From Clostridia bacterium (lineage in GTDB: Bacteria; Bacillota; Clostridia; Christensenellales; Aristaeellaceae): a stretch of 38,675 nucleotides of DNA. The notes beneath the pieces are model-generated. The model saw only the letters and a program-made list of their open reading frames with translations. It made no database searches and was not told the DNA's origin. Location: contig JAFRLY010000040.1 of the NCBI GenBank assembly GCA_017431005.1, positions 1-38,675 on the forward strand, written 5' to 3'. Position numbers and translations under genes: made by a program. Positions 1-38,675 of the stretch are shown piece by piece; the stretch's first letter is position 1, and each line of letters starts with the position of its first letter.

Positions 1-10
1 GCCCCGCCAA

Positions 11-58
11 TCACCTCCTCGGGCTCTGTAGTATGCTGAGGCCTACAGAAAGAGTATA
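11..58 (-). promoter_or_regulatory. 5' region of an off-window minus-strand gene
   Basis: Read on the minus strand, TGcTATACT (an extended -10; TATACT is at 58-53) is followed about 35 bp later by AGGAGGTGA (19-11), a full Shine-Dalgarno sequence. A gene should therefore start just left of base 1 and run away from the window. No convincing -35 is seen. A 7-bp inverted repeat, TCTGTAG/CTACAGA (25-31 and 43-49), lies in the predicted leader. The gene itself cannot be seen. Confidence 0.4.
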
Positions 59-138
59 GCAAACTACTATCTGACGCGAAACGGCTCCCCGGTTTCATGA
101 CCGCATCGGTGCCTTTCGCAGAAAGGCGGAACATAGCT

Positions 139-813
139 ATGAAAATCATTATTCTTTCTGATACGCATGATCTGCTCCGGCCGGAGGTGCTGGCTCTGCT
201 TCCGGGCTGTGACTGCATTCTTCACGGCGGAGATATCAGCAGTCAGGGGATCCTCGATCAGCTTCGGCAGTATGCACCTGTCAGAGCGGTACGGGGCAAC
301 AACGACAGGGATTGGGCGGAAGGGCTGCCTCCCTTCCTGGATTTTGAAATTGCGGGGCTGCGGGTATACATGACCCACAAAAAGAAAGACCTGCCGCGAG
401 ACCTGTCTCCCTATGATCTGGTGGTCATCGGGCATTCCCATCAGTACAGCGGAACCTGGATGGATCGGCCCGGAGCCTCCGGCCGTACGCTGCTTCTGAA
501 CCCCGGCAGCTGCGGACCGCGGCGGTTTCATCAGCCGGTTACTCTGGCTGTGCTGACCGTCACGGAAGACGGCTGGCATGTGGACCGTGTTGATCTTCCC
601 CATTCTCTCCGGGAATCCGCGCCGAAGATTGATCCGGGCAATGTCAGAAAGCAGATAGAGATTGTCATGAAGGAAACGGCGAAAGGCACCGGCGTCGCAG
701 CCATCGCCGGAAAATACGGTATGGAAGAGGCGCTGGTGGAGCAGATTGCCCGGCTGTACGTGACCCATCCCGGCGTAACCGCGGACGGGATTATGACAAA
801 GATGGGGCTGTAA
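139..813 (+). CDS. YfcE/MJ0936-like metallophosphodiesterase with C-terminal extension
   Basis: Predicted calcineurin-like metal-dependent phosphodiesterase of 224 residues in the cytoplasm. The metal-binding motifs appear in the right order: DTHD (8-11), GGD (30-32), GNND (53-56), a lone His in MTHK (80) and GHSH (98-101), then NPGS. YfcE proteins usually end near residue 160-180. Here about 60 further residues follow, rich in predicted helix and resembling a helix-turn-helix (AIAGKYGMEEALVEQIARLY). An upstream in-frame ATG at 97 has no ribosome binding site, whereas ATG 139 is preceded by AAAGGCGGA, so 139 is chosen. The family acts on phosphodiesters such as bis-pNPP or cyclic nucleotides, but the natural substrate is unknown. 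It sits 21 bp upstream of a hydrolase gene and is probably co-transcribed with it. Confidence 0.85.
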   Translation: MKIIILSDTHDLLRPEVLALLPGCDCILHGGDISSQGILDQLRQYAPVRAVRGNNDRDWAEGLPPFLDFEIAGLRVYMTHKKKDLPRDLSPYDLVVIGHSHQYSGTWMDRPGASGRTLLLNPGSCGPRRFHQPVTLAVLTVTEDGWHVDRVDLPHSLRESAPKIDPGNVRKQIEIVMKETAKGTGVAAIAGKYGMEEALVEQIARLYVTHPGVTADGIMTKMGL

Positions 814-834
814 GCCTCAGGAGGGACTGAAATC

Positions 835-1590
835 ATGCAGCATGTGACTGTCATGGATGACGGCATCCGGCTGAGCGGTACGCTGGAGCGCCCGGACGCT
901 GGCCGTTGCCCGCTGGTGATTGTTCTGCACGGCTTTACCAGCAGCAAGGATAAGCCCCACACCGTCGCCGCCTGCCGGGCCATGCGGGAGGCCGGCTTTG
1001 CCACGCTGCGTTTTGATCTGTACGGTCACGGGGAAAGCGGCGGCGATTTCAGTCAGCACACACTCTGGAAATGGATTTCCAATACGCTGGCTATGATCCG
1101 GTTTGCCCGGTCACTGGATTTCGTCACGGATATTTACCTTTCCGGTCATTCCCAGGGCGGACTGACGGCTGCGCTGGTAGGCGGTATGGCGCCTGACCTG
1201 GTCAGGGGGCTCATCCTGCGTGCGCCTGCGTTCATGATTCCGCGATGCGCCAGGGAGGGAAGCATGCTGGGCTTTTCCTTTGATCCGCTGCATATTCCGG
1301 ATGAAATCGAAATCATCAAAGGGCTGACACTGAGCGGAAACTATATCCGTGTGGCGCAGACGGTTCATGCGGAGGATGCCGTCAGCCGCTTCCCGGGGCC
1401 GGTTCTGCTGATGCACGGAGACAGGGATGACGTGGTGCCGCCGGAGGATTCCCGGAAAGCAGCCGGAACGTACCGGCAATGCCGGCTGGAGATGATTCCC
1501 GGCGAGACACACCACTTTGACTGTTTTCCGGAAAAAATGTACTCCCTCATCCGGGAATGGCTGGCTGCGCAGAAGCCTGGTGCTGATTGA
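835..1590 (+). CDS. Alpha/beta hydrolase, cinnamoyl-esterase-like
   Basis: A 251-residue serine hydrolase with no signal peptide, so cytoplasmic. It shows an oxyanion-side HGFTS (32-36), the nucleophile elbow GHSQGG with Ser106, the acid Asp198 in HGDRDDVVP, and a His pair in ETHHF (226-227), one of which completes the triad. Length and motif spacing resemble the clostridial and lactobacillar acyl or cinnamoyl esterases, which cleave small ester substrates such as plant hydroxycinnamates. The real substrate is not deducible. The start is preceded by CAGGAGGGA with good spacing. The gene lies 21 bp after the YfcE-like gene, and its stop codon overlaps the -35 box of the next promoter. Confidence 0.85.
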   Translation: MQHVTVMDDGIRLSGTLERPDAGRCPLVIVLHGFTSSKDKPHTVAACRAMREAGFATLRFDLYGHGESGGDFSQHTLWKWISNTLAMIRFARSLDFVTDIYLSGHSQGGLTAALVGGMAPDLVRGLILRAPAFMIPRCAREGSMLGFSFDPLHIPDEIEIIKGLTLSGNYIRVAQTVHAEDAVSRFPGPVLLMHGDRDDVVPPEDSRKAAGTYRQCRLEMIPGETHHFDCFPEKMYSLIREWLAAQKPGAD

Positions 1591-1614
1591 CACGCCCATT
1601 CGGTTTGATATAAT
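1587..1614 (+). promoter_or_regulatory. Consensus sigma-A promoter for the SGNH hydrolase gene
   Basis: TTGACA (1587-1592), a 16-bp spacer and TATAAT (1609-1614), with an extended -10 TG at 1606-1607. Both hexamers match consensus exactly. The -35 overlaps the TGA stop (1588-1590) of the upstream hydrolase. Confidence 0.8.
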
Positions 1615-1662
1615 GGAGCCGGTCATTCATACTGCCGGATCCGGAATAGGAGGAGGAATACG

Positions 1663-2358
1663 ATGTCTGTCAGTCGTGAGCAAATTGAACAGGAAGTAAG
1701 GGCGGAGATTATGCAGTCTTTCGCTGAGCACTTCAGCAGGGAAAAGGAACGCAAGCTTGAAAACTACCGTCAGCAGAACGCTTATATTCAAAAAGGGCAG
1801 ACGCTTTTCACCGGCTCCTCCCTGATGGAGCAGTTTCCTGTCACGGAATACTGCCTGAATGAAGGTCTGCCGGTTGCCTACAACCGGGGCATCGGCGGCT
1901 ACACCACGGATGAGTTTATTGCTGCCATCGATACCGTGCTGCTGGATCCGCAGCCCGCCAGATTATTCATCAACATCGGCACCAACGATATCCGCCCGAT
2001 GCCTGAAGGGGAAGACTGGTTCGCGCACCTGTCTGCAAATTACCGCAGCATCTGTGAAATCATCCGGGAGAAGCTCCCGGACACGGTTGTCTATATGATG
2101 GCCTATTACCCCGTAAACGGTCAGGCTCCGATGGCCAGGGATAACCCTGGCATGCAGGTGCGCACCAATGAAAACATTGCCCGCGCCAACAGAATGGTGG
2201 AAGCCCTCGCCGCTGAATTCGGCTTTCATTATATTGATGTCAATGACGGTCTGAAGGATGCTGAAGGCAATCTGCAGATTGAGCACACGGCGGACGGCAT
2301 TCATTTTGACGCGGCCGCCTATCGTACGGTGTTCGAACGGCTGAAAAAATATCTGTAA
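1663..2358 (+). CDS. SGNH/GDSL-family hydrolase
   Basis: A 231-residue SGNH hydrolase, probably an esterase or carbohydrate acetyl-esterase, without signal peptide. Block I is FTGSSLMEQF (Ser in GSS rather than GDS, near residue 48), block II contains the Gly of NRGIGGYTT, block III is IGTNDI with the conserved Asn, and block V is DGIHFD with the Asp and His of the triad. The first 40 residues form a charged, probably helical lead-in before the fold. An AGGAGG site 6 bp upstream sets the start. It is driven by its own consensus promoter (1587-1614) and followed by a strong terminator. The natural substrate is not deducible from sequence. Confidence 0.85.
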   Translation: MSVSREQIEQEVRAEIMQSFAEHFSREKERKLENYRQQNAYIQKGQTLFTGSSLMEQFPVTEYCLNEGLPVAYNRGIGGYTTDEFIAAIDTVLLDPQPARLFINIGTNDIRPMPEGEDWFAHLSANYRSICEIIREKLPDTVVYMMAYYPVNGQAPMARDNPGMQVRTNENIARANRMVEALAAEFGFHYIDVNDGLKDAEGNLQIEHTADGIHFDAAAYRTVFERLKKYL

Positions 2359-2381
2359 TCATGGACTGCCCCATATCTGTG

Positions 2382-2416
2382 AAAACGCGCTCCGGCAAAT
2401 GCCGGAGCGCGTTTTT
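2382..2416. terminator. Bidirectional intrinsic terminator
   Basis: A perfect 15-bp stem, AAAACGCGCTCCGGC / GCCGGAGCGCGTTTT, with a 4-base AAAT loop, ends in TTTTT on the plus strand and in a U run from the AAAA arm on the minus strand. It serves the SGNH hydrolase (+) and the NHLP export operon (-), whose last stop codon touches the hairpin. Confidence 0.9.
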
Positions 2417-4605
2417 CATGCAGGGGTATCCAGCCGCTGCCGGGAAACAAGATCAGCGAAGAATCTGCCCTTCCCGATCAGCTCATCGTACGTCCCGTCC
2501 TCAACAATCTGTCCCTGATCCAGCACCAGAATCCGGTCACAGTGCCGGATCGTGGAAAGGCGGTGGGCAATCACGATTCGGGTGCAGCCCATGGCGTCCA
2601 GCGCATCCGAAACCTGCTTCTGCGTTTTGTTGTCCAGCGCGCTGGTCGCCTCATCAAACATCAAAATTCTGGGCTTCGGTGCAATTGCCCGCGCAATCAT
2701 GATACGCTGCTTCTGCCCGCCGGAAATACCGCCCTGGCCTTCGGAAATCAGCGTGTGCATGCCCATCGGCATCGCCCGGATATCATCGGCGATCCCCGCC
2801 TTTTCCGCGGCATCCCATGCATCGTCCAGCGTCAGCTCAGGTGCGGTGATCACGATGTTGGAATAGATATCTCCCTGAAACAGTCCGCCGTTCTGCATCA
2901 CGGTGCCGATTCTGCGGCGCAGGGAGCTCAGGTCAAGGCGGTTGATGTTTCTGCCGTCATAATAGACCGCGCCTTTTTCAGCTTTTTCAAAGCCCAGCAG
3001 CAGCCGCATCAGCGTGGACTTTCCGCATCCCGTTCTGCCGACAATGGCGACATATTCCCCCGGCCTGATCTTCAGGGACAGCTTGTTGATAATATAAGGC
3101 GTATTTTCGCTGTAACGGAAGCAGACGTTATTCAGCTCAATTCCGCCGGAAAGCCGGGTCACTATTTCCCGGTTCTCGCCTGTTTCGGGTTCTGCCTCGA
3201 GGAACAGCCTGGCCATTTCCATCGTCGGCCGGATTCTTGCCGCTGTCAGAGCGATTCCCGCCAGGGAGGAGAAAGCGCTCATAACGGATCCGTATGCTGC
3301 TGTGAAGGCAAAATAGGAAGACTGATCAACCCCGTTCTGAACAGCCAGATAATACAGAATGACCGTGGACGCGAGAGAAATCGCCAGAGTGATACCGCTG
3401 TTGACCTTGATGAAAGCAGGCGGATTGAATTTGAATTCCGCTTCCTCTGTATACAGATTCAGCCATCTGGCGAAGGATCGTTTTTCAGCGCCGGCCAGCT
3501 TGATTTTCTGCACGCCGGTGATCATGGAATAGGACATGCCCGATTCTCTGGCCGCGCGCTCCATGGTCTGCCGGTTCAGGCGGGCCTGAACCAGGGAGGT
3601 CAGGATGCTGAAGACAACAGTCACCAGCATGATCATCAGGGAAGGAACAGCCAGGGACGGCGCGAAGCTGAAAATCTGCGGGAAATACAGAAGGGACAGC
3701 AGAGACGTCAGGCTTGCTGACATCACAGTCCCCAGCAGCATGTCGCACAGGGAGTTGACGGCCAGGGACCGGTTGGCCAGCTCTCCGGCGCTGTACTGCC
3801 GGAAGAAACTGGGCGGCAGCGACATGATGCGCATCATCATGGAGGCTTGAATGCCCAGCGAGGTCTTGCTCTGAACGCGGTTCATATACAGAGAGCGGAC
3901 AGAACTGAGCATCTGGGAGGAAAGTGAAGTGCAGAACAGACAGACGGCGATAGCGATCAGCATGGAAACGCTCCCACTGGTCCGCACCGGTCCGGTCAGC
4001 GCCTGGGTAATACGCGGAATCAGAAGTCCTGTCAGTGTGAATGCCAGTGCTGAAAGTACAATCAGGATGACATCATTGACCGAGAGACAGTCCTTCATAT
4101 ACTTAATGAGATCCGGAATACCGATTTTCCTCTGCGGCAGCGGCTGATAGAAGCAATAGGCCTCCCGCTCAAACAGCGCCGCGGTTTTTTTGTTCAGTTT
4201 GACTTTTTTCCCTGTTTTTCTGTCCGTATAAACATACCCGCGCCACGTCCCGGGCAGCAGGGTGACAGGATCTCCGTTCTCCCTGTCAAATGCAAGAATC
4301 GGGCCGAAGGCATCCCTGTACCAGCCTTCCTCCAGCAGGATATCCCGGCGCATCATGCCGTAAGGCCGGAGACAGTAGTCCACATATTCTTCCTGATCTC
4401 TGACAGACTGCGGAACCTCTATCGGCTTGTAATGATAGTATTTCAGAATTTCATCAATTGCCTGCCGGGTAACAATGCGGTCGCTGCGCACCCGGGATGC
4501 CGCGCGCTGACCCATGACCACTCCCGCGGCCTGAAATAATGAGTCTTCAAAAAGCTGTTGATCCAGATCGTTTCGCTGCTGAATCTGCTTCTCAAACCAG
4601 CCCAC
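2416..4605 (-). CDS. NHLP-type peptide export ABC transporter, non-peptidase subunit
   Basis: A 729-residue fused permease/ATPase of the type called the NHLP (NHLM) bacteriocin system ATP-binding protein. About 160 soluble N-terminal residues with no catalytic motif come first, then a type I exporter membrane domain (about 165-460, several hydrophobic helices), then an ATPase domain with Walker A GRTGCGKST (near 520), signature SGGQKQR (near 625) and Walker B ILMFDEATSALD (near 645). It starts at GTG, preceded by AAGGAGGT, 15 bp after the peptidase-bearing partner gene. The two probably form a heterodimeric exporter that cleaves and secretes a peptide carrying a nitrile-hydratase-like or Nif11 leader. 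No such peptide is encoded in the window. Confidence 0.88.
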   Translation of the reverse strand: MGWFEKQIQQRNDLDQQLFEDSLFQAAGVVMGQRAASRVRSDRIVTRQAIDEILKYYHYKPIEVPQSVRDQEEYVDYCLRPYGMMRRDILLEEGWYRDAFGPILAFDRENGDPVTLLPGTWRGYVYTDRKTGKKVKLNKKTAALFEREAYCFYQPLPQRKIGIPDLIKYMKDCLSVNDVILIVLSALAFTLTGLLIPRITQALTGPVRTSGSVSMLIAIAVCLFCTSLSSQMLSSVRSLYMNRVQSKTSLGIQASMMMRIMSLPPSFFRQYSAGELANRSLAVNSLCDMLLGTVMSASLTSLLSLLYFPQIFSFAPSLAVPSLMIMLVTVVFSILTSLVQARLNRQTMERAARESGMSYSMITGVQKIKLAGAEKRSFARWLNLYTEEAEFKFNPPAFIKVNSGITLAISLASTVILYYLAVQNGVDQSSYFAFTAAYGSVMSAFSSLAGIALTAARIRPTMEMARLFLEAEPETGENREIVTRLSGGIELNNVCFRYSENTPYIINKLSLKIRPGEYVAIVGRTGCGKSTLMRLLLGFEKAEKGAVYYDGRNINRLDLSSLRRRIGTVMQNGGLFQGDIYSNIVITAPELTLDDAWDAAEKAGIADDIRAMPMGMHTLISEGQGGISGGQKQRIMIARAIAPKPRILMFDEATSALDNKTQKQVSDALDAMGCTRIVIAHRLSTIRHCDRILVLDQGQIVEDGTYDELIGKGRFFADLVSRQRLDTPA

Positions 4606-4620
4606 CGGTCAGCACCTCCT

Positions 4621-6804
4621 TTACTCGCTTGCGACAAGCTCAGTATAAACGCCGCCCCGCCGTATCAGTTCATCGTGCGTTCCCCGTTCCGCCACCATGC
4701 CGTGATCCAGAACGATGATCTCGTCACAGTCGCGGATGGTGGAAAGGCGGTGTGCTATAACGATGCAGGTAATTCCGCGTTCCTTGATGGCCCTGACAAC
4801 CTCGTACTCCGTCTTTGCGTCCAGCGCGGAGGTTGCTTCATCCAGAATGATGACGGAGGGATCCTGTGCCAGCACACGGGCTATCTCCAGCTGCTGCCGC
4901 TGTCCGCCGGACAGATCCTTCCCGCCGGACACAATCCTGCTGTCATACCCGCCCTCGCGCTGCATGATATCTTCATGAATTCCGGCGTCCCGTGCCGCCA
5001 GAATCATTTCAAAATCCTGAATGGACTCATCCCACATTTTAATGTTATCGGCTACGGTTCCGTCAAACAGCATAATATCCTGGTCCACCACTGCCAGCGA
5101 TCCCGTCATCACAGCGCGGGGATACCGGCAGCGGGGCTTCCCGTCAAACAGGATTTCACCTTCCCATGGATTGTAAAGTCCGGAAATCATTTTGGAGATA
5201 GTGGATTTTCCGCTGCCGGAGGCGCCCACAAAGGCGACCCTGCTTCCGGACTTCATTGACATTGAGAAGTCCCGGATCAGCGGCTCCGCCAGTCTGGAAT
5301 AGCCGAAGGTGATGTTCTTCAGCTCCACATTTCCGCGCAGCTTATCCATTGCCTGTCCGGCATCTCCTTCAGTGTCTGCTGCATTCTGATCCTCCGGATA
5401 TTCCATCACGTCCTCCACGCGTTCCATCTGCGTGCGCATCTCCTGGAGCATCTGGCCGGTGCTGATAAATTCCATCGCGGGAGCCATAAAGGAGCTCAGG
5501 AAGCCATTAAACATCTGCAGGACGCCCAGCGTAAGATCTCCCCGCATGATGAACCAGATTCCCAGAACCAGCACAGCGTATCCCGCCAGAGTGTTGAAGA
5601 GCATAGGCACAGTACCCAGCAGCGCGTTTGTTCTGGTTGCTTTCACATTCTGAGCGTTGACGGATGCCTGATAGCCTGCCCATTTACGGAAAAAACCCCG
5701 TTCAGCGCCGCTGGCCTTGATAGTCTCCACCATTTCAATCCCGGAAACCGTGGTGGATGCAAGCTTGCCCGCGTCACGCTGCATAACGCGGGTAATATTG
5801 ATCCGCTTCTGTGAAATGATACGCAGCATGACAATATTGAGCGCGATGGTGGCAATGCCTATGGCCGTCAGCACCACGCTTCGCCGGAGCATCAGAACAA
5901 GGTAGAAGATCATCATGGCCGTGTTCAGGGCAAGGGGCGCCAGCGTATCGACCAGCGTGCCGGCAATGGATTCGTTGGTCTCCCGCCGCTGCTGAATATC
6001 ACCCGCCAGGCGCTGGGAGAAGAATTCCATGGGCATATGAAGCACCTTCCACATATAGGAGGTGCTGCCGATCACAGACATCTTTCCGTTGATTTTCAGA
6101 GAGTAAACAGCCTGTACCCAGGCAACGATAACCTGCAGGACTCCCAGTCCGATCAGTATGCCGGTAAACGGAATCAGCCAGTCCACGTTGATGCCTGTAA
6201 GCAGTCGGTCCATAAAGACCCGGGACATAATGGGATTCACAATGCCAAACATATAGGAGATGATGGTGGTGATCATCACGAAAGCAACAGCCGCGCCTGC
6301 GCCGATCAGACGTTTCCTGGCGAATTCAATCGTGCTCTTCTGTTTTCCTTCCGGATGAAAATCCGGACCCGGAGAAGGAATCAGAACGATACCGGTAAAG
6401 GATTTCTCAAACTCCTCAGCGTCAATCCTGACAAAGCCCCTTGCAGGATCATTGATGTAAGCGTGTCCCCTTCTGAAGCCGTTCAGCACGACAAAGTGGT
6501 TGAAATTCCAGTGAATAATGCAGGGGAACCTTCCCTGCTCCCGGATGGTTTCCGGATTCATGCGGTAGGCATCCACCTGAAAGCCGTAGCTCTGCGCCGC
6601 CAGATATACATTCTTGGCGTTGGAGCCGTCCCGGGACACGCCGCAGTCCGCGCGGACCTGTTCCAGCGGCACCCATTTCCCGTAGTACGCCATCACCATG
6701 GCCAGGGAGGCAGCGCCGCATTCCAGCGCTTCCAGCTGCATGATAACAGGCACTCTGGCAACGCCTCCGGCGGCAACAGGCTTCTCTCTCTTTCCTCTCA
6801 TCAT
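4621..6804 (-). CDS. NHLP-type export ABC transporter with C39 leader peptidase
   Basis: A 727-residue peptidase/permease/ATPase. The N-terminal C39 domain (about 15-150) has catalytic Cys29 in LECGAASLAMV, His103 in NFNHFVVL and Asp119 in INDPARG, so it should be active and cut after a double-Gly type leader. The membrane domain spans about 165-460. The ATPase has GASGSGKST (near 531), LSGGQRQQ (near 633) and VIILDEATSALD. This layout is characteristic of the NHLP (NHLM) bacteriocin export family. Two ATGs lie in tandem at 6804 and 6801, preceded by AAGAGGTGAA; either could be used. It is the middle gene of a three-gene minus-strand operon, 11 bp after the HlyD-like gene. Confidence 0.92.
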   Translation of the reverse strand: MMRGKREKPVAAGGVARVPVIMQLEALECGAASLAMVMAYYGKWVPLEQVRADCGVSRDGSNAKNVYLAAQSYGFQVDAYRMNPETIREQGRFPCIIHWNFNHFVVLNGFRRGHAYINDPARGFVRIDAEEFEKSFTGIVLIPSPGPDFHPEGKQKSTIEFARKRLIGAGAAVAFVMITTIISYMFGIVNPIMSRVFMDRLLTGINVDWLIPFTGILIGLGVLQVIVAWVQAVYSLKINGKMSVIGSTSYMWKVLHMPMEFFSQRLAGDIQQRRETNESIAGTLVDTLAPLALNTAMMIFYLVLMLRRSVVLTAIGIATIALNIVMLRIISQKRINITRVMQRDAGKLASTTVSGIEMVETIKASGAERGFFRKWAGYQASVNAQNVKATRTNALLGTVPMLFNTLAGYAVLVLGIWFIMRGDLTLGVLQMFNGFLSSFMAPAMEFISTGQMLQEMRTQMERVEDVMEYPEDQNAADTEGDAGQAMDKLRGNVELKNITFGYSRLAEPLIRDFSMSMKSGSRVAFVGASGSGKSTISKMISGLYNPWEGEILFDGKPRCRYPRAVMTGSLAVVDQDIMLFDGTVADNIKMWDESIQDFEMILAARDAGIHEDIMQREGGYDSRIVSGGKDLSGGQRQQLEIARVLAQDPSVIILDEATSALDAKTEYEVVRAIKERGITCIVIAHRLSTIRDCDEIIVLDHGMVAERGTHDELIRRGGVYTELVASE

Positions 6805-6815
6805 TCATTCACCTC

Positions 6816-7238
6816 TTACCGGATCAGAAAGGAAAGCGGAGAAACCGTTTCCAGTACAACCTTCACGTCATAGGTGCCTGCCTCCAGCGCGATCGGGGCA
6901 TATGCCACCTGCCTGCCTCTTTCATCCTTTTCCACGCGGGCGATGCTGTAATCCTGATTGCCGATGCGGATTTTCATATCTGAAGTCAGCGGGATATACG
7001 CGGTTTCTCTCAGGGTAATCCGGGCCGTTCCGTTTTCAATCACCGCGGAAGCTCTGACAGTTGTTTCAAGCTCTCCCACAGAAGCCCAGGCAAGCAATCC
7101 CGCAAGAAGAAAAATCACTGCCGCGAGGATGATCCAGACCTGGGGTGTCGTCACCTTCAGATATCCGTTCATCTGTTCAGGTGAACGGATCTGATCCAGT
7201 GCCTTTTTATTGTAGAGCGTTTTCTCCCGTTCTGACAT
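6816..7238 (-). CDS. Miniature HlyD-like secretion protein of an NHLP cassette
   Basis: A 140-residue single-pass membrane protein. Residues 1-32 are cytoplasmic and carry the stretch RSPEQMNGYLKVTTP, which resembles the start of NHLP-system secretion (HlyD-type) proteins. One transmembrane helix follows at about 34-51, then about 85 residues of beta-rich extracytoplasmic sequence ending in SPLSFLIR. Normal family members have about 400 residues, with a coiled-coil hairpin and a lipoyl-like domain in between; both are missing here, with no sign of frameshift or damage. A GAGGAGAGG site 10-15 bp upstream supports the start. It is the first gene of the export operon and probably an adaptor for the two ABC proteins. 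Confidence 0.75.
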   Translation of the reverse strand: MSEREKTLYNKKALDQIRSPEQMNGYLKVTTPQVWIILAAVIFLLAGLLAWASVGELETTVRASAVIENGTARITLRETAYIPLTSDMKIRIGNQDYSIARVEKDERGRQVAYAPIALEAGTYDVKVVLETVSPLSFLIR

Positions 7239-7282
7239 AATGAATCAACCTCTCCTCATCGTTGCCTGTTACATATTAAAAT

Positions 7283-7312
7283 ATTATATACGAAAAAGGC
7301 TGAAAAAAACAA
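7283..7312 (-). promoter_or_regulatory. Promoter of the NHLP export operon
   Basis: On the minus strand, TTGTTT (7312-7307), 18 bp and TATAAT (7288-7283), about 45 bp ahead of the first start codon. The rest of the 7239-7423 gap shows no small open frame resembling a leader peptide. Confidence 0.65.
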
Positions 7313-7423
7313 TGTCGCACAGCACAATAACGGCCGGGACTGTAGCAAGCGGAAAAACCTCATCCGGTACTGTCCGGGATCCTTCAGGCCGGACTCATGT
7401 GTCCTGACGCTGTATCCCGTGAA

Positions 7424-7759
7424 CTACCGCAGTATTTTTTCCATCGGCCAGCCCTTCGCCAGCTCATCTGTCAGCTTGTCCAGCTGACGGATCTTTTTCA
7501 TCAGTGGATCGGTAATGGCTTCCACCTGAATGCCGCATACCCTGCCGGTAATCATTTCTGCCCTGGGGTTATAGGCAGGCGCGTTTTCAAAAAAGGAACG
7601 GCAGGTTACATCAAGGTCAGTGACAGCCATATCATAGCCTGTCAGCCACTGAATGACGGCATCCACCTCTGCACGGGTACGGCCTTTGCGTTCAGCCTTC
7701 TGCACCAGCAGCGGATACACCTTTGAAAACTGCATGTCAAATATGGATTGGCGGGGCAT
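7424..7759 (-). CDS. DUF2200 family protein
   Basis: A 111-residue soluble protein matching the DUF2200 pattern over its whole length: FDMQFSKVYPLLVQKAERKG near the start, VIQWLTGYD in the middle, GRVCGIQVEAITDPLMKKIR, then LDKLTDELAKG and an EKILR end. The function of this family is unknown. Its conserved charged residues and lack of membrane segments suggest a small cytoplasmic protein. A GGGAGG site precedes the ATG. It is a single-gene unit, divergent from the GH27 operon, and unrelated by sequence to the NHLP genes downstream of it. Confidence 0.85.
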   Translation of the reverse strand: MPRQSIFDMQFSKVYPLLVQKAERKGRTRAEVDAVIQWLTGYDMAVTDLDVTCRSFFENAPAYNPRAEMITGRVCGIQVEAITDPLMKKIRQLDKLTDELAKGWPMEKILR

Positions 7760-7839
7760 AGGAACCTCCCGGATCAGGCACTGAGGCTGTCCGTCTGTTA
7801 TGCAGATGAAAGCCTTTCCTGGATTTCTTTGTGATCTTT

Positions 7840-7868
7840 ATTATACATGCCTGCCTCCCCGTTGTATA
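7840..7868 (-). promoter_or_regulatory. Promoter of the DUF2200 gene
   Basis: On the minus strand, TATACA (7868-7863), 17 bp and TATAAT (7845-7840). The -10 is perfect and the -35 matches 4 of 6 bases. It is back to back with the GH27 promoter. Confidence 0.55.
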
Positions 7869-7925
7869 CAAGCAGGTTTCAAAAGTTTTCCGCACCTGAA
7901 GCCGTATCCGGCCGGATACTTCGGG

Positions 7926-7954
7926 TTGTGTTTGGATGCCTGCTTTGATATAAT
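7926..7954 (+). promoter_or_regulatory. Extended -10 promoter of the GH27 operon
   Basis: TGaTATAAT, with TG at 7946-7947 and TATAAT at 7949-7954. The -35 candidate TTGTGT (7926-7931) lies 17 bp upstream but is weak. The core TTTGATATAAT is identical to that of the SGNH hydrolase promoter. Confidence 0.6.
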
Positions 7955-7989
7955 AATAAATTGATTTCTTGATTCTGGGAGGCACCTGT

Positions 7990-9237
7990 ATGATCGCTCA
8001 ATATCCGCCTATGGGCTGGAACAGCTGGGACTGCTACGGAGCAGCCGTCACTGAGGAAACCGTTCGTAAAAACGCTGAGTATATGGCTGCTCATCTGAAG
8101 CCCTTCGGATGGGAATATATGGTCGTTGACATCCAGTGGGCGCAGCCCACCGCAGTCAACCATGAATATGAGCCCTTCGCGGAGCTCTGCATGGATGATT
8201 TCGGCAGACTGATCCCGGCTGTGAACCGTTTCCCCAGCGCTGCCGGCAGGGCCGGCTTCAGACCTCTTGCGGATTATGTCCATTCCCTGGGGCTGAAATT
8301 CGGTATTCATATCATGCGCGGAATGCCCCGGATGGCGGCTCACCGTCATCTGCCGATCGCTGACAGCGAATATTTCTGTCATCTGGCCGCGAATCCCAAT
8401 TCCATCTGCGCATGGAATCCGGATATGTACGGGCTCCGGTGCGACAGGCCGGAAGCCGCTGCATATTACCGCAGCATCTTCAGGCTCTACGCTGAGTGGG
8501 GCGTGGATTTCGTAAAATGTGATGATATCGCCCGGGAATATCCGCATTGTGAAAGGGAAATCGAGGTCATTTCCGAAGCCTGCAGAAGCTGCGGACGGGA
8601 TATGGTGCTCAGCCTTTCTCCGGGGCCTGCCCCGCTGGACCGTGCGGAGCATCTGAAAACCTGGGCCAATATGTGGCGGATTACAGATGATTTCTGGGAC
8701 AGCTGGCCTCAGCTGAAGCATATGTTTGAACGTGCGGAAAAATGGTGCATCCATGCCGCTCCCGGTCACTGGCCGGATGCGGACATGCTTCCGCTGGGTG
8801 CGCTGCGTCAGTGCGACAGCCCGGATGGCTGGACGCATTTCACTCCGGCCGAACAGCGTACCATGATGACCCTGTGGTGCATGATGCGCTCTCCGCTGAT
8901 GGTCGGCGGCGAGCTGACCAAAAACGATGACTTCACTCTGTCCCTCCTGACCAACGCACAGGTTCTGGCCATTGAAAAGGAAAGTACTTCCGCCCATCCG
9001 GTCCGCACCACAGACGAGGAATCCGTCTGGGTTGCGCCGCGGACGGACGGTGATGGATGCTATATCGCTCTGTTCAATCTCAGTGACAGGCGCCGCAGGG
9101 TTACGCTGCCGCAGGGTATGGTGGAATATGGTTTCTCCCGGGCAACGGAGCTGTGGTCCGGAGTCAGCCGCTCTGTTTCCTCAGCGCTTCAGGCTGTTCT
9201 CCCCGCCCATGACGCCGCGGTATTTCTGGTAAAATGA
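7990..9237 (+). CDS. GH27 family glycoside hydrolase (alpha-galactosidase-like)
   Basis: A 415-residue cytoplasmic glycosidase with no signal peptide. It opens with PPMGWNSWDCYG, a GH27 hallmark. The catalytic nucleophile is Asp178 in VKCDD and the acid/base is Asp234 in WRITDDFWDSW, aligned by spacing from the Arg with human alpha-galactosidase A. A beta-sandwich C-terminal domain covers about 330-415. GH27 enzymes remove alpha-galactose, alpha-N-acetylgalactosamine or beta-L-arabinopyranose, and the choice cannot be made here. The start is ATG 7990 after TGGGAGG; an upstream TTG in frame (7969) is ignored. An intracellular site implies that imported oligosaccharides are cut. The next gene overlaps the stop by 4 bp. 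Confidence 0.9.
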   Translation: MIAQYPPMGWNSWDCYGAAVTEETVRKNAEYMAAHLKPFGWEYMVVDIQWAQPTAVNHEYEPFAELCMDDFGRLIPAVNRFPSAAGRAGFRPLADYVHSLGLKFGIHIMRGMPRMAAHRHLPIADSEYFCHLAANPNSICAWNPDMYGLRCDRPEAAAYYRSIFRLYAEWGVDFVKCDDIAREYPHCEREIEVISEACRSCGRDMVLSLSPGPAPLDRAEHLKTWANMWRITDDFWDSWPQLKHMFERAEKWCIHAAPGHWPDADMLPLGALRQCDSPDGWTHFTPAEQRTMMTLWCMMRSPLMVGGELTKNDDFTLSLLTNAQVLAIEKESTSAHPVRTTDEESVWVAPRTDGDGCYIALFNLSDRRRRVTLPQGMVEYGFSRATELWSGVSRSVSSALQAVLPAHDAAVFLVK

Positions 9238-10787
9238 AAGAAGGATTCCCTTTGAGAAAGAAAATCTGTCTGCTTCTGGGGCTGCTGGCCTTCTGCCTTC
9301 TGAGCTCCGCGGCTCTCGGCGAAGCTCTGGTCACCTGGACGCCCGAGTCTCCCAGGATAGGGGATTATGTGGATGTTGTTGTGCGGCCGGAGCGGGAAAA
9401 CCCTCAAAGTGTCACCTACCGGCTGACATTGGGCGACCAGAAGGTTTTCTCCGGCAAGGAGGATGATCATTATGAGGTTTCCTTCCGTCCGCGGAAGGAA
9501 GGAACCTATACACTGACCGTCGTCCTCAGCTACGGTAAAAAGGACCAGGAGGAAATTCAGGTTCCCATCCGGGTCTCCGGTACGGCTCCGGAGCAGGCCG
9601 GGACGAACATGGTATACAGCCAGAAGGACGGCTGGTGGAAAAAGAAGAGCTACGGCAGCAACAATCTGGAGGTTGCAGGCTGCGGCATCTTTACCCTGAG
9701 CCATGCCGTACAGCGTCTCGGTTTCACCGGAGAGGATGTCCTGCCGGAAAACCTGGGAAAAACCTACGCATTTTGCCTGGTGGAAGGCGGAACCGCCAAT
9801 GAGCGGCTGCTGACCAACGCCGGAAACGTGTACGATTTTATAACCCAGGATGAGCTGGAGGAATCCGCGGCAGGTATTTCTGCCTGTCTCCGCCGGGGAG
9901 ATTTCTTCAGCTTCAGCATTGTCAACGGACATATTGCCCTGGCGGACGGCATCAGCGGGGACGGCACGAAGGTGCATATTGTTGATTCCGCTCCCAGCGC
10001 AACCTTTGAAAGGATAAAGAAAGGAAGCATCTACCTGCAGGCGGAAGACGGCTCCTTCCGGACCATCAAGAGCCCTGCGGAGCTGCCCGGCGCCCGGTAT
10101 TTCTTTGAAACACGGTTCTACGGCGGCGGCGAATACTGGCTGGATCTGGATTACTGCGCCCGCCGCGGCATGCGGCTGATCCGCTCCTCCTGGCTGAAGC
10201 TGAACGCTGAAGGAGGCGCCAGAAGCGTAACCCTGTCGCAGATCGGAACGATGCAGAGCAAAGTCATTCTGGATGAGGAGACCCTTACTGTCAGTACCCG
10301 GGATCTGGTCTGGAACTGCGTCGGGGCGGAGGAAGCCCAAGTCGCGGTTGTAACCTCAAAATCCGGCGTAACCTTTAAGGACGCAGCCGGAAAGGCAATC
10401 CCGAATTACAAAAAGATTGCCCGGGGCACACTGCTGATGCCCCTGGAAATCGGCAGGGATACCGTATATGTCTTTTACAAAGGCTCCTTTGGCTATGTAA
10501 GCCGGAAAGCCGTGGAGTTCCTCAGTGTTGTGCAGGATGACTTCCCCGCCGGTGTACTGACCTATCACGGCAGAGCGTCCGGCACCGTCATGATTAATGT
10601 GAGAAATGATGCCAAAGGAAAAGCAAAGCTCGGGGAGCTGAAGGTCGGAACGCCTGTTGCTGTGGCGGAGCAGAAGGAAGAGTACAGCCTGATCGAAGGC
10701 AAAGGGCTCCGCGGCTGGGTTCAGAATCAGTATCTTACAATAGAAGGGAAGGAAGACAATGGGCAGGAAATCGACGAAGGCCAATAA
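9234..10787 (+). CDS. Secreted C39-like cysteine protease-fold protein with SH3-like C-terminus
   Basis: A 517-residue exported protein. A basic start and hydrophobic core (LLLGLLAFCLLSSAALG) form a signal peptide. An Ig/PKD-like beta region (about 30-120) follows. Then comes a papain-like C39-type domain with candidate catalytic Cys150 in AGCGIFTLSHA, His233 in VNGHIAL and Asp251 in HIVDS. A bacterial SH3-like domain with NVR and GWVQNQYL (about 440-505) ends the protein and may bind the cell wall. The real start may be TTG 9252, which gives MRKKICLL and has AGAAGGA 6 bp upstream; the ATG at 9234 has no clear site. The gene overlaps the GH27 stop by ATGA, and its 3' end overlaps the HTH gene by 29 bp. 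Its substrate is unknown. Confidence 0.75.
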   Translation: MKEGFPLRKKICLLLGLLAFCLLSSAALGEALVTWTPESPRIGDYVDVVVRPERENPQSVTYRLTLGDQKVFSGKEDDHYEVSFRPRKEGTYTLTVVLSYGKKDQEEIQVPIRVSGTAPEQAGTNMVYSQKDGWWKKKSYGSNNLEVAGCGIFTLSHAVQRLGFTGEDVLPENLGKTYAFCLVEGGTANERLLTNAGNVYDFITQDELEESAAGISACLRRGDFFSFSIVNGHIALADGISGDGTKVHIVDSAPSATFERIKKGSIYLQAEDGSFRTIKSPAELPGARYFFETRFYGGGEYWLDLDYCARRGMRLIRSSWLKLNAEGGARSVTLSQIGTMQSKVILDEETLTVSTRDLVWNCVGAEEAQVAVVTSKSGVTFKDAAGKAIPNYKKIARGTLLMPLEIGRDTVYVFYKGSFGYVSRKAVEFLSVVQDDFPAGVLTYHGRASGTVMINVRNDAKGKAKLGELKVGTPVAVAEQKEEYSLIEGKGLRGWVQNQYLTIEGKEDNGQEIDEGQ

Positions 10788-11268
10788 ATCCATTTACCAG
10801 ATGACCCGGGAATCTCTGGACCTGACCCGGGAAAAAGCCGGTGAGCTGATCCCCGGTTTCTCTCCGGAGCGGATAGAAAAAATCGAAAACGGCCGGATCC
10901 AGGTGCAGCCGGAAGATGTGATGCTGATGGCGGAATATTATAAAACGCCTTCCCTGCGGAATTATTACTGTACGAATGAGTGCCCGATCGGACAGGTACA
11001 CGTACAGCGGACCGAATCCAAGGAACTTGGGCAGATTGCGGTGGAAACCCTGAACGCACTGAACCGCATCAGCCGCAGCAAGGACCGCCTCCTGGAAATC
11101 GTGGAGGACGGCCAGGTACGTCCGGATGAATACGAGGATTTTCTGGAGATCAAGCAGCTGCTCGACCGGCTTGCCCTCTCGGTCTCCAATCTTCAGCTTT
11201 GGGTCGATGAACAGATTGCGGCCGGAAAGCTTGCCAGGCCGGACAGTGCTTCCGGTTCAGCCCGCTGA
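10759..11268 (+). CDS. Small XRE-like helix-turn-helix protein
   Basis: A 169-residue protein. Residues 12-60 look like an XRE-type helix-turn-helix (SLDLTREKAGEL, then FSPERIEKIENG, then DVMLMAEYYKTP). A CTNECPIG motif follows at 71-78, giving a Cys-x3-Cys pair, and then two long helices (85-160). This type is common in Clostridia as an uncharacterised HTH protein. The start lies inside the end of the upstream secreted-protein gene, with GGAAGG upstream, so translation is coupled. It may regulate its own operon, but nothing in the sequence proves DNA binding. A hairpin terminator follows. Confidence 0.75.
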   Translation: MGRKSTKANKSIYQMTRESLDLTREKAGELIPGFSPERIEKIENGRIQVQPEDVMLMAEYYKTPSLRNYYCTNECPIGQVHVQRTESKELGQIAVETLNALNRISRSKDRLLEIVEDGQVRPDEYEDFLEIKQLLDRLALSVSNLQLWVDEQIAAGKLARPDSASGSAR

Positions 11269-11308
11269 CCGTGTTTCAGGTAATTGTATCGTCTGGTTTG
11301 GGTAAACA

Positions 11309-11341
11309 AAAGGGACTGTGATTGTTTTTCACAGTCCCTTT
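11309..11341. terminator. Intrinsic terminator between converging operons
   Basis: A perfect 13-bp stem, AAAGGGACTGTGA / TCACAGTCCCTTT, with a 7-base loop. On the minus strand it is followed by TTGTTT, so it is best suited to the ispH-rpsA message. It may also stop plus-strand transcription of the HTH operon. Confidence 0.85.
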
Positions 11342-11354
11342 GCTTTCCTTTGGA

Positions 11355-13439
11355 TTATTCTTCCTTGGCAGCTTCTTCAGCCGCTTCGGCAGCTTCTTCC
11401 TTGGCTTCCTCAGCCGCTTCCTTTACTTCCTCCACGGCTTCGATGGCTTCGGCAACCTGTTCGGCCGCTGTTTCATCGGTGGCGACGATTTCATACTCAG
11501 CTTCGGGGGCAGCTTCCGCTTCCGGAGCGGGATTTTCGTCTTCCAGAGCCTGGCGGATGCTCAGGCTGATGCGCTTCTTCTCCGGATCAACGCCCAGAAC
11601 CTTCACGCGGACAACCTGACCAACCTGGACAGCATCCTCAACCTTTGCCACGCGGGTCTGCGCGCACTGGCTGATATGAACCAGACCGTCCAGACCGGGC
11701 TCCAGTTCCACGAAAGCACCGAAATCAGTGATGCGGACAACCTTGCCCTCAACGATCTCGCCTTCAGGATACTTCTCAGCAGCGTTATCCCACGGATGCG
11801 GCTGCAGCTGCTTGTAACCCAGCTGAATCCGTTCCCGTTCGGGATCCAGGGACAGAACCTTTACGTCCACTTCCTGGTTGGGCTTGACCACTTCGCTCGG
11901 ATGCTTGATTCTGCCCCAGCTCAGGTCGGTGATATGAATCAGGCCGTCCACACCGCCCAGATCCACAAAAGCGCCGAAGTCCGTCAGCCGGCGGACGATG
12001 CCGTGAATGACAACGCCTTCTTCCAGCTTTTCCCAGACTTCCTTCTTCTTGGCTGCAGCTTCCTCGGCAACGACCGCCTTGCGGCTGGCAACGATACGTT
12101 TCTTCTGCTTGTCAACTTCAATGATCTTCAGCTTCATGTCCTTGCCCACGAAGTCAGCGATCTTTTCCACATAGCGCTGGCTCAGCTGGCTGGCAGGCAC
12201 GAAAGCGCGCACGCCGCCGACATCGGCGATCAGGCCGCCCTTGACAGCTTCCTTGCCGATACCGTCAACATACTCATTGGCGTCATACTTCTCCATCAGA
12301 GCGTCCCACGCCTTGCGGTTTACGATGTTGCGCTGGCTCAGCAGCACATTGCCTTCCCCATCGTTCACCTTGACGACTTCAACCTCAATTTCGTCGTCCA
12401 GCTTCACGTCCTGATCCACAAGATCGGAACGCTTGATCAATCCGTCCGCTTTGTAACCGATGCTGACGCAAACCTCATCATCCGTGATCTGCACAACCTT
12501 TCCGGTCAGGGTCTGCCCGGGACGGATCCGTACCAGCGTCGCGTCGACTTCCGCCATGAAGTCATTGTGGTTTTCCTCTTCAGGGGTAGGGGTCAGGTCT
12601 TTGTTCTCCAGTTCGCTCATGCGTGTGACAACCTCCTTAAGTGAATCCGCCGGCGTTGAGGCCCCGGCGGTGATTCCAATCATTTCGGAATCTATATTTG
12701 CAAAGGCGGGCGGTATTTCCGCCGCACACTCTACCAGAATGGTCCGGGGGCATTGGTTTTTGCAAACCTCATAAAGTTTACGGGTGTTCGCGCTGGTTCT
12801 TCCTCCCACCACGATCATCGCGTCAGCCCGGGCAGCCAGTTCCCTGCTCTCCTTCTGACGGATTTCCGTTGCGGAGCAGATGGTGCAGTGGCTGTCCAGC
12901 TCTTTGACCTTCTGCCGGAGCACCTCCAGCACCGCTTCCCAGCACGCGGGCTGAAAAGTGGTTTGCGTGACAGCGATGGCGCGCTCCATCCCGGGCAGGG
13001 CGGCTGCTTCCTCCGGCGTGGCAACAACCCATACCGGTCCGGATGCCCACCCGGCTGTTCCCTTTACCTCCGGGTGTTCCGCTTCTCCCACCAGAATCGT
13101 CGGTGTCCCGTCCGCAGAGCCGTCCGCCACGATTCTGTGCAGTCTTTCCACGAAAGGACAGGTCAGATCCACAACGGGATTTCCCTGTTCCTTCAGACGT
13201 TCAAGCACCTCCGGCGCCACGCCGTGGCTGCGGATCAGAACCTGACGGTTCCCTGCGTCCTCCGGCCTGCGGATGGATGTCAGTCCATGCTCCTCCAGGC
13301 TGCGGACAACATCGGGATTGTGGATCAGCTCCCCCAGCGTGCAGGAAGGCTTTCCCTCCGCAGCGATCCGGACGGCCATTTCCACAGCCCGCCGGACACC
13401 CATGCAGAAACCTGCGTGAGCAGCTGTCTCAATCGGCAT
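11355..13439 (-). CDS. ispH-rpsA: IspH - ribosomal protein S1 fusion
   Basis: A 694-residue two-part protein. Residues 1-280 are 4-hydroxy-3-methylbut-2-enyl diphosphate reductase, the last step of the MEP isoprenoid pathway. The three iron-sulfur ligands are Cys12 (GFCMGV), Cys94 (LTCPFV) and Cys188 (TICSAT), with active-site His40, His72 and His122. About 300-640 holds four S1 RNA-binding repeats; the last two are the best conserved (DFGAFVDLGGVDGLIHI and DFGAFVELEPGLDGLVHI). The final 60 residues are a very acidic Ala/Glu tail. This fusion is known in Clostridia, and whether the S1 half works on ribosomes is unsettled. AAGGAG precedes the ATG. The 115-bp AT-rich gap upstream has possible -10 boxes (TATATT) but no clear promoter, so co-transcription with cmk-plsC is also possible. 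Confidence 0.95.
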   Translation of the reverse strand: MPIETAAHAGFCMGVRRAVEMAVRIAAEGKPSCTLGELIHNPDVVRSLEEHGLTSIRRPEDAGNRQVLIRSHGVAPEVLERLKEQGNPVVDLTCPFVERLHRIVADGSADGTPTILVGEAEHPEVKGTAGWASGPVWVVATPEEAAALPGMERAIAVTQTTFQPACWEAVLEVLRQKVKELDSHCTICSATEIRQKESRELAARADAMIVVGGRTSANTRKLYEVCKNQCPRTILVECAAEIPPAFANIDSEMIGITAGASTPADSLKEVVTRMSELENKDLTPTPEEENHNDFMAEVDATLVRIRPGQTLTGKVVQITDDEVCVSIGYKADGLIKRSDLVDQDVKLDDEIEVEVVKVNDGEGNVLLSQRNIVNRKAWDALMEKYDANEYVDGIGKEAVKGGLIADVGGVRAFVPASQLSQRYVEKIADFVGKDMKLKIIEVDKQKKRIVASRKAVVAEEAAAKKKEVWEKLEEGVVIHGIVRRLTDFGAFVDLGGVDGLIHITDLSWGRIKHPSEVVKPNQEVDVKVLSLDPERERIQLGYKQLQPHPWDNAAEKYPEGEIVEGKVVRITDFGAFVELEPGLDGLVHISQCAQTRVAKVEDAVQVGQVVRVKVLGVDPEKKRISLSIRQALEDENPAPEAEAAPEAEYEIVATDETAAEQVAEAIEAVEEVKEAAEEAKEEAAEAAEEAAKEE

Positions 13440-13554
13440 CGCATGCTCCTTTTTTACAGCAGACGGATCCGTCCTGATCCATTGCTATAAAATCCCTCAT
13501 CTAATATATTTTCTGTTTTTTCCTTCCAATTCCTGCAATCTCTCATAAAAAATT

Positions 13555-14193
13555 TTATTTTTTCTTTTTGGACGCCTGAACCTCCCGGATCATGCTTCTG
13601 TAGGTCTCCCGCATCCGGTCGTTCATTTTCTCACAGGTTTCCGTGTTGATTCCCTCTTCCAGCAGATCCTCGTAGGGAATCGGCTCTCCGACGTAAATGT
13701 CTGTCACGCGGAACCACCTCAGCGGCTTCTCGATATACATGGGAATCACCGGCGCCTTGCCTCTCAGTGCAATCAGCGATGTTCCGTTTTCAATCTGCTC
13801 CATCTGGCCCTCATGATGGCGGGTTCCCTCCGGGAAAATCACCAGTGTCTTTTTCAGACGGATCGCCTTCATGCATGCCCGCATCGCTTCCATGTCCGTA
13901 TTGTGCCGGTCCACCAGAATGCAGTGCAGCCTGGTCAGAATCTTCCTGAAAAATCTGTTCTTTCCAAGCTCCTTTTTCCCCAGGAAAACAACCTGCTGTT
14001 TTTTGACCGCCAAGGCCATAACCACCGGATCGAGCGCGTGCTGATGGTTGGCGATCAGGAGCATCGGCGGTTCCCGGTCCAGCCGCTCCGTGTGATGGAA
14101 CCGGACCGGCATCAGGGTATGGAACACAATACCGGCAAGGATCCTGACAACTTCGTACAGCCGGTTGTCTTTTTCGGTCACAGGCTCACTCAT
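13555..14193 (-). CDS. plsC: 1-acylglycerol-3-phosphate acyltransferase
   Basis: A 212-residue PlsC-family enzyme that acylates lysophosphatidate to make phosphatidate at the membrane. It has the catalytic H-x4-D motif NHQHALD (His50, Asp55) and the substrate-binding FPEGTR (120-125). A hydrophobic segment near 14-30 may anchor it. The end is a Lys-rich tail. The open frame continues upstream, but ATG 14193 has GGAGGCG 7 bp before it and overlaps the end of cmk by 8 bp, so coupling is likely. The order cmk, plsC, ispH-rpsA is a familiar clostridial arrangement. Confidence 0.9.
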   Translation of the reverse strand: MSEPVTEKDNRLYEVVRILAGIVFHTLMPVRFHHTERLDREPPMLLIANHQHALDPVVMALAVKKQQVVFLGKKELGKNRFFRKILTRLHCILVDRHNTDMEAMRACMKAIRLKKTLVIFPEGTRHHEGQMEQIENGTSLIALRGKAPVIPMYIEKPLRWFRVTDIYVGEPIPYEDLLEEGINTETCEKMNDRMRETYRSMIREVQASKKKK

Positions 14194-14869
14194 GCGTTTT
14201 CGCCTCCACAATTGCCAGAATCCGATCCACCGTCTCATCAAATGTCAGCCCGGATGAATCCACCAGCACCGCGTCCTCCGCCTGCCGAAGCGGTTCCACC
14301 GCGCGGTTCATGTCCTGCTCGTCCCGGCGGATCACGTCCTCCAGTACCTTTTCGTAGGACTCATTCATGCCCTTTTCCTGCATTTCCAGCCAGCGCCTTC
14401 TGGCCCTGACCTCCGGGGATGCTGTCAGATAAATCTTCGCGGTGGCGTTCGGCAGCACTGTCGTGCAGATATCCCGTCCGTCCAGCAGCATATCCGTTTC
14501 CGCCGCCAGCCGCTGCTGCTGCCGTACCATGGCTCTCCGGACCTCCGCGTAGCGGCTCACCGTAGAAGCGGCCATGCTGACCTCCGGTGTCCGGATCTTC
14601 CCGGTAACGTCCTCCCCTTCGGCAAACGTGTGCTGGCCGTCCGCCTGATGGCTGACATCCAGCCGGATCCGTCCGCACAGCGCAACAACCGCGGCCTCAT
14701 CCTGCACATCTATATTTTCCTGAAGGGCAGTGTATCCCAGCGCGCGGTACATGGCTCCGGTATCCAGGTGCAGAATGCCGAGCCGCTTGGCCGCCGCGTC
14801 CGCCACGCTGGACTTGCCCGCGCCGACGGGACCGTCAATTGCCACATTCAGCCGTTTTTTGTTTTCCAT
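14186..14869 (-). CDS. cmk: Cytidylate kinase
   Basis: A 227-residue CMP/dCMP kinase that makes CDP for nucleic acid and phospholipid synthesis. It has the P-loop GPVGAGKSS (13-21), HLDTGAMYRALG, the CMP-binding GRDICTTV and the lid region KIYLTASPEVRARRR. Length is normal for the family. The reading frame remains open well upstream, but ATG 14869 is the only start with a site (GGAGGG) and lies downstream of a good promoter. It overlaps the plsC start by 8 bp. Confidence 0.95.
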   Translation of the reverse strand: MENKKRLNVAIDGPVGAGKSSVADAAAKRLGILHLDTGAMYRALGYTALQENIDVQDEAAVVALCGRIRLDVSHQADGQHTFAEGEDVTGKIRTPEVSMAASTVSRYAEVRRAMVRQQQRLAAETDMLLDGRDICTTVLPNATAKIYLTASPEVRARRRWLEMQEKGMNESYEKVLEDVIRRDEQDMNRAVEPLRQAEDAVLVDSSGLTFDETVDRILAIVEAKTHE

Positions 14870-14902
14870 AGTCTTTTCCCTCCGCGATGTAAGGATGCTG
14901 CT

Positions 14903-14931
14903 ATTATACACAAAAGGCTGTTGCCGATCAA
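14903..14931 (-). promoter_or_regulatory. Promoter of the cmk-plsC operon
   Basis: On the minus strand, TTGATC (14931-14926), 17 bp and TATAAT (14908-14903), about 34 bp before the cmk start codon. Confidence 0.7.
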
Positions 14932-14970
14932 TGCTTCGCCGCGTCCGGCAGCCGCCGCGCCGATTTTTCC

Positions 14971-14999
14971 TTGAAAGATGCCCGCCGGAGCGATATAAT
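14971..14999 (+). promoter_or_regulatory. Promoter of the yfbR-like / LCP operon
   Basis: TTGAAA (14971-14976), 17 bp and TATAAT (14994-14999). It is divergent from the cmk promoter, 39 bp away. Confidence 0.75.
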
Positions 15000-15037
15000 A
15001 AATTGTTATCCGGTCCGGAAGGATCCCAGGAGGTTTT

Positions 15038-15637
15038 ATGTCTTATCCGTTTTTTGCTTATCTTTCCCGGCTGAAGCTGATATCCCGCTGGTCCCTGATG
15101 CGGAATACCCAGCCGGAAAATGATGCTGAGCACAGTCTGCAGGTCGCCATGATCGCCCATGCCATCGCCGTTATCGGAAGGGATCGGTATCATCGGGACA
15201 CCGATCCGGAGCATGTGCTGGCTCTGGCCGTCTATCATGATGCCACGGAGGTCATGACGGGGGATCTGCCGACGCCTGTCAAGTATCACAGCGATGAGCT
15301 CCGCGGCGCCTACCACCGGCTTGAGGATCTGTCCGCGGACAGGCTGCTGGCGCTGCTTCCGCCGGATATGCGCGCACCGTTCTCCCCTTATCTCAAGCAG
15401 GCCCCCGGCTATGACCGGGAAATTGTCAAGGCCGCTGACCGCATCTCCGCCTATATCAAGTGCATGGAGGAAAAGCGCGCCGGCAACCGGGAATTTGATT
15501 ATGCCGCGGAGAATATTCATAAAAGCCTTGAATCCATTGCCTGGCCAGAGGTGCGTGATTTCCTGCTGGAATTCCTGCCTGCCTTCGATATGACGCTGGA
15601 TGAGCTGAATCACCCGATCGCGAATCAGGAGTCCTGA
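15038..15637 (+). CDS. yfbR: YfbR-like 5'-deoxynucleotidase (HD domain)
   Basis: A 199-residue HD-domain phosphohydrolase that removes phosphate from deoxynucleoside 5'-monophosphates. It is clearly like E. coli YfbR along its length: FFAYLSRLKLISRW, SLMRNTQPEN, AEHSLQVAMIAHA and YHDATEVMTGDLPTPVKY. Metal and catalytic residues are His32, His67, Asp68 and Asp134, with Arg17 in the RW pair. AGGAGG precedes the start. The LCP gene follows after 32 bp without a promoter of its own, so they form an operon. Confidence 0.92.
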   Translation: MSYPFFAYLSRLKLISRWSLMRNTQPENDAEHSLQVAMIAHAIAVIGRDRYHRDTDPEHVLALAVYHDATEVMTGDLPTPVKYHSDELRGAYHRLEDLSADRLLALLPPDMRAPFSPYLKQAPGYDREIVKAADRISAYIKCMEEKRAGNREFDYAAENIHKSLESIAWPEVRDFLLEFLPAFDMTLDELNHPIANQES

Positions 15638-15669
15638 ACAGATATATCAACAAACGGAGGAATCTGATC

Positions 15670-16896
15670 ATGCTGAAAAGACTTATGAGCCTTCTCCTGG
15701 TGCTTTGCCTGCTGCCCGTCCTGTCTCTGGCTGAGGAAGAGGACGATCTGTCCATTGAGGAAATCACGGAAGAAGTCATGCTGGACGATGACGGCAACGA
15801 AATTCTGGTGGATGAGGAAACGGGAGAATCCTTTATTCTCAGCAGCGCCCAGCAGGATGAGCTGGAAGCGCTGGATGAAACCGTCGACACTTCTGTGGAT
15901 CCTGACACGCTGGAGCTGAACCTCAACCTGCCGGATCATATCATCAACATCCTGCTGCTGGGCACTGACGGCCGGGACACCCGGTACAAAACCCTGCGCG
16001 AATCCCAGGAAGCCGACGGCGAGGGCGACAGCAAGGGAATCCGCCAGCGGGCCGATGTCTGGATCATTCTTTCGCTGAATACGCAGGACGGTACCGTCAA
16101 GCTTTCCTCCCTCATGCGTGACACCTATCTGTCCGTTCCCGGATACACCAACAAGAATAAGATCACCAATCTTTTCGACTATAAAAACAAGGAAGGCAAC
16201 TACGGCGCCAACGCGGAGCTGTGCATGCGCACGCTGAATCATCATTTTGATCTGAACATTCAGAATTATGTCACCATCAATTTCTACGGCCTCGCTTCCA
16301 TTATTGACGCCATGGGCGGCGCGGATGTTGACCTGACCAAGGCTGAGGCAAAGGCCATCAACGCCTATCTGAAAAAACACGCTTCCCAGATGGCCAGAAC
16401 CTACGACTCCAAGGAAGCCCAGGCCAACCGGGTTTCGCTGGAGGCCAGGGACGGATTCCAGCATCTGGACGGCGTGCAGGCTGTCATGTACGCCCGTCTC
16501 CGCTCCAATCTGGGCGGAGATCAGAAGCGCACGGAACGCCAGCGTCATCTGCTGGATCTGCTGCTGCAGCAGCTTGTTTCCGGCATGAGCAGCGGCACCG
16601 TGGATGCCTTTGAAATTATCAACACATCCCTGGATTACGTCACCACCAACATCAATGCCGGTACCATGTTCAACCTGGTCCGTGAAAACTTCCCGGCCAT
16701 CAAGGCCCGGCTCGGCACCTCCGACACGCTGATTGAGCAGTTCCGGATTCCCATGGATAAAACCTATGGCTATTCCGATGTGGAAACATCCACCGGTTCA
16801 AAGATGAGCGTTGTGTTCATGTCCGCCGATAATCTGCAGAAAAACAAGGAAGCGCTGCATGAGTTTATCTACGGGTCTTATCTTCCCGCTGAGTAA
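15670..16896 (+). CDS. LytR-CpsA-Psr (LCP) family protein, secreted
   Basis: A 408-residue LCP protein, a family that moves lipid-linked glycopolymers such as teichoic acids or capsule onto peptidoglycan. The signal peptide (1-21, LLLVLCLLPVLSLA) looks cleavable, where most family members keep a membrane anchor. About 65 very acidic residues (AEEEDDL... through DPDTLELN) follow. The LCP domain starts at INILLLGTDGRDTR (about 92) and includes the RADVWIILSLN, SLMRDTYLSVPG, INFYGLASIIDAMGGADVDL and YARLRSNLGGDQKRTERQR blocks with the conserved Asp and Arg residues. CGGAGG lies 10 bp before ATG. A strong terminator follows. Confidence 0.9.
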   Translation: MLKRLMSLLLVLCLLPVLSLAEEEDDLSIEEITEEVMLDDDGNEILVDEETGESFILSSAQQDELEALDETVDTSVDPDTLELNLNLPDHIINILLLGTDGRDTRYKTLRESQEADGEGDSKGIRQRADVWIILSLNTQDGTVKLSSLMRDTYLSVPGYTNKNKITNLFDYKNKEGNYGANAELCMRTLNHHFDLNIQNYVTINFYGLASIIDAMGGADVDLTKAEAKAINAYLKKHASQMARTYDSKEAQANRVSLEARDGFQHLDGVQAVMYARLRSNLGGDQKRTERQRHLLDLLLQQLVSGMSSGTVDAFEIINTSLDYVTTNINAGTMFNLVRENFPAIKARLGTSDTLIEQFRIPMDKTYGYSDVETSTGSKMSVVFMSADNLQKNKEALHEFIYGSYLPAE

Positions 16897-16915
16897 ACCC
16901 GTCTTCGCTGCAGCA

Positions 16916-16955
16916 GAGCCGCCCGGAACGTTTCTTGTTCCGGGCGGTTCCTTTT
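16916..16955 (+). terminator. Intrinsic terminator after the LCP gene
   Basis: A GC-rich stem, CCGCCCGGAAC / GTTCCGGGCGG (extended to 14 pairs with one G-U), with a 7-base loop, followed by CTTTTTCTG. Confidence 0.88.
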
Positions 16956-16984
16956 TCTGTGTTTCTTTTTTCGGCCGCAGGCGT

Positions 16985-17983
16985 TTAATCGTCCAGCAGA
17001 ATATCCTCTTCGATTTCCTCCTCCGGCACCTGGATTTCTCCCGCGGCAATGCCGGCCAGATATTCCTCCAGGCACAGATCATGATCCCGCATATATCGCG
17101 CGTGCGGAATGCCCACATAGCGGATATGCCAGGCTTCCGCGTCATAGCCGGTGATCTTTTCCTTCCCTTTCTGATAGCGGAGGATAAATCCGTAATCCCA
17201 GCAGTTGGCGTGCAGCCAGGTGCATTGCTTCGTTCCCAGAAAAGAGGATGCGCCGGGGACATTGATGTCAATAGCCAGTCCCAGGTGATGCTCGCTTGTA
17301 CCCGGTTCCGCCACGGTCCGCAGCGCAGCCTTCCGGGCTTTCGCGCGGCTCCAGTCGCTGTTTTTCTTCAGGTAGCTGTTAATCTTGTTGTTCAGCGTGC
17401 TGACCTGGCTCTCATAGCTTCGGTAGGCTGCGCTGATCTGCCATTTCGTCACGTTTTCCTCCCGTGCGGCCTCCAGCATGGCGATCAGCGCGTCTGCCGC
17501 CTCCTTCACCGCCCGGGTGTTCTTATACTTGATTTTGACCAGCCCGCTGTCGCAGTAGTCGTTCAGCACTACCAGGTTCGCGGGAACAAAGCTTTCGCCG
17601 ACCGGATTCTCCTTGTTGGCCAGCATGGGCAGCTCACCTGCGAGAACATTCACAGGCTCCGGCGCTCTGATTGCGTCCTCAGAGTACAGAACTGTCAGTG
17701 TTCTGACGCCGGCCGTGCCGTCCGCCTCCAGGCCGTTCTGCTGCTGAAAGGCGCGTACAGCGCTCTTCGTTCCGGACCCGTAGATCCCGTCCGCGCTCCC
17801 CGGGCTGTATCCCAGCTCGGTCAGGCGTTCCTGCAGCCGGACCACCGCTTCTCCCCTGGATCCGCCGGACAGCGTTTCATATGCCGGGACCGCCGTGGCC
17901 TGAGGCCCGGCTTCTTCACCCAGCGCCGGCGCGCAGAGCATCAGGCAGGCGCACAGCAGCGCCGCTCCTCTTCTGATTCGCAC
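16985..17983 (-). CDS. VanY-like D-alanyl-D-alanine carboxypeptidase with peptidoglycan-binding domain
   Basis: A 332-residue secreted wall enzyme. A signal peptide (1-22, ending APALG) is followed by a PG_binding_1 domain (about 37-100, RLQERLTELGY, GIYGSGTKSAVRAFQQQNGL). The VanY-type zinc carboxypeptidase domain (about 135-305) has SEHHLGLAID, giving zinc ligands His232 and Asp239, and EAWHIRYVG with catalytic Glu283 and ligand His286. The C-terminus is acidic. The open frame extends to 18070, but the promoter (-10 at 18046-18041) lies inside that extension, so GTG 17983 is chosen, preceded by GGGCGGG. It should trim the terminal D-Ala of wall peptides. Confidence 0.9.
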   Translation of the reverse strand: MRIRRGAALLCACLMLCAPALGEEAGPQATAVPAYETLSGGSRGEAVVRLQERLTELGYSPGSADGIYGSGTKSAVRAFQQQNGLEADGTAGVRTLTVLYSEDAIRAPEPVNVLAGELPMLANKENPVGESFVPANLVVLNDYCDSGLVKIKYKNTRAVKEAADALIAMLEAAREENVTKWQISAAYRSYESQVSTLNNKINSYLKKNSDWSRAKARKAALRTVAEPGTSEHHLGLAIDINVPGASSFLGTKQCTWLHANCWDYGFILRYQKGKEKITGYDAEAWHIRYVGIPHARYMRDHDLCLEEYLAGIAAGEIQVPEEEIEEDILLDD

Positions 17984-18040
17984 GGTATATCCCGCCCTTT
18001 CCGCTTTCTTCCGGTCTTTGTTCTTTCTGCATGTGCCTGT

Positions 18041-18069
18041 ATCATACCATATTTCGGCGCTGTTTTCCA
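18041..18069 (-). promoter_or_regulatory. Promoter of the VanY-like gene
   Basis: On the minus strand, TGGAAA (18069-18064), 17 bp and an extended -10 TGgTATGAT (TATGAT at 18046-18041). Confidence 0.6.
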
Positions 18070-18159
18070 CCCGTGAACGCGCGGAGCGCCGTACATCCCC
18101 TGCTTACGCGGCTTATCCGCCTTCAGGTTTCGCGTTGCGGTCAGGGAGCAGTTCGCGTG

Positions 18160-18193
18160 TTTCGGACGAAAAAGTGTAATTATTTTAACTTTT
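18160..18193. promoter_or_regulatory. Candidate operator sequences upstream of the S24 regulator
   Basis: Two adjoining symmetric elements: TTTCG-GA-CGAAA (18160-18171) and an imperfect inverted repeat with arms AAAAGTgTAA (18170-18179) and TTAACTTTT (18185-18193). They lie just upstream of the promoter. No classical clostridial LexA box (GAAC-N4-GTTC) was seen. Confidence 0.35.
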
Positions 18194-18198
18194 ATGTG

Positions 18199-18227
18199 TT
18201 GATTTGTGCTGTTTTTTGTGCTAATCT
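18199..18227 (+). promoter_or_regulatory. Promoter of the DNA-damage cassette with direct repeats
   Basis: TTGATT (18199-18204), 17 bp and an extended -10 TGcTAATCT (TAATCT at 18222-18227). The spacer contains two copies of TTGTGCT (18204-18210 and 18216-18222), 12 bp apart, placed where a repressor would block polymerase. Confidence 0.5.
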
Positions 18228-18249
18228 TGTCTCAGAAGGAGGAAGAGCC

Positions 18250-19095
18250 ATGAATCATTCATCTGCCGGCGGCGATGCCGCTTTCTGCGCACTCCGTTTC
18301 GGCGCCCTGCTTCGGGACCGGCGCCGCATGGCCCGGCTCACCCAGCAGGATGTTGCCGAAAAGCTGCATGTGAATCCCAACACGGTCAAAAACTGGGAAT
18401 ATGACAGGACAAAGCCGGATCATGATCTGATTCCTCCCCTCTGTTCCCTGCTAGGCATCCGGCTTGACGAGCTGTATCAGGCCGCTCCGGACGGTGCGCC
18501 TTCCGCGCTGGAGGAGCGTGTTGTCCGTCACCTGCGTCTGCTTGATCCGGCGGACCGGAAGGCGCTGGATAAAATGATCAGCGTCATGGTTGATGAAAGG
18601 CAGCATGCCCGTCAGGCCGCTATGAGGGAAGCCTTCCGGCTGTTCCTGATCCGGCCCGGCTCCGCAGCCGCGGGCATCGGGGATGAAGTGCCCCAGGAGC
18701 CTCCGTCCTATACCTTCCTGCGCAGGAATGCCGCCAATTCCCGGGCGGACGGCGTTGTCCGTGTCCGCGGCCGCAGTATGGAGCCGGTTTATCAGGACGG
18801 GGATTATGTCTATTTCCGGAATGCCTCCTCCGCCCGTTCCGGGGAGGATGTGATCGTGGATACGGAGGAGGGCGCCGTCATCAAGCGTGTCTCAGCGGAC
18901 GGGACCCTGTATTCCGTCAATCCGGATCTGCCTTATCCTGCCAGAAACGATCAGAACACGCTGGTTATCCGCGGTCGGGTGCTGGGAATTGTCCAGTCCT
19001 CCGATCATCCCGGCCGGGAGGAATCCGCCCTGCTGGAGGATCTGTTTGCGGACGATATCCGGAGTTTCCGGCAGGCTTACGGTCTGGAGGCGTAA
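18250..19095 (+). CDS. XRE/S24 self-cleaving LexA-like repressor
   Basis: A 281-residue two-domain regulator. The N-terminal XRE helix-turn-helix (about 15-75) contains LTQQDVAEKLHVNPNTVKNWEYDR. A linker follows, then a C-terminal S24 (LexA/CI-type) peptidase domain with catalytic Ser176 in GRSMEPVYQDGDYV and Lys212 in AVIKRV. An Ala141-Gly142 bond lies 34 residues before Ser176, the same spacing as the cleaved Ala84-Gly85 and Ser119 of E. coli LexA. Self-cleavage after DNA damage is therefore predicted. ATG 18250 follows AGGAGGAAGAG and lies downstream of the promoter; the longer frame from 18031 is not used. A Y-family polymerase gene starts 6 bp later. Unlike true LexA, the DNA-binding part is not a winged helix. 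Confidence 0.9.
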   Translation: MNHSSAGGDAAFCALRFGALLRDRRRMARLTQQDVAEKLHVNPNTVKNWEYDRTKPDHDLIPPLCSLLGIRLDELYQAAPDGAPSALEERVVRHLRLLDPADRKALDKMISVMVDERQHARQAAMREAFRLFLIRPGSAAAGIGDEVPQEPPSYTFLRRNAANSRADGVVRVRGRSMEPVYQDGDYVYFRNASSARSGEDVIVDTEEGAVIKRVSADGTLYSVNPDLPYPARNDQNTLVIRGRVLGIVQSSDHPGREESALLEDLFADDIRSFRQAYGLEA

Positions 19096-19101
19096 ACGGG
19101 C

Positions 19102-20499
19102 ATGGAGCGGCAGTATATTGCCATCGACATGAAGTCCTTTTATGCTTCTGTGGAGTGTGTGGCCCGGCGTCTGAATCCGCTGACCACCCGCCTGCTTGTT
19201 GCCGATCCCTCCCGTTCCGACCAGACCATCTGTCTTGCAGTCTCCCCCGCGCTGAAGGAGATCGGCGTTCCCGGCCGTCCCCGTCTTTTTGAGGCGAAGC
19301 AGGCCATCGCCGCCTATGAGCAGGCGCATCATACCAGGGTCAGCTATATCACGGCCGTTCCCCGCATGGCGCTTTATGAGCGCGTTTCCGCCCGGATCTT
19401 CGGCATTCTGCTGCGCTATGCGGCCCCGGAGGATATCCACGTTTATTCCATCGATGAATCCTTCATCGATTGTACGCCCTATCAAAGCCTCTATCAGGAG
19501 GAAGCGGAGCGCCAGGGACAGAGCTATGCCCACGTCATGGCCATGACCATCATCCGGGATGTGCTCCGGGCCACAGGGATCACCGCCACCGTAGGCATCG
19601 GCACCAACCTGTATCTGGCCAAGGTCGCAATGGATATTGTTGCCAAGAAAAAGCCGGCGGACGCGAACGGTGTCCGCATTGCCTCCCTGGACGAAGATCT
19701 TTACAAAATCCTGCTGTGGGATCATCAGCCCCTGACGGATTTCTGGATGCTGGGTCCCGGCAAAGCCCGCACGCTGCGCAGCGCCTTTCTCTGGACCATG
19801 GGGGATGTCGCGGTCAAGGCCCAGTCGGACGAGGAATGGTTCTACCGCAAATTTGGTATTGACGGTGAAATCCTGATTGATCATGCCTTCGGCATTGAGC
19901 CCGTCACAATGGCGGACATCAAACACTATCAGCCGGACGCCCGCAGCCTGTCCAACGGGCAGGTACTGCCCCGGCCGTATCCTTACGGCGAGGCCCGCAA
20001 CGTGCTGCGCGAAATGATTGACGTTCTCTGCTCGGATCTGCTTTCCCGCCGGCTGCACGCTTCCGTCTTTTCCTGGTGGGTTTCCTACGACTACAGAAGT
20101 CTGGAAAAGGTCCCCGGTTACGACGGACCTGTCATCCTGGATTTTTACGGACGCCTTCACCCAAAGCACAGCAACGGGACCGTGCGTCTGCGTCTGAAAA
20201 CCAGCAGCCCGCAGCTGATCGCCGATGCGCTGCTCGCCTCCTTTGATCAGAAGACGGATCATCGCCTGCTTTTCCGCCGGCTGGGCGTCTGCGCCAGCGA
20301 TGTCCTGCTGGATTCCGGCGTTTACCAGCTGGATTTTTTTACGGATTTTGAAGCTCTGGAGCGGGAACGGAAGCTGCGGTCGGCCCTGCTGGGTGTCAGA
20401 GGCCGTTTCGGCCTGAATGCCGTTTTTAAGGGCAACAGTCTGCTGGAGGGCGCGAATCAGCTGGAGCGCAACCTGCAGATCGGCGGGCACCGGGCCTGA
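19102..20499 (+). CDS. UmuC-like Y-family DNA polymerase
   Basis: A 465-residue translesion polymerase. The palm begins IAIDMKSFYASVE, with metal ligand Asp9 and probable steric gate Tyr14. The second catalytic pair is Asp119-Glu120 in YSIDESFID. Helix-hairpin-helix and little-finger regions follow (TVGIGTNLYLAKVAMD, FWMLGPGKARTL, then a C-terminal domain ending near 465). It copies past damaged bases at the cost of errors. The start is 6 bp after the S24 gene, with GGAGG inside that gene, so translation is probably coupled. Placement behind a LexA-like repressor indicates induction by DNA damage. It resembles the UvrX/YqjW type of Bacilli, which also pairs with YolD-like proteins. Confidence 0.93.
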   Translation: MERQYIAIDMKSFYASVECVARRLNPLTTRLLVADPSRSDQTICLAVSPALKEIGVPGRPRLFEAKQAIAAYEQAHHTRVSYITAVPRMALYERVSARIFGILLRYAAPEDIHVYSIDESFIDCTPYQSLYQEEAERQGQSYAHVMAMTIIRDVLRATGITATVGIGTNLYLAKVAMDIVAKKKPADANGVRIASLDEDLYKILLWDHQPLTDFWMLGPGKARTLRSAFLWTMGDVAVKAQSDEEWFYRKFGIDGEILIDHAFGIEPVTMADIKHYQPDARSLSNGQVLPRPYPYGEARNVLREMIDVLCSDLLSRRLHASVFSWWVSYDYRSLEKVPGYDGPVILDFYGRLHPKHSNGTVRLRLKTSSPQLIADALLASFDQKTDHRLLFRRLGVCASDVLLDSGVYQLDFFTDFEALERERKLRSALLGVRGRFGLNAVFKGNSLLEGANQLERNLQIGGHRA

Positions 20500-20544
20500 T
20501 CCGCGCTGCCGGGCCCCGGCATGTTCATCGGAGGAATGCTGCAG

Positions 20545-20790
20545 ATGAAATCAGATCCTGTTCCTTCTTTTCCGGAAGGTTTCCGCTATATGGAAGCCTT
20601 CCGGCGGGGGCGGCCCCGGCATCATGAGTATGATGAATTCTGGTGCCGCCATCCTGCCATGGAATCCGGACACCGGGCAAAACTGTTCAGCCCGTTCGAC
20701 GCGCTGAAGGGCTTTGATGAGGAAATACAGGCCCAGGAGGAACGCTTTTCGGACCCCTTTCCTCCGGACGAGGAAGATGAAATACCATAG
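20545..20790 (+). CDS. YolD-like small protein
   Basis: An 81-residue protein. The central HPAMESGHRAKLFSPFDALKGF resembles the HPxM...RAxxFxPFxALxGY core of YolD-like proteins, which are encoded beside UvrX-type polymerases in Firmicutes. The start is ATG 20545, 9 bp after GGAGGA; ATGs at 20521 and 20536 lie before or directly on that site. The C-terminus is acidic. Its role is unknown; it may be a polymerase accessory factor. It lies between the polymerase and SRAP genes. Confidence 0.7.
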   Translation: MKSDPVPSFPEGFRYMEAFRRGRPRHHEYDEFWCRHPAMESGHRAKLFSPFDALKGFDEEIQAQEERFSDPFPPDEEDEIP

Positions 20791-20804
20791 GAGGATGCGG
20801 AATT

Positions 20805-21425
20805 ATGTGCTGCCGTTATTACGTTGACCTTTCTCCGGAGCTCCGGCCGATCATTGAGGAAGCCAACCGGTCTCCGCTGCGTGAGAAAATGGTGGCCGCG
20901 CTCGGCGCGCCCTTTGTAGCCTCCGGAGAGGTTTATCCCGGTCAGATCGTTCCGGTCATTGCGACGTCCCGCAGCGGAGGCCGCTCCGCCTTTCCCATGT
21001 TCTGGGGCTTTCAGGTTCCGGGGCTCCGGTCGCCCGTGCTGAACGCCAGGGTGGAAAGCGCCCCGGTGAAAAAAACCTTCCGGGAGAGCTGGGCCTCCCG
21101 GCGCTGTGTCATCCCCGCCTCCTGGTATTTTGAATGGGAGCACGTGCCGCAGCCGGACGGTTCCAGGCGCGCAGGCAGAAAATTCGCCATTCAGCCCCGC
21201 GGGCTGGATGTGACGTATCTTGGCGGGCTGTACCGGATGGAGAACGGGTTCCCGGTTTTCGTTGTGCTGACCCGGGAGCCTGCGGATGAGCTTCGTTTCA
21301 TTCATGACCGGATGCCCCTGATTCTGCCGCCGTCGGCGATTGATGACTGGATCCGTCCGGATTCCGCGCCGGGAAAGGTGCTCCCCCTGGCCCTGACGGA
21401 CGCTGTCTGGGAAGAATCCGCCTGA
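20805..21425 (+). CDS. SRAP family (YedK/HMCES-like) abasic-site protein
   Basis: A 206-residue SOS response-associated peptidase family protein, which forms a covalent link with abasic sites in single-stranded DNA to shield them. After Met removal the N-terminus is Cys2 (CCRYY; Cys3 is also present). The other conserved residues are Asn80 and Arg82 in LNARVE, Glu110 in SWYFEWE and His167 in FIHDRMPLIL, matching the Cys2, Asn75, Glu105 and His160 set of E. coli YedK in order and spacing. TAGGAGG precedes the start. It is the last gene of the damage cassette, and no terminator was found after it. Confidence 0.93.
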   Translation: MCCRYYVDLSPELRPIIEEANRSPLREKMVAALGAPFVASGEVYPGQIVPVIATSRSGGRSAFPMFWGFQVPGLRSPVLNARVESAPVKKTFRESWASRRCVIPASWYFEWEHVPQPDGSRRAGRKFAIQPRGLDVTYLGGLYRMENGFPVFVVLTREPADELRFIHDRMPLILPPSAIDDWIRPDSAPGKVLPLALTDAVWEESA

Positions 21426-21440
21426 TGAGCAGCTGCCCGG

Positions 21441-21469
21441 TTGTTGAAGGCTGCAAAATCTGTTATACT
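21441..21469 (+). promoter_or_regulatory. Promoter of the phospholipase C-like gene
   Basis: TTGTTG (21441-21446), 17 bp and an extended -10 TGtTATACT (TATACT at 21464-21469). Confidence 0.6.
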
Positions 21470-21497
21470 GAGTGTCTGAAACGGAGATGATGCCTGT

Positions 21498-22442
21498 ATG
21501 CCGGATGTCGCAGTTCACCTGTCCTTTGGTGAAGAGGTTGAGCGTTCCCTGCCCCCTGAAATTCAGAAGGTCCTGCAACCGGACCCCTATACCTTTGCGC
21601 TGCTTGGGCCGGATATCTGGTTCATGCACAAGCCGTGGGTCCGCCGGAACGGCCGCGGCCGCCGGATGCATACCACCCGTACCGGGGAATTTCTCGGCCG
21701 TCTGGCCGACGAAGCCATAAAAAGCGGAGAAAACGCGGCCGGTGTTTTCTCCTATCTGGCCGGGTTCATCTGTCATTATGCGCTGGATTCCACAGCGCAC
21801 CCCTATGTGATCCGGCTTACGACAACGGAGTATCCGCTTCCCGGGGCGCACCGTGCCCTGGAGCATTCGCTGGATATCCTGGAGCTGCAGCGCACCGGCA
21901 CCTGGGGCGAGCGGCATCCGATGACGAAGCACGCGTTCCGTTCCATCCGTCTTCCGCGGGAGATCGGTTCTGCGCTGGACACGGCTTATCTGCAGACCTA
22001 CGGCTGGGTGAACAGCCGGCGGATTCTGAACCGGTCCTACCGGCTCTTCCGTTTTCTTTACAGCCTGATGGAGAATCCGAAGGGCATCGGCGTCCTGCTG
22101 ACAAAGCTCACCCACTCTCCGTTCCTGAAGGAAATGATCTATTCCGAATCCGTCTTCAACGGGATGGATGTGGAAAATCTGGAGCACCGTCCCTGGGCGC
22201 ATTCCCATGACGATTCCATTATTTATACAGACAGCTTTCCGGATCTGCGGGAGCAGGCCAGGCAGAAAGCCGTGCGCATTATTCAGGCTGTTTATGATTA
22301 TGTTTTCCTTCACAGGATAACAAAAGCCGACCTGGAAGCCCAGATCGGCAATGATTCCTATCTCAGCGGTCTGCCCATGGGGGATCCCCGCAGCCTGACC
22401 GTTCCCTCCATGATGCCTTCGGAGGAGCAGGATCCTTCCTGA
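21498..22442 (+). CDS. Zinc-dependent phospholipase C-like protein
   Basis: A 314-residue protein resembling the zinc-dependent phospholipase C / S1-P1 nuclease fold of Clostridia. Supporting motifs are LLGPDIWFMHKPW near the start, a His in MHTTRTGEF, FSYLAGFICHYALDSTAHPYV (His and Asp metal ligands, about 93-105) and HRALEHSLDI. There is no signal peptide, so unlike the classical toxin it should stay inside the cell. Substrate is unknown. A CGGAG site and its own promoter precede it. It converges on the glycosyltransferase gene with only 5 bp between stops and no visible terminator. Confidence 0.8.
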   Translation: MPDVAVHLSFGEEVERSLPPEIQKVLQPDPYTFALLGPDIWFMHKPWVRRNGRGRRMHTTRTGEFLGRLADEAIKSGENAAGVFSYLAGFICHYALDSTAHPYVIRLTTTEYPLPGAHRALEHSLDILELQRTGTWGERHPMTKHAFRSIRLPREIGSALDTAYLQTYGWVNSRRILNRSYRLFRFLYSLMENPKGIGVLLTKLTHSPFLKEMIYSESVFNGMDVENLEHRPWAHSHDDSIIYTDSFPDLREQARQKAVRIIQAVYDYVFLHRITKADLEAQIGNDSYLSGLPMGDPRSLTVPSMMPSEEQDPS

Positions 22443-22447
22443 TGTTC

Positions 22448-23644
22448 TCAGAGCATCCGCATCCTCTTGTCCTTCAGTTTGCCTTCCCTTCCCAGGGCAA
22501 TGAGGCGGGTATATCTTTCCACAGCTTTTTCCATCACTTTGTCCCAGGGCACGGGTATTGTCTCCCGTGCTTTTTTGCCTGTCTCTTTTAATTTCTCCGG
22601 ATCAGCAAGCGCTTCCCGGATCACCCGGGCCAGATCCGCCGGCTGATTTTCGCACAGATATCCGTTTTCACCGTCCCGGATAATCTCCGCGGCCGTACTG
22701 CCGCGTACCATGACCGACGGGGTGCCCATCACAGCCGCTTCCCGGACAACCATCGGAGCAGCGTCGTACATCGAAGGAAACGCAAACAGGGAGGCACGCT
22801 CATACAGTCCGTCCAGCAGCGTGGAGTCTGTGATATGGCCCACGGTCTGGGCCTGATCCTCCAGCCCGAGCTCCTGGATTTTGGCCGTGATGTTCATCAT
22901 GTCCACGCCCTGGCCTGCCAGTATCAGCCGGAACCGCTGTCCCTGGGCCCGCAGACGGGCGCAGGCTTCCAGTATCGTCAGAATGTTCTTTTTCCAGTCC
23001 ATCTGACCCACGAACAGAATCAGCGGATCATCTCCCAGGTTCCATCTGCGGGTTACCTCCGCCACATCCTTCGGAGACGCGGTGCGGAGCGTTGCTCCGT
23101 TGGGCATTACCTGAATTTCCCCTTCAAAGCCGTATTCCCGCAGAACGTCCGCTGTGCTTTTTCCCACAGCCCAGACCTCATCGCAGCGGTTATAGAAATT
23201 AACCACCAGTTTGACCCCGGCCTTGGCGATGGATTCGGACTTCGTTGCCTTCAGAAAATCGTCATAGTATTTCGAATGGAACGTGGCAACCAGCGGCAGC
23301 TTGCGCAGATGCGCCAGCCGCAGCGCTTCGGAACCGGCCATGAAAGGGCTGTGCGCGTGCACGATATCCAGCGGAATCATGCGAATCCGCTGACGGTAAT
23401 GAGCGTCCAGCACCGCCTCGCCGATTTTGTACTGTTTCATGCCCGGAAGGCCTCTGCCCACAAATTCAACCAGCTGAAAAGGGAAGCCTCCCTGATATCC
23501 CGTATCGTACATCGGCGCCACAACCGTGACCTGATGTCCCATCCGGCTCAATGTCTCCGAATAAGCCAGCGCTACCCGGCCCACACCGTCCACGATCGGT
23601 AAAAATGTATCTGTAAACTGTCCTATGTGCATAAATTCATTCAT
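22448..23644 (-). CDS. Family 4 glycosyltransferase
   Basis: A 398-residue GT-B glycosyltransferase of family GT4. The N-terminal acceptor half has GQFTDTFLPIVDGVGR and DIVHAHSPF. The C-terminal donor half has LILFVGQMDWKKN, LILAGQG and the E-x7-E-like YDAAPMVVREAAVMGTPSVM. The architecture resembles diacylglycerol glucosyltransferases and related membrane-lipid glycosyltransferases, but the acceptor is not proven. AAAGGA directly abuts ATG 23644; the Met at residue 5 (23632), 12 bp downstream of that site, may be the real start. A strong promoter lies at 23728-23700. Confidence 0.88.
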   Translation of the reverse strand: MNEFMHIGQFTDTFLPIVDGVGRVALAYSETLSRMGHQVTVVAPMYDTGYQGGFPFQLVEFVGRGLPGMKQYKIGEAVLDAHYRQRIRMIPLDIVHAHSPFMAGSEALRLAHLRKLPLVATFHSKYYDDFLKATKSESIAKAGVKLVVNFYNRCDEVWAVGKSTADVLREYGFEGEIQVMPNGATLRTASPKDVAEVTRRWNLGDDPLILFVGQMDWKKNILTILEACARLRAQGQRFRLILAGQGVDMMNITAKIQELGLEDQAQTVGHITDSTLLDGLYERASLFAFPSMYDAAPMVVREAAVMGTPSVMVRGSTAAEIIRDGENGYLCENQPADLARVIREALADPEKLKETGKKARETIPVPWDKVMEKAVERYTRLIALGREGKLKDKRMRML

Positions 23645-23699
23645 TCCTTTCAGGGTCCTCCCGGGGAAAGGTCCTTTGCTTCAGAACCCTGTCCGGATG

Positions 23700-23728
23700 A
23701 TTATACCATTTTCACCGTTCTCTTGCAA
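23700..23728 (-). promoter_or_regulatory. Promoter of the GT4 glycosyltransferase gene
   Basis: On the minus strand, TTGCAA (23728-23723), 17 bp and an extended -10 TGgTATAAT (TATAAT at 23705-23700). Confidence 0.72.
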
Positions 23729-23744
23729 AGGCCCCCCGTTTTCC

Positions 23745-23773
23745 TTGACCCACCGGCCGAAAAAGGCTATAAT
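23745..23773 (+). promoter_or_regulatory. Promoter of the ThrE-type exporter operon
   Basis: TTGACC (23745-23750), 17 bp and TATAAT (23768-23773). Its -35 is 17 bp from the divergent GT4 promoter's -35. The leader to ATG 23904 is about 125 bases. Confidence 0.75.
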
Positions 23774-23903
23774 TCTCCCTGTTTTGATCAGGCTTCAATA
23801 AAGCTTTCTTCGGCCGCCGCGGCGCAGATCCGGCGTGCAGTCAGCCCGTCCGGTCTGTCTGCGCAGGCAGGCCGTTCATTCCGATACAGCAGGAGAAAAC
23901 AAG

Positions 23904-24728
23904 ATGTCAGTTGATCCTTTGAACAATCATACACCGGATGCCGGAACGCCCATTTCCGGGGAAAGCAGTTTTATGGAACCCCTGCAGCTGGCCGGCCAGA
24001 TCATCATGGAAAACGGCGGCGAAACCTACCGTGCCGAGGAAACCATCTGCCGGATGGGCGAAGGGTTCGGTCTCCGGCAGGTCGAGAGCTTCGCTGTTCC
24101 GAGCGGTCTTTTCATCAGCTACCGGGATCAGCGGGGAAATCTGGAAACCGGGGTTAAAAGAGTGCACCGGCAGGAAACAAACCTGACCCGCGTGGATGAA
24201 GTCAACAGAATTTCCCGTCAGGCTTCTCTCGGTCAGATCGCTCCCGCTGCCGCCGCGGAAAAGCTCAGGCACATTGCGCGGATGCACGGCACCTTTTCCG
24301 GCGCCCTGTCAATCCTCGCGGCCTTCACCTGCGCAGCGGGATTCGCGGTCATTTTCGGCGGTTACCTGTGGGAACTGCTGCTGGGAGGCTTCGTCGCCGC
24401 GCTGGTGCAATGCTTCGCTCTGCTGGCCGGGAAGCTCCGCCTGCACTGGATGGCCGTCAATATTATCGGCGGGCTGCTGACAGCCCTTCTGCCCAATCTG
24501 GCGCATATGATGATTCCGGGCCTGCTTTCCGAGGCTGTCATTGCCGGAGCGCTGATGCCGCTTGTTCCCGGCCTGGCCATGACCAATGCCGTGCAGGATA
24601 CGCTGCGGGGAGATATGGTTTCCGGGCTATCCCACGGTGTCCAGGCGCTGCTGACCGCCTGCCTGATTGCCGGAGGCGCGCTGCTGTCCCCGGCCCTGAT
24701 GAGACTGATTCAGGGAGGTGGATTCTGA
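23904..24728 (+). CDS. ThrE-family threonine/serine exporter, large subunit
   Basis: A 274-residue membrane protein of the ThrE (DUF1212) family. A cytoplasmic N-terminal part (1-125) has QLAGQIIMENGGETYRAEET and SYRDQRGNLETGVKRV. About five transmembrane helices follow, with LMPLVPGLAMTNAVQDTLRGD before the last, the family hallmark. Split ThrE systems need a second small subunit, and the next gene supplies it. The open frame reaches 23835, but ATG 23904 has CAGGAG 9 bp upstream. It is predicted to export small amino acids such as threonine or serine, though the substrate could differ. Confidence 0.9.
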   Translation: MSVDPLNNHTPDAGTPISGESSFMEPLQLAGQIIMENGGETYRAEETICRMGEGFGLRQVESFAVPSGLFISYRDQRGNLETGVKRVHRQETNLTRVDEVNRISRQASLGQIAPAAAAEKLRHIARMHGTFSGALSILAAFTCAAGFAVIFGGYLWELLLGGFVAALVQCFALLAGKLRLHWMAVNIIGGLLTALLPNLAHMMIPGLLSEAVIAGALMPLVPGLAMTNAVQDTLRGDMVSGLSHGVQALLTACLIAGGALLSPALMRLIQGGGF

Positions 24729-25189
24729 TGCAGTCTGTTCCGGAGGAAATCATCCGTGCCCTGCTGGGTGCCTTTTTCGGGACTCTTGGGTTTGCGTGGC
24801 TGGTGCATGCCCCCCGCCGTGCCTGGATTCCGTCCGGCATGGTCGCTTCCCTGGTTTATCTGCTTTACCGTGTGCTCACCGTTCTGTCCGTTGCCGATCC
24901 GATGGCGATATTCTGCGGTGCTTTTCTGGGCGCTGTCGCGGGGCACTTCTGCGCCAGAAAGCTGAAGATGATCAGCACTGTTTTTCTGATGGCCGCTGTT
25001 GTTCCCGTTGTTCCGGGGCTGGGGCTTTACCGGATGATGGCCTGTTTCGGCCAGGGACAGACCTCCCTCGGCGCGGATTACGGCATCCAGGCGATGATTA
25101 CCATTGCCATGACAGCTCTCGGCCTGGCTATGGGGAGCTTTGTGGACCGCAGCCTGCACCGTCAGAAAGCACACCCGGTCGTGCGTTAA
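24728..25189 (+). CDS. ThrE-family exporter, small subunit (DUF3815-type)
   Basis: A 153-residue membrane protein with about four hydrophobic segments, resembling the C-terminal half of ThrE proteins (ThrE_2/DUF3815). The stretch MAAVVPVVPGLGLYRMM copies the VPG motif of the large subunit. Its ATG shares one base with the stop of the large-subunit gene (TGATG), and GGGAGGTGG lies upstream, so translation is coupled and the two form one exporter. Confidence 0.88.
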   Translation: MQSVPEEIIRALLGAFFGTLGFAWLVHAPRRAWIPSGMVASLVYLLYRVLTVLSVADPMAIFCGAFLGAVAGHFCARKLKMISTVFLMAAVVPVVPGLGLYRMMACFGQGQTSLGADYGIQAMITIAMTALGLAMGSFVDRSLHRQKAHPVVR

Positions 25190-25209
25190 TTGTCCGGACA
25201 AGTTTGTCC
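25190..25209. repeat. Overlapping palindromes before the amino-ketone synthase gene
   Basis: TTGTCCGGACAA (25190-25201) is a perfect 12-bp palindrome. Its right half pairs again with the next bases as GGACAA-GT-TTGTCC (25196-25209), giving three alternating TTGTCC half-sites. It lies 27 bp upstream of the next promoter's -35 and begins directly at the end of the exporter gene. It may be an operator or a weak terminator. Confidence 0.4.
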
Positions 25210-25236
25210 CTCATCTGTTCTTTTTCAAAAAAACAA

Positions 25237-25265
25237 TAGGCAGAAAAGGGCTTTCATGGTATACT
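25237..25265 (+). promoter_or_regulatory. Promoter of the fused amino-ketone synthase gene
   Basis: TAGGCA (25237-25242), 17 bp and an extended -10 TGgTATACT (TATACT at 25260-25265). Confidence 0.6.
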
Positions 25266-25337
25266 TTTTCTGTTTGGCCTGCGTATTCCGATGTGTCCGA
25301 TTTTTCTTCAGGCCTTGACGGAAGGAGAACCCGCTTC

Positions 25338-28300
25338 ATGAGCAGTTACAATCCGTTGGCTGTCAGTGCCCGGTTAAAGGCAGATCCTTCTCTGCCGACA
25401 CTCTTTGAGATTCTCCGAAGCTATGGGGATATTCCGGCTGCGAGATGGCTCAAGGGCAGTCAGGAATGCTCCCTGACCTTTGCCGAAATGACCCGGCGGG
25501 CGGATGACTACGCTGCCTGCCTCCGTTCCCTTGTCCCCGATCAGGGATGGCTGGCGCTGGCAGTGGATACCTGTGTGGAATGGCCCGGGCTGTTCTGGGG
25601 CATTATCCGTTCCGGCCATCATGTCCTGCTGCTGGACGCCTCCGCTTCCGATGCTGTTCTGCAGGGGCTGCTGGACGAGGCCGGCTGCCGTATGATTATC
25701 ACAAAGAAGCCCCGCGCCCTGTCCGGAAGCTGCCGTCAGATCGATTTCAGGGCCGTTGTGGAGGCGCCGCGCACCATCGGTTACAACCCGGTCTGGGGTG
25801 AATATGTGGCCATGTGCACCAGCGGAACCACGGGCCGCAGCCGTGTCTTTGCCTATTCCGGCAGCGCGCTGTGTCAGCAGGCGCTGAACTCCGCGCAGAT
25901 CTACCAGCAGAACAAGCGGGTCATCGGCGATGAAAACCGCCGTTTCCTGGCTTTCCTTCCCTTCCATCACGTGCTGGGCTTCATGGCGAACGTCATCTGG
26001 GGCGGTGCCATGGGTATGACCAACCTGTTCCTGGCGGACCGTACGCCTGCCACCATTATGGAAACCTGCAGGCATTTCCAGCCTCAGCTGGTGGTCGTGG
26101 TCCCGCTGGTCGGAAACAGTCTGGTCAAGGCGCTGGAGAAAAACCTGAAAAAGGAAAAGCCGGCTAAAAGGTTCCTGTTCCGCGCGCTTATGGAATGCTC
26201 CCTGCTTATGCAGCGGATCGCGCCGGAACCCGCCCTGCGTTTTGCGATGAACCGTATGTTTGCTTCCGTCAACCGGAAACTGCTGGGCACTGAGGTGGAA
26301 AGCATCATCCTCGGCGGGAGCCACACCCCGAAGGAAACGCTCAGAACGCTGAACGCGCTTGGTTATTACACGATTACCGGATACGGCATGACGGAAACCG
26401 CCATCACCGGTTTTGAAACCTCCATGAGTCTGAAGCACCGCCTCAGCGGATCCGTGGGCAAGGCCCTGGATTCGGCGGAGTACCGGGTTGTGCCGGACGG
26501 TGCCGATCCCTCCAGAGGAGAGCTGCAGATCCGCGGAAGCGGCATCCATACCGGCCGGGTCGTCAGCGGGGAAATCCTGCCTCCCGACACGCTGGAAGGC
26601 GGCTGGTATCCTACCGGCGATGTTGTCACTATGGACGGCACCGGCCGGATTTATATCCGCGGACGGCTGAAGGATGTCATTATCAACGAATCCGGTGAAA
26701 ACATCTATCCGGATGATCTGGAGGACGCCTGGTCCGGTCTGCCCGGCGTGGAGCAGTTCACAATTCTGGGTCTGCGCAGAAATAAACGGGACCGGAACGA
26801 GGATGTTGTCCTCCTGCTGAACGTCGGGGATCGTTACGGCAATTCCGATTATCTGAATGATCTGGCCGCCCGTGTGGCCGCCATCAATTCCCGCCAGCCT
26901 CTGGCCTCCCAGCTGAACCGCGCCCTGGTCACGCCGATGACCCTGCCGCTGGTCAGCGGCATCAAGGTGAAGCGTGTTGAGCTGAAGCGCCTGTATTCCG
27001 AGCGCGAGCTGGTTTACCGCGAGCTGGATCTGCATGCGCAGAGCGCCGGAGCGGAGGTTGCTTCCATGCCTCAGGCGCCCAGTCCCGAAGGCGCCCGGGA
27101 GGAAATCCGCCAGAAGGTCCGCGCCCTCTATGCGGAAGCTCTGGATATACCGGAGAACGAAATATCCGATACCGCCAATTTCATTGAGGATCTGCACGGT
27201 GACAGCCTCCAGGTGCTGAGCATGGCCCTGAAGGCGGAGGAAACCTGGGGCATCACAATTCCGGCGGAGGAATACGGGCAGTGCGCCACGGTTCTTGGCA
27301 TGGCCCGCACGGTTGAAAGCCTTCTCGCCGGACCGAAGGAAGATCATCCGAAGGAACGGGTGCCGGTGCTGCCGGTGACCCGCTTTGAGGACAGTCCGGA
27401 ATACCGCGCCTTCCTGCAGCGTCAGGAAGCGCTGATCGGCAAAGGTGACAACCCCTATTTTGTCTGTCATGAGTCTCCCCTGCTGGACACCGGCATTGTG
27501 GACGGCAAGGAAATTCTGGAATTCGGCAGCTATAACTATGTGGGCATGAGCGGCCGGAAGGAAGTTAAGGAAGCCGCGAAAGCCGCCATTGACAAATATG
27601 GCACCAGCGCCAGCGGCAGCCGTCTGCTCGCCGGGGAAAAGGAGATTCACCGGGAGCTGGAACGGGAACTGGCGGACTGGAAGCATACAGAGGATGCCAT
27701 TGTCTGCGTGGGCGGTCATTCCACCAATGTAACCTTCGTCGGAAATTTCTGCGGAAAAAACGACCTGATTCTGTATGACGCCCTGGCGCACAACTCCATA
27801 GAGCAGGGCTGCAGGCTCAGTCAGGCAACCTCCCGGCCCTTCCCCCACAGTGATCCGGCTGCGCTGGAATCCATTCTGAAGAGCCAGCGCGCCTATTATG
27901 AGAAGGTGCTGATTATCATTGAAGGCGCCTACAGCATGGACGGCGATATCGCCCCCGTGCCCGATTTCGTCCGGATCAAGAAGGAATACGGCTGCTTCCT
28001 GATGGTCGATGAAGCCCACAGTGCGTGTGTCATCGGCCGGACCGGCGGCGGCGTGGATGAGTATTTCAACCTGAACGGAGACGATATCGATATCAAGTAC
28101 GGCACCCTTTCCAAGGGGCTGGGAACCTGCGGCGGTTATCTGGCCGGTAAAAAATCCCTGATCGATTATCTGCGCTACAATCTTCCCGGGTTTGTCTTCA
28201 GCGTCGGTATGTCTCCTGCGCTGGCTGCCGGTTCTCTCGCGGCGATCCGGACCCTGCGCGCACATCCTGAGATCATGGAGCACCTCCGTACCGCCATCCG

Positions 28301-28598
28301 CACCTTTGCGGACAGCGCCCGCCGCCGTCACCTGGATATCTGTCTGGCAGGTGAAACAGCTGTCCTGCCTGTTCTGGTCGGAAAGGATGAGGATGCCTGG
28401 CTCCTGTCCAATGAACTGAAAAAGCGGGGGGTCAGTGTTCCCCCCGCCATGTATCCCGCGGTTCCCAAAGGGAAGGCCCGTCTCCGCTTCTGTGTCATCA
28501 GTGAGCACAAACCGGAGCAGATCGAACGGGCGCTCGATATTCTTGAAGCCACAGCCAGGGATTTCGGAATTGCCCTTCCCCGGCGCAATTATGACTGA
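25338..28598 (+). CDS. Fused acyl-AMP ligase / acyl carrier protein / alpha-oxoamine synthase
   Basis: A 1086-residue three-part enzyme. About 1-570 is an adenylate-forming ligase: phosphate-binding CTSGTTGRSR (near 159), GYGMTET (near 346), PTGDVV and IYIRGRLKDVI, with a probable catalytic Lys in SGIKVKR. About 585-660 is an acyl carrier domain with phosphopantetheine Ser near 623 in HGDSLQVL. About 700-1080 is a PLP-dependent alpha-oxoamine synthase: YGTSASGSRLLAGE, GGHSTNVT, LMVDEAHSACVIG and the Schiff-base Lys near 925 in GTLSKGLGT. The expected route is activation of a fatty acid, loading onto the carrier, then decarboxylative condensation with an amino acid to give an alpha-amino ketone, as in the first step of sphingolipid synthesis. 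It is cytoplasmic. ATG 25338 follows AAGGAG at 10 bp; the longer frame crosses the promoter. No ketoreductase or phosphopantetheinyl transferase is nearby. Confidence 0.92.
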   Translation: MSSYNPLAVSARLKADPSLPTLFEILRSYGDIPAARWLKGSQECSLTFAEMTRRADDYAACLRSLVPDQGWLALAVDTCVEWPGLFWGIIRSGHHVLLLDASASDAVLQGLLDEAGCRMIITKKPRALSGSCRQIDFRAVVEAPRTIGYNPVWGEYVAMCTSGTTGRSRVFAYSGSALCQQALNSAQIYQQNKRVIGDENRRFLAFLPFHHVLGFMANVIWGGAMGMTNLFLADRTPATIMETCRHFQPQLVVVVPLVGNSLVKALEKNLKKEKPAKRFLFRALMECSLLMQRIAPEPALRFAMNRMFASVNRKLLGTEVESIILGGSHTPKETLRTLNALGYYTITGYGMTETAITGFETSMSLKHRLSGSVGKALDSAEYRVVPDGADPSRGELQIRGSGIHTGRVVSGEILPPDTLEGGWYPTGDVVTMDGTGRIYIRGRLKDVIINESGENIYPDDLEDAWSGLPGVEQFTILGLRRNKRDRNEDVVLLLNVGDRYGNSDYLNDLAARVAAINSRQPLASQLNRALVTPMTLPLVSGIKVKRVELKRLYSERELVYRELDLHAQSAGAEVASMPQAPSPEGAREEIRQKVRALYAEALDIPENEISDTANFIEDLHGDSLQVLSMALKAEETWGITIPAEEYGQCATVLGMARTVESLLAGPKEDHPKERVPVLPVTRFEDSPEYRAFLQRQEALIGKGDNPYFVCHESPLLDTGIVDGKEILEFGSYNYVGMSGRKEVKEAAKAAIDKYGTSASGSRLLAGEKEIHRELERELADWKHTEDAIVCVGGHSTNVTFVGNFCGKNDLILYDALAHNSIEQGCRLSQATSRPFPHSDPAALESILKSQRAYYEKVLIIIEGAYSMDGDIAPVPDFVRIKKEYGCFLMVDEAHSACVIGRTGGGVDEYFNLNGDDIDIKYGTLSKGLGTCGGYLAGKKSLIDYLRYNLPGFVFSVGMSPALAAGSLAAIRTLRAHPEIMEHLRTAIRTFADSARRRHLDICLAGETAVLPVLVGKDEDAWLLSNELKKRGVSVPPAMYPAVPKGKARLRFCVISEHKPEQIERALDILEATARDFGIALPRRNYD

Positions 28599-28607
28599 TT
28601 CCCTTTG

Positions 28608-30506
28608 TCAGTCGGTTCCCCTGCCCTGTTTATCTGAGGCTGCGTTTGCAGCCTCTCTTTTTTGTTTCTCAAGCCAGACCGTCAGAACGGCGACATCCGC
28701 CGGGTTTACGCCCGGAATCCTTCCCGCGGCGCCCAGGGATACAGGCTTCTGCCTCGCCAGCTTCTGCCGGGCTTCCAGCCGCAGATGTTCCATTTCGGTA
28801 TACGGCAGATCCTCCGGCAGTCTGGTTTCCTCCATCTGCCTGGCTTTCCGGATCATCTGCTCCTGTTTTTCCAGATATCCGGCATACTTGATGCTGATCT
28901 CCGCCTGTTCGGCCGCTGCGGCGGAAATCTGCTCCAGCTCCGGATCCAGCCGGCGCAGCCTCTCAATCGTGATTTCAGGGCGGCGCAGCAGCTCCTCCTC
29001 ATTCAGCGATCCGGCCGTCTCCGGCTGACCGGCCTCCCGCAGCCAGGCATTCAGCTTTTCTCCGGGAGCAAAGCGGGTCGTGTGCATCCGCTGAATCCAT
29101 TTTTCCGTTTCTTCCCGTTTCTTCCGGGTGCGCTCCATCCGTTCCCCGCCTGCCAGCCCTGCCCGGTATCCGATTTCTGTCAGCCGCAGATCAGCGTTGT
29201 CCTGCCGGAGCATCAGCCTGTGCTCAGCCCGGGAGGTCATCATGCGGTAGGGCTCATCCGTCCCCTTGGTTGTCAGGTCGTCTGTCAGCACGCCCAGATA
29301 CGCCATATTCCGGGTCAGGATGACAGGAGTCTTCCCCTGCAGCGCAAGGCTGGCATTCATGCCGGCCAGCAGCCCCTGGGCTGCCGCCTCCTCATATCCG
29401 CTGGTCCCGTTGATCTGTCCCGCGAAATACAGCCCTTTTATCCGGAGGCTTTCCAGCGTGGGCCTGAGTTCCCGGCTGTCAATGCAGTCATACTCAATCG
29501 CGTATCCCAGCCGGGTAAATTCGCATCGTCTCAGCCCGGGAATCGTCCGGTACATTGCCCACTGTACATCCTCAGGCATGGAGGTGGACATTCCCTGCAC
29601 ATACCATTCAAGGCTTTCCCGTCCCTCCGGCTCGATGAATATCTGATGCCGGTCCTTGTCTGCAAACCGGACGACCTTGTCCTCAATGCTCGGACAGTAT
29701 CTGGGACCGATCCCGTGTATTTTCCCGCTGTACAGCGGTGCTCTGTCCAGATTGTCCAGAATGATGCGGTGTGTTTCCGGTGTTGTCCAGGTCAGCCAGC
29801 AACTGTAGGTGTTCTTCAGTTCTCTGTCCGTCAGGAAGGAGAAAGGAACCACAGGCTCGTCGCCCTTCTGTTCCGTCATCTCGTCAAAGTCAATGCTTCT
29901 CTGGTCCACCCGTGCGGGTGTTCCTGTCTTGAAGCGCCGGAGCTCAAACCCAAGCTCTCTGAGGCTTCCGGACAGGACGTTTGCTCCCAGCAGTCCCTGC
30001 GGTCCTCCGTCATGCCGGTGTTCCCCGATAATGATGCTTCCCTTCAGGTAGACACCGGTCGCCGCGATCACCGCGCTGCAGGGAATCCTGGCGCCTGTCG
30101 TGGTTGTGACACCGGTCACCCGGCCGTTCTCCGTTTCAATGGAGGCTGCCTCTCCCTGCCGCAGTGTCAGTCCTGGCTGCGTCATCAGCGCTTTCCGCAT
30201 CCGGTTCTGGTAGGCCTGCTTGTCCGCCTGCGCCCGCAGCGCGTGCACCGCCGGTCCTTTTCCCATGTTCAGCATTCTGCTCTGCAGGAAGGTGTCGTCG
30301 ATGGCCAGGCCCATCTCGCCTCCCAGCGCGTCCAGCTCCCGTACCAGGTGCCCTTTGGCCGATCCGCCGATAACCGGGTTGCAGGCCATCAGCGCGACCC
30401 CGTCCATATTCAGTGTCAGCAGAAGGGTGTCCATACCCATCCTTGCTGCGGCCAGCGCTGCTTCACATCCCGCATGCCCGGCGCCGATCACCACCACGTC
30501 TGCCAT
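28608..30506 (-). CDS. mnmG: tRNA uridine 5-carboxymethylaminomethyl modification enzyme MnmG
   Basis: A 632-residue FAD-dependent enzyme that, with MnmE, modifies the wobble uridine of several tRNAs. It has the FAD-binding [47 protein letters not shown], the folate/NADH-region [14 protein letters not shown] and [21 protein letters not shown]. The conserved end ([15 protein letters not shown]) is followed by about 17 residues of poorly conserved tail that overlaps the antisense terminator of the neighbouring gene. It lies 35 bp behind the Ig-repeat gene, so it may be transcribed with it; an AGGGAG site precedes the ATG. Confidence 0.96.
28636..28664 (+). terminator. Intrinsic terminator of the fused synthase gene, antisense within mnmG
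   Basis: An 8-bp perfect stem, GAGGCTGC / GCAGCCTC, with a GTTT loop, is followed by TCTTTTTTG. It starts 38 bp after the synthase stop and lies inside the last codons of convergent mnmG. A separate inverted repeat, GACTGA-N9-TCAGTC (28593-28613), holds both TGA stop codons. Confidence 0.75.
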
Positions 30507-30541
30507 CTGTTCAGCTCCCTCGTTTCTTTTCCTCTCCGCCG

Positions 30542-32587
30542 TTAATTTCCGTTTGTGTTGAACGGCAGATTACTGGTCCAGTACAGCATCGGCTGATCGT
30601 TCACGTCATTGATGTTGCGCCTGTAACCTTCGTTGTCCAGCCATCCGGTAATATGCACCAGCACGGTTCCGAGCGGCTGGGTAATCTGCATGTTTCCGTA
30701 GCTTGTCCGCTCAGGGTTGGTCCTTTCCTTCGGATAGAAGGTATGGGCATAAACACCGTCAAAGCTTGTGCTCACCCCGTCGGTGTTGCAGACCATCGGA
30801 TTCCCCGCCTGATCGAAGCACTCCACGTGGAAGAACACCTTTTCCATGATGATGTCGCTGATATTGCGCATCGTCACCCAGATCTTGTTGTTCGCCACCC
30901 ATACCTCATCCATGATGACTGCTCCGTTGAAATCAGCCACCCGGATTTCGGCGGACGCGGTGAAGCCCCCGTCCTCCGTCACGCCGGTCACGGTCGTTAC
31001 GCCCTCCCGCAGTCCGCGGACGTTGCCGTAATTCTTGCTGGGCCGTACGGTGGCAATCGATTCATCCTCAATATACCAGCTCATGTTGTAATTGTTCGCG
31101 TTGGACGGACTGATCAGCGCCTTGACGCCCAGCACCCGGTCCAGCTGAACATGATAGATGGGATACTGAATGCTGACACCTTCCACAGGCTGGGTTACCC
31201 TTACCCGGATCGTCGTCTTCTTTTTGGATCCGTCTGTCGCACTCACGGTAATGTTGGCGTCTCCCTTGCTCAGGCCTGTCACCAGACCGTTCTGGTCCAC
31301 GGAAGCCACCTTGGGACGGGAGCTGGAGAAGGTAACGTCCTTGATGCTGGCATCCTCCGGATAGACCGTCCAGCCCAGCTGCAGGGTCGTATTGATCGGG
31401 AACGGATCCGGTTTCTCAGGGGTGATCTCGATCTTGGTGACCTGCTGAATCACGCTCACATGAGCGACCGCCGTCAGTTCGGGATTGGAATTGCTGACAC
31501 AGGTAATGTCGCACTCGCCGGCCTTCACGCCGGTTACGACGCCCTTGCTGACCGTCGCGATACTCTCGTCGGATGTGAACCAGCCCACAGTTTTGTCATC
31601 CGTGTTGGAAGGGCCGATCTGAGGCGTCAGCGTCACCCGCCTCCCGGTCACAACCTGAACGTCGGTGTTCTTCAGTGTCAGTGTCTGCGCCGGCTGGGTG
31701 ACCGTCAGGTAGAAGGACGCGCTCCTGCCGGATCCGTCCGCCGCTTTCGCGTCGATATAGACGTTGCCGCGGCCGACGCCGGTAACGACGCCGTTTTCGT
31801 CCACCGTCGCGACCTTCGTGTTCCTTGATTTCCATTCCACCTGCTGGATCGTTGCGTTGGCAGGCGTATAGTTCACCTGCAGCGCCATGGTTGACCCGGC
31901 AGACAGCTTTTTGCTGTCCGCTGTGATCTCCAGCTTTGTGATCGGCTGTGTTACCAGAACGCAGAAGGTTTCCGTAACCTCCGGATTCTGCTTGCTCGCA
32001 ACCACCAGCTCACAGGTTCCGGCCTGTATTCCCCGCATGGTGCGCTCGGTGATCTTGGCGATCCCGATGTCGCTGGATGTATAGGTAATATTGCGGTTGC
32101 TGGCGTTTTCCGGTGTGCACACCGCGCTGAGGGTAACGCTTTTCCCCGCGGGCAGCACAATCACCGGCCAGCCGGGATCTTCCTTCAGCAAAGGCGTAAT
32201 CTCCGGATCGTCCGGCTCATAGATTGTCAGTCCCTTGGTGCTCAGTGTGACGTCCGTTACCGCCCGGAGGACATTGACATACATCATCGCCCGCCAGCTT
32301 TTCTTTCCGTTCTTCAGCGTCGCGGAAATCTGTGCCTGGCCCTTCTGAAGAGCCGTAATGGTTCCGTCCTCCGCCACTGTGAAAATCTTCTCTGCGCCGG
32401 ATTTGAAGGTCAGCTCTCCGTCCTCAGCCGGCAGTCCCTCACGTTTCAGCTCGGGCTTCAGCGTTTCTCCTTCAAACAGCGTGACGCTTTTTTCCGAAAA
32501 TGCGAATGTATCCGCTGCGGCAGCTGCGGCAGCCATCAGAAGCGTCACGATCAGGGCCAGCGTTACCCATCCTTTGATTCTGTGCAT
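30542..32587 (-). CDS. Secreted protein with bacterial Ig-like (Big_2) repeats
   Basis: A 681-residue exported protein. A signal peptide (1-25, [18 protein letters not shown]) is followed by at least five Ig-like group 2 repeats, recognisable by recurring units such as [51 protein letters not shown] and [20 protein letters not shown] distinct C-terminal domain of about 120 residues with several aromatic residues and no known motif ends the protein. There is no LPxTG anchor or transmembrane tail, so the attachment route is unknown. Such proteins usually act in adhesion or as surface scaffolds. ATG 32587 follows GGGGGAGAG; the longer frame lacks a signal-peptide start. mnmG follows closely. Confidence 0.85.
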
Positions 32588-32666
32588 GCTCTCTCCCCCC
32601 GTCTTTCTTCCGTATCTGTTTTCACTCAAATGAACGGTATGAACGTGCTTCAGCATCCCGTTATGT

Positions 32667-32698
32667 AAAAAAGAACGGCGCCGAGCATCACGGCGCCG
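32667..32698 (-). terminator. Intrinsic terminator of ireB
   Basis: Read on the minus strand, CGGCGCCG, a 7-base loop and CGGCGCCG, followed by TTCTTTTTT. It starts 14 bp after the ireB stop and separates ireB from the Ig-repeat gene. Confidence 0.85.
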
Positions 32699-32711
32699 CG
32701 AATACAGCCGG

Positions 32712-32966
32712 TTAATGGTTCTCCAGATAGGATCGGACCAGCTCTTCCAGAATTTCGTCCCGCTCCAGCCTGCAGATCAGGCTGCGGGCCGAATTATAAC
32801 TGGTGATATAGGTCGGATCACCGGAAATAATGTAGCCGACAAGCTGTGTGATGGGATCGTAGCCTTTCGCCTGAAGGGCTTTGTAAACATAGAGCAGAAT
32901 ATCCTGCGCCTCGTTTCCGCTTTCCGCTATCGGGTTCAATTTCATCGTATTGAATTGCTCTTCCAT
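32712..32966 (-). CDS. ireB: IreB family regulatory phosphoprotein (UPF0297)
   Basis: An 84-residue cytoplasmic protein matching the IreB/UPF0297 family: [49 protein letters not shown] contains the hallmark blocks GYxPxxQxVGYxxSGDPxYITS and RxERDExLEELV. In enterococci IreB is phosphorylated on N-terminal Thr residues by the PASTA kinase IreK and limits cephalosporin resistance; here Thr7 is the candidate. ATG 32966 follows AGGGGTG. A GTG further up (32984) is not credible. In many Clostridia ireB sits with ruvX; here it stands alone behind the G3E GTPase pair. Confidence 0.93.
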
Positions 32967-32998
32967 AGCGTTCACCCCTCTCACAGCCTGTTTGATTG

Positions 32999-33028
32999 AT
33001 TATACAGCAGTTTCCCCCGGTGTGACAA
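32999..33028 (-). promoter_or_regulatory. Promoter of ireB
   Basis: On the minus strand, TTGTCA (33028-33023), 18 bp and TATAAT (33004-32999). Confidence 0.7.
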
Positions 33029-33048
33029 GACCCTTGCAGACCTTTTCG

Positions 33049-33999
33049 TCACAGATTCACAAAAGAAACATAATCATCATGCGGTGTTTTGGCCCGTTCC
33101 GTCTTCAGCTCATGGAGCATCAGCGCCGTCTGGCCTTCCGGTGAGGTGACGACTTCGCATCTGGCTGTCAGGGTGAAGTACGTCCGTCCGTCCGGTTTGC
33201 GTTCTCCCTTGCATACCCAGCCGCAGGGCTGAATGTCGTTCGAGCAGCATGTCATGGCATTCCGCGCAAAGAAGTAGAACCCGTCCGGAAAACTTCTGCG
33301 GGCAAAGGCCTGGCCGACAATGCGGATGGTCTTGTCCTGATAGCGTTCCGGATGATCCATGGAGTCCAGGTACATCAGGCCGAACTGGTCCTCGGAGATA
33401 TCAATGATATCCGCCTTCATATCGTAAGGCAGATCCTCGTCCCGGATTCCGTCCTCCACGCTTCCGTCCGTATTTTCGAACAGAATGGTGGCCCCGGGGT
33501 TCAGCGCCCGCAGCTGTTTGCGCCAGCTGCTTTTGTTGAAGCTTTCCCCGCAGCGGTTGATGATGATCAGATCCGCTTCCTTCATGGGATCAGTCAGCAG
33601 CTTCCGCATATTGGTCATGTAGTTTTCGAAAGTGGAACCGTCCGCTGCGGTAACGATCTGCGCCCAGTCCCAGGCGACAGGAAGCCGAAGTTCGCCCAGC
33701 CGCTCGATGCCCCACATATTGTTGTACTCCATGATCACACAGCTGGGGCGGATCTCCTTCTCAAGCTGCGCAAGCCGCTGTGTGTTCAGATCCTCCGGCT
33801 CCTCCAGATTCACCAGGGTACAGCGGTGCTCCTTCAGCTTTTTCTCATCGTACTCCGTTTCGCCCTCTTCACAGCACAGCACCAGCACCTTGCCGCCGTT
33901 CGTATAACGGTCATTCTCCAGAATGGACGTGGCAAGGGTGGTTTTTCCGCTTTCCAGAAAACCGGTAATCAGATAAACCGGTACAAAATCCCTTCTCAT
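33049..33999 (-). CDS. G3E GTPase fused to a YcgQ/DUF1980 C-terminal-like domain
   Basis: A 316-residue protein. The N-terminal CobW-type P-loop GTPase has GFLESGKTT (13-21), a VIMEYNN switch-like segment and INRCGE (147-152) in place of the usual NKxD. The CxCC metal motif of classical members is absent; a Cys pair at 42-43 (LCCEEGE) is present instead. From about 222, KTIRIVGQAFARRSFPDGFYFF and ARNAMTCCSNDIQPCG (Cys251, Cys252, Cys259) resemble the conserved RFVMTCC...QPVG end of YcgQ (TIGR03943/DUF1980) proteins, which partner with YcgR-type permeases. The start overlaps the stop of the upstream GTPase gene by ATGA, so the two are made together. A role in metal delivery is inferred, not shown. 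Confidence 0.8.
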   Translation of the reverse strand: MRRDFVPVYLITGFLESGKTTLATSILENDRYTNGGKVLVLCCEEGETEYDEKKLKEHRCTLVNLEEPEDLNTQRLAQLEKEIRPSCVIMEYNNMWGIERLGELRLPVAWDWAQIVTAADGSTFENYMTNMRKLLTDPMKEADLIIINRCGESFNKSSWRKQLRALNPGATILFENTDGSVEDGIRDEDLPYDMKADIIDISEDQFGLMYLDSMDHPERYQDKTIRIVGQAFARRSFPDGFYFFARNAMTCCSNDIQPCGWVCKGERKPDGRTYFTLTARCEVVTSPEGQTALMLHELKTERAKTPHDDYVSFVNL

Positions 34000-35087
34000 A
34001 GATGGAACAACTCCGCAATCGCTTTCTCGTTGATGTCCGCGCCGATCACGCACAGCCGGCCCGTATAGTCCGCGCTGCCGTCGCGCAGGTCAATTTCACC
34101 GGGAACATAGTCAAACTGGAACCATTCTCCCGCGGCGTTCTGCACGATGCCCTTGGCCCGCAGGATTCTGCCGTATTCCTCCTCGTCGCCGAGCTGGTTC
34201 AGCAGGCTCCGGATCTCATCCTTCTCATACCGCTGAGCGGTCTCCACGCCAACATTGGTGAACACTTCATCCGCGTCATGCTCGCCCTCATGGTGATGAT
34301 GATGGTGGTGATGGTGATGCTCATCGTGGTCATGATGGTGCTCATGTTCATCCTCGTCATCCTCATCCCCGTCATGCTCGTGATGATGTTCATGCTCATC
34401 CTCATCATCCTCGTCATGATCATGATGATGCTCATGCTCATCCTCGTCGTCCTCATCCTCATCCTCCATCGGTGGGAAGTAGATGGGATTTCCGTTTTCA
34501 ATCACGTCGAGCATGAAATCAGCGGTCATGTCATCCCAGGGCGTCGTAATCACCCGTGCGTCCGGATGTGCTTCCGCGATCAGCATCCGGCTTTTTTCCA
34601 CCCGGTCAGCGCTCAGCAGCTGGGTCCGGCTGAAAATCACCGTGGACGCGCTCTTCACCTGATCCAGGAAAAACTCGCCGAAGTTCTTCATGTACATCCG
34701 GCATTTCCCGGCGTCCACAACGGTTGCGCTTCCGCCGATCTCGATGTCGGGATGGCGTTCCTTCGCCTTCTCCACGGCGGAAAGGATCTCGCTGAGTTTG
34801 CCGACGCCCGTGGGCTCCACCAGGATACGGTCCGGATGGTAGGTATCGATCAGCTGGTCAATCGCGCCCTGGAAGTCTCCCGCCAGCGTGCAGCAGATGC
34901 AGCCCGCGTTCAGTTCTGTTACGGTGATGCCGGCATCCTTCATGAATCCGCCGTCAATACCGATCTCTCCGTATTCGTTTTCCAGCAGAACGACCTTTTC
35001 ATTCTTCAGGCGCCCTGTCAGCAGCTTTTTGATCAATGTAGTCTTACCGGCTCCAAGGAAGCCGGACACAACGTTCACTTTTACCAT
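33996..35087 (-). CDS. CobW-type (G3E) metal chaperone GTPase with His/Asp-rich stretch
   Basis: A 363-residue G3E GTPase. It has Walker A GFLGAGKT (9-16), the metal-site motif GCICC (Cys63, Cys65, Cys66), the Walker B-like ILVEPTGVGKL and a CobW C-terminal domain (about 277-363). Between the two domains, residues 208-273 form an extreme metal-binding stretch of Asp, Glu and His with three 13-residue repeats (DDEDEHEHHHxHD at 213, 227 and 243) and then ten His in a row. Family members deliver zinc, cobalt or nickel; zinc is the most likely, but no Zur box was recognised. It is driven by a strong promoter at 35234-35207 through a leader with two hairpins. Confidence 0.9.
   Translation of the reverse strand: MVKVNVVSGFLGAGKTTLIKKLLTGRLKNEKVVLLENEYGEIGIDGGFMKDAGITVTELNAGCICCTLAGDFQGAIDQLIDTYHPDRILVEPTGVGKLSEILSAVEKAKERHPDIEIGGSATVVDAGKCRMYMKNFGEFFLDQVKSASTVIFSRTQLLSADRVEKSRMLIAEAHPDARVITTPWDDMTADFMLDVIENGNPIYFPPMEDEDEDDEDEHEHHHDHDEDDEDEHEHHHEHDGDEDDEDEHEHHHDHDEHHHHHHHHHHEGEHDADEVFTNVGVETAQRYEKDEIRSLLNQLGDEEEYGRILRAKGIVQNAAGEWFQFDYVPGEIDLRDGSADYTGRLCVIGADINEKAIAELFHL
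34269..34466. repeat. In-frame tandem repeat coding the His/Asp/Glu metal-binding stretch
   Basis: Short units rich in CAT/CAC, GAC/GAT and GAA/GAG repeat in frame, making three 13-residue units and a run of ten His codons. It is low-complexity coding DNA inside the CobW-type gene and prone to length change by slippage. Confidence 0.85.
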
Positions 35088-35118
35088 TTCAGATTCCTTC
35101 TTTCTCTTCCCTCTTCAC

Positions 35119-35177
35119 TGCCCTCCGGAAAGGGCATTCCCGGTCCGGACAGGCTTTTGTCCGGGCGGATCCGGGAA
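35119..35177 (-). promoter_or_regulatory. Structured 5' leader of the G3E GTPase operon
   Basis: The transcript from the promoter at 35234-35207 has about 110 untranslated bases with two hairpins. One is two-tiered: outer arms TTCCCGG (35137-35143) and CCGGGAA (35171-35177), inner arms CCGGACA (35145-35151) and TGTCCGG (35158-35164). The other pairs TGCCCT (35119-35124) with AGGGCA (35131-35136). No known riboswitch class was recognised. Confidence 0.4.
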
Positions 35178-35206
35178 CCGTACAGAGCAATCCCCGAACA
35201 TTCCTA

Positions 35207-35234
35207 TTTATACGCATTTTTCACCTTCTGTCAA
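35207..35234 (-). promoter_or_regulatory. Strong promoter of the G3E GTPase operon
   Basis: On the minus strand, TTGACA (35234-35229), 16 bp and TATAAA (35212-35207). It is back to back with the glnS promoter, with only 10 bp between the two -35 boxes. Confidence 0.72.
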
Positions 35235-35244
35235 CAGAAATTTC

Positions 35245-35274
35245 TTGATTCTTCAGCCTGCTTCCATGTATAAT
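35245..35274 (+). promoter_or_regulatory. Promoter of the glnS-gltX operon
   Basis: TTGATT (35245-35250), 18 bp and TATAAT (35269-35274). The leader to glnS is about 65 bases, too short for a T-box. Confidence 0.7.
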
Positions 35275-35346
35275 AATAGATACGCGGTTTTCGTGTGCCC
35301 GCAGCCTGTCGGCGGGGTGATCATTCATTAAAGGAGTTGCAGAACC

Positions 35347-37035
35347 ATGGAAGAAACGAATGCCCGCAGCAACTTTATATGGGACGCAATCGACCAGGAT
35401 CTGGCCGAAGGCAGATATACCGAAATCCATACCCGTTTTCCTCCGGAGCCCAACGGATATATGCATATCGGGCATTGCAAGGCCCTGATCATGGACTTCC
35501 TGACGGCGGAAAAATACGGCGGCAAGTGCAACCTCCGTTTTGATGACACCAATCCGGCCAAGGAGGATACCGAATACGTCGAAGCGATCAAGCGGGACAT
35601 CCACTGGCTGGGCTTCCACTGGACCGGCGGGGAATTCTACGCCTCCGACTACTATGACAAGTGCTATGAGATCGCGGAGGACTGGATCCGGCGCGGCCTC
35701 GCCTATGTGGACGAGCTCAGCAAGGATGAGATGCGCGAATACCGCGGCACCCTGACGGAGCCCGGTAAGAACAGTCCCTGGCGTGACCGTCCCTGGGAGG
35801 AAAGTCTGGATCTGTTCCGCCGGATGAAGGCCGGGGAATTCCCGGAAGGGAGCAAAACCCTGCGGGCCAAAATCGATATGGCTTCCCCCAATATCGTCAT
35901 GCGGGATCCCGCCATGTACCGTATTCTGTACAAGGAGCACTGGCGCACCGGAAACAAGTGGTGCATCTACCCCATGTACGACTTCGCTCATCCGATCGGC
36001 GATGCGCTGGAAGGCGTAAGCCATTCCATGTGCTCCCTGGAATATGAGATTCACCGGCCCCTTTATGACTGGGTTGTGGAAAAGAGCGCGAACCTGCTGC
36101 CCGCCAGGCCCCGTCAGCTGGAGTTCTCCCGCCTGAACATCACCCGCACCGTCATGAGCAAGCGCTATCTGCGCCAGCTGGTGGAGGGCGGATACGTCTC
36201 CGGCTGGGACGATCCGCGCATGCCTACCCTGAGCGCCATGCGCCGCCGGGGTTATACGCCGCAGGCTATCCGGAACTTTGTCGACATCATCGGCATGAGC
36301 AAGGCGGATTCCACCGTGGACTTTGCCCTGCTGGAGCACTGCGTCCGGGATGATCTGGGCGATAAGGCGCCCCGGGCCATGGCTGTGCTGGATCCGCTGA
36401 AGGTTGTCTTCACCAACTGGCCTGAGGACGAAACGAAGACCGTCACCCTGGAGAACCATCCGGATCATCCGGAAATGGGCACCCATGAAATTTCCTTCGG
36501 CCGTGAAATCTATATCGAGCGGGAAGATTTCATGGAGGTCCCGGTCAAGAAATACCAGCGCATGTTCCCGGGCAATGAGGTCCGCCTGAAGGGCGCCTAC
36601 ATCGTCCGCTGCGATGACTGTGTGAAGGATGAAAACGGCAATGTCACCGAGGTGCGCTGCACCGTGGACCTTGATTCCTTCTCCGGCAGCGCCGGCGCGG
36701 ACCGGAAAATCAAGGGCAAGACCCTGCACTGGGTTTCCGCCGCGGACTGCATCCCCTTTGAAGCGCGGCTCTACGAGCCCCTGCTGAACGACGAAATGCC
36801 CGATGAGGAAGGCGAAGCCGCTGATAAGAAGGACTTTATCTCCCGCCTGAATCCGGACAGTCTGAAGGTCTGCCGCGGCTTTGCCGAGCGGATCATCGCG
36901 GAGCCCGAAACAGGCGCTTCGTTCCAGTTCCTGCGCACCGGTTACTTCTGCAAGGATCCGGATTCCACGCCGGAGCTGCCCGTCTATAACCGCACCGTCG
37001 GTCTGCGGGATACCTTTGCCAAACAAACAAAATAA
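35347..37035 (+). CDS. glnS: Glutaminyl-tRNA synthetase
   Basis: A 562-residue class I synthetase that charges tRNA-Gln directly. It has the ATP motif HIGH (40-43 in PNGYMHIGHCKA), LRFDDTNPAKE, the GlnRS-type block YDFAHPIGDALEGVSHSMCSLEYEIHRPLYDW and the KMSKS equivalent VMSKR (near 270), followed by a two-barrel anticodon-binding C-terminus. These features separate it from GluRS. AAGGAG lies 10 bp before the ATG. gltX follows after 17 bp, giving both synthetases in one operon. Many Bacillota lack GlnRS and use GatCAB instead, so presence here implies direct charging, at least as one route. Confidence 0.96.
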   Translation: MEETNARSNFIWDAIDQDLAEGRYTEIHTRFPPEPNGYMHIGHCKALIMDFLTAEKYGGKCNLRFDDTNPAKEDTEYVEAIKRDIHWLGFHWTGGEFYASDYYDKCYEIAEDWIRRGLAYVDELSKDEMREYRGTLTEPGKNSPWRDRPWEESLDLFRRMKAGEFPEGSKTLRAKIDMASPNIVMRDPAMYRILYKEHWRTGNKWCIYPMYDFAHPIGDALEGVSHSMCSLEYEIHRPLYDWVVEKSANLLPARPRQLEFSRLNITRTVMSKRYLRQLVEGGYVSGWDDPRMPTLSAMRRRGYTPQAIRNFVDIIGMSKADSTVDFALLEHCVRDDLGDKAPRAMAVLDPLKVVFTNWPEDETKTVTLENHPDHPEMGTHEISFGREIYIEREDFMEVPVKKYQRMFPGNEVRLKGAYIVRCDDCVKDENGNVTEVRCTVDLDSFSGSAGADRKIKGKTLHWVSAADCIPFEARLYEPLLNDEMPDEEGEAADKKDFISRLNPDSLKVCRGFAERIIAEPETGASFQFLRTGYFCKDPDSTPELPVYNRTVGLRDTFAKQTK

Positions 37036-37052
37036 TCAGGAGGATCATTCTC

Positions 37053-38498
37053 ATGCAAGTCCGTACCCGTTTTGCCCCCAGCCCTACCGGTTTCCTGCAT
37101 CTGGGCGGCCTGCGCAGCGCGCTGTATGGTTACCTTTTTGCCCGGAAAAATAACGGCTCCTTCATTCTCCGGATCGAGGACACGGATCAGGAGCGCTATG
37201 TGGAAGGCGCCACGCAGGTAATTTATGATACTCTCCGGGACTGCGGCATGAATTGGGACGAAGGCCCCGATGTCGGCGGCGATTACGGTCCCTATATTCA
37301 GAGTGAGCGAAAGAATCTTTATCTCCCCTATGCGAAGCAGCTGGTGGAGAGCGGTCATGCCTACTACTGCTTCTGCACGAAGGAGGAGCTGGAGGAGCGC
37401 CGTCAGGCCGCTGAGGCCCGCGGTGAGGTCTTCAAGTATGACAAGCACTGCCTGCATCTGAGCAAGGAAGAGGTTCAGGCGAAGCTGGACGCGGGCATTC
37501 CCTACGTCATCCGCCAGAACGCGCCGGTGACCGGCGAAACCTCTTACCATGATGAGGTTTTCGGGGATATGACCTTCCCCAACGATTCCCTTGATGATAT
37601 GGTGCTCATCAAGCAGGACGGAATGCCCACCTACAATTTTGCCAACGTGATTGACGATCATCTGATGGGCATCACACATGTCATGCGCGGTATGGAATAT
37701 CTCTCCTCCACGCCGAAGTATAATCTGCTTTATGAGGCCTTCGGCTGGGAAATCCCGAAATATATCCATATGCCGCCGGTCATGCGGGATGAGCATCATA
37801 AGCTCTCCAAGCGGGACGGTGACGCCTATTATTCCGATTTCATCGCCAAAGGCTATCTTTCCGAGGCAATCATCAACTATCTGGCGCTGGTCGGCTGGAA
37901 TCCCGGCACCGATCAGGAGTTCTTCTCCATGGATGAGCTGATTGAAGCCTTCGATGTTCACCGGATCAACAAAGCGCCGGGTATCTTTGACGTCAATAAG
38001 CTCACCTGGTTCAACGCGGAGTATATCCGCCGCCTGTCCCCGGAGCGTTACCTGGAGCTGGTCACGCCCTGGTTTGACAAGGTGCTCGCAGGAAAGAACA
38101 TCAATTACGCCCGTCTGGCGCAGCTGATGCAGGAGCGCACGGAAATCTTCAATCAGGTTCCCGATATGGTCGCCTTCCTGGCGGAGCTTCCGGATTATGA
38201 TATCAGTCTTTATACCCACAAAAAGATGAAGACTGACGCGGTTGTTTCCAAAGCCAATCTGGAGATGGTGCGTCCGGTTCTGGAAGGCATCACCGACTGG
38301 ACCGAGCAGAATATCCATGACGCGGTCATGGCCGCCATCGCGGAAGCCGGACTTAAGAACGGCGCCGTGCTCTGGCCGCTGCGTATCGCCATCTCCGGGC
38401 AGGCGAACACTCCCGGCGGTGCGTTTGAGATTGCCGGTCTCCTGGGCAAGGAGGAGACCCTCCGCCGCCTGGATGACGGGCTCCGCCGTCTCAGCTGA
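37053..38498 (+). CDS. gltX: Glutamyl-tRNA synthetase
   Basis: A 481-residue class I synthetase that charges tRNA-Glu. It has the HIGH equivalent HLGG (16-19 in FAPSPTGFLHLGGLR), RIEDTDQERY, the bacterial GluRS-type PTYNFANVIDDHLMGITHVMRG, the KMSKS equivalent KLSKRDGD (from 250) and a helical anticodon-binding C-terminus. Length is normal. AGGAGG precedes the ATG; it lies 17 bp after glnS without its own promoter. A terminator follows. Confidence 0.97.
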   Translation: MQVRTRFAPSPTGFLHLGGLRSALYGYLFARKNNGSFILRIEDTDQERYVEGATQVIYDTLRDCGMNWDEGPDVGGDYGPYIQSERKNLYLPYAKQLVESGHAYYCFCTKEELEERRQAAEARGEVFKYDKHCLHLSKEEVQAKLDAGIPYVIRQNAPVTGETSYHDEVFGDMTFPNDSLDDMVLIKQDGMPTYNFANVIDDHLMGITHVMRGMEYLSSTPKYNLLYEAFGWEIPKYIHMPPVMRDEHHKLSKRDGDAYYSDFIAKGYLSEAIINYLALVGWNPGTDQEFFSMDELIEAFDVHRINKAPGIFDVNKLTWFNAEYIRRLSPERYLELVTPWFDKVLAGKNINYARLAQLMQERTEIFNQVPDMVAFLAELPDYDISLYTHKKMKTDAVVSKANLEMVRPVLEGITDWTEQNIHDAVMAAIAEAGLKNGAVLWPLRIAISGQANTPGGAFEIAGLLGKEETLRRLDDGLRRLS

Positions 38499-38561
38499 GT
38501 CACAATCAACATGATAAAAGGCCTCCCCGCCGCGGCAATGTCATTCAGATAAGGATGACGG

Positions 38562-38602
38562 AAAGAGAACTGGAACTGAAACAGGTTCCGGTCTCTTTTT
38601 TT
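38562..38602 (+). terminator. Intrinsic terminator of glnS-gltX
   Basis: The stem pairs AAGAGA-(A)CTGGAAC with GTTCCGGTCTCTT, with one bulged A and one G-U pair; a loop of about 8 bases, then seven T residues. No gene is seen between gltX and this hairpin. Confidence 0.8.
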
Positions 38603-38625
38603 GTTAAGAAAATTGCAGAAAAGGG

Positions 38626-38641
38626 TTGACAAATCGGTCAA
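38626..38641. promoter_or_regulatory. TetR-type operator candidate at the right edge
   Basis: TTGAC-AAATCG-GTCAA is a 16-bp palindrome with 5-bp arms that overlaps a perfect -35 TTGACA (38626-38631). No matching -10 is seen in the next 35 bases. The form is typical of TetR/AcrR operators placed before their own gene, which would begin beyond the window. Confidence 0.45.
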
Positions 38642-38675
38642 AATGTGCGGCCGCTTTCGCTACTGAATCAAAGAA

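Follow-up and report, generated by a model that had tools for sequence, protein, structure and literature searches.

The window, by which we mean the whole stretch of DNA analysed (38,675 nucleotides from a Clostridia bacterium), carries an uninterrupted frame whose 1086-residue translation encodes a ligase, a carrier domain and a PLP-dependent synthase. The frame runs from an ATG at 25338 to a TGA at 28598 with no internal stop. The features of the locus are as follows.

25237..25265, forward strand: promoter-like site TAGGCA-17-TATACT, its second hexamer preceded by TG; no more than chance would give
25338..28598, forward strand: ligase-ACP-alpha-oxoamine synthase (AOS) gene, 1086 aa, assigned from the open reading frame, Pfam, alignments within the genus and GGAAGGAG
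25419..26549, forward strand: AMP-binding ligase core, aa 28-404 (Pfam PF00501, 1.6e-35)
27111..27311, forward strand: PP-binding carrier domain, aa 592-658 (Pfam PF00550, 9.9e-10)
27405..28577, forward strand: AOS domain, aa 690-1080, with the Pfam core at 725-1068 (PF00155, Aminotran_1_2, 8.5e-45)
27531..27533, forward strand: Tyr732, aligned with Asn52 of SmSPT (alignment and tree rows)
28113..28115, forward strand: PLP-binding Lys926 in GTLSKGLG (motif and conservation)
28636..28655, forward strand: terminator-like hairpin with a T run, within the 3' end of the convergent mnmG frame

The longest open reading frame opens at a TTG at 25140. We preferred the start at 25338 because 19 of the 20 full-length matches from the genus, the window protein counted among them, begin at residue 1-3; GGAAGGAG was found upstream of this ATG, at 25320-25327. 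Translation and Pfam matches confirmed that the ligase, the carrier and the PLP synthase lie in this order on a single unbroken frame, as the initial annotation had read it, and the three-domain architecture is real. The same order recurs across Clostridia: full-length fusions make up 35 of the 66 loci found in a scan of genome contigs and are present in 20/25 genomes of the genus and 21/296 genomes of the order. Since it recurs at all three levels, the fusion is neither a chance event nor a misassembly.

The flanking DNA was less informative. The gene had been credited with its own promoter and terminator, which was not borne out: two promoter-like sites were found against 1.7 (sd 1.4) in shuffled sequence and seven terminator-like sites against 4.7 (sd 2.4), and the hairpin at 28636-28655 lies within the 3' terminus of mnmG, whose frame is convergent. 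As both signals are at chance level or ambiguous, they were dropped as supporting evidence. Upstream of the fusion gene lies a gene for a ThrE-type exporter (23835-24728), followed by a 173-aa frame with no Pfam match. The exporter is suggestive as a hint at serine but common to no other clustered locus, and it was set aside. The reported lack of PKS or NRPS genes nearby holds for the scanned window proteins, a subset of the frames, in which the sole match of this type was TIGR01733 on the protein's own ligase, at a sub-threshold 68 of 317 bits.

The domain identities assigned earlier were upheld by the Pfam matches and by intact motifs. The ligase part, taken as extending to about residue 560, includes Lys543 (codon 26964-26966). 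Its motif residues (T161, S162, G163, T165, T352, E353, D428, R443, K445, K543), the carrier attachment site Ser623 in GDSL (codon 27204-27206) and the AOS active-site residues H818, D891, H894, K926 and R1050 are kept in all 54 scored fused frames. One further fused frame (L240), excluded from this count by a filter, has lost PLP residues. With a fold-type I PLP domain whose active site has the expected His, Asp, His, Lys and Arg residues, the window protein qualifies as an AOS. The reaction class proposed earlier, in which an acyl thioester and an amino acid would be joined with loss of CO2, is supported. The relatives of the AOS domain in the PDB are SPT, Kbl, ALAS and BioF, the best being S. 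multivorum SPT (3a2b), and a genome-wide search returned one strong AOS match in the host.

We considered whether the synthase is a housekeeping enzyme of BioF or Kbl type that became fused by chance to a ligase and a carrier. The best single NCBIfam model is indeed bioF (339 bits), but scores of 339-343 bits lie below the cut-off of 426, no bioB match was found in the 85%-complete host genome, the motif has Tyr and not Asn, and the tree, in which some branches are long, separates the window AOS from E. coli BioF, Alicyclobacillus BioF and E. coli Kbl. On the strength of tree position, sub-cut-off score and missing bioB match in that genome, we rejected a BioF or Kbl identity, which we hold to be very improbable. 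The same three lines of evidence bear on the initial annotation's concern that the synthase might group with BioF beside biotin genes, and no such grouping was found.

The tree, built without Rhodobacterial SPT, PfSgaB and RkpG sequences, does not group the window AOS with any of the BioF, Kbl or SPT rows but puts it in a clade of 29 rows with support of 100/99. It falls outside the eight-row clade of S. multivorum and Parabacteroides SPT, its scores of 295, 275 and 221 bits do not reach the NCBIfam SPT equivalog cut-offs (640, 500 and 670, respectively), and the SPT signature Asn at SmSPT position 52 is replaced by Tyr732. Tyr occupies this position in 29/29 rows of the clade and Asn in 16/16 other rows (SPT, BioF, Kbl, ALAS). 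Besides the fused type the clade takes in nine others, eight of them on the same chain or in the same cluster as a type I PKS, and a carrier domain is present in all five clade PKS scanned (L109, L147, L214, L217 and L218). By clade and Tyr, in a tree that lacks PfSgaB and RkpG, the window protein thus has the marks of the PKS-linked SgaB/rkp-type AOS. A PKS as acyl supplier was not found, as the ligase and carrier lie on the protein's own chain and no PKS family occurs in the scanned window proteins.

From the domains, the intact catalytic residues, the clade and the reductase association that can be read in the sequences, we infer the chemical steps, chain length, amino acid, use of the carrier in cis and final lipid as follows. 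The N-terminal ligase would convert ATP and a free fatty acid to acyl-AMP, from which the acyl group would be handed to the carrier of the same chain, at the phosphopantetheine arm borne by Ser623. The PLP synthase would bind a small L-amino acid as an aldimine, serine being the most likely choice; the aldimine would attack the carrier-bound acyl thioester, and with loss of CO2 an alpha-amino ketone would be released. If the amino acid is serine and the chain is long, the ketone would be 3-ketosphinganine-like, and a separate SDR, encoded next to the fusion in many relatives and elsewhere in the host genome, would reduce it to an amino alcohol. We regard the protein as probably a single-chain gateway enzyme that takes a fatty acid, carries it in cis and joins it decarboxylatively to what is probably serine, the SDR then yielding a sphinganine-like base.

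The amino acid is the step at which another outcome can be drawn. In SmSPT the Asn contacts the serine hydroxyl through water (PMC10196870) and the window protein has Tyr in its place; therefore its amino acid specificity may differ. The same chemistry with alanine or glycine would give a 1-deoxy-type base, a free amino ketone or a pyrazine-type signal. SmSPT itself is described as also accepting Ala, Gly and homoserine (PMC10196870), and residue 761 is Ala in two of the 54 fused frames. This residue, Ser in the window AOS, cannot separate serine from glycine use, because it is also Ser in one of two ALAS rows. However, the PKS-linked AOS of the clade share the Tyr, and the PKS-paired PfSgaB, whose sequence lies outside our comparison, is described as using serine almost exclusively (PMC12134224). 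The SDR neighbour likewise speaks for a reduced product, and we consider alanine or glycine unlikely.

A second question is how the synthase is loaded. The AOS could take free acyl-CoA or a housekeeping ACP, the fused ligase-ACP serving mainly to scavenge fatty acids with no channelling. Without the ligase, five loci persist as carrier-AOS and four genes as AOS alone; in seven of the nine genomes with a ligase-less AOS, all of them drafts, no ligase match was found at E <= 1e-15. PfSgaB is moreover reported to be active on acyl-CoAs in vitro (PMC12134224). Against this, the carrier Ser and the ligase residues are intact throughout the 54 fused frames, which span several genera and families, and loading within the chain is the reading we retain; scavenging without channelling seems rather improbable.

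The SDR is the immediate same-strand neighbour of the AOS gene in 16 of the 30 loci treated as lying beyond the genus, seven of these at -4 nt. Within the window's genus, neither neighbour clustering nor the five loci checked revealed an SDR neighbour, and an ortholog lies elsewhere in the genome in 25/25 genomes. The motifs GxxxGxG and YxxxK are present in 6/6 SDRs checked. For all four AOS-linked Clostridia SDRs the top NCBIfam model is NF049977, KdsR (3-ketosphinganine reductase, an activity also described for BT_0972 in PMC9278070), at 201-237 bits, about half the curated cut-off of 400. The host's own SDR (C53:139516-140349) has it as top model with 227 bits, below the same cut-off, whereas for the three examined of four further SDR matches in this genome KdsR is not among the 25 models listed for each. 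KdsR is also the top model for the L163 and L164 SDRs, which have no adjoining AOS, and we rejected the label as proof of function. The S. meliloti and Shinella SDRs gave no KdsR match. The sphingoid-like product proposed initially gains weight from the reductase neighbour. The AOS itself lies outside the sampled SPT clade, with mostly PKS-linked nearest relatives. Because a separate reductase is implied, the claim that the protein alone does the job of the three Caulobacter proteins can stand at most for the first step.

Several known systems come close. SgaAB of Pseudomonas fluorescens MYb115 is described as a PKS and an AOS with SPT activity, with a KDS reductase homologue proposed for the following step (PMC12134224); it shares with our locus an AOS paired with a chain-supplying protein and a reductase next. 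L214, a PKS-AOS pair from Pseudomonas with a comparable layout, lies in the window's larger AOS clade with the same Tyr, PfSgaB itself being outside the comparison. In SgaAB, as described, an iterative PKS builds the chain, whereas the window protein's ligase would activate a ready-made acid, all on one chain. The Caulobacter-type CC_1165, CC_1163 and CC_1162 are a separate acyl-CoA/ACP synthetase, ACP and SPT (PMC9386255), the same three functions, but on three proteins and with an SPT subgroup outside our tree, whereas the window has one protein with an AOS outside the Bacteroidota-type SPT clade. BioWF, a ligase-AOS fusion converting free acids and amino acids to amino ketones, is described in PMC9544090 as a di-domain protein of the biotin pathway using a CoA thioester and no carrier; the window protein instead has a PF00501 ligase and a PP-binding domain. 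Planktothrix and Streptomyces PKS ending in an AOS (L147, L217) have the carrier and AOS on one chain and belong to the same larger clade, but a KS-AT-based PKS stands in place of the ligase.

The AOS of S. meliloti L218, Paraburkholderia L215 and Caballeronia L216, in capsule PKS clusters that we take to be of rkp/wcb type, share the clade and the Tyr motif, and in S. meliloti an SDR adjoins the AOS; unlike the window, these clusters are Gram-negative, contain a PKS and have polysaccharide genes nearby. In rkp/wcb-type capsule clusters the base serves to anchor the polysaccharide. Such clusters are named in PMC3908369, a naming that does not come from the records of the three loci. The base of the window protein might likewise anchor a surface polysaccharide as its lipid part and not be a membrane sphingolipid: of the seven AOS relatives examined from Proteobacteria and Streptomyces, six are surrounded by genes for capsule, polysaccharide export or the LTA synthase family (the seventh, from Streptomyces, is adjoined by an LCP-family gene only), and the window has a GT4 glycosyltransferase at 22448-23644. 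However, no GT4 gene is common to the window and the clustered Clostridia neighbours, most of which are unannotated, so that capsule links may have gone unseen among them; we give an anchor role little credence compared with a sphinganine-like base.

One protein thus appears to combine opening-step functions of sphingolipid-like lipid synthesis otherwise held by separate proteins, and the AOS phylogeny hints that SPT-like function has a second lineage, next to the PKS-linked enzymes. Bacterial sphingolipid synthesis is described as largely confined to Bacteroidota and part of the alpha-Proteobacteria (PMC10191378); PMC11087976 leaves room for smaller groups among Gram-positives. More tentatively, gut Clostridia may make sphinganine-type lipids through a PKS-type offloading AOS recoupled to a ligase and carrier, turning diet or host fatty acids into 3-ketosphinganine-like bases for a dedicated SDR, with an origin separate from classical SPT. 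If the protein acts as its sequence suggests, gut Clostridia would be a further source of sphingoid bases, the combination of ligase-ACP-AOS, SDR and SYNY motif would be a genetic marker usable in lipidomics and metagenomics, and the protein would be a compact catalyst that turns free fatty acids into amino ketones on a single chain. Among the matches listed in the open-licence PMC literature, as judged by titles and abstract openings, none described a one-chain ligase-ACP-AOS protein, and peptide patterns of the window protein had no match in a viral collection.

The low-identity matches of the contig scan (L047-L069, 23 of the 66 loci) were left uncounted for their different architecture, judged from a by-eye reading of seven. 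Those seven resemble a ligase-ACP-acyltransferase, preceded by a reductase in six of them; the other (L066) is truncated by its contig. Ligase-only and ligase-ACP proteins of other Clostridia (L110-L116) were set aside, as none of the seven genomes holds the full fusion; G401, which is among the seven, additionally encodes a separate AOS at 33%.

The initial annotation had placed an acyl-AMP ligase, a carrier and a PLP-dependent alpha-oxoamine synthase (AOS) in a single unbroken frame. This was borne out by the stop-free frame 25338-28598 on the forward strand, which encodes 1086 amino acids with three Pfam domains in that order:

aa 28-404, + strand, AMP-binding ligase (Pfam)
aa 592-658, + strand, phosphopantetheine site (Pfam)
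aa 725-1068, + strand, aminotransferase class I/II domain (Pfam)

The top NCBIfam model for the C-terminal part is bioF (339 bits vs a cut-off of 426), followed by other AOS models, and every one of the best 25 of 85 models scores under its own cut-off. The nearest solved structure by sequence is S. multivorum serine palmitoyltransferase (SmSPT), then a thermophilic AOS and Kbl. The window's genome holds a single strong AOS match, to which the bioF model adds two weak ones. In the conservation check, 54 of the 61 loci entered gave a fused frame of at least 900 aa with the DEAHS motif, the other seven being six split or solo loci and L240. Invariant in all 54 are ligase residues T161, S162, G163, T165, T352, E353, D428, R443, K445 and K543, carrier S623, and AOS residues H818, D891, H894, T923, K926 and R1050; ligase T164 is Ser, and AOS S761 is Ala, in two frames each. 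The fused protein is a real, conserved three-domain enzyme and a variant within the carrier-fed AOS kind; it is apparently catalytically active, its function class is well supported, and we infer its exact product. The DEAHS filter favours active synthases, and L240 is therefore the counter-example that it removed. This locus (4041-7235 in genome G637) retains an open fused frame on a very long tree branch (3.79), but by eye neither the PLP Lys nor the first active-site His survives in the frame; it looks like a synthase domain gone non-catalytic behind ligase and carrier.

The three-domain order recurs beyond the window. A genome-contig scan yielded 66 loci, in 35 of which all three domains are essentially complete; its query consisted of short peptides of the fused protein, so fusions in remote phyla may have escaped. 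Contig ends cut two further fused loci (L016, L045), five loci carry carrier-AOS without ligase as judged by the aligned stretch (L039, L040, L042-L044), and one carries the AOS alone (L038). The remaining 23 low-identity matches were not accepted as the same fusion; on inspection, seven of the 23 resemble a different ligase-ACP-acyltransferase architecture. Within the genus, 20 of 25 genomes hold the full fusion and three the AOS alone (G013, G017, G018), while two incomplete genomes gave no match at E <= 1e-50. In an even draw across the order, with the two best candidates per genome scored, a full-length fusion was found in 21 of 296 genomes (families f1, f19 and f103, L240 among the 21), and in an even draw of 391 genomes of the class at E <= 1e-120 only the window's own genome held it. 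Source records are MAGs or uncultured bacteria labelled Clostridia, Clostridiales, Lachnospiraceae, Oscillospiraceae, Eubacterium, Christensenellaceae or Bacillota, many naming ruminant gut compartments. The whole fused protein also served as query against nine genomes, mostly drafts, in which the AOS occurs with a carrier only or by itself. Seven gave no ligase match at E <= 1e-15; of the other two, the genome of L038 gave a 29% ligase-ACP match plus a shorter one, and that of L044 a partial ligase match, likewise at 29%. The ligase thus seems dispensable in some lineages, where the acyl group must come from another source.

In a 45-row AOS tree, the domain groups with mostly PKS-linked synthases and not with BioF or SPT; the initial annotation had asked for such a placement. 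Twenty rows from Clostridia or other Bacillota form one clade (100/100) inside a 29-row clade (100/99), the other nine coming from Planktothrix, Streptomyces, Pseudomonas, Paraburkholderia, Caballeronia, Sinorhizobium, Shinella, Acidisoma and G404, a genome of the window's class whose AOS adjoins a type I PKS. A type I PKS accompanies the AOS in eight of the nine, either fused to it or encoded within one cluster with it, the link for Sinorhizobium (L148) being taken from L218, the S. meliloti counterpart at 99% identity; the Acidisoma AOS has a short-chain reductase (SDR) gene and no annotated PKS within the stretch fetched. A separate 8-row clade (100/99) unites S. multivorum and Parabacteroides SPT with six stand-alone AOS of the order, and BioF, Kbl and ALAS rows fall elsewhere. 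Deeper joins are unsure because several reference rows have long branches; the grouping holds in trees of 39 and 49 rows, the latter adding L226, L236, L239 and L240. All 29 clade rows carry Tyr (Tyr732 in the window protein) where the 16 others carry Asn (Asn52 in SmSPT, which contacts the serine hydroxyl via water; PMC10196870).

The chemistry of AOS and adenylate-forming enzymes is the basis of the steps we propose. The ligase would make acyl-AMP and pass the acyl group to phosphopantetheine on Ser623; PLP would form an aldimine with the amino acid, and condensation with CO2 loss would release an alpha-amino ketone for reduction by a partner SDR. By analogy, serine is tentatively the favoured amino acid, because the PKS-paired PfSgaB shows an almost exclusive serine preference (PMC12134224). 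Tyr732, however, departs from SPT and may shift specificity; Ser761 is undiagnostic, since Ser also occurs in one of two ALAS rows.

Neighbour clustering showed an SDR gene adjoining the AOS gene in distant relatives. Thirty loci taken as outside the genus were counted, partly related by descent and some on short contigs: the contig scan supplied 15 (L029, L032, L034-L046; placed by identity, L038 unsure), and the order draw another 15 (L226-L240) out of its 16 full-length loci from other genera, the 16th (G648) coinciding in contig position with L034's genome G436. In 16 of them (10/15 and 6/15, respectively) the SDR gene lies directly next to the AOS gene on the same strand, with gaps of -68 to +38 nt between longest frames; the gap is -4 nt in seven, and five of these (L036, L041, L042-L044) have an SDR start codon that overlaps the stop of the AOS gene. 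Within the genus the two genes lie apart, yet an SDR ortholog is present in every one of the 25 genomes (61-80% identity, the window's own excluded). Clustering located this SDR at 11 of 14 loci given, and at 10 of these the next gene comes from a single family, represented in the window's genome by a NAGPA-domain protein (L103 11517-13321; relatives L201-L204, L206-L208, L211, L212). For all four clade SDRs tested, the top NCBIfam model is 3-ketodihydrosphingosine reductase (KdsR, NF049977; 201-237 bits vs a cut-off of 400). KdsR was absent among the best models listed (at most 25) for five of seven control SDRs (three own-genome, one from G018, the second SDR of L043) and on top for two (L163, L164; order members without AOS alongside), so as a sign of function the label is suggestive and gene order is the stronger evidence. 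At L029 (7937-9016) and L034 (13232-14347), representing two lineages, an Npun_F2552-like protein (sub-threshold best NCBIfam model) with a ferredoxin-like C-terminus adjoins the AOS or SDR gene.

Furthermore, an SDR adjoins three of the six stand-alone SPT-clade AOS genes (L158, L161, L162; genomes G027, G033, G034), the contig of another, L160, stopping soon after the AOS. KdsR is again the best model for these SDRs; thus two AOS types with such neighbours occur in the order. Against the Bacteroidota SPT model (cut-off 640), the two AOS tested reach 561 bits (L158) and 526 bits (L161), and the three loci represent a second, more classical-looking candidate sphingoid-base gene pair in relatives of the window's organism.

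Among known systems, Rhodobacteria use synthetase, ACP and SPT as separate proteins (PMC9386255), sphinganines are made by a PKS plus AOS (PMC12134224), BioWF is a di-domain fusion (PMC9544090), a KdsR is known from Bacteroides (PMC9278070) and sphingolipid potential in Gram-positive bacteria has been mentioned (PMC11087976). Among the matches listed, the titles and abstract openings of openly licensed PMC papers gave no description of a one-chain ligase-ACP-AOS. The G404 locus (L109 980-10550) has a type I PKS with KS, AT, DH, zinc-ADH, KR and PP-binding domains (Pfam), adjoining an AOS of the larger clade in a layout resembling SgaAB and preceded by a flavin amine oxidase gene. Single-chain PKS proteins with carrier-AOS at their C-terminal end are encoded on plasmids of Streptomyces anthocyanicus (L217 5386-10206; only KS, AT, carrier and AOS by Pfam at E <= 1e-6) and Planktothrix (L147 2584-10182).

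Downstream of the fused gene (28608-32984) lie mnmG, a protein with six Big_2 Ig-like stretches and a 90-aa frame, whose families occur in 19, 20 and 20 clustered loci, respectively; a terminator-like hairpin (28636-28655) sits within the mnmG frame. Elsewhere, the window carries a tandem pair of ABC transporter genes, one with a peptidase C39 domain (2416-6804), LytB (IspH) fused to S1 domains (11355-13439), and a 475-aa frame (14186-15613) whose CMP kinase match is restricted to residues 255-467.
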